A stretch of DNA of 28,088 nt, from the IMG/VR virus record IMGVR_UViG_3300044631_003061, positions 1 through 28,088 of that record; one strand, 5' to 3'. The stretch is from a virus. Within the stretch, counting starts at the first letter, position 1. The number at the start of each line of letters is the position of its first letter. The position numbers were made by a program, and so were the translations under genes. The notes beneath the pieces are model-generated. The model was not told where the DNA came from. It saw nothing but the letters and a program-made list of their open reading frames with translations, and ran no database searches. Positions 1-28,088 of the stretch are shown here, one piece after another.

Positions 1-113
1 GCGGACTCACAACCAGCTCAACACCCGCCGCCCTTTGGAGCGGCCAAACGCCGTGGAACTATATCGGCCGCGCCATCTCAGCCAGCGGCATCTCTGTTCT
101 TAAAACCCTCTGA
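1..113 (+). CDS. C-terminal end of a tail-fibre-like structural protein (partial)
   Basis: An open frame runs from the left edge (first whole codon at position 3) to TGA at 111-113, giving 37 residues. It contains the pattern G-L-T-T-S-S-T-P, then W-S-G, then W-x-x-I-G-R-A-I-S. The same pattern closes the two complete 244-aa proteins downstream (148-882 and 1230-1964), so this is the end of a third paralogue. The gap to the next start is 34 bases and both lie on the same strand. Function is inferred only from the family: virion surface or tail-fibre component. The frame is well supported by the shared spacing of the tryptophans and the GRA/AKA motif; everything upstream lies outside the window. 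Confidence 0.75.
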   Translation, partial: GLTTSSTPAALWSGQTPWNYIGRAISASGISVLKTL

Positions 114-147
114 TTGCGGTTACCATATAAATAAAGAACCATAAATC

Positions 148-882
148 ATGGTAGTCCGTCGTCCTCTTGTTTTAATTAGTGGGCAATCGACGGAGTTACC
201 TCCCGGCGATTCGGTCACCGGCGTCAATACCGGAAGTTTGATCGCCGGTAGCGGTTTGAGTGGAGGCGGAGATTTATCCGCAACTGTCCTTACAAACGTT
301 TCTGTTGCGCCCAATGCCAGCGGTTTAATTTTTATCGCCAATAGTCTGGCCGCTGACGGCGTTCCTCAAAGAACAGCAACCGTTGCTATTGCCAGCGGTG
401 ATGCCGCCATCGATCAATCTGCGTTTGCTGCGGCCAGTGGTTTTTCGGGTAGAACTTTAGCCTTTACAGCTATCGCTAGCGGTAATGCTGTTTTTACTGC
501 CTTAAACGCAAACCCAGCTGGAACCTTTATCACGTACACCGCCGCCAGTGCTGTTTTATCTGGGTATGCTGTCGGTTTAGACGATTCTGGGCGTGTTCAG
601 GCAATTGGCACGGGACGCCCGACTTTGGGGTCACAAACAAACTTTATCGGTATCGCACAAGCCGCTGCTAGTAGTGGTTCTTCGGTGCGCGTTCGGTTGC
701 CTGGTTCCTACGACCGCACGAATTCCGGACTCACCGTGGGCGCGTTGTACTACGTGAATCCCTCCACAAGCGGTATCACGACAACTTCGACTCAGCCCGC
801 TTCTTGGTCCGGTGCTGTTAGCTGGGGTCCTATCGGTCGTGCGGTTACTTCGACAACGCTGTTACTTACTGATATGCTTTGA
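148..882 (+). CDS. Gly/Ser/Ala-rich tail-fibre-like structural protein, paralogue 1
   Basis: This 244-aa protein is rich in Gly, Ser, Ala and Thr, lacks cysteine and has no membrane segment, as expected of a beta-rich fibre. It shares its whole architecture with the gene at 1230-1964: an N-terminal V-x-R-x-P-L-V start and L-I/V-A-G-S-G-L box, a repeated N-A-S-G-L-I-F segment, A-x-A-S-G-N/D-A-A repeats in the middle, and a C-terminal block V-G-L-D-D-S/T-G-R-V-Q-A followed by G-L-T-V-G-A-L-Y and the W-S-G ending. No enzymatic motif is visible. The call as fibre or virion-surface protein is an inference from composition and repeats. It follows the end of another paralogue directly and is followed by a 97-aa gene. 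Confidence 0.7.
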   Translation: MVVRRPLVLISGQSTELPPGDSVTGVNTGSLIAGSGLSGGGDLSATVLTNVSVAPNASGLIFIANSLAADGVPQRTATVAIASGDAAIDQSAFAAASGFSGRTLAFTAIASGNAVFTALNANPAGTFITYTAASAVLSGYAVGLDDSGRVQAIGTGRPTLGSQTNFIGIAQAAASSGSSVRVRLPGSYDRTNSGLTVGALYYVNPSTSGITTTSTQPASWSGAVSWGPIGRAVTSTTLLLTDML

Positions 883-911
883 TAAAGTTAATCAGTTAAT
901 TTGAAAACCCC

Positions 912-1205
912 GTGAAAACTATCTGTCGCTTAGCTGATTTCGACGTCCCTAACGTTAGTTTATATTTATTTGACGATACTACATCCATTATAATCGATTC
1001 TGAACGCACGGTTATCGGTGATCCTGAAAGTCCTAGTCTGACTATTATGGACTGCAACACGTCTAACTGTGCTCTGTATGTAGAAGTTCCGAACCCTGAT
1101 GAATGGTATGGCTGGAAATATACGTTTACACCAGAACAAGGCTGGGCGGTGAATCCCGGTTGGACTCCGCCCTCTCCGCCACCTGAACCCGAGATAATCG
1201 GATAA
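912..1205 (+). CDS. hypothetical protein between structural paralogues
   Basis: This 97-aa product starts at GTG 912, 29 bases after the preceding stop, and ends 24 bases before the next paralogue. It is acidic, contains three Cys in the middle (D-C-N-T-S-N-C), several Trp near the C-terminus (W-Y-G-W, then W-A-V-N-P-G-W), and ends in a proline-rich tail (P-P-S-P-P-P-E-P-E). No family is recognised. Its place inside a run of structural paralogues suggests a virion-associated role or a fibre accessory, but nothing in the sequence proves it. Confidence 0.65.
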   Translation: MKTICRLADFDVPNVSLYLFDDTTSIIIDSERTVIGDPESPSLTIMDCNTSNCALYVEVPNPDEWYGWKYTFTPEQGWAVNPGWTPPSPPPEPEIIG

Positions 1206-1229
1206 GATTAAAGTAATTAAGCGATAGAT

Positions 1230-1964
1230 ATGGTTACGAGGTCTCCGCTTGTTTTTGTAAACGGAGGCTACAGCCAGTTGCCTCCGAGTGACTATATCGA
1301 CGGTGTTGCTTTAGGAACTTTAGTAGCGGGCAGCGGTTTAGTCGGCGGTGGGAACCTAACAACAGGCGATAAAAGGTTAGATGTATCTATTGCGCCTAAT
1401 GCCAGCGGCTTAATTTTTGTCGGCGATTCTATTGGTTTAGACGGCACCGCTCAAGTTGCAGGCGCGACTGCCCTTGCTTCTGGGAACGCGGCGTTACGCC
1501 TTGCATCCGAAACGTTAGCCTCGGGTATTGCAGTTCAAGCTTTTGCTAATACCGCTTTAGCCAGCGGAAATGCTGCTCTGTCGGCTGCGGTTGGATTTGT
1601 TCCTGACACTATATCTTTTACGGCGGCCAGCACCATTCGAAAGGGCAATCCCGTTGGCTTAGATGACACGGGTCGCGTTCAGGCTGTTATCAGCGGTTCG
1701 CCTAGAATCAATTCTTTAAATAATTTTATTGGGATTGCCGAAGCTGACGTTAGTAGTGGCTCTGTTGTTCCTGTAAGCCTACCGGATTCGTTTGATTACA
1801 ATCAAACCGGGTTGACTGTCGGCGCTTTGTATTTCGTAAATCCTACGACAAGTGGTTTTACAACCGCTTCCGGTCAACCAACATTTTGGAGCGGAGCATT
1901 GAGCTGGCGCCCCGTAGCCAAAGCTGTGTCGTCATCCGGCCTGTTCATAATCGATACTGTCTGA
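1230..1964 (+). CDS. Gly/Ser/Ala-rich tail-fibre-like structural protein, paralogue 2
   Basis: A 244-aa protein of exactly the same length as the gene at 148-882 and alignable with it end to end. Shared blocks include the L-V-A-G-S-G-L-V-G-G-G box near residue 35, A-P-N-A-S-G-L-I-F around residue 55, A-L-A-S-G-N-A-A repeats in the middle, V-G-L-D-D-T-G-R-V-Q-A near residue 145 and the W-S-G-A-L-S-W ending. The centre is more diverged than the ends, as expected of a fibre duplicated in tandem. Its stop lies 11 bases before the end of the convergent glycosyltransferase-like gene, and no terminator hairpin is visible between them. Confidence 0.7.
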   Translation: MVTRSPLVFVNGGYSQLPPSDYIDGVALGTLVAGSGLVGGGNLTTGDKRLDVSIAPNASGLIFVGDSIGLDGTAQVAGATALASGNAALRLASETLASGIAVQAFANTALASGNAALSAAVGFVPDTISFTAASTIRKGNPVGLDDTGRVQAVISGSPRINSLNNFIGIAEADVSSGSVVPVSLPDSFDYNQTGLTVGALYFVNPTTSGFTTASGQPTFWSGALSWRPVAKAVSSSGLFIIDTV

Positions 1965-1974
1965 GTTAGTGAAT

Positions 1975-2853
1975 TTATAGCTTATTGAATACATCCGTAC
2001 AGTTTTTCTGCCAATTCAATTTCCAGCGTTGCCAGAAATCTTGGCACTCCTGTTTGATTTCGTCATATTTATTTTCATTCTCTATAGCTTGCACCTTGCT
2101 TACACAAGCTTCCCATGTATCTTCGCAAACAAATGGCAGATCTAATTCTCCTCTGAACACGCCGTGCCAGTAGGTCGGATGTAGATGCCAGTAACCTGTA
2201 TTCTTGATACATATAGGCACACAGCCTGCTTCCAACGCTTCGTATAGCCTAAAAGAATCCATACTGTCTTGCCCTGGCGGGCATAGAACATACTTTGATC
2301 TTTTTAGAAGTTTCGCGTACTCTTCCGTATTTAATCCGTCAGCCGCATTGAAACCGCTGCAGGAGTGAACTGAACTGGGTTCTAAAACTTTTAGACACTC
2401 GACGATGTTCTTCCGCTCACCGTGGGGAGTCCCTGCGAACGACCACATCAGATCCCGATCTACTTGTGTATCCTGTAAATATTTAACTAAACCTATTTTG
2501 CATCCCAAGCCTACGACGGTCACTTTAGGATGTTGTATTAGATTAGGGTTTATGTAGTTACGTATTAAACCCACACAGTTTGGGTCATGCAACCATTCGC
2601 ACGGCTCTATTAGATTTTCATCACTCAATAGAAAAATTGCATATTTTTTCCCGTTTTGTCTGAGTTTCTCTAGAGCGTTTCTATATGGTACTGTGTGATT
2701 ACACACTAATACAGTGCTTGAGTCGGTCTTTATATCCGTCCAATTAAATTCTACTTCTATAAAATCTTGAATCTCCTTGAAGAGGAAGCGTAGCCAATCT
2801 GCCTCCCAAAGCGAGTGATCCTGTGTCAACCATTGTATTCTGGGTGTTTTCAT
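1975..2853 (-). CDS. exostosin-like (GT47-type) glycosyltransferase
   Basis: The open frame extends to 2976, but the ATG at 2853 (292 aa, starting M-K-T-P-R-I-Q-W) is the likelier start: the upstream extension is poor in features and would run into speH on the other strand. The C-terminal half carries F-A-G-T-P-H-G-E-R at residues 139-147 and Y-V-L-C-P-P-G-Q-D-S then F-R-L-Y-E-A-L-E-A-G-C-V-P-I at 188-214. This is the nucleotide-sugar-binding pattern of exostosin-type transferases (F..P.G....R..EAL..GC.P). It would move a sugar onto an unknown acceptor, perhaps a phage fibre or host surface glycan. It lies opposite its neighbours, between the structural paralogues and speH, like a self-contained cargo gene. 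Confidence 0.65.
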   Translation of the reverse strand: MKTPRIQWLTQDHSLWEADWLRFLFKEIQDFIEVEFNWTDIKTDSSTVLVCNHTVPYRNALEKLRQNGKKYAIFLLSDENLIEPCEWLHDPNCVGLIRNYINPNLIQHPKVTVVGLGCKIGLVKYLQDTQVDRDLMWSFAGTPHGERKNIVECLKVLEPSSVHSCSGFNAADGLNTEEYAKLLKRSKYVLCPPGQDSMDSFRLYEALEAGCVPICIKNTGYWHLHPTYWHGVFRGELDLPFVCEDTWEACVSKVQAIENENKYDEIKQECQDFWQRWKLNWQKNCTDVFNKL

Positions 2854-2932
2854 GTTTTTGTGTGACTTGAGCTGGACTTTAGCTCTGCTTACGGGAAACC
2901 GCACTACAATTGAAACAGTTTGAGTGCGCTCG

Positions 2933-3292
2933 ATGAGCAGCGGCAAGCACTGCATTTTAGAGCTGTATCGGGCCAACTCCGAAAAACTGAACGACGAATC
3001 GTTTATTCGGGACGCTCTAGCTGAAGCCGCACGAGTCTCGCATGCGACTCTTCTCGATATTCGAACCCATCCCTTTGTTCCTCAGGGGGTTACAGGATTT
3101 GCTCTTTTAGCCGAATCCCATATCTCGATCCACACCTGGCCTGAGCACGGCTACGCCGCCGTGGACGTGTTTACGTGCGGAGAGCGCACTGATCCGGAGC
3201 TCGCCTGCCAGTATTTAGCAGATACTTTCGAAGCTCCCTCCACACATATTCTTACTTTGGATAGGTACTTACCCGAATTAGTTCAGGTTTGA
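2933..3292 (+). CDS. speH: S-adenosylmethionine decarboxylase proenzyme (SpeH/SpeD type)
   Basis: This enzyme makes decarboxylated AdoMet, the aminopropyl donor for spermidine synthesis. The frame opens at GTG 2924; ATG 2933 is four residues in and is preferred, giving 119 aa. Using numbering from the GTG, the self-cleavage site is L-A-E64-S65-H-I-S-I-H-T-W-P-E, where Ser65 becomes the pyruvoyl group; His70 and Cys85 (D-V-F-T-C-G) match the processing and catalytic residues of the short prokaryotic SpeH class. The length is normal for the family. No spermidine synthase gene is visible in the window, so the product would feed a host enzyme. It is transcribed divergently from the glycosyltransferase; an HNH gene follows 43 bases later. 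Confidence 0.92.
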   Translation: MSSGKHCILELYRANSEKLNDESFIRDALAEAARVSHATLLDIRTHPFVPQGVTGFALLAESHISIHTWPEHGYAAVDVFTCGERTDPELACQYLADTFEAPSTHILTLDRYLPELVQV

Positions 3293-3294
3293 TA

Positions 3295-3311
3295 TCTAGC
3301 TTCTCGCTAGA
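3295..3311 (+). terminator. small inverted repeat after speH
   Basis: Six-base arms T-C-T-A-G-C and G-C-T-A-G-A flank a five-base loop immediately downstream of the speH stop. There is no U-run after it, so it could be a weak terminator, an mRNA 3'-end stabiliser or chance. Confidence 0.25.
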
Positions 3312-3335
3312 ATTGTCTTGAGCCGCACACACTAA

Positions 3336-3731
3336 GTGAGCGAACAAGATTATTTGTTCGAGCTTAAGTGTTTACAACGCAGCAAAGCCCGTAAGCGATT
3401 TAGAAAAGATATTTTTGATTCTTGGGGTGAGTGTGCGTACTGCGGACGGCATAATCCCGATACTCTCGATCACGTCATTCCGAAAGCTCGGGGCGGCGCT
3501 ACCGCAAGAACCAACTTAATTCCTTGCTGTGCTTCTTGTAATTTAGCCAAGTCTGATGTGACTTGGTTTACTTGGTTTCGCACTCAATCTTTCTGGAGCG
3601 AAGAGCGCGAGTTTCGAATATTGAAGTGGGTTAATGCCGATCCGGAAGCAACGGAAGCCGCCAAAGAATATGTTGAACTTTGTCGGATTCCGTTGCTAGA
3701 ACCTGCGATCAGTCTTTTGCCAGTCGAGTAA
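3336..3731 (+). CDS. HNH endonuclease
   Basis: A 131-aa protein starting at GTG 3336. It has a complete zinc-stabilised HNH module: C33-A-Y-C36, the D-H pair at 45-46 (L-D-H-V-I-P-K), G-G near 53-54, N60, a second metal knuckle C65-A-S-C68 and N69-x-x-K72. This is the McrA/Cas9-like ßßα-metal nuclease core; it cleaves or nicks DNA. The C-terminal 55 residues are helical and unassigned. Free-standing HNH genes in phages act as homing nucleases or in packaging. Neither terminase nor an intron is visible nearby, so the role here is open. Its 3' end overlaps the antisense holin-like gene by 23 bases. Confidence 0.88.
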   Translation: MSEQDYLFELKCLQRSKARKRFRKDIFDSWGECAYCGRHNPDTLDHVIPKARGGATARTNLIPCCASCNLAKSDVTWFTWFRTQSFWSEEREFRILKWVNADPEATEAAKEYVELCRIPLLEPAISLLPVE

Positions 3732-3885
3732 TGATACCGGCCAGAACCTCGATAATCCGGTAGTAACCTGCAACAGCTTGATCGTCTCGTTTGGTTGGCG
3801 TCAAATTGACGATCAGGATAGCCACCCCGTGGATAGCGAGGAGAATCTCAACGAGTCGTTGAGCGTTTGAAATGAGGTTGTCCAT
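3709..3885 (-). CDS. small membrane protein, holin-like
   Basis: A 58-aa frame runs from ATG 3885-3883 to TGA at 3709-3711. Residues 12-28 (L-V-E-I-L-L-A-I-H-G-V-A-I-L-I-V-N) form one membrane-spanning stretch, followed by a polar turn L-T-P-T-K-R-D-D and a second moderately hydrophobic helix I-I-E-V-L-A-G-I-I ending in a basic tail. A purine-rich A-G-A-G-G lies about 10 bases upstream of the ATG. Small two-helix proteins with this L-T-P-T-x-x-D-D turn are common beside phage lysis genes, so a holin or holin-associated function is inferred. The next two minus-strand genes upstream are also small membrane or coiled-coil proteins, and an endolysin lies 1.1 kb away. Confidence 0.65.
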   Translation of the reverse strand: MDNLISNAQRLVEILLAIHGVAILIVNLTPTKRDDQAVAGYYRIIEVLAGIITRLAKD

Positions 3886-3913
3886 AAGATTTGAGCCTCT
3901 GACTTTATCCTAC

Positions 3914-4228
3914 TCAATCTTTTTTATATGTACTGCGGATACCCATTTCGCCCCCTAAGAGATCCTGTGCTTTTGAACCGTCTGGAGGTAGCTCATAATA
4001 TTCGTATTTAGCTTTTTCTTGTTTATCCCACTCTTTGTGCAACTCTTCTACTTGTTTATCTACTGAGTCTAACGCGGCTTCTATTCTCCACAAAATCCAA
4101 TCATGTTTGCAGTAGTTTAAAATTAATCTGATAATTTTATTGTTTTTTAAGGAAGGGAATTGATCTACAATAGCTTTGGTTATTTCGTAACAAATAGCCA
4201 GCCAGAAATTGTAATTAGTTTTTTTCAT
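3914..4228 (-). CDS. hypothetical protein, possible lysis accessory
   Basis: A 104-aa protein with an N-terminal region of moderate hydrophobicity (F-W-L-A-I-C-Y, residues 8-14), several Trp and Lys residues, a central charged helix likely to be coiled coil (V-D-K-Q-V-E-E-L-H-K-E-W), and a C-terminal polar tail. No known family is recognised. Its start overlaps the end of the 89-aa gene by 14 bases and it precedes the holin-like gene, so the three appear co-transcribed. A spanin-like or holin-regulator role is possible, but there is no lipobox and no signal peptide I would trust. Confidence 0.55.
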   Translation of the reverse strand: MKKTNYNFWLAICYEITKAIVDQFPSLKNNKIIRLILNYCKHDWILWRIEAALDSVDKQVEELHKEWDKQEKAKYEYYELPPDGSKAQDLLGGEMGIRSTYKKD

Positions 4229-4484
4229 TGATCTTGCTGAGTATTAATTGATCTAACTTATCGTTAATATGATTCAGTCTGTCTCTGATATCTAAAAGTC
4301 CCGCATTTAATTCCGATTTCATCGCATATACAGCCGGTATTTCGTTTACTTTTGCTTCAACATCTTCCATCCGTTTTTTAATCGAATTGAATCGATCATT
4401 GATGACGTTCTGGCGTTGTTGATGAGACCATGTAAGAAAACCTAGAAGAGTCGCGGCAGCCGCAACCAATGCTTCGGGACCCAT
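4215..4484 (-). CDS. membrane-anchored coiled-coil protein, lysis-associated type
   Basis: This 89-aa protein has a short hydrophobic N-terminus (residues 4-18, A-L-V-A-A-A-A-T-L-L-G-F-L) that can anchor in the membrane, then a long heptad-rich helix through to residue 85 (F-N-S-I-K-K-R-M-E-D-V-E, later I-R-D-R-L-N-H-I-N-D-K-L-D-Q-L). The layout of one short membrane helix, a basic turn and a coiled coil is typical of small phage proteins encoded beside holins. The start codon is ATG 4484, facing the plus-strand gene at 4576 across an AT-rich gap. Function beyond membrane-tethered oligomer is not determined. Confidence 0.6.
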   Translation of the reverse strand: MGPEALVAAAATLLGFLTWSHQQRQNVINDRFNSIKKRMEDVEAKVNEIPAVYAMKSELNAGLLDIRDRLNHINDKLDQLILSKINEKN

Positions 4485-4575
4485 TCGTCGGTTTTAACTA
4501 ACGTAATTTTAGGCTTTCAGGTATACGATTAACCGTTAAATTTCTACTAAACTAGTTGTAAATGGCGAATCAGTC
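4485..4575. promoter_or_regulatory. AT-rich divergent intergenic region
   Basis: This 91-base gap separates the lysis-like minus-strand genes from the plus-strand genes starting at 4576. It is notably AT-rich and must contain whatever start signals each unit has. Candidate -10-like hexamers can be seen on both strands, but no paired -35 box with good spacing, so no promoter is placed exactly. Confidence 0.3.
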
Positions 4576-5013
4576 GTGTCTCAGTTTACAAAGAATCTCG
4601 AGCTGAATACCGTCGTCAACAGCGGTTTGACCGACCCGGCACGCCGCACGAACTCCACGCATTTTGATCAGCGCCGAACGTTAAATGCCAGCGGCGTGGT
4701 TGTTGTTAACACCACCGCTCGCACCTACGCGGCAGACGGTGCGTACGGAATTTCTGATTATTATCCTCTGACTGTTAACGCAACCGGCATCCTCCAGGTT
4801 GATATTCGCGATCAGAATAGCTGCGGTACTGTCATCATTCTGGATTCTGCCGGTAGCGAAGTAATGACTGCCGCTCCGTCTAAGTACAGCAGTCGGAATA
4901 GTGCCGTCACTCAAACTCGTATCGCTAGCAGTGGTGATTATTACGCTTACATTCAATTGAAAGGGCGCTCTGGCACTGAGTACCGTATTGGTATCGACGT
5001 TCAAGAGCGTTGA
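4576..5013 (+). CDS. hypothetical beta-rich protein upstream of endolysin
   Basis: A 145-aa product starting at GTG 4576. It has no membrane segment or Cys cluster. Alternating hydrophobic strands such as G-V-V-V-V-N-T-T and G-T-V-I-I-L-D-S-A-G-S-E, with many Ser, Thr, Asp and Tyr, suggest an all-beta sandwich of the kind found in extracellular or virion proteins (for example pre-peptidase-like domains that end G-D-Y-Y-A-Y-I-Q-L). The stop TGA overlaps the TTG start of the endolysin, so the two are translationally coupled. A structural or host-contact role is plausible; no family is claimed. Confidence 0.6.
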   Translation: MSQFTKNLELNTVVNSGLTDPARRTNSTHFDQRRTLNASGVVVVNTTARTYAADGAYGISDYYPLTVNATGILQVDIRDQNSCGTVIILDSAGSEVMTAAPSKYSSRNSAVTQTRIASSGDYYAYIQLKGRSGTEYRIGIDVQER

Positions 5014-6245
5014 GAGTTTCTGAAAACGGATTATCCCTCATTAAACGCTTTGAGGGATGTCGCTTAACTGCGTATGCAGACATCGGCGGCGTTTGGACTA
5101 TCGGTTGGGGGCAAACTGGCCCCGACGTGGTAAAGGGCCTGACTATTACCCAAGCCCAAGCGGATGCGCGTCTTCAACAGACGGTAGATGAATTTGCTAC
5201 CGGAGTTTTAAATGCGTTGAGTGTTCCGGTAAACCAAAATCAATTCGATGCTCTTGTAAGTTTCGCTTACAACATCGGTCTGAGTGCCTTCCGTTCGTCC
5301 ACCCTTTTAAAACTTTTAAACGACAAAACATCTGTCTCGGTTGTCGCAGCCGAGTTTTCTAAGTGGAATAAAGTTGACGGAAAACCGATAGAAGGCTTAA
5401 GCCGCCGGCGCGAAGCTGAAAAGAAGCTATTTTTGACCAAGGATCGGCATCCCCTCTTGGCTTCCTCTATCGTCGCTCAGCGTGATACATGGCTGAAGCA
5501 CGAACCGAAACAGGCTTCCGAACTCGAAGCTGAGCGCAAACTTTTTGTACCTAAAGGGTCCGCTCATCGTTGGCAAGCCATAACGATGGTTCCAGGGGAA
5601 GCTCACTACAAACTCACCCTTGAAGCCCAACCTGACCGCACGTGGTGGATGTGGCCGCCTGACTTCAAGATAATCAACGACCCCAAAGAATCCGAACCAG
5701 CTCAGCCTGCTGCCGTTCCTCGGGTTTTAGCTGTTCCGTATTACAGTCAACGGGATAATCAAGTTGACCCCATGCGCACTTGCTTTAGTAGTAGTTGCGC
5801 TATGTTATTGAAGTTTCTGAAACCATCAAGTATTTCGGGAGACGACGAATATATTAAAACCGTTTACACATATGGAGATACTGTTTATTACCAGAATCAG
5901 ATTAAAGCTCTTACTCATTATGGTCTGAAGGCGAAGTTTCGCACAGATTACAACTGGGCTCTTATAGACGCACAGTTAAATCGCGGCATCCCTGTTCCTA
6001 TAGGTATCCTCCATAAGGGTTCCGTAAGTGCTCCCACCGGCGGGGGGCATTGGCTGGTGATTATTGGGCGTTCTGAGGATAATACTAAGTATGTTGTTAA
6101 CGATCCGTATGGGGATTTGGATCTTGTTACTGGCGGTTACGTATCGTCGAATGGAAAAGGTTTGTTGTATTCCAAGAAAAATCTTGGGCCTAGGTTTATG
6201 GTAGAAGGGCCCAATACTGGGTACGTTATTGAGGCGAGTAAGTGA
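5010..6245 (+). CDS. modular endolysin: GH24 lysozyme, SH3-like domain and C39-like cysteine peptidase
   Basis: A 411-aa protein with three parts. Residues 1-145 are a GH24 lysozyme: Glu15 in F-E-G, Asp24 and Thr30 have the E-8-D-5-T spacing of the family's catalytic triad, and F-D-A-L-V-S-F-A-Y-N-I-G (79-90) is the usual substrate-cleft helix. This domain cuts the glycan strand of peptidoglycan. Residues 155-225 resemble a cyanobacterial SH3-like wall-binding unit (D-T-W-L-K, later K-L-F-V-P-K-G). Residues 238-411 look like a C39_2 papain-fold peptidase: Cys258 in R-T-C-F-S-S-S-C, His347 in G-G-G-H-W-L-V-I-I-G and Asn364-Asp365 in N-D-P-Y-G-D. Start TTG 5010 overlaps the previous stop. Lysozyme part is certain; the peptidase call is good; its substrate is unknown. 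Confidence 0.9.
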   Translation: MRVSENGLSLIKRFEGCRLTAYADIGGVWTIGWGQTGPDVVKGLTITQAQADARLQQTVDEFATGVLNALSVPVNQNQFDALVSFAYNIGLSAFRSSTLLKLLNDKTSVSVVAAEFSKWNKVDGKPIEGLSRRREAEKKLFLTKDRHPLLASSIVAQRDTWLKHEPKQASELEAERKLFVPKGSAHRWQAITMVPGEAHYKLTLEAQPDRTWWMWPPDFKIINDPKESEPAQPAAVPRVLAVPYYSQRDNQVDPMRTCFSSSCAMLLKFLKPSSISGDDEYIKTVYTYGDTVYYQNQIKALTHYGLKAKFRTDYNWALIDAQLNRGIPVPIGILHKGSVSAPTGGGHWLVIIGRSEDNTKYVVNDPYGDLDLVTGGYVSSNGKGLLYSKKNLGPRFMVEGPNTGYVIEASK

Positions 6246-6427
6246 CAGCTACTGATTGGGATAACGTTGCTGCGTGCGCCGATCAACGTGCTGCCGCGAA
6301 AACCTTTAGCTGGGATGAAGAAGATTCTCCTCTTGGGGATTTGACTACCCGGGAGATGGCCCGGATGTTAAGTTATCGTTCTGCTCTGATTGAAAATGTT
6401 GTTCGAGATTTCCAAGCCGGACTCTGA
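6242..6427 (+). CDS. hypothetical small protein
   Basis: A 61-aa acidic protein starting at GTG 6242, whose start overlaps the endolysin stop (GTGA). It has D-W-D-N near the N-terminus, a W-D-E-E-D-S motif at residues 24-29 and a predicted helix L-T-T-R-E-M-A-R-M-L-S-Y-R. No family is recognised. The overlap with both neighbours and the dense + strand packing argue that it is translated. Confidence 0.5.
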   Translation: MTATDWDNVAACADQRAAAKTFSWDEEDSPLGDLTTREMARMLSYRSALIENVVRDFQAGL

Positions 6428-6641
6428 TTCCAAGGCGTTTGATTGGCAGTCTGTCCTTGATACGTGGGATGTTGCTGCCGAGCAGCGTAAAGCTGACTTT
6501 TTAGATGAACTCTACGTGATGTATGGCCGTACAAACGGGTTATATACCGGTCTTTGGCAAGCTTTTGAAAAGGACGCTGCCGTTTTTATTCGCGATCATT
6601 GGACCTTAGAATTGGTTGAAGGCGATACTGTTGAAGAATGA
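6396..6641 (+). CDS. hypothetical small protein
   Basis: The frame opens at TTG 6390, but ATG 6396 is a better start and reduces the overlap with the previous gene to 32 bases; product about 81 aa. It is acidic, with F-D-W-Q-S-V near residue 16 and aromatic residues spread through a helical second half (L-W-Q-A-F-E-K-D-A-A-V-F). Nothing identifies a family. Its stop TGA overlaps the ATG of the following HNH gene, which supports translation as part of a coupled run from the endolysin onward. Confidence 0.5.
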   Translation: MLFEISKPDSDSKAFDWQSVLDTWDVAAEQRKADFLDELYVMYGRTNGLYTGLWQAFEKDAAVFIRDHWTLELVEGDTVEE

Positions 6642-6862
6642 CAAGAGATTATCGTAGAGAATACGATACTTACCATAAAACTGAAGCGCAAAAGAAACGT
6701 CGTGCGGCACGTAATAAAGCTCGCCGCATGATGGAGCGCAGCGGCCGCGTGGAAAAGGGCGACTCCTCTCGCGAAGTCGACCATAAAAACAAAAACCCCT
6801 TAGATAATTCCTCTGATAATCTTAGAATTAGAAGTAAGTCTGCGAATCGGCGAGATCAGTAA
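6638..6862 (+). CDS. small HNH endonuclease
   Basis: A 74-aa protein with a strongly basic N-terminus (Q-K-K-R-R-A-A-R-N-K-A-R-R, residues 18-30) and the compact HNH core D48-H49-K-N-K-N-P-L-D-N-S-S-D-N-L-R-I. The D-H pair, the P-L-D-N turn and N61 match short phage HNH proteins, which nick DNA and in some phages sit beside the packaging genes. No zinc knuckle is present, as usual for this compact type. ATG 6638 overlaps the preceding stop (ATGA), and its own TAA shares one base with the next ATG. Confidence 0.82.
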   Translation: MTRDYRREYDTYHKTEAQKKRRAARNKARRMMERSGRVEKGDSSREVDHKNKNPLDNSSDNLRIRSKSANRRDQ

Positions 6863-7362
6863 TGGCGATTATCCCAGGCACTGGCACAGATAAGAACCCT
6901 GAGTCCTTTCCTCAGGCTTTGTTTCCGCCTGGGTTGACGGGTTATAACCGTGAGCCAGATCTGAGTTTACGCCGTATTACGACGTTAGATATTCCCACTC
7001 GCGTTGCCGCTCAGTTGGAGCATGACCGAGGGGTTTATACGAGACCTCCGGTCCAAGCCGTGGAATACAATCCCGGCAACATCAAAACCAGTCACTATCC
7101 GATGGGTGTCGCTGGGTATAACCAGCGGGCTATTGCAGCTCCCGATAGTGCTGATGATATGAGTCAGCAGCAATATATGCTGTCTGCTTTACAAAATAAA
7201 CCAGAGCAGCGTCTTCGGATGCAGCAGGAATTGCTGCTGACAGCTAAACAGAATTTCCTAAATACCCGCGTCGTGCCTACTGATTACGCCTTAAATACAC
7301 ATAATACTATGAATAATCTGATGTCCTTAGCTAAGGCTAAAAAGCAACAGGGAGCACGATGA
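6862..7362 (+). CDS. hypothetical protein with repeated PxG(L/V)xGYN motif
   Basis: A 166-aa protein of unknown family. It holds a repeated motif: F-P-P-G-L-T-G-Y-N-R (residues about 21-30) and Y-P-M-G-V-A-G-Y-N-Q-R (about 79-89), which suggests an internal duplication of a short loop or strand. The N-terminal half is Pro/Gly-rich and the C-terminal half is helical and Gln-rich, ending in a basic tail. It overlaps its neighbours on both sides by 1 and 4 bases. A virion or head-tail accessory role would fit its surroundings but is not shown. Confidence 0.6.
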   Translation: MAIIPGTGTDKNPESFPQALFPPGLTGYNREPDLSLRRITTLDIPTRVAAQLEHDRGVYTRPPVQAVEYNPGNIKTSHYPMGVAGYNQRAIAAPDSADDMSQQQYMLSALQNKPEQRLRMQQELLLTAKQNFLNTRVVPTDYALNTHNTMNNLMSLAKAKKQQGAR

Positions 7363-7493
7363 TGCAAGGAAACGACTTTCCCATTAGGATGGCGGGGCAG
7401 CGCTTGAACCTGGACGCCATGCGTATGACGGGCATCACTCCGTCCGAAGTCACACGGCGTTTACGGTATCAGGAAACCTTTCCCCGAACCTAA
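7359..7493 (+). CDS. hypothetical 44-aa protein
   Basis: A short frame from ATG 7359, overlapping the previous stop (ATGATG), to TAA at 7491-7493. The product is basic and Met/Arg-rich, with a predicted helix around T-P-S-E-V-T-R-R-L-R-Y. The coupled start and the tight 9-base gap to thyX support it as a gene; no family is recognised. Confidence 0.45.
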   Translation: MMQGNDFPIRMAGQRLNLDAMRMTGITPSEVTRRLRYQETFPRT

Positions 7494-7502
7494 AGCTCCC
7501 CC

Positions 7503-8225
7503 GTGGACTCTAAATTCCGAGTGGATGTACTGAATCAAACAGTAAATCCACAGACTTTGATTTGGTTTGCACTTCATCAAGATTACTCCGAGAAATATGT
7601 TTTTTGCGAAGATCCTCCGTCCGAAGCGCACGCTGGCGAAGTAATCGTCAAAAGGCTCCTAGCGGGCGAACGTGGGCATTACGGGCCTCTCGAACACGCG
7701 TCCATCACCTTTAGTTGCGGGTATTTTCCGCATTCTGTGATGCAGCAGGCTCGGACTCATCGAGTCGCTGTATCCTTTGACGTCCAATCGATGCGTTATA
7801 CCGGTCATCGAGTTTGCCAGGTCGCCGATAACCTTTTGCCTTTAGAAGATGTTTTTTATCTCAGGCCGGTAGGTACCTACTCCGACAGGCAGGGTAAAAA
7901 ATATACGTATACGGAAGAGCAGCGCAGTGAGGATGTTCTGTTATGCAAAGCTGCTGCCCAGCGCTACTGCCATATGGTTCGTTACCTAGGCCATGCGGAA
8001 GAGCATGCTCGAGGAATTCTTCCGTTTGATTTTCGTCAGCACTTTGTCGTGACATTCAGTCTGCGATCCTTCCTTCACTTCATGGACCTCCGCAGCAAGC
8101 TAGATGCGCAGGAAGAGATTCGAAATCTTTGCGATTTAATGTGGCCGCACTTTCAAGCTTGGGCACCCGAACTAGCTGCTTGGTACGAAAAAACTCGATT
8201 GCATAAAGCTCGTTTGGCTCCTTAA
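7503..8225 (+). CDS. thyX: flavin-dependent thymidylate synthase
   Basis: ThyX makes dTMP from dUMP using FAD, NADPH and methylene-tetrahydrofolate, supplying thymidine for phage DNA synthesis. The 240-aa product starts at GTG 7503. Visible hallmarks are L-E-H-A-S-I-T-F at 63-70, the ThyX signature region R-T-H86-R87-V-A-V-S-F-D-V-Q-S96-x-R98-Y99, and the C-terminal L-P-F-D-F-R-Q and A-Q-E-E-I blocks that bind substrate and flavin. The signature is one residue longer than the classic R-H-R-x7-S form and has Thr before His; Q-A-R-T-H-R variants exist among phage ThyX proteins as far as I recall. Length is within the family range. Confidence 0.93.
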   Translation: MDSKFRVDVLNQTVNPQTLIWFALHQDYSEKYVFCEDPPSEAHAGEVIVKRLLAGERGHYGPLEHASITFSCGYFPHSVMQQARTHRVAVSFDVQSMRYTGHRVCQVADNLLPLEDVFYLRPVGTYSDRQGKKYTYTEEQRSEDVLLCKAAAQRYCHMVRYLGHAEEHARGILPFDFRQHFVVTFSLRSFLHFMDLRSKLDAQEEIRNLCDLMWPHFQAWAPELAAWYEKTRLHKARLAP

Positions 8226-8265
8226 GTTTTTGATTTAAACTTGAGAATAGCCTGGCGGATTTACG

Positions 8266-8517
8266 ATGCCTGTTTATCGGACGACTAGACCTACTACTTC
8301 TGCTGTTAGTCGTACTCCTATTGTCCCCACAGTGCCCGCCAGTTCTTACATCGGTGGAAGCATGACGCGCTCTCCGATAGGAACCCCTTCGGCCGTCCGG
8401 ACGCCTCTTGCTCCTCGCCCTTCGAGTGCTAGTAGCTATACAGGCGGGACCATGGTTTCTTCAAGGTCTGTTCCTTATCGGACTCCCGTCCGCATGGCGG
8501 GCTCTGTTTTCCGTTGA
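8266..8517 (+). CDS. low-complexity Ser/Thr/Pro/Arg-rich small protein
   Basis: An 83-aa protein made largely of Ser, Thr, Pro and Arg. It contains an imperfect repeat, A-S-S-Y-I-G-G-S-M-T-R-S (residues about 25-36) and A-S-S-Y-T-G-G-T-M-V-S-S (about 55-66), each followed by proline-rich sequence with R-T-P. A purine-rich stretch (G-G-C-G-G-A) precedes the ATG. It is the last gene of the plus-strand block and ends at a strong hairpin. Disordered, basic proteins like this can bind nucleic acid or be virion components; function is not identified. Confidence 0.5.
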   Translation: MPVYRTTRPTTSAVSRTPIVPTVPASSYIGGSMTRSPIGTPSAVRTPLAPRPSSASSYTGGTMVSSRSVPYRTPVRMAGSVFR

Positions 8518-8543
8518 ATTCTTACTTTTAATTGAAAAGCGAA

Positions 8544-8566
8544 AGCCGGGGTTTATGGCCCCGGCT
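8544..8566. terminator. hairpin terminator between convergent blocks
   Basis: A perfect 8-bp stem (A-G-C-C-G-G-G-G with C-C-C-C-G-G-C-T) encloses a 7-base loop. It lies between the end of the plus-strand gene at 8517 and the end of the minus-strand gene at 8593. There is no clean T-run on either side, so it may act for both strands or as an mRNA 3' barrier. Confidence 0.7.
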
Positions 8567-8592
8567 CTACTCGCCTTACGCGCGTTCTTAAA

Positions 8593-9183
8593 TTATAACA
8601 GCTTTCCCCAGGGATCTGTTGGTTCTTGAGGAGTTTCATTCTGCACCGTGGGGATCTTCGCCTTAGCGGTGATCGGCATTTGCGTGAGGATGGTTTGCAT
8701 GGATACAAGTTGTTGCTTAAGCTTTACGTTTTCCTGCATGTAGACCTCTACTTGTTTCTGAGCCCATGCGCTCGCATTCGCACTCAGTTGATCCAGGATG
8801 TTTTCTTGGTGCGGGAACTTATAGAACGTTCCTTGATCGGTTGTAACTTTTTGACCTCCTTGCGATTCTGCCAGCTTTGTTAAGAAGTTATCGATGCGCT
8901 CTAGGTCGGCGTCTGCTTCAAATGCAAGCTCTTGCGGTAGCAGTATTCCTCGATTGTTTCGATAAAGCGCAGTGAAAGCACGAGCAACTCGAAGTTTTTC
9001 GTGTTCTTGTTCTGCTCGTTTCCTCGCAAGTTCGGCTGCCGCTGCCGTTCCTGCAAGCAGACCGCCCGAAGCAGCCACAGCGGTTGAGAGATTTTTCGGA
9101 TCTGTCCCTGCGACAGTCAGGCTCAGAAATCCACCGAACAATAACGCTATGCCGTTAAGCCGATTCGACTGGTTGTTGATCAT
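8593..9183 (-). CDS. membrane-anchored coiled-coil protein
   Basis: The frame is open to ATG 9291 (232 aa), which would overlap the primase-helicase by 137 bases. The internal ATG at 9183 (M-I-N-N-Q-S-N-R) leaves a 29-base overlap and is preferred, giving 196 aa. The shortened protein starts with a hydrophobic helix (G-I-A-L-L-F-G-G-F-L-S-L-T-V-A-G) and a small-residue second helix (A-A-S-G-G-L-L-A-G-T-A-A-A-A), followed by charged helices with coiled-coil character (Q-V-E-V-Y-M-Q-E-N-V-K-L-K-Q-Q-L). The tail is Pro/Thr-rich. No family is recognised. It is the last gene of its transcription unit and ends just before the hairpin at 8544. Confidence 0.55.
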   Translation of the reverse strand: MINNQSNRLNGIALLFGGFLSLTVAGTDPKNLSTAVAASGGLLAGTAAAAELARKRAEQEHEKLRVARAFTALYRNNRGILLPQELAFEADADLERIDNFLTKLAESQGGQKVTTDQGTFYKFPHQENILDQLSANASAWAQKQVEVYMQENVKLKQQLVSMQTILTQMPITAKAKIPTVQNETPQEPTDPWGKLL

Positions 9184-11947
9184 GAGCTTCGAAAGCTGGT
9201 TTCCAATAAGAAGTGTCTGGGTTTGATGCCCACTCCACAGGGGAGGGGAGACGATTTGATCCGGCCGCTGCGCGGTCGGTGGATGGGTCATACGGCTTCA
9301 ATCGTAATCCGCTGAAGACGGCTTTGCCATTAACGAATTTGGGAGCAACACCTTCTACACGAAGGACATTTCGAATCGTCTCTTTGAGACGATCTACGAA
9401 ACGGGGTTTGGCGGAATGCTTGTAGCCGTTTGACTTGCAGAAGTTTACGTAACTTGCATAGAGCTCCAGGTAAGCGTTTTTAACGAACATCCCTTTTTCC
9501 GCTTCGTCTGTACTGGGTCGGAAAGCGCCAGCACCGATCAACGCGTGGCTATTAGGCGCGTACATAGTGCACTCCGCCAACCATGCCACGTAAGGGTTGT
9601 TGAAGATCAGAGCTTCAAGGTTAGTGGCGTTGAGCGACGGCACATGTTTAACGGGATTGGCAAGCACATCACGCATCTCATCGAAAGGCATATCGAGTGC
9701 CCATGAGACCACTCCGCTGAGTTCTGGAACCAGGTCACCTTCCAAGCGGTCTTGGTAGATGTTGAGAAGATCACGCCGTTGTGAAGCAGGCACAACTTTG
9801 TCCATGATGATCGTCAGTCGTCGGCGCTCCAAACCGCTGCTGATATCCGAAGAGCTGATGTGCTCGTTCGATGCAATGCAAACGAGAACCTCCGGTTTGA
9901 AGTTGATAACTTCTTTTCCGTATTTGCGTTCTGCTCTCAGTGTGTCTGACGCAGATGTAATTTTCTTGAGAACGTCTAGACGTTTGTTGAAGTTTGCCTC
10001 GTCTGTCAACAGCAGAAGCCTTTTGCCTATGAGGTTGTAGCACTCGAATTTATTCGTCTCGATAGTTTCGAGGTTGCTCGTGTGCGTACCGGAAAAGCCT
10101 GCCAGTGCAATTAACAGCTGCTGCATTGTCGACTTGCCAGTTCCACCAGGACCAACCAAGTGCAGGAACCTTTCTCCCGTTGTGTAGCCTGTCAGCAGTG
10201 CACGGGCGAACGCGCGAATGATGACTTTTTTATCTGCGCCAATGCAGGAGTCGAGCCACGCGTGGAAGTTTGGACACTGCGCAGTCTTCTCGTAAGGGAA
10301 CGCGAGTTTGTTTCGCAAATACAGGTCTTTATGATTTCCCTCTTCGAATGCCAGGGTCTCGCCGTCGAGCGTGCCGTTTGCAAATGGGATTTTGCCGCGG
10401 CTTTTGCTCCAGATCGAAACGCGCCCTCCGCTTACTGATTTGAGCAGCTTGCCTTTCAGCAGCTGAAACACAGAGCTGACCGTGGCAGCGCTGTACCGGG
10501 GCATGACGCCCGCTGCTACAAACGTATCCAGTGTTTTTATGATCCTTCGTTTGATATGCTGTTCGTCTTGAATGTACCAGATTCCTTCATCGTTATCGTA
10601 TGTAAAGAATTCATCTAAAGACGAATCAAAGAGGAACTCCGCTCCGTAATTATTTACGATGATGTCGGCGACATCATTTTCAGAAAACTGTCGGTTTCCC
10701 TGCTGCAGGGACACCAACTGTGCCGGTGTGGATGGGGTAGACGCCATTTTTTTCGGTTTTGATGTTGATGTTGATGTTTGCGTCTCGCTGATTTTTTCGT
10801 CAGCTTGAGCGACCAGATCCTCGAAACTCAGAATTGAGTTTGTTGGCTTGGGTTTAAGTGCAGCGATTTCTGCTCGGGTCTCGGCGGGGCACTGGGCTTC
10901 GAACTGTTCTCGGCTCGCGTTTCGAACACGCTTCCAGGCGCTCAGCTCTCCATCCTCCGCTGCCATGACGACAGCCGGTTGCAGGGAGGCTGGATCTGTG
11001 ATGCTGCTCAGGATCCGTCCAAATTTTCCATCGAGGTCTGGGGGGTATTCGTAGATATTCTCGAACACCTGGTGTGCGGTTGTCAAGGGGGGTTCCTGAG
11101 TCGCCAACCCACGCGCCTTTAACCAGTTGCACCAGCCGATGATTTCCTTAAGAGCAACGGTCAGAGCGAATGACCGATCCTCCACAGGTTCTCCTTCGAG
11201 CATGGCTCGGACGGTCCCGCTAACAAGCTGTTCCAGATCCACCCCCGTGGGATCCACGCTTGTCTGGAGTTGTAGGCTCGCATCTCCGCCCGCATCGTTC
11301 TGCTTTGGCTGAGTTAAATAAACAGCATATGCTTCCTTGATCTTGCTTTCAGGTATGAATTTATCTGAGACAACAATCAAGCTATCGGTTCCAGTTCCTC
11401 CGTAAAACAGATTGACGGCTTGTGTTGCTCGGCGATCCGATCCTGGAATCTGGTTAGCTACATACCGGGTAAACCACTGGTAGAAATCGGGATCGATAAT
11501 CGCTGTTTCCAGCGCGAAGATCAATCGAAAGCGCGGCCAAGCTTCGGTATGAGACGGCGATAAGTACGCCAGACTCAGGTATTTCTCACAGATATCTAAG
11601 GCTAGTGCGTCGCTTACGTTTAGTTCTTGTTTTTGTATTTTGTTGCCGTTCTCATCTTTGCCGTCTGCTTGATTATCAATATCGATGATTATTAAACCGG
11701 CTCGGATTGCACCTGTACTTTTTTCTCTTCTCCTTCCTTCTAATAAATGCCAAGCGCACAAACCAGCTTGCTGCGTGGTTACAGCATCTGCCAGAAACTC
11801 AATTGTTTCCTCTTGAGGAAGCCAATTGTTATTAAAGGCGGCAAAGTTTCCCCCCGGAGCAATCTTGCCAGTCGCAGGATTGACGTGTTCTGAGACGGCG
11901 TGATTGATCGAGAAGAGGAATTTCATAGCTGTCAGGCGTCCGGTCAT
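9155..11947 (-). CDS. primase-helicase with D5-type superfamily 3 helicase
   Basis: A 930-aa replication protein. The N-terminal part (about 1-210) has L-I-I-I-D89-I-D91-N and P-R-F-R-L-I-F-A-L (138-146), the hhhDhD and Arg/His-type strands expected of an archaeo-eukaryotic-type primase. The C-terminal part is a D5-type SF3 helicase: Walker A G-P-G-G-T-G-K-S-T at 599-607, Walker B L-L-L-L-T-D649-E650 and sensor A-S-N-E at 692-695, followed by the E-R-R-R arginine cluster at 707-710. The middle (390-410) is a Ser/Thr-rich linker. The protein would unwind and prime the phage DNA. M8 is an alternative start. It follows the PD-(D/E)XK gene in the same direction, 53 bases downstream. Confidence 0.88.
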   Translation of the reverse strand: MTGRLTAMKFLFSINHAVSEHVNPATGKIAPGGNFAAFNNNWLPQEETIEFLADAVTTQQAGLCAWHLLEGRRREKSTGAIRAGLIIIDIDNQADGKDENGNKIQKQELNVSDALALDICEKYLSLAYLSPSHTEAWPRFRLIFALETAIIDPDFYQWFTRYVANQIPGSDRRATQAVNLFYGGTGTDSLIVVSDKFIPESKIKEAYAVYLTQPKQNDAGGDASLQLQTSVDPTGVDLEQLVSGTVRAMLEGEPVEDRSFALTVALKEIIGWCNWLKARGLATQEPPLTTAHQVFENIYEYPPDLDGKFGRILSSITDPASLQPAVVMAAEDGELSAWKRVRNASREQFEAQCPAETRAEIAALKPKPTNSILSFEDLVAQADEKISETQTSTSTSKPKKMASTPSTPAQLVSLQQGNRQFSENDVADIIVNNYGAEFLFDSSLDEFFTYDNDEGIWYIQDEQHIKRRIIKTLDTFVAAGVMPRYSAATVSSVFQLLKGKLLKSVSGGRVSIWSKSRGKIPFANGTLDGETLAFEEGNHKDLYLRNKLAFPYEKTAQCPNFHAWLDSCIGADKKVIIRAFARALLTGYTTGERFLHLVGPGGTGKSTMQQLLIALAGFSGTHTSNLETIETNKFECYNLIGKRLLLLTDEANFNKRLDVLKKITSASDTLRAERKYGKEVINFKPEVLVCIASNEHISSSDISSGLERRRLTIIMDKVVPASQRRDLLNIYQDRLEGDLVPELSGVVSWALDMPFDEMRDVLANPVKHVPSLNATNLEALIFNNPYVAWLAECTMYAPNSHALIGAGAFRPSTDEAEKGMFVKNAYLELYASYVNFCKSNGYKHSAKPRFVDRLKETIRNVLRVEGVAPKFVNGKAVFSGLRLKPYDPSTDRAAAGSNRLPSPVEWASNPDTSYWKPAFEAHDQQPVESA

Positions 11948-12000
11948 TCTGCCACGAAACCCCTTGCGCTGCAGCGGAAGAGGCCCTTAAGAAGTACTCT

Positions 12001-12777
12001 CTAGTCTTTACAGTTCTCGTAGAACTGCCGCAAAACTTGTAACCATTGTTCCATGTGTTTTTCTAATTGAGCTCGACTGAAGGTGAATACTTGAACTGGG
12101 TATTCCGGTAGGGGTGTCGATACGATTATTTGGGTTTTGTCTACACGTAAGTCCAGACAAGTTTCCGCCGCTAACGAATACGCAGCGAGCTGAAGTTGAG
12201 TCTTTTTCAGTTTGAAAACCCCGCTGATCAACGCTTTGCGCACGTGGTCGGGGATGTCAGCTTTGGCTTTCGGGAAGTTTGCGGAGTACGGACCGACGCT
12301 TGTTTTGAAATCTCCTAGAACAATTTCTCCGTTGCCGTCTCTGTAAATAATGTCGCAGCAACCGGCGTAACCGTGCCCTGTGTTTTCATTGTAATAGTGT
12401 ATTCTTCCTACACCATCTTCTCCTACGTACTTAGACCATTGCGGTTGATTGTACGGTTTTTCACTCCATAGTATTGTTCCGTTATCTAGCAGCTCGTCTA
12501 GTTTTTCCGGCATACCCGTCCAGTAGGGCATGAGATCGTCTGCCGGATGTACAGCGATTCCTCGTACGTAGTTCTCTACCGCGTTGTGGATCCAACTTCC
12601 TCTGGCCGCAGCTTTATCCGCCACGCCGGGGTTCATTAGATTCCAATGCGCTAGTTTCTTACGCGTTTCTTCCGTCTGCGTGGCAGATAGTACACTAGTT
12701 ACTGAAGGAAGCGGTTTGGGAACACCAGCGCAATTGTAATGCCTTAAACCGTTGAGAGTTACACGTGTTTGAGACAC
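12001..12777 (-). CDS. PD-(D/E)XK exonuclease, Cas4/RecB-like
   Basis: A 258-aa nuclease starting at GTG 12777. The catalytic core is visible: His64 in W-I-H-N-A-V-E, Asp142 in C-C-D-I-I-Y, Asp156-Phe-Lys158 in L-G-D-F-K-T, and Q196-L-A-A-Y200 as the usual motif after the core. This order H...D...DxK...QxxxY is that of RecB/Cas4-like and lambda-type exonucleases, which process DNA ends in recombination and replication. A 6-bp inverted repeat (12773-12778 with 12783-12788, G-A-C-A-C-A arms) spans the start codon and could limit translation. Neighbouring genes are the primase-helicase and an acidic-tailed small protein. Polarity and partners cannot be told. Confidence 0.85.
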   Translation of the reverse strand: MSQTRVTLNGLRHYNCAGVPKPLPSVTSVLSATQTEETRKKLAHWNLMNPGVADKAAARGSWIHNAVENYVRGIAVHPADDLMPYWTGMPEKLDELLDNGTILWSEKPYNQPQWSKYVGEDGVGRIHYYNENTGHGYAGCCDIIYRDGNGEIVLGDFKTSVGPYSANFPKAKADIPDHVRKALISGVFKLKKTQLQLAAYSLAAETCLDLRVDKTQIIVSTPLPEYPVQVFTFSRAQLEKHMEQWLQVLRQFYENCKD

Positions 12778-12813
12778 ATTTTTGTGTCGATTAACCCTCA
12801 GTTTACTCCTTCT

Positions 12814-13179
12814 TTAGAAAGACATTTGAAAAGAAGGAGGGGAACCTGCGTCATCATCTTCATCCTCGTCTTCGTCTTCTTCGGCGTCCTCTGTATCATC
12901 ATCCGAATCTACAAAAAATTCAGATTTTTGGTATGCGAATTCTCGGTTGCGCTCAGTCAGTTCTTCGGCGAGGCAAAGACCTGCGCAATAAGATTCGGTA
13001 ATAATCTCCGCGCACTCAACGGCAGTGCGGGCCTCTCCGTCTGGGGAGACACACTCTTGTAGGAGTTGATCGGAAACCAAAAGGGCTGTGATTTTTTCGA
13101 GCAGAGCGTTTGTTTGGGCGAGTTGATCCAGAACATCGCGCTGAAATTTGTCGAATTTTTGTTGACGTGTGTAAGTCAT
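12814..13179 (-). CDS. acidic-tailed small protein
   Basis: A 121-aa protein. The first 75 residues are helical (D-V-L-D-Q-L-A-Q-T-N-A-L-L-E-K); residues about 90-111 are almost all Asp and Glu, followed by a short end with Pro, Met and a terminal Phe. Acidic tails closing in Phe recall those of phage and bacterial single-strand-binding proteins (for example T7 gp2.5 and SSB), which recruit replication partners, but there is no OB-fold here, so this is only an analogy. ATG 13179 overlaps the stop of the upstream gene (ATGA), so the pair is coupled. It sits between a methyltransferase-like gene and the nuclease. Confidence 0.6.
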   Translation of the reverse strand: MTYTRQQKFDKFQRDVLDQLAQTNALLEKITALLVSDQLLQECVSPDGEARTAVECAEIITESYCAGLCLAEELTERNREFAYQKSEFFVDSDDDTEDAEEDEDEDEDDDAGSPPSFQMSF

Positions 13180-13718
13180 TGCAGTGGAGGTAGAGGATCA
13201 ACACGGTCCCAATCAAGACCGAATGTGATTTGGGTGCCGTCGTGCCAGAACTCGGGTTTCTGGAATACGAACCAACAGCTTGTGACCGAATCCCTGGTCG
13301 ATCCGATGGCTCTGAATTTCGGGCGTGGATTCAGGACGATCATATTGCTGATTTTGTTGGCTAGCAAAAAACTTTTGCGTTTAGCCACCGGCTCGATGAA
13401 CGAGAGTCTATCCAAAACGGCTATGCCTTGTGTAGCAATTTGTATGCCGTATTCGAGTATGTACTCTGTGTACTCTCCTAAGCCTGTTGTCGCTGCCACG
13501 ACCCAATCGAATTTTTTTTCTTTCTGTCCGACCCACCAAACTGGATCCGTAAGATTTTCTTCGTCCTTGTTTTCGGTAACCGAGAATCGGTGTTTTCGCA
13601 GTTGATCGCTCAGTGTCGATAGAGGATCATATGGGACCAAAATCGATCCGGTGATGAAGGAGTGCTTGATGAGCGCATGGGTGACGCCGTTGGGGATCTG
13701 GTAGAACGTATCGGTCAA
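13176..13718 (-). CDS. degenerate adenine-methyltransferase-like protein
   Basis: A 180-aa protein with a TTG start at 13718; an in-frame stop lies ten codons further upstream. The order of conserved blocks follows phage/cyanobacterial N6-adenine methyltransferases: F-Y-Q-I-P near the N-terminus, T-D-P-V-W-W at 57-62, F-D-W-V-V at 70-74, then the well-kept I-A-V-L-D-R-L-S-F-I-E-P at 99-110 and N-P-R-P-K-F-R at 130-136 followed by C-W-F-V-F-Q-K. However, the SAM-binding motif expected near residue 26 (usually LEPCAGDG) reads I-L-V-P-Y-D-P-L-S, and the catalytic NPPF/NPPY expected at 75-78 reads A-A-T-T. It therefore looks like a pseudoenzyme. The assignment rests on my memory of the family. 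Confidence 0.6.
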   Translation of the reverse strand: MTDTFYQIPNGVTHALIKHSFITGSILVPYDPLSTLSDQLRKHRFSVTENKDEENLTDPVWWVGQKEKKFDWVVAATTGLGEYTEYILEYGIQIATQGIAVLDRLSFIEPVAKRKSFLLANKISNMIVLNPRPKFRAIGSTRDSVTSCWFVFQKPEFWHDGTQITFGLDWDRVDPLPPLQ

Positions 13719-13811
13719 GGTGCTGGGCGCCGAGGCTGTCAGAGTTTAACCAAAAATTCCGATCCAACCACGTTTCGTTGCCTATTATGACTTCAGTGCA
13801 TTCTGTAGATT

Positions 13812-14060
13812 ATGTTAAATCTGGAATGGCTGAGCACTGAGCAGGAGTTCTTGCATAAGAGAGTCGTTGGTGACTTTGCTAAGCTCGACCGCGATCAGAT
13901 GCTCGAAATCTTTGAGGGCGTTCACAAGCAATATTTAATTCGAAATCACCTTTTTTCGCGTTTAGCTTCTTGGTGCGCCAAATCCGGCGTGGTTCTTCCC
14001 GGGTTTGATGAGCTGTTAACTCCTAAAAGCGCAGAACATCCCAGCTCTCTCGAGCAATAA
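13812..14060 (+). CDS. nblA: NblA-like small helical protein
   Basis: An 82-aa protein on the plus strand inside a long minus-strand block. Residues 7-52 follow the NblA pattern: L-S-T-E-Q-E-F at 7-13, then a polar helix, then L-x-R-D-Q-M-L-E-I-F at 25-34 and Q-Y-L-I-R-N-H-L-F-S-R-L at 40-51. NblA proteins are about 60-residue two-helix adaptors that trigger phycobilisome degradation in starved cyanobacteria, and some freshwater cyanophages encode them. Here a 30-residue C-terminal extension (from W54) is extra. If correct, the phage dismantles the host antenna and may recover amino acids. The match is by eye and moderate; another small helical protein cannot be excluded. It ends directly at a terminator hairpin. 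Confidence 0.5.
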   Translation: MLNLEWLSTEQEFLHKRVVGDFAKLDRDQMLEIFEGVHKQYLIRNHLFSRLASWCAKSGVVLPGFDELLTPKSAEHPSSLEQ

Positions 14061-14081
14061 AAAAGAGCGGTATAACCGCTC
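14061..14081 (-). terminator. rho-independent terminator after the 271-aa gene
   Basis: A perfect 7-bp stem (G-A-G-C-G-G-T / A-C-C-G-C-T-C, 14065-14081) with a 3-base loop is followed, read on the minus strand, by six T residues. It ends the unit that includes the SSB-like and 271-aa genes. On the plus strand it could also stop nblA transcription, though without a T-run. Confidence 0.85.
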
Positions 14082-14108
14082 CTCCTTGGGCTTCTCCGAC
14101 AGAGTAGC

Positions 14109-14924
14109 TTAAAAATCCAGACCGAGCGTTTTTGCTTGCTCTGCTGTTAACTCGATTGCTTTTTTATTGTTTGCGTTTGGCGGTTCGCTTTCAGCACTCG
14201 GAGTGTCTTTAGCAGATTTGAGTGCTTTGGCCTGCGGAGCGCTGGTGAATGCCCCGGCCGCGGAACCCTGATGTTCGGCTGCGAATCGAGCTTTAATTTC
14301 GTTGTGATCCGAACCCAAAGGAAGCTCAACTAAATCCGAGCCGGGGATGTGCGACTTCAATGCTGAGGCACACAGATTACCTCCTTTGTCCGTCAGCCAT
14401 GTGTTGATGTCTTCGATGAGTTTGATCTCATCTTCATTGGCTGGAGGACGATCCGCAAATTCGAGAGCGTTGAAGTTAATCTTTGCTCCGTCTGCTCCGG
14501 TCATCGGATCGCGCTCATTGAAGCTACGAGTGACAAACTTTGTTGTCGTGATGACGGAGGCGCAGTTAATTCGATTGTTATACAGAGTTTGGAAATAGCT
14601 GATGAAATTCTTTTGCGAGGATTTACCTGAGATCATCGAGGTTGTGACGCAGCGTGGCGGCAGTAGTCGATGGTTCGGTGTTACTCCGATGTACGCGATA
14701 CGCAGGAATTCTTCCTGGTTCCGCATACCTAAGTTGCCGAAATATGGTGTAAAGCCGACGAGTACGAACTCAATCGGGATGCCGTTGTCGTTTCGGTCGA
14801 CAATAGCGGAGTCAGGATCGACGTCGGATTTCCAACGACGTGCCTGAAGATCAATCCTCAGAGTATGCGGGGGGACGTTACAGAGAATTTCGTCCTGAGA
14901 AAATTGGCCAGCGATGAATACCAT
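14109..14924 (-). CDS. hypothetical protein in replication block
   Basis: A 271-aa protein. The first 150 residues look globular (hydrophobic blocks P-I-E-F-V-L-V-G-F-T-P-Y-F-G and E-E-F-L-R-I-A-Y-I-G-V); residues about 215-255 are Ala/Ser/Pro/Lys-rich and probably disordered, and the last segment I-E-L-T-A-E-Q-A-K-T-L-G-L-D-F is a short helix. No family is recognised. It sits 13 bases downstream of the SSB-like gene and immediately before a terminator, so it shares that transcript and may act on DNA with it. The start ATG 14924 is preceded by A-A-C-T-A-A-C rather than a Shine-Dalgarno sequence. Confidence 0.65.
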   Translation of the reverse strand: MVFIAGQFSQDEILCNVPPHTLRIDLQARRWKSDVDPDSAIVDRNDNGIPIEFVLVGFTPYFGNLGMRNQEEFLRIAYIGVTPNHRLLPPRCVTTSMISGKSSQKNFISYFQTLYNNRINCASVITTTKFVTRSFNERDPMTGADGAKINFNALEFADRPPANEDEIKLIEDINTWLTDKGGNLCASALKSHIPGSDLVELPLGSDHNEIKARFAAEHQGSAAGAFTSAPQAKALKSAKDTPSAESEPPNANNKKAIELTAEQAKTLGLDF

Positions 14925-14937
14925 GGTTAGTTACTAA

Positions 14938-15582
14938 TCAGAGTGAGAAATCGATAGAACCGATAGCAGCAGCGGAAACTTTACCTTTTTCAGGGTCCAC
15001 GGCTTTTTTAGGAGTTGCTTTGGATGACTTAGGAAGGTACAAAATCTTGTCTACTGTGTAGTTCAGATAATTCTTTTCGTCTTTTTCGCTAGTTGAAACC
15101 TTGCCTACGGCGATAGTAGGTGTTCCTGGTGCCAGTTCTGCAAGCTGTTTGGAAAGTTCTCCCCACGCAGTCAATTTGAACCACGCGGTCTCGCTTTCTT
15201 CTGTTTGCCAGGCCAGGGATCTGTTAGTTACGGTTGTGTCGGATAGTTCTACTTCTTCAGCTTTCGGGCCTAGGCCGCCCGTGGCCATAAACACGTTGAT
15301 GGCTAACAGATCCTCGAAGTTATCTTGAGTTACAACCAGCATGGGCTGCATCTTCAGAACCCCATCGATAGTTGGGATTGTGGGACCGATGGCCAGCACA
15401 GTTTGTCCAACTTCTAAATTCTTTAGAAGTTTTCCAACGTAATGATTAGCTTTTTGTAGGAGTTGAAACTTAGTTTCGACTCGCTTTTCGTTGGATGGAA
15501 GACTTTCTGCCAAAACGTTGACAATGCCTTCGTCTTCTTCAGCGGTTGCTGTTACTTTGAGACCCATTAAGAACAGGTTCAT
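14938..15582 (-). CDS. single-stranded DNA-binding-like protein
   Basis: A 214-aa protein. Its second half has the look of an OB-fold of the SSB class: N-R-S-L-A-W near residue 121, E-T-A-W-F-K-L-T-A-W-G-E-L-S-K-Q-L-A-E-L (about 131-150) and G-K-V-S-T-S then Y-L-N-Y-T-V-D-K-I-L-Y-L. The phrase W-F-K-L/V-x-A-W-G-x-x-A/S is the central SSB strand-turn. The C-terminus is Lys/Ala-rich and ends S-I-D-F-S-L instead of the acidic DDDIPF-type tip. It would coat single-stranded DNA at the fork. The start could be ATG 15582 or ATG 15567. It overlaps the upstream HNH gene by 44 bases. Confidence 0.6.
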   Translation of the reverse strand: MNLFLMGLKVTATAEEDEGIVNVLAESLPSNEKRVETKFQLLQKANHYVGKLLKNLEVGQTVLAIGPTIPTIDGVLKMQPMLVVTQDNFEDLLAINVFMATGGLGPKAEEVELSDTTVTNRSLAWQTEESETAWFKLTAWGELSKQLAELAPGTPTIAVGKVSTSEKDEKNYLNYTVDKILYLPKSSKATPKKAVDPEKGKVSAAAIGSIDFSL

Positions 15583-16108
15583 CTTTTAACTTTCTGTAGA
15601 TGGTTGAGCGGTGGACCTTGAGTGCCTCGGCAATCTGTGAGACTGGGACGCCTTGGCCCCGATAGGCTACAAGCATTTTCAGGTCTCCGCACGAAATCTT
15701 TTCGTTTTTTTCTTTGGCGTGCTTGAAGTGATACGGATTTATACAGTCTTGGCAGTCGCACTTGGGTTTCGCGTTGTGTCCGTCATCTGCGATGTTTAAA
15801 TATTTGAGGATTGTGTTTCTTATGTAATATCTTGCACCTAGAACATATACGCAAGGAATTCCGTTGCACGCTGTACCAGACCATATCCTACAGTTTTTAT
15901 GAGTAAAATTATTATCTGCTAGATCTTTGAATAATTCCGCTAAAATAGTGTCTTTTTGTTCGCCATATGACAAATCATACGAATCTGTTGCCAGTGCTCT
16001 CGCGATATCAGTTGCCTGCGCCTGCGCATGACCGCTGTCATTTGCCCTTATGGCTATTTTTAATTTTTTGTTATTCTTGTGTAACTGTAAAATATACTTT
16101 TCTTTCAT
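15539..16108 (-). CDS. HNH endonuclease with C-terminal helix-turn-helix
   Basis: A 189-aa protein. The central part has C-R-I-W-S-G at 73-78 and the metal-binding stretch C117-D-C119-Q-D-C122-I-N124-P-Y-H127-F, a pattern of phage HNH homing nucleases. Residues 142-175 (L-K-M-L-V-A-Y-R, V-S-Q-I-A-E-A-L-K-V-H-R-S-T-I-Y-R-K-L) form a resolvase/Hin-type helix-turn-helix that likely reads DNA. Such proteins usually cut a defined site to spread their own gene. Its 3' end overlaps the first 15 codons of the SSB-like gene. No intron is visible here, so it would be a free-standing homing gene. Confidence 0.78.
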   Translation of the reverse strand: MKEKYILQLHKNNKKLKIAIRANDSGHAQAQATDIARALATDSYDLSYGEQKDTILAELFKDLADNNFTHKNCRIWSGTACNGIPCVYVLGARYYIRNTILKYLNIADDGHNAKPKCDCQDCINPYHFKHAKEKNEKISCGDLKMLVAYRGQGVPVSQIAEALKVHRSTIYRKLKDEPVLNGSQSNSNR

Positions 16109-16125
16109 TTTCTAGTCTGCCGAAG

Positions 16126-16821
16126 TTACTTTTTCTTAGCTCGACCGATAACCTTACTTGTCTTAGCTGTCACTTGTTTGGCTTTATTGGCGGCCCCTGC
16201 TTTCGCGCTATTGATCATGCGCTGTGCGGGCGCTGCCACCCGTGGAGCCTGCGTAGCTGCTTTTCGGATTTGTGTGTTAGTCCAGCCAGAGTCTTTCATA
16301 GCTTTTATATCTGCGACGTTCATTCCTGGTCCGCCTTTCCTAGCCAAGTTGTATGATTTGTTGCCCACACGAACTATAGATTTCTTCTTTGTTGACGGAA
16401 CTTTTTTTGGTTCTTCGATTGGTTGTTGTCCTGGTGCTCCGTATTGTTGCTGGGGGAACATCGATTCGAAATCAGGCATTTCGAATGAGGGCATTTCGAA
16501 GGCAGGCATTTCGAATTGCGGCATTTCAAATCCTCCGCCTGAACCAAGGGACGCGAAGAGGTCGCCTAAATTCGGCACCTTAGCCGCTGTGGGAGCTGTT
16601 GGAACAGTGGGCACGGCCGCCGGCACTGCTGCTGCGGCTCTTGCCCTCGCTGCTGCTCCTTCATCGCGTTCTTGTTGACTTCCTGGTCCTAGGCGCCCCC
16701 CGCTGTCGGGCTTCAGATCTGTTTGTGCTTGTTTTAACGCCTCCGTTGCTGCCGCCAACACGTCTGACGGTATCTGTTTGAGAGCTTCAAGCTGTTCTCC
16801 CGCAAACCTTTGGCGGCGCAT
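16126..16821 (-). CDS. low-complexity protein with FEMPx repeats and basic C-terminus
   Basis: A 231-aa protein in three parts: an Ala/Val/Pro-rich N-terminal half (A-A-A-A-V-P-A-A-V-P), a run of five F-E-M-P-x or F-E-S-M-F units at about residues 97-120, and a strongly basic C-terminal half (K-K-K-S-I-V-R, later K-A-K-Q-V-T-A-K). A segment I-K-A-M-K-D-S-G-W-T-N-T-Q-I-R-K-A is a likely helix-turn-helix-like unit. The basic half may bind DNA and the FEMP run may be a docking surface; both are inferences and no family is recognised. It lies between the 167-aa unknown and the HNH gene in the same direction. Confidence 0.6.
   Translation of the reverse strand: MRRQRFAGEQLEALKQIPSDVLAAATEALKQAQTDLKPDSGGRLGPGSQQERDEGAAARARAAAAVPAAVPTVPTAPTAAKVPNLGDLFASLGSGGGFEMPQFEMPAFEMPSFEMPDFESMFPQQQYGAPGQQPIEEPKKVPSTKKKSIVRVGNKSYNLARKGGPGMNVADIKAMKDSGWTNTQIRKAATQAPRVAAPAQRMINSAKAGAANKAKQVTAKTSKVIGRAKKK
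16475..16534. repeat. 15-bp tandem repeat encoding FEMPx
   Basis: Four head-to-tail 15-base units begin G-G-C-A-T-T-T-C with G-A-A or A-A-A next and differ mainly in the last four to five bases; a degenerate partial copy precedes them. The unit length is a multiple of three, so copy number can change without breaking the frame of the minus-strand gene. Confidence 0.9.
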
Positions 16822-16849
16822 CTTTTAAATTAAATCATATGCTTCAAGT

Positions 16850-17353
16850 TTACCCTTTCTCAATCTTTTTTGTTTCTTTGAAGTAACGCCGTAAACCATG
16901 GCCGGTTTTAACCACGAGGTCTAAGGTCTTTAAATAATCCCTTGCGTCTTCGTAGGATTTAAATTCCTTGGCATTGTTTATATCCTTCGTGTATTCCACA
17001 ACCTTTTTACCTTCCATTACGCTCTTAACGTAACCGCCCGTGGGCGCCAAAATAAACCAAGTCTCCCTGAAACGCAAATGCGTGAGCTTGGCCACTTCAG
17101 CCTCGGTGTATAAGACACATTTTGGCTGCAGTTTACTCGCTGTCTTTGGCTTATCAGTATTTTTTAGGTTTACTTGAATTTTGTGTACGCGTTTGAGAGA
17201 CCTTGCTTTGTTACTGGCGACCAGTGGGGATTTGAAGGGCTCTGTCACTAAGAACACTGAGTCCTCTGACGTTATAAACGCAAAATAGTTTTCTCCCGCT
17301 TTTAGGGTGAAAACTTCTTTCTCAGGGTTTTTGGGGATCTGTACTAAGTCCAT
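16850..17353 (-). CDS. hypothetical protein next to DNA polymerase
   Basis: A 167-aa Lys-rich basic protein with no signal or membrane segment. It starts 24 bases downstream of the DNA polymerase stop and is followed by the FEMPx gene, so it is probably co-transcribed with both. Recognisable features are a beta-rich first third (Y-F-A-F-I-T-S-E-D-S-V-F-L-V) and a C-terminal helix (S-Y-E-D-A-R-D-Y-L-K-T-L). No family is assigned; a DNA-associated role is plausible from charge and position only. Confidence 0.6.
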   Translation of the reverse strand: MDLVQIPKNPEKEVFTLKAGENYFAFITSEDSVFLVTEPFKSPLVASNKARSLKRVHKIQVNLKNTDKPKTASKLQPKCVLYTEAEVAKLTHLRFRETWFILAPTGGYVKSVMEGKKVVEYTKDINNAKEFKSYEDARDYLKTLDLVVKTGHGLRRYFKETKKIEKG

Positions 17354-17377
17354 TTTTTGCGGATGTTTTACGGAACT

Positions 17378-19276
17378 TTACTTGGCAGACCAGTCATTGC
17401 CTATGCCGGGTTCCGCCACTAATTGTGTCTTTTTGAAGACTGTGTCTCCGGCGTGCACCATGATCTCAGCCAATTTTTCTTTCCATGTTTCTTCTAGTCC
17501 CTCTTTTACCTCTAGCACGCATTCATCGTGCACAACAGCGATTAACCGTACTTCATCGTTTAGATATTCGTTTAAATTTCCTAGTGCAATTTTCAAAATA
17601 TCTGCACCCGTTCCCTGGATCAGGGTGTTCGCCGCGATCGTCATACGGGCGTCGTCGTATGAGAGCAGTCGGCGTCTGCCGAGAGCTGTCCTCGTGTAGC
17701 ACCAACCATCCTGCACAAGCGCTCCCCTTTGACGGTGCCATTCCCGCAACCGTGGGTACGCATTGTGGAATTTACTGTGCAGCACTTTGCTCTCTGATAA
17801 GGTCATATGCACCCCGAAAGATGCTGCAGCATACGTTTTGAATTTTCGATAACCAATTCCATAAATAAATCCGAAGTTAGCCCCTTTCGCCATTTGTCTC
17901 TGCGATTTTGTAACTTCCGTAATATCACAATCGTTCACTAAGCTTGCTGTGAGTGTGTGTAGGTCTATATCTTTATTGTACGCTTCTTGCATTTGCGGGA
18001 TATCAGCCAGCTCAGCGAGCAACCGAAGTTCCATTTGTGAGTAATCTGCGATAACTAATTTGTATCCTTCGCTTGCTTCGAAGCATTCTCGGAAAGATTT
18101 AGACCGGGGAACTTGCTGCAGATTCACTCCGAAATTAGTTTTTGGCTTACTTTTAGCTGTCTTGGTTGCCCCGGAACACGTAAACCGACCGCTGTTGGCT
18201 CCGACTTGGTTGTAGAAACTATGAATCCTGTGAGTCATGGGGTTGATGTTTGAGATCAACTTATCTGCATGCTCCAGACTCGTTTCCATTTTTACCCGTT
18301 CTCTATATAACTGAAGTGTCGGGTCGTCACTATCGAATTCAGCTAGCGCTATTTGATTCAGAGTAACTTTTTTAGTATCAGGGTTTACTGGTAATGCTAT
18401 CCCGCATAAATCAAACGCTGCAGCAACCTGCGCTGTGGATCCCGGATTAAACTCCTTATCCGCCTTTTTACCGACTGCGACGTTGCCCTCGATGTCTCTT
18501 GGAAGTTTTTTGTCTTCCGGCAAGCGGGCATCGAGTGCCTCTACAAACTCTTCTGTTTTTGCGGCGAGTTGACTCTCAATGTCTTTTTTGAGTTTCTGAA
18601 GTTTTTCGATGTTCACCTTGAAGCCGTGGTAAGTCATCAACGCCACAGCGCGTACGCATCTGGATTCGATGCTGTATACATCCACCAACGCTTCCTCTTT
18701 CAATTCGGCTAGTTGTTCCGAAGCAATTGCAGGGAGGATATCGACATCTCTAGCTGCGTACTCGACTTGTTCGAGTGTCAGGCTCGGAGCTCCCCAATCC
18801 GTTAAACGTTGCTCCTTGTCTACTTCGAGTTCTAATCTCCGCATAGCAACTGCTTTGAGTGAGCACGATATATCTGCGAAATATGTTTTGTTTGATTTTG
18901 GCGAAACCTTTTGTTCTTGGAACCCCGCCCTTAATACGCGCTCGGCGATGTACGTATCAAAGATTTTATTTTTGAAATCGATTCCCAGGCTGTACAGGAA
19001 CTGTAGGTCGAAGCCTAAGTTGTGGCCCACCAGCATTTCCTGCTTTTCGATTAATTCTTTTAGTTCAGCTATGACATTCGTTTCGAATAAATCGAAAACA
19101 TAAATGATGCGATCTTCTACTTGAGGGGAAGCGTCACACAACTGAAGCAAGCGTGGTTTAGCGATGGTTGCCTGCAGCCCTGTTGTTTCCATGTCCAAGC
19201 AGAGTTTGTTTAGCCTGCTCAGATCCGCAACCGCATCCAGTGCCTCTTTGTCGGTTTTAAGAAATTTGATTTTCAT
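17378..19276 (-). CDS. family A DNA polymerase with 3'-5' exonuclease
   Basis: A 632-aa replicative polymerase of the T7/Pol I family. The exonuclease part has D28-M-E30-T-T-G, H85-N-L-G-F-D90 and Y173-A-A-R-D177, the DEDDy metal ligands. The polymerase part has motif A V-I-A-D411-Y-S-Q-M-E-L-R, motif B (O-helix) R460-Q-M-A-K464-x-x-N-F468-G-F-I-Y-G and motif C V-V-H583-D584-E585. There is no 5'-3' exonuclease domain. Residue 468 corresponds to E. coli position 762 and is Phe; in viral surveys this position (Phe, Tyr or Leu) tracks replication style, with Phe and Tyr tied mainly to lytic phages. It starts just after the terminator of the preceding operon. Confidence 0.95.
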   Translation of the reverse strand: MKIKFLKTDKEALDAVADLSRLNKLCLDMETTGLQATIAKPRLLQLCDASPQVEDRIIYVFDLFETNVIAELKELIEKQEMLVGHNLGFDLQFLYSLGIDFKNKIFDTYIAERVLRAGFQEQKVSPKSNKTYFADISCSLKAVAMRRLELEVDKEQRLTDWGAPSLTLEQVEYAARDVDILPAIASEQLAELKEEALVDVYSIESRCVRAVALMTYHGFKVNIEKLQKLKKDIESQLAAKTEEFVEALDARLPEDKKLPRDIEGNVAVGKKADKEFNPGSTAQVAAAFDLCGIALPVNPDTKKVTLNQIALAEFDSDDPTLQLYRERVKMETSLEHADKLISNINPMTHRIHSFYNQVGANSGRFTCSGATKTAKSKPKTNFGVNLQQVPRSKSFRECFEASEGYKLVIADYSQMELRLLAELADIPQMQEAYNKDIDLHTLTASLVNDCDITEVTKSQRQMAKGANFGFIYGIGYRKFKTYAAASFGVHMTLSESKVLHSKFHNAYPRLREWHRQRGALVQDGWCYTRTALGRRRLLSYDDARMTIAANTLIQGTGADILKIALGNLNEYLNDEVRLIAVVHDECVLEVKEGLEETWKEKLAEIMVHAGDTVFKKTQLVAEPGIGNDWSAK

Positions 19277-19280
19277 GAGG

Positions 19281-19312
19281 CAAAAAAGAAAAGCCCCAGG
19301 GGGCTGGGGCTT
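19281..19312 (-). terminator. rho-independent terminator ending the RavA/ViaA-like operon
   Basis: A perfect 9-bp GC-rich stem (A-A-G-C-C-C-C-A-G / C-T-G-G-G-G-C-T-T, 19291-19312) with a G4 loop is followed, read on the minus strand, by T-T-C-T-T-T-T-T-T-G. It lies between the 278-aa gene and the polymerase ATG, so the polymerase needs its own promoter or read-through. Confidence 0.88.
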
Positions 19313-19348
19313 GATGATAGGTCTTTTTTCTTGGAGAAAGAGGGATTG

Positions 19349-20185
19349 TTACTTAGACCGCATGAAGATCCCATCCACGTAATCGTCGACGTCTCCCCAA
19401 GCTTTCACCATCTCCTTCCCTTTGTCCGTTGCCCGAACTTGATAGAACATACGCTGCATGTGCTCTGCCTTAGGCGCGACGTTCTCCCGCAAGCTCCCTA
19501 CGGAGATCCCTTTCTCCTGTTCGATAAGACCGTGATTCCGGCACCACAGCATCCCCTCACGAAGACCGATATAAACCGGACTCACGTGGAACGAATTCTT
19601 TCGTTCGGCGCCAGGCTTTGTGTCCGCCGGAACCCAGACATCGCTCCGCTCGTTACGCCAGAAACCTCGGAAAGCTACACAGGTTTCGGAAGCTTCGGTC
19701 TCGCGCCACAGAGAGTTTACGTAGCTGGTGGCAATCTCCTTAAGCGTCGTCCATTCGTCGTCCGCGCTCTTAGAGAGCAGCAAAGCTGCGCCTGCCGACC
19801 AGTATCCGCTATAGCTGTTCAAGACCTCGATCAAGTGGTCCGGCGTATCGGGTGAAGAGATCTTTAGATGAGCTCCGTTCCGAACCGGAGCGGCAATCTT
19901 GCCGATGGCTTTGTCCGGCTTTTGTACGGATATTTTCCATGCCAGAGAAGCCAGCTCGGGGTTCCCCTTTTCGATGGAGAGCTCGAACAGCTTCTTGCTG
20001 TCGATTCGGCGAAGGTCGAATACCTTGCTCAGCTCAATGGCGATCGGACCTTCTCCGTACTCCCCCGTGGCAGCCAGCAGCGCTACTGCTTCAGCTTGTT
20101 TGATGGGTGTGCTCTCAAGCAGAAATTGAAAAGACATGTTCATGTGACAAGAACAGAAGAAAGATAGGGTGTGCTTGCCCAGCAT
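19349..20185 (-). CDS. hypothetical protein at the end of the RavA/ViaA-like operon
   Basis: The frame is open to ATG 20185 (278 aa). ATG 20143 or 20137 (M-N-M-S-F-Q-F-L-L) may be the true start, because the first 14 residues look unlike the rest. The protein is soluble, alpha-helical at the N-terminus (A-E-A-V-A-L-L-A-A-T-G-E-Y) and Trp-rich in the centre (G-Y-W-S-A-G, L-W-R-E, G-F-W-R-N). The C-terminal third (L-R-E-G-M-L-W-C-R-N-H-G-L-I, later M-V-K-A-W-G-D-V) could be a winged-helix-like fold. No family is recognised. It is the last gene before the terminator. Confidence 0.55.
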   Translation of the reverse strand: MLGKHTLSFFCSCHMNMSFQFLLESTPIKQAEAVALLAATGEYGEGPIAIELSKVFDLRRIDSKKLFELSIEKGNPELASLAWKISVQKPDKAIGKIAAPVRNGAHLKISSPDTPDHLIEVLNSYSGYWSAGAALLLSKSADDEWTTLKEIATSYVNSLWRETEASETCVAFRGFWRNERSDVWVPADTKPGAERKNSFHVSPVYIGLREGMLWCRNHGLIEQEKGISVGSLRENVAPKAEHMQRMFYQVRATDKGKEMVKAWGDVDDYVDGIFMRSK

Positions 20186-20212
20186 ACAATGTTTTTTCGC
20201 TTTTCTTCCGAT

Positions 20213-20617
20213 TTAAGCGGTGACCGCATCGCTGGCTTGACCGACCCAAACACAGATGTCATCCGTTATCAGCTCAGCCAAGTCCATGGCTTCTGTGAAT
20301 CCGAGAATTATATTTTTATCGAAACAATTAGTTATCTCTACGCCATACTCTCTTCGTACATACATAGCGAGCGGAAAAGTTATGTCCAGTGTATTACCTT
20401 CATCTGTTTGCAAGTATATGCAGAACAATGCTTTCTCTTCGATAAACTCTAATAACGCTCCTCTAAACCATATGGATTCATGTTGTGAACTGGGCTTGAA
20501 TACTCTTATTTTTTCGTAAACTCTGTCCCTCACCCAAGTGCAGACGTCAGTTTCGCTTGTCGGCCGTCCGTTGTATTTCTCACAAAGATTCTTTATCGCT
20601 TTTGCTGCATCAGTCAT
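20213..20617 (-). CDS. hypothetical protein
   Basis: A longer frame reaches 20836, but that extension reads across the 76-aa gene. ATG 20617 (M-T-D-A-A-K-A-I-K-N-L) gives 134 aa with an 8-base overlap with the end of that gene and is the sensible start. The product is mixed alpha/beta with one Trp-containing segment near the start (V-C-T-W-V-R-D-R-V-Y-E-K-I-R) and a C-terminal acidic helix (F-T-E-A-M-D-L-A-E-L-I-T-D-D). No family is recognised. Confidence 0.55.
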   Translation of the reverse strand: MTDAAKAIKNLCEKYNGRPTSETDVCTWVRDRVYEKIRVFKPSSQHESIWFRGALLEFIEEKALFCIYLQTDEGNTLDITFPLAMYVRREYGVEITNCFDKNIILGFTEAMDLAELITDDICVWVGQASDAVTA

Positions 20618-20840
20618 ACAGCTTTTCCGGAACCTTAGACCATTTAAGTTTTCCGTTGATCCTGCCTGTGCATACCCACAGTTGGTTAGTTGAGCTGTCG
20701 AACCATATGTGCCCCAGACCGGGTTTAGTTGGAGGGCTGTCGACGGTAGAGACGTCTCCGTTTGTCGCGGAGCCGTCCTGCCTTCTCTCTTGATACTCTT
20801 CTTTGAGAGCCCTGATCTGATCTGCGGGTGTTTCACTCAT
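20610..20840 (-). CDS. hypothetical protein with short Trp motifs
   Basis: A 76-aa protein with a helical acidic N-terminus (D-Q-I-R-A-L-K-E-E-Y-Q-E-R), then a beta-like end: G-H-I-W-F-D-S-S-T-N-Q-L-W-V-C-T and L-K-W-S-K-V. The phrase G-x-I-W-x-D-x-x-T-x-x-L-W-V is typical of small beta-hairpin units found in phage virion proteins, so it may be a beta-hairpin adaptor, but the context is the RavA/ViaA-like operon. It starts 9 bases after the VWA gene's stop. Confidence 0.55.
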   Translation of the reverse strand: MSETPADQIRALKEEYQERRQDGSATNGDVSTVDSPPTKPGLGHIWFDSSTNQLWVCTGRINGKLKWSKVPEKLYD

Positions 20841-20849
20841 GTCGTCAAC

Positions 20850-22400
20850 CTACCTCAGACATTTTTGAATAACGTCTACAGAGCTTTCAGTGTTGTAAAC
20901 GTTAACCGAATACATATCATCGCTAAATTTTTTGCAGACCGCAGGCACTTCTGTATTGATACACACTGTAGACCATTGCGTTCCTGTGCTTTGTTTAAAC
21001 AGTTTTAGTCGACGCTCAAGGTTCTCATTGATGTCGGAGTGCCCGTCCGTAATCAATAGAACGTCGGCTCGGGCATCTTTACAGCCGTGATCTACAGCGT
21101 GGCTGATTACCGCATTGAAACTGGTACCTCCGCCGAGTGTCCACGTCGCAACGAAATCTAGTAATGCCATTGTGTTAGAAGCTTTGGGTTTTAGTTCGAT
21201 TGATTGATCAATGCGAGTGTCGAACAAGTGGATGAATACTTTTCTATTTTCCTTCAAAGCTTCCTCAGCGACGACGAATGCTATTGCCTTGCTCCATAGT
21301 TCCGGTTCCCCTCCCATTGATCCTGAAACATCTATGTACATGACCACTGGACCTTTTCCGAGATTGTTTTGATTTGCTGTATAGTCTTTAGTAAGAATAG
21401 TTTTCTGAGAGAACTTCAAAGCAAATAATGCTCGGCCCTGCGGCGTAGCCGCCAGTGCCAACTCGGCAGGGAATGCTTTGGTTACATCGTTGCCAAACGT
21501 AGCGCCTGTAATTGCTTCATAGTTTGCTGTCGCTTTCTTAGCCCTTTTCCTTTGAACCCAGATGCGACGAAGAGCCCCTAGCTTTATCGCTAGCTCTTTT
21601 AATCGCTTATTGTTTCTTAGCCGATCAGCTAGGTCACGCTTAGCTTTCAGATCGTTTGCGTTCTTTCCTGTTCCTACTTCCACCCCGTGGAGGCTTGAGA
21701 TCGCTTCGTTTGTCTCATCACTCTTCTCGATAGTTTGATCAACAATCGAATCCGTCTGCGGTTTGATTTGTTCCGCCGCTTGCTGTAGGGCGTTGTTGAT
21801 CGCTTGGTTTAAGGCTTTTCCCGCTTTGCGAGCTTCATCCGCTGCCTTCTCATCGCCTTTGGCTTTGGCGTCTTGATACGCCTGCCTCAGCTGCTCGAGC
21901 TTATCCCCTGCGGCGGTTAACAGTTGAACGTCGAACAACCCCTCCTCGATGGCGTCCTGCAGAACTTCCGACAGCTTGTTCAGAAGGTTGACTGCGTTGT
22001 TGCCTGCGTTGAATTGGTTGCCTACGCAGCGCCTGAGCAGCTCTGGCCACGCTGCGGTTTGACCGAGATCAGCCATGATGGCATACCAGATTCCGTTCTC
22101 CGGTTTGTACCCCGTGGGAATCGCCGAAGAATCTCCGTCGCATACCTTGCGGAAATATTCTTCGTAAGCTTCTTCTGATACCAGCCACTTGACGTTGTCA
22201 GCGTTATAAAGTCTGTCGAATAATTCCTTACCGAAACGAGATAGTTGTCCGATCTTGTAGTGATCTATTAAATACTTAACTACCGGACGCGTGTCCCTGA
22301 CAAAATCTTCCCATAGAAAATCAGCGAGAGGCGAGCATGCAAGCGTCAGAGGTTCATTGTTTGTGAGGCGGACAAATTCAGATTGAGTTTGCATGTTCAT
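20850..22400 (-). CDS. ViaA-like VWA-domain protein
   Basis: A 516-aa protein. The C-terminal third is a von Willebrand factor A domain with an intact metal site: D357-V-S359-G-S361, T426 in G-G-G-T-S-F and D452 in T-D-G-H-S-D. The segment just before it matches the bacterial ViaA family: L-A-I-K-L-G (270-275), G-N-D-V-T-K-A-F-P-A-E-L (303-314), a Phe-rich block and K-G-P-V-V-M-Y-I-D-V-S-G-S-M-G-G-E-P-E. Residues 140-270 are charged coiled coil. ViaA proteins pair with RavA-type MoxR ATPases as substrate adaptors. The partner ATPase is two genes upstream in the same operon. Target in the infected cell is unknown. Confidence 0.85.
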   Translation of the reverse strand: MNMQTQSEFVRLTNNEPLTLACSPLADFLWEDFVRDTRPVVKYLIDHYKIGQLSRFGKELFDRLYNADNVKWLVSEEAYEEYFRKVCDGDSSAIPTGYKPENGIWYAIMADLGQTAAWPELLRRCVGNQFNAGNNAVNLLNKLSEVLQDAIEEGLFDVQLLTAAGDKLEQLRQAYQDAKAKGDEKAADEARKAGKALNQAINNALQQAAEQIKPQTDSIVDQTIEKSDETNEAISSLHGVEVGTGKNANDLKAKRDLADRLRNNKRLKELAIKLGALRRIWVQRKRAKKATANYEAITGATFGNDVTKAFPAELALAATPQGRALFALKFSQKTILTKDYTANQNNLGKGPVVMYIDVSGSMGGEPELWSKAIAFVVAEEALKENRKVFIHLFDTRIDQSIELKPKASNTMALLDFVATWTLGGGTSFNAVISHAVDHGCKDARADVLLITDGHSDINENLERRLKLFKQSTGTQWSTVCINTEVPAVCKKFSDDMYSVNVYNTESSVDVIQKCLR

Positions 22401-22414
22401 GGGATCTAGTGTTG

Positions 22415-22588
22415 TTAATCTGATTTGAGATCAAGTTCAGAAACACGACCCAGGACTTTTGCTTGACAGCCTGGGTTTAACTCCATCGCGATGTACCACG
22501 CATTTGTCGCTCCCTTTGCGGGATATGTTTTTTCCTCGCAATCTCCATTGGAGTTTGTGATCTCGACTGCGTAGTACTGATGAGTCAT
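22415..22588 (-). CDS. 57-aa coupled protein between RavA-like and ViaA-like genes
   Basis: A small frame runs from ATG 22588-22586, which overlaps the stop of the AAA+ gene (ATGA), to TAA at 22415-22417, 14 bases before the VWA gene start. The product has the pattern Y-Y-A-V-E-I-T-N-S-N-G, E-E-K-T-Y-P-A-K-G-A-T-N-A-W-Y and A-M-E-L-N-P-G-C, suggesting a compact beta-beta-alpha fold. Position and overlap strongly favour real translation. It might be an adaptor of the ATPase/VWA pair; no family is recognised. Confidence 0.6.
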   Translation of the reverse strand: MTHQYYAVEITNSNGDCEEKTYPAKGATNAWYIAMELNPGCQAKVLGRVSELDLKSD

Positions 22589-23775
22589 TTACTTATGTCG
22601 CTGATCGCTCGAGCCAGCGTGTCGCAATGGGTTTGAAGGGTTTGTTGAAGCTTAACTCCCTTTGCCCGCGTCGTGGCAGACATCCGGAGTTTCGAACCAT
22701 CCAGGATCTCGGAGACTTTGTCGCGAACTGTCGCCATATCCTTGGAGTACTTTCGGAGTAAAACTACGAATTCATTCAGCTCCGATAGTCCCCTAGCCTT
22801 GTTATATCGGTGGCTGTACGTTGTGTACTCGGACATAATTCCCGCTGCAGCTCTCTTGGCGTCGGAGAACACCTTGTCCGCTGTGGGAATCTCCTGCTCT
22901 AGAACTTCGCGGATGACTTCCTGATCTTCAATAGTCTGATACACAATGTGTACAAGGCTACTGTGCATGTGCTCAGGGTAGAGTTCGTCATCTCCTTGCA
23001 CAAGCGCCCACGCTTTTAGAAATTTGAGTATCTGCACACGCCGACGATCGCTGATCGTTATCGCGCGGCTGCTCAACATTTCCCATACGGAGTTGAACTT
23101 GTCTAGGAATTCTTCGGAAACTTTTATCGCAGCTGCTTCTTTCTGTAGTGCCTCGAGTTCATCGAGAGTCAGATGCTCGCCTACTTCAGGACGCTGTTCG
23201 ATTCCCAATCCCCATTCATCCAGCCGCCGTTTGGACGTGGGTTTTCGGAGTAAGTCAACAGTCGGTCTGAATAGGAATCTGTCTGCGAACGCTTGAAGTG
23301 ATTCTTCCTCTGGCCAGCTGTTTGTCGCTGCGATGATTGCCTGGATGGGTGTCTCTAAGTTTTCCTTCCCGTTGTTGAACGTCCGCTCGTTAAGGAGAGT
23401 TAGGAGTGAATTCAGGATCGCGGAGGAACCGCGAAACAGCTCATCCAAAAAACCAATGTGCGCTGTGGGCAGATACCCTTCGACGTCTCTGGTGTACTCA
23501 TCGTTTAGGAGTTTAGTCACTGCAACAGGACCGAACACTTCTGAAGGATCAGTCGTTGGTGTGAGCAGGTATCCGAAGTAATTAGCGTCGGTAATACCTC
23601 CACAGATGTTTCGAACAAGATCTGATTTACCTGTTCCGGGGACACCTAGAAGGAATGCGTTCTGTTTGCTCAGCAGTGAAGCTAGAAGACCATCGATAAT
23701 TTGCTCACGCTCAAGGCTGCTCGCGTTGAGCGCTCCTCTAAATTTCTGAAGCTTGAGAAAAAGTTGATCGTTCAT
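22585..23775 (-). CDS. RavA-like MoxR AAA+ ATPase
   Basis: A 396-aa ATPase. The AAA+ module carries Walker A G44-V-P-G-T-G-K-S51, Walker B F-L-D111-E112-L-F, sensor-1 N152 in A-A-T-N, and D-R-F (165-167). The RavA-type surroundings are very clear: L-L-T-P-T-T-D-P-S-E-V-F-G-P (70-83), G-Y-L-P-T-A-H-I-G-F-L-D-E (100-112) and I-L-N-S-L-L-T-L-L-N-E-R-T-F-N-N-G (120-136), each with a close RavA counterpart. The last 150 residues are helical, as in family members. MoxR AAA+ proteins work as hexamers that remodel protein targets with a VWA partner, here the ViaA-like protein. Start ATG 23775 overlaps the previous stop (ATGA). Confidence 0.9.
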   Translation of the reverse strand: MNDQLFLKLQKFRGALNASSLEREQIIDGLLASLLSKQNAFLLGVPGTGKSDLVRNICGGITDANYFGYLLTPTTDPSEVFGPVAVTKLLNDEYTRDVEGYLPTAHIGFLDELFRGSSAILNSLLTLLNERTFNNGKENLETPIQAIIAATNSWPEEESLQAFADRFLFRPTVDLLRKPTSKRRLDEWGLGIEQRPEVGEHLTLDELEALQKEAAAIKVSEEFLDKFNSVWEMLSSRAITISDRRRVQILKFLKAWALVQGDDELYPEHMHSSLVHIVYQTIEDQEVIREVLEQEIPTADKVFSDAKRAAAGIMSEYTTYSHRYNKARGLSELNEFVVLLRKYSKDMATVRDKVSEILDGSKLRMSATTRAKGVKLQQTLQTHCDTLARAISDISK

Positions 23776-24011
23776 CGTTTGTTGAGGTAGTTAGTTTGAA
23801 TGAGTGAGCTGTAACCCTTTGGGTGAGGGAAATCTACGTAAACGCTTCCCACCCAGCAATCTTCTTTGATCTTCGTGTCCATAGCGGCTAACCGTTTGGC
23901 TGCCACTGTGAAATCCACAAAAGTAATAGCGGCGTTCGGATCCTCTGTGTATTTCTCTATGTCACAGAGATAACCTTCGTCGGATTCGATCACGTGGAGA
24001 AGTCGTTTCAT
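23772..24011 (-). CDS. hypothetical small protein in RavA/ViaA-like operon
   Basis: A 79-aa protein whose start shares one base with the preceding stop (24011) and whose stop overlaps the AAA+ start by 4 bases, so it is coupled on both sides. It has a mixed alpha/beta pattern (V-I-E-S-D-E-G-Y-L-C-D-I, V-D-F-T-V-A-A-K-R-L-A-A-M) and a basic C-terminus. No family is recognised. Confidence 0.55.
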   Translation of the reverse strand: MKRLLHVIESDEGYLCDIEKYTEDPNAAITFVDFTVAAKRLAAMDTKIKEDCWVGSVYVDFPHPKGYSSLIQTNYLNKR

Positions 24012-25234
24012 TAAAAGTCAGCTTCCTCCGGAGCGTCTTCGATAACTTCGTTGGCTACAGGAGTCGCTGTTGACAGTTCAGCCAACAGTTCGTCCAGTTT
24101 CTCACCTGCTGCTCCAATGAGTTCTTTCCTCTGGTTAATGAGTTTCTTCAGCTGTTTTGATCTTTGTGCATAGACATCTAGTTCTACATTTGCATCTTTT
24201 ACTAATAAGTTCAAACTGTTGATGTTTTCAGCGTTGTTAATCCTGTCGCAAAGTGTTTTGTACTGAGATGAAAGGGCAAGCGACTGCTTCAGTTTATCTA
24301 AGCCTTTGGATTCGTCCCGCGTGGAACAGATTGATTCCAGCTCTGCGCGAATCTCCTCCTGAACTCGATAAAAATCTTCGGTTCCCTTCTGCCGTACTGC
24401 TCTATCTTCTGCCTGCAGATTGTGTCCTGATTGGAGCAGTTCGTCAGCTAATTTTGTGAGGTTATCAAATCCTGGTACAGAGTCGCTGATCAGTTTCAGT
24501 TTCTCTGCGGTTAGTTGCCACGAGCCCCGCTTACGAGTGCCCCCTGTTTGCTGTTTGCCGATCTTTGTGACCCCGCGAACATCGAGGTCGTCAAGCAGCT
24601 CGGCACTTATCTGCAGTGCACGATCCGCTGCGCTGTTTCTTGCAGCTTCGAGCACCTGCTGAGTATTGATTTGGTTTTCGTAAGCCATTAGCGATTCCAA
24701 ATCGCCATCAATTGGTTTGTTTACTGTGACGAGAGAGACCGGCAGAGGCCCCAACACAGATACACGAATCGGTGCTTTGTATTCTTCACACGTTGGAAAC
24801 AGACGCAAATACGCTTCATGAGCCAACTTGAACTCATCGTTACTTCCGAAGAGCGGACGTAAGATGCCGTGTGCAGTTTCCGACCAGGCATCGAACTCGT
24901 CTTTCCACAGATCTTTGAGTTTGTCGTTAGCAGCATCCGCCGCTTTTCGAATCTCTTTAATCAGATCGTTAGCGCACTGAAAATAGTTAGAAGTGACAAA
25001 GTGAGAATCGCCGTAATGAATGCAATAGCTGTCATACAGTTCACGCTGCATGACACGAAGTGAATCCAATTCTCCTTTGAGAGAATTCGAGAGATTGGGG
25101 CGAAGGCTGACGGTGTTGTTCTTTTCAAGAGTTTCGATAACCGATGGCGGAAGTTTTAGGTCATCAAATTTGATTTGAACAGACTGCCTTACGTCTGCTG
25201 AGATTGAGCAAGCCAGGAGATAGTGGGTTGTCAT
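24011..25234 (-). CDS. helical coiled-coil protein of the RavA/ViaA-like operon
   Basis: A 407-aa, mostly alpha-helical, charged protein. Long heptad-like stretches run from about residue 180 to 395 (E-N-Q-I-N-T-Q-Q-V-L-E-A-A-R, Q-L-T-A-E-K-L-K-L, K-Q-L-K-K-L-I-N-Q-R-K-E-L). A central G-P-L-P-V-S-L-V-T-V block near residue 163 breaks the helices. It ends in an acidic tail (E-D-A-P-E-E-A-D-F). Helical DUF3150-type proteins occur beside MoxR/VWA pairs in some phages, and this could be one, but I cannot verify that. It is the first gene after the structured non-coding stretch and is coupled to the 79-aa gene. The start follows A-A-C-T-A-A-C. Confidence 0.6.
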   Translation of the reverse strand: MTTHYLLACSISADVRQSVQIKFDDLKLPPSVIETLEKNNTVSLRPNLSNSLKGELDSLRVMQRELYDSYCIHYGDSHFVTSNYFQCANDLIKEIRKAADAANDKLKDLWKDEFDAWSETAHGILRPLFGSNDEFKLAHEAYLRLFPTCEEYKAPIRVSVLGPLPVSLVTVNKPIDGDLESLMAYENQINTQQVLEAARNSAADRALQISAELLDDLDVRGVTKIGKQQTGGTRKRGSWQLTAEKLKLISDSVPGFDNLTKLADELLQSGHNLQAEDRAVRQKGTEDFYRVQEEIRAELESICSTRDESKGLDKLKQSLALSSQYKTLCDRINNAENINSLNLLVKDANVELDVYAQRSKQLKKLINQRKELIGAAGEKLDELLAELSTATPVANEVIEDAPEEADF

Positions 25235-25384
25235 TTGTGTTAGTTAAAGTTCAATTACTGAGTGAGGAAAGTGCAGAACCCCTCAGGAACAGATGCCGAG
25301 GGGCCCACGGGGAAGACCTTAGCGCAGGTTTCGAAGGGAAACCAGACAGTTCACAGAATCTTATGATTCTGTCAGTAGCGCACG
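25235..25384 (-). promoter_or_regulatory. structured non-coding leader with three hairpins
   Basis: This 150-base gap separates two minus-strand genes and has no credible frame. Read in transcription order it holds a 7-bp perfect hairpin (25374-25380 with 25383-25389, starting inside the previous stop), an 8-bp perfect hairpin (25353-25360 with 25365-25372) and a 6-8 bp GC-rich hairpin (25279-25284 with 25298-25303). None is followed by a T-run, so simple termination is unlikely. It could be an attenuator, a processing site or an RNA regulator ahead of the RavA/ViaA-like operon. I could not match it to a known riboswitch class. Confidence 0.55.
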
Positions 25385-25810
25385 CTACTTACGCAGTCTT
25401 GTGAATGCCAGGACGATCTTCTCAGTAGTCTCGTCGCACTCTCCGGTTATTACCATTTGCTTGGCTGTGTGCTTTAGCTGCATCTTGGCCAGTTTCAATT
25501 CAGTTTCAAGCTTTTCTACTTTCTCGGTCAGCTTCCGAAGTTTGTCGTGCGCCGTGGGAACTCGAGTGATGCGGATGACGATGTTTGTATTGTGCTGAGG
25601 GAACTTGAATTGACTCTCCTCTCCGGAGAATACCGATAGATCGAACCCCTGACGTTCTGCGAGTGTGATGTCTTTGAGCAGATTGAGTTTGGCTGCTTCG
25701 TATGGAACTCCGAATGCGCTATCCAACTGCTGCAGCGCAGTGTCGCATTCGTCATAAGCTTCGGCCGCCAAAGCACCCAGCTCTACCAGCTCCGTTGTTT
25801 TGATGTTCAT
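25385..25810 (-). CDS. hypothetical coiled-coil protein
   Basis: The frame is open to 25879, but that extension runs to within about 24 bases of the tRNA-like element; ATG 25810 (M-N-I-K-T-T-E-L-V-E-L-G) gives 141 aa and is preferred. The N-terminal half is helical (A-L-A-A-E-A-Y-D-E-C-D-T-A-L-Q-Q-L). A beta segment with N-I-V-I-R-I-T-R-V follows in the middle, and residues 90-125 form a Lys/Glu coiled coil (L-R-K-L-T-E-K-V-E-K-L-E-T-E-L-K-L-A-K). No family is recognised. It lies directly upstream of the structured leader. Confidence 0.55.
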   Translation of the reverse strand: MNIKTTELVELGALAAEAYDECDTALQQLDSAFGVPYEAAKLNLLKDITLAERQGFDLSVFSGEESQFKFPQHNTNIVIRITRVPTAHDKLRKLTEKVEKLETELKLAKMQLKHTAKQMVITGECDETTEKIVLAFTRLRK

Positions 25811-25902
25811 GAGAAGGTCTGATGTGATGTAGGCGCCACGTTTGGATCGGTCGGTGCCACCGAGTGCAATATAGCACATGTAAAGGTCTAGACCTCACTG
25901 AG

Positions 25903-25975
25903 CCCTCGCCGGGAGAATCGAACTCCGCACATGCTCCGCAAATCTCAGGACGCGGAGCAGCCACCAGACGCGAGG
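25903..25975 (-). ncRNA. tRNA-like element (degenerate tRNA)
   Basis: A minus-strand segment of exactly 73 bases has a consensus T-loop (G-T-T-C-G-A-T-T, with T-T-C at positions 54-56), a T-stem with one mismatch (C-G-G-A-G / C-T-C-C-C), and 5' and 3' ends that pair 6 of 7 (C-C-T-C-G-C-G / G-G-C-G-A-G-G). The middle does not fold as D and anticodon arms: it prefers an 8-bp hairpin with a 12-base loop, and no anticodon can be read with confidence. CCA is not encoded. It may be a decayed tRNA or a tRNA-like RNA. Confidence 0.4.
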
Positions 25976-26007
25976 CTGCGCTCCTTTACCAGCCTATTCG
26001 TGTTTAG

Positions 26008-26184
26008 TTACCTTTTCTGGTAAACCGCAACACTGTTTGGGTTTACGATGTTGTTATCTGACATAAAACGATACTTCGCATCTAAGCTGCTTTGCGCCGT
26101 CACGCTGCCGCTGAATTTCCACTCACCTTTGAAAGCCTTCGAAAAAACATCGAACTGCTGGAGCTTTTGTTGCGCTCGCGACAT
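26008..26184 (-). CDS. hypothetical 58-aa protein
   Basis: A frame runs from ATG 26184-26182 to TAA at 26008-26010. The product starts M-S-R-A-Q-Q-K-L-Q-Q-F, contains F-K-G-E-W-K-F-S-G-S and A-K-Y-R-F-M-S-D-N-N, and is basic. A G-A-G-A-A-G-G purine run abuts the ATG. A competing 60-aa plus-strand frame at 26092-26274 is less convincing. Position downstream of a terminator suggests its own promoter in the AT-rich stretch 26275-26370. No family is recognised. Confidence 0.5.
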   Translation of the reverse strand: MSRAQQKLQQFDVFSKAFKGEWKFSGSVTAQSSLDAKYRFMSDNNIVNPNSVAVYQKR

Positions 26185-26274
26185 CCTTCTCGCCGTGGCT
26201 TGTTCAAGATGAACTATAGCGGTTTAGCTGATTGCTTTTACATTGTTTCAGGTTGTTGGTTGATCACCATTTGA

Positions 26275-26370
26275 TTCTTGCGTTTAACGCGATAGTTTGG
26301 TAAATCCGTCTTTTATAAAAAATTTCTATTTAAATTACTTACTTAACGTAATTTGCTCTCTCCTATCATC
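26275..26370. promoter_or_regulatory. AT-rich intergenic region, likely promoter for the leftward unit
   Basis: This is one of the most AT-rich stretches in the window. It contains T-T-T-A-T-A-A-A-A on the minus strand as a -10-like sequence and lies immediately downstream of a terminator and upstream of the 58-aa gene, tRNA-like element and operon. No convincing -35 box is paired with it, so an exact promoter is not assigned. Confidence 0.35.
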
Positions 26371-26393
26371 AAAAAACCCCGAGAGTTTCGGGG
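26371..26393 (-). terminator. rho-independent terminator after the L,D-transpeptidase-like gene
   Basis: A 7-bp stem (C-C-C-C-G-A plus one G-T pair, 26377-26393) with a 3-base loop is followed, on the minus strand, by six T residues. It lies 11 bases past the stop of the minus-strand gene ending at 26404. Confidence 0.88.
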
Positions 26394-26403
26394 CTTGTCG
26401 ACT

Positions 26404-27153
26404 TCAGCTTTCTACAACTAAATTCTGAATATTGTAGTGTTTAATCCAAGTTACTAACTTCATAGTGTCTTCGGCCGATTGTAAACCGATACAGCCGCTT
26501 GTACCTGATTCGCCGTTGCGTTTACCCCAGCTCGGATCCTGATGGAATCCCAGAGCGGATCGCCCCGTGGCGAACAAAGGTGTGATCGGAATCCAGAAAC
26601 CTCTACCTAACTCGGGATCGTCAAACGGGCCCGCTTCAATTCCCATTCGGTCAATTCGATAAGTTCCTTTGGGTAGGGGCGCTTTGGTTCCGCTTTGGTT
26701 TCTGTTTGCGGTTTGTCGGTACGCTCTTCCTGTGACACTGGGCAACGTCTCTAATGGGATTTTCTCAGTACTCATCAAGGTTAGTTCCCAGATGGGATCC
26801 TTCGTGTCTTTAATTGTTTTATCTGATTTCTTGAGCACCAGATACGCTGCCGCTTCCCTTCCTGCGGGTCGCGGAATCGCACCAGGTTTGATCTGAATCG
26901 TTGGACGCATTGAGCCTGGTTCCATTGCGGAACCTGGTGTTGGGGTTGCATCCAGCGGCAGCATCCCATCCGGCAATTCCTTAGTTACATCTCCTGGACC
27001 TTGCTCCAATGGAGATACCTGAGCATACATCATCTCGCGCAAATGATCTTGCTGCGCGTTGTGATGCGCTATGAGTTTGGCGCCTTGGTTAACAAGCAAA
27101 CAGGTAGCGATTCCGGCAGTGGTTCCGAGTAAAGCAAACATTGTTAGTTTCAT
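26404..27153 (-). CDS. membrane-anchored L,D-transpeptidase-like protein
   Basis: A 249-aa protein with an N-terminal hydrophobic helix (residues 4-22, M-F-A-L-L-G-T-T-A-G-I-A-T-C-L-L-V) that acts as signal or anchor, a Pro/Gly-rich linker to residue 98, and a C-terminal YkuD-type domain. The active-site stretch has His204 in G-F-H-Q and Cys221 in S-G-T-S-G-C-I-G-L, 17 residues apart, matching the H...(S/T)xGC pattern. Preceding blocks P-L-P-K-G-T-Y-R-I (159-167) and A-L-G-F-H agree. L,D-transpeptidases make 3-3 cross-links or attach proteins to peptidoglycan. In a phage it could strengthen or remodel the wall, for example to delay lysis or block superinfection; that is inference. Confidence 0.8.
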   Translation of the reverse strand: MKLTMFALLGTTAGIATCLLVNQGAKLIAHHNAQQDHLREMMYAQVSPLEQGPGDVTKELPDGMLPLDATPTPGSAMEPGSMRPTIQIKPGAIPRPAGREAAAYLVLKKSDKTIKDTKDPIWELTLMSTEKIPLETLPSVTGRAYRQTANRNQSGTKAPLPKGTYRIDRMGIEAGPFDDPELGRGFWIPITPLFATGRSALGFHQDPSWGKRNGESGTSGCIGLQSAEDTMKLVTWIKHYNIQNLVVES

Positions 27154-27575
27154 TAGAGATTTCCGGGGCCAACTGAGGGCGGAGGCGGAGGCGGAACATA
27201 CGCAGGAGCGTCAAAGTTTCCCGGCCCTGTCGAAACTCTCGGCGGCGTGGGAGGAGCCACAGGGGGAGAGGGTTCCGAGACGGGTCGTTGTTCGGAATCA
27301 GCTGGAAGCTCTGCAGGCGGAGAGTCTTCCTTTGTGTCCGTCGGTTCTTTTTTAGTGTCGTCCTTAGGCTGAGTCTCTTGAGACTTGCCCATCTTCGCCT
27401 CCCAGTCGGCTTTCGCTTTCTCTTCTGGGGAGGGTTCCAGCTTCCCCGGAGGATCTGGCGTTCGCCCTGGCATTAAAGCACTTACCGCAGAGCTAACTAA
27501 GGTAACTACCACCGAGCCGACAACAAATGCAGCAAAGCCAGCAACAATGATGCCCAGTTTCTTTGTCGTATTCAT
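27153..27575 (-). CDS. proline-rich membrane-anchored protein
   Basis: A 140-aa protein with a hydrophobic N-terminal helix (residues 8-32, G-I-I-V-A-G-F-A-A-F-V-V-G-S-V-V-V), then an acidic/basic, Pro-rich tail with P-P-P-P-P-P near the end and two copies of G-P-G-N. It shares one base with the L,D-transpeptidase start and overlaps the SH3 gene's stop by 4 bases. The layout fits a cell-envelope tether with an extended periplasmic arm. No family is recognised. Confidence 0.6.
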   Translation of the reverse strand: MNTTKKLGIIVAGFAAFVVGSVVVTLVSSAVSALMPGRTPDPPGKLEPSPEEKAKADWEAKMGKSQETQPKDDTKKEPTDTKEDSPPAELPADSEQRPVSEPSPPVAPPTPPRVSTGPGNFDAPAYVPPPPPPSVGPGNL

Positions 27576-27844
27576 CGGCAGAGATAGTCAGAACGTTGCC
27601 AACCTACGAGTCCGTTGTACTCTACGTTATACCAGCGCATACCATCACCTCCCCACACCCAGGAGAGGATCCGAACGTATGCGTTGCTAGGGATAGATGC
27701 GATTACGTAGTTGTTTCGGCTAGGACCGTTGCGCAGATTGACGGATGAATTAGGGTCGCGTGTGCATGTGATTGCATGCGACTGTGCATTAACGGGAGCC
27801 GCTGTGGAAGCTAATAGCAGACAAAGGGCGAGTAATTTCCGCAT
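27572..27844 (-). CDS. secreted SH3-domain protein
   Basis: A 90-aa protein with a clear signal peptide: basic start M-R-K, hydrophobic core L-L-A-L-C-L-L-L-A, and a likely cut after V-N-A at about residue 20. The mature part is one bacterial SH3 domain: S-V-N-L-R-N-G-P-S at 34-42, I-A-S-I-P-S-N-A-Y-V at 48-57, W-Y-N-V-E-Y-N-G-L-V-G-W and a Cys near the end. Such domains bind cell-wall peptides. It is coupled to the proline-rich gene (4-base overlap). Start ATG 27844 follows A-A-C-T-A-A. Confidence 0.78.
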   Translation of the reverse strand: MRKLLALCLLLASTAAPVNAQSHAITCTRDPNSSVNLRNGPSRNNYVIASIPSNAYVRILSWVWGGDGMRWYNVEYNGLVGWQRSDYLCR

Positions 27845-27869
27845 GGTTTAGTTAAAACGTCAGGCTAAG

Positions 27870-28052
27870 TTAGTCGGTTTCGTCTGGGAAGACGAAGTTT
27901 TCGTGTAGGTCACCCATAATGCAGTTGGTGACACTTTGGATGAGCTCTTCTCGGGTTGGAGAGTCGTTGTACTTGTAAGCTCGGTTTACTCCGCGTGTTG
28001 CACCGCTCTCGATGCTGTCTTCAAACAGTTTGTAGAACCTGGGTTTGAGCAT
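27870..28052 (-). CDS. hypothetical 60-aa protein
   Basis: A 60-aa protein from ATG 28052 with N-terminal basic, C-terminal acidic composition (V-F-P-D-E-T-D end) and a helix E-E-L-I-Q-S-V-T-N-C-I-M. The frame stays open to the window edge, so a longer product cannot be excluded. Spacing of 25 bases to the SH3 gene suggests one transcript. No family is recognised. Confidence 0.5.
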   Translation of the reverse strand: MLKPRFYKLFEDSIESGATRGVNRAYKYNDSPTREELIQSVTNCIMGDLHENFVFPDETD

Positions 28053-28060
28053 CGGTTTGT

Positions 28061-28088
28061 TTAGTGAAGGTGTCTTGCGGGCTTGGCT
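28061..28088 (-). CDS. possible 3' end of an upstream gene
   Basis: Read on the minus strand, a frame of nine codons from the window edge ends at TAA 28063-28061, eight bases before the next ATG. The spacing fits the compact layout, but nine codons are too few to be sure. Confidence 0.2.

Follow-up and report, generated by a model that had tools for sequence, protein, structure and literature searches.

Introduction

Machines that couple a MoxR ATPase to a VWA protein are widespread and have few known clients. In enterobacteria, the targets of RavA-ViaA are lipids and respiratory complexes, and the LARA region of RavA has been tied to lipid and LdcI binding (PMC9489729). NorQD twists its VWA protein, which drives metal insertion (PMC13036017). 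Viral pairs have to date been assigned to virion assembly: p618 of ATV is part of the virion and interacts with the VWA protein p892 (PMC4124505), and an assembly role was proposed for the MoxR-vWA pairs of jumbo phages (PMC7824862). Ternary conflict systems built around MoxR-vWA gave their name to the Pfam family bpMoxR (PMC7159879). Here we describe a phage locus in which such a pair is accompanied by a third protein.

The locus and its phage lineage

The window (the whole stretch of DNA analysed, 28,088 nt) is a 28-kb fragment of a phage lineage with genomes of about 86 kb. The virion genes of this lineage match those of Synechococcus phage S-EIV1, with identities of 52% for TerL, 46% for the portal-like protein and 68% for MCP; several tail genes are also common to S-EIV1 and the trio-bearing lineage. 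The terminase was detected with phrog_38, and Pfam Terminase_6N and phrog_2 gave no match in nine long relatives. The hosts of this widespread virus group are probably cyanobacteria. The five ORFs singled out by the first-pass annotation are present on the minus strand at the positions it gave, among the following features:

25385..25879, minus strand: 164-aa conserved upstream neighbour on the same strand (53/57 loci)
24011..25234, minus strand: 407-aa protein (p407), constant third component with a putative DUF3150-like fold by structure comparison (neighbourhood, hhalign, Foldseek)
23772..24011, minus strand: 79-aa protein (p79), common accessory gene that some loci do without (47/56 loci)
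22585..23775, minus strand: MoxR-family AAA+ ATPase (396 aa) with a core like that of RavA and no LARA (Pfam, NCBIfam, profile comparison, tree)
22415..22588, minus strand: 57-aa orphan ORF; the ATPase-VWA interval that it occupies varies between loci (locus comparison)
20850..22400, minus strand: 516-aa VWA protein, helical towards the N terminus, with a C-terminal VWA domain whose MIDAS is intact (Pfam, alignment, model)
20610..20840, minus strand: 76-aa gene downstream of the VWA gene, poorly conserved (34/57 loci)
20213..20620, minus strand: gene of about 135 aa (homology starts near residue 70 of a longer GTG ORF)
19349..20185, minus strand: 278-aa gene, last ahead of the terminator, fast-evolving (51/57 loci)
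19291..19312, minus strand: terminator-like hairpin with T-run between the 278-aa gene and polA (hairpin search)

The genes for p407, the ATPase and the VWA protein follow one another in this order in 55 of the 56 phage contigs that cover the site. The exception, contig L008/G032, carries the ATPase and VWA genes, and p407 is absent from the 4.7 kb upstream. In L082-L084, the deepest members, no other gene separates the three, which are spaced by 2 and -4 nt. Pairwise distances are strongly correlated between p407 and the ATPase (0.92) and between the ATPase and the VWA protein (0.95), compared with 0.63-0.77 for correlations with polA. The trio was also found on the Acaryochloris plasmids pREC1/pREC4, the Chroococcidiopsis plasmids pCHRO.01/pA and in two Nostoc genomes. 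Judging from these comparisons of sequence and gene order, we conclude that it is a conserved, co-evolving unit of this cyanophage lineage and of cyanobacterial plasmids. The first-pass annotation was right to see a phage-borne, co-directional MoxR AAA+/VWA pair with additional partners, and the constant one is the 407-aa protein: p407, rather than the two tiny genes, is the motor's steady companion.

The ATPase and the VWA protein

The ATPase exceeded the cut-offs of Pfam bpMoxR (PF20030; E 7e-56, 189 bits against a gathering score of 27), AAA_5 (8e-21) and AAA_lid_8. Its Walker A residues (G44, P46, G47, T48, G49, K50, S51), Walker B D111-E112, N152, R166 and R244 are invariant in 34 family members, which bears out the earlier description of the catalytic residues as intact. 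The residues that hexameric ATPase activity and docking of the VWA protein in the ring would require are conserved.

The likeness to RavA that the first-pass annotation proposed holds for the AAA+ core and no further. Over RavA residues 9-277 the core aligned with E 9e-31 and 35% identity (hhalign), including the non-generic GYLP and NER-F-NG stretches, and RavA is the nearest solved structure. However, the ATPase scored 138.9 bits against the RavA model NF010054 (cut-off 681 bits; positions 7-276 of 498), no alignment extended past RavA residue 277 (396 aa in the phage protein, 498 in RavA), and the LARA and interrupted triple-helical domains of RavA had no matched counterpart. In the ATPase tree, phage and cyanobacterial-trio proteins grouped together (92), apart from the RavA row.

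The VWA protein is likewise ViaA-like, by alignment, in its C-terminal half alone. It exceeded the Pfam cut-offs for VWA_3, VWA_CoxE and VWA_2, its structure model shows the VWA fold, and the metal-site residues previously reported as intact (MIDAS D357-S359-S361, T426 and D452) are invariant in 33 members. Its match to ViaA covered the linker-plus-VWA half (E 5.5e-14), and DVTKAFPAEL aligned with DDILRLLPTEL of ViaA, so that the ViaA-type surroundings noted earlier are real. The family assignment itself fails: the score against the ViaA model NF008230 was 59.1 bits (cut-off 500 bits; positions 180-457 of 487), and profile comparison of residues 1-230 with the ViaA N-terminal domain (NTV, ViaA 1-300) gave a probability of 0.2%, both regions being helical.

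The third component, p407

Remote homologues of p407 lie in the trios of the cyanobacterial plasmids and of Nostoc (hhalign 99.1%, E 1.8e-18; shuffled controls null). A p407 profile search of the genome contigs gave no match, and the Nostoc trios were located with the ATPase profile. All 41 distinct tails of p407 end, after a variable stretch, in an invariant Asp-Phe. The protein had been described as a coiled coil, which is too simple a label for a model (pLDDT 74, pTM 0.43) that combines strands with several helical segments.

In BFVD, the top Foldseek match to this single, moderate-confidence model was a DUF3150 phage protein (TM 0.51 by target, with E 6.3e-6 and probability 1.00), while the PDB gave no fold match. 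At the sequence level, DUF3150 (Pfam PF11348) was matched neither by the record nor by 32 members, and hhalign against DUF3150 proteins gave probabilities of about 1% or less. No beta-propeller, VMAP, iSTAND, FtsH or effector domain was found in p407 by Pfam, NCBIfam or fold search. Other candidate relatives were rejected: DUF6744 by hhalign profile comparison, Moorella CDS0119, which is a DUF6744 protein, and CL131 gp148, which is LPD29.

Small genes and operon limits

The 407-aa and 79-aa genes overlap by 1 nt, the 79-aa and ATPase genes and the ATPase and 57-aa genes by 4 nt each, and 14 nt separate the 57-aa gene from the VWA gene. Both small products had been proposed as adaptors of the pair. 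For the 57-aa gene this must be abandoned: none of 57 loci has a homologue, in 35 of 56 the VWA gene directly follows that of the ATPase, and the pair is thus kept where the small gene is missing, the pattern named beforehand as counting against the proposal. Elsewhere the slot is empty or holds unrelated small ORFs that differ between phages. The 79-aa gene, for which family searches gave no match, is retained in 47 of 56 loci but missing from L045, L052, L053, L072 and L081-L084, the last four being the deepest branches. We conclude that the machine does not include the 57-aa gene and that the 79-aa gene is optional.

At the downstream end, the true start of the gene of about 135 aa is probably near 20620, because homology begins near residue 70 of the GTG ORF. 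The terminator placed there by the first-pass annotation corresponds to a strong terminator-like hairpin (19312-19291, minus strand; 9 pairs, 6 of them G-C, then TTCTTTTTTG), in a region whose terminator-like hits overall show no excess over shuffled sequence (13 against 12.7). The upstream limit drawn earlier is in doubt: the conserved 164-aa gene on the same strand sits 150 bp before the 407-aa gene, and no sigma-70-like promoter was found between them.

The replication block

The trio lies among replication genes, on the strand opposite to the virion block:

17378..19276, minus strand: first gene past the terminator, a family A DNA polymerase (DNA_pol_A 1e-63; co-occurs with the ATPase)
14938..15582, minus strand: p214, an SSB-like protein whose conserved C terminus reads [ILV]DFSL (weak PF00436; 9/9 distinct tails)
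14109..14924, minus strand: 271-aa conserved replication-block protein (p271), ending in [IL]DF (6/6 distinct tails)
12001..12777, minus strand: exonuclease (phrog_298 3e-26)
9155..11947, minus strand: primase-helicase (phrog_1156 1e-44, D5_N)

The ATPase, polA, p214 and p271 co-occur in all contigs covering the region. The long contig G010, which has neither trio nor polA, is no exception, as its exonuclease lies at base 709 and the region falls off the contig. The similarity of p214 to SSB (PF00436) stays below the cut-off of 26 bits in two divergent members, over the same region (E 2e-4 and 1e-3; 21.6 and 19.1 bits), and its PDB matches to SSBs are weak. The Asp-Phe end is common to p407 and p271, and an internal DF in the SSB-like tail looks similar. 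No homologue of p271 was found in phage and plasmid collections; the plasmid trio must therefore work without it.

What the trio may act on

The anatomy of the trio is well supported; its target we infer. The reading we favour, to which we give about an even chance, is that the MoxR-VWA machine remodels the replication/recombination complex of the phage by way of a DUF3150-like partner of its own. It would be an NTP-driven machine of three components: the MoxR AAA+ ATPase, forming a hexamer, the VWA protein as co-factor, with intact MIDAS, and p407. The VWA protein would dock on the ATPase ring and pass on its motion, as in NorQD, with p407 as client or client-adaptor. The machine might load, activate or strip its target, which would be the phage's own complex of polA, SSB-like p214 and p271, and we propose the invariant Asp-Phe of p407 as a docking or handling peptide. 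The position of the trio in the replication block may also reflect early expression alone.

A chaperone that matures head or tail proteins, as the ATV and jumbo-phage precedents would have it and as the first-pass annotation named among its options, is unlikely here. S-EIV1 has TerL, the portal-like protein, MCP and several tail genes and lacks the trio, p214 and p271, which argues against a role in virion assembly. That S-EIV1 lacks the trio counts as a single event, since its polA is also different. In addition, the trio is away from the virion genes, in the opposite-strand replication block, and the cyanobacterial plasmid trios have no virion genes in the stretches examined.

A counter-defence or inter-element competition module would fit the top Pfam family, bpMoxR, the varying small ORFs of the ATPase/VWA slot, and the occurrence of the trio on conjugative plasmids, where one copy precedes a NACHT gene and another is interrupted near a CHAT gene. 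Yet there is no effector domain, the VWA protein shows no C-terminal variation, matches to the PADLOC library are no better than noise, and near-universal retention across the phage lineage resembles that of a core function; we regard such a conflict role as improbable. A take-over of host membranes, respiration or photosynthesis by RavA-ViaA-like activity, suggested by the nearest solved structure and by the lipid and respiratory targets of that system, is highly doubtful, as no counterpart was detected of either the LARA region or the N-terminal domain of ViaA. Metal insertion into an enzyme, for which NorQD sets a precedent among MoxR-VWA pairs of the CobNST/NorQD/CbbQO type, is very unlikely, with no match of the window's proteins to the CobT, CobS or CbbQ/NorQ families and no candidate metalloenzyme conserved beside the trio.

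Comparing two phages with homologous virion modules sets the assembly genes apart from the trio. The analysis also names a third partner that is constant, and a concrete peptide in its invariant Asp-Phe terminus. More tentatively, and with lower probability, a DUF3150-type protein, a MoxR ATPase and a VWA protein could form a general, unnamed NTP-driven machine of phages and conjugative plasmids. It would remodel ssDNA replication/recombination complexes and be recruited by way of an aromatic tip at the C terminus; here the tip would be the Asp-Phe of p407 and p271, akin in form to the SSB C-terminal tip. Such a machine would be the first MoxR-VWA system with a replisome client.

Comparison with known systems

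RavA-ViaA shares with the phage system the AAA+ core and the linker-plus-VWA half, whereas the latter has no LARA or ViaA N-terminal match, has an obligate p407 and falls on a separate tree branch. ATV (p618/p892), SMV1 and group 2.2 jumbo phages also encode a MoxR ATPase with a VWA partner; their pairs are assigned to virion assembly, while the trio of the window sits in a replication block with a putative DUF3150-like partner. S-EIV1, sister to the window's lineage, makes a homologous virion set without the trio. The bpMoxR ternary conflict systems share their Pfam family with the ATPase, but their third-component and effector domains are absent from p407.

In DUF6744 systems, too, a third gene lies upstream of MoxR-VWA on mobile elements (Firmicutes, a Brevibacillus plasmid, Moorella phage MTATph1 and a Pseudanabaena plasmid), but profile comparison shows DUF6744 to be unrelated to p407, unlike the third gene of the cyanobacterial trios. 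Those trios, for which we found no description as a system in the literature searched, have three homologous genes in the same order, with the p407 homologue directly upstream of MoxR-VWA; their ATPases are divergent (35-39% identical to that of the phage), and the plasmids lack the polA-SSB-p271 set within the stretches examined.

The IncC plasmid pAR060302 holds MoxR, ssb, bet, exo, DUF3150 and VWA in a single cluster, and so resembles the window in placing a MoxR-type ATPase and a VWA protein together with ssDNA-handling genes; its third protein has DUF3150, to which p407 may be related by fold only. The IncC cluster differs in its CbbQ-type ATPase, from another MoxR branch, its CobT-like VWA protein, its gene order, and a DUF3150 protein with no sequence-level homology to p407. 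Its MoxR/DUF3150/VWA genes are uncharacterised and had no mention in the literature searched. If p407 is a DUF3150 protein, the logic of the machine would extend to these genes beside ssb-bet-exo on a resistance plasmid.

A conserved gene trio in a phage lineage

The first-pass annotation of this 28,088-bp IMG/VR virus record had described a phage RavA-ViaA-like operon, and its five tightly coupled minus-strand ORFs (the first five below) were confirmed at their coordinates.

24011-25234 (-), p407, 407-aa protein
23772-24011 (-), p79, 79-aa gene
22585-23775 (-), MoxR ATPase
22415-22588 (-), 57-aa gene
20850-22400 (-), VWA protein
20610-20840 (-), p76, 76-aa gene
17378-19276 (-), polA
14938-15582 (-), p214, SSB-like protein
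14109-14924 (-), p271, very conserved 271-aa protein

The ATPase matches Pfam bpMoxR (7e-56), AAA_5 and AAA_lid_8, and the VWA protein exceeds the cut-off for three VWA families. Their catalytic and MIDAS residues are intact, as claimed, being invariant across 34 and 33 relatives, respectively. At 19312-19291 there is a good terminator-like hairpin, but such hairpins are no more numerous in the region than after shuffling. Upstream of the operon are YkuD L,D-transpeptidase-like (26404-27153, -) and SH3-domain (27572-27844, -) proteins.

Three IMG/VR scans yielded relatives with 46-86% identity; the phage relatives are uncultured contigs, Synechococcus phage S-EIV1 excepted. Gene order is kept: 164-aa gene, p407, (p79), ATPase, VWA, (p76), (about 135-aa gene), 278-aa gene, polA. 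p407 adjoins the ATPase in 55 of the 56 contigs covering the site; in the exception (locus L008 in G032) it is absent from the 45.8-kb contig, including 4.7 kb read upstream of the ATPase. The small genes, counted earlier as operon members, are less constant: p79 occurs in 47/56 loci but is gone from the deepest members (L082-L084), and the 57-aa gene has no homologue among the relatives. The ATPase and VWA genes abut in 35/56 loci, the slot otherwise holding unrelated small ORFs, and in L082-L084 p407, ATPase and VWA alone are left, separated by 2 and -4 nt. Across 20 dereplicated contigs, pairwise protein distances give correlations of 0.89-0.95 within this trio versus 0.63-0.77 with polA. 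VWA shows a high correlation with the 278-aa neighbour too (0.88), so part of the trio correlation is attributable to close linkage.

Phage lineage and replication set

Two long relatives, of 86.3 and 86.6 kb, become collinear on rotation. Virion genes (TerL, portal-like, MCP) share one strand, and the opposite strand groups primase, exonuclease, p214, p271, polA and the trio. ATPase, polA, p214 and p271 co-occur in lineage contigs wherever the region is covered, seeming gaps being contig ends. The MCP (L182:1707-2819, on a relative's contig) matches at least 592 stretches in IMG/VR; the lineage is therefore very abundant.

Since TerL and MCP share 52% and 68% identity with those of S-EIV1, the sequences point to a cyanobacterium as the likely host, which also fits the source of the p407 relatives. 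S-EIV1 has TerL, portal-like protein, MCP and several tail genes in common with the lineage, as well as exonuclease (39%) and primase (28%); ATPase, VWA, p407, p214 and p271 are missing from it, and its polA is very divergent (22%). Its annotated SSB carries the customary ...TDEPF ending; this canonical-tip SSB (L188:29657-30466) and the very different polA stand alongside homologous virion genes. The replication set was apparently replaced within one virion lineage. The trio is dispensable for the virion type, its absence from S-EIV1 representing one evolutionary event.

Elsewhere in the window, a phage lysozyme domain is fused to a C39-like peptidase domain (5010-6245, +), and an S-adenosylmethionine decarboxylase gene (2924-3292, +) overlaps an opposite-strand exostosin-type glycosyltransferase gene. 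A ThyX gene (7503-8225, +) and tandem paralogous 244-aa proteins (148-882 and 1230-1964, +), the first weakly matching a phage cement protein, are also present.

Shared C-terminal tails

p407 ends in Asp-Phe in 41/41 distinct tails, after 15-20 residues variable in length and sequence; its cyanobacterial homologues end in Gly-Phe preceded by an acidic residue. p271 ends in [IL]DF (6/6 tails) and p214 in [ILV]DFSL (9/9), and a terminal Phe was found in no other block protein checked. These tails resemble the SSB C-terminal tip and suggest a putative shared docking partner; both the SSB-tip and the MIDAS-ligand analogies are of form only. p214 looks like a divergent SSB in which the unusual conserved end replaces the usual acidic ...PF tip. 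p271, which had no match in the phage collection, plasmid collection, PHROGs or Pfam, may be an unrecognised replication protein.

Trios outside phages

Acaryochloris and Chroococcidiopsis plasmids, reached through the ATPase's best plasmid matches, carry three consecutive genes: one for an unannotated protein of 442-469 aa, then those for a MoxR ATPase and a VWA protein; scanning bacterial and archaeal genomes with the ATPase profile added two Nostoc trios. The upstream protein is a remote p407 homologue (99.1%, E 1.8e-18, 352 columns; column-shuffled controls ≤0.2%). In a quick-method tree with long branches, the phage ATPases (support 100) group with those of the cyanobacterial trios (92), apart from RavA and most cellular relatives.

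A second, shorter p407-like protein lies about 3 kb downstream of a Nostoc trio (L143:13735-14589, E 1e-7). A NACHT gene directly follows the trio of Acaryochloris pREC1 (L085:8706-11111) and a CHAT-TPR gene lies near an ATPase-less copy on pMB04 (L095:7896-10517), a possible defence neighbourhood.

Proposed function

The trio is conserved, has intact active sites, lies in the replication block and co-occurs with one replisome set. In NorQD, the VWA domain occupies the AAA+ ring, inserts a finger into the pore and undergoes a twist (PMC13036017). The phage VWA protein could act likewise; p407 would be client or adaptor, and the replication/recombination complex the target. We consider this combined reading evenly balanced between right and wrong. 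Roles in assembly, conflict, host take-over or metal insertion remain its rivals.

Comparison with known systems

On the curated RavA model (cut-off 681) the ATPase reached 138.9 bits, covering positions 7-276 of 498; on the curated ViaA model (cut-off 500) the VWA protein reached 59 bits, covering positions 180-457 of 487. Profile comparison gave the same limits (RavA 9-277, ViaA 175-471), neither LARA nor the ViaA N-terminal domain being matched, and the solved structures related by sequence are RavA chains only. We conclude from these scores, limits and structures that the likeness to RavA and ViaA lies in the core and that the pair is not RavA-ViaA. Related phage families exist in PHROGs (19600, ATPase; 24053, function unknown), and viral MoxR-vWA pairs have been published for jumbo phages (PMC7824862) and ATV/SMV1 (PMC4124505), as has a MoxR ATPase in cyanophage S-CREM1 (PMC9964418).

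The p407 structure model (pLDDT 74, pTM 0.43) had no fold match in the PDB. Its best viral match, at E 6.3e-6 and probability 1.00, was a DUF3150 protein (TM 0.39 by query, 0.51 by target). Unnamed phage proteins of like size came next, before a clear drop. Because sequence methods do not recover this relation, we treat it, on one predicted model, as a lead and not as membership. IncC plasmid pAR060302 has its own cluster of MoxR-type ATPase, ssb, bet, exonuclease, DUF3150 (PF11348, 4e-91) and VWA genes; it differs in that its ATPase is CbbQ-type and its VWA protein CobT-like.
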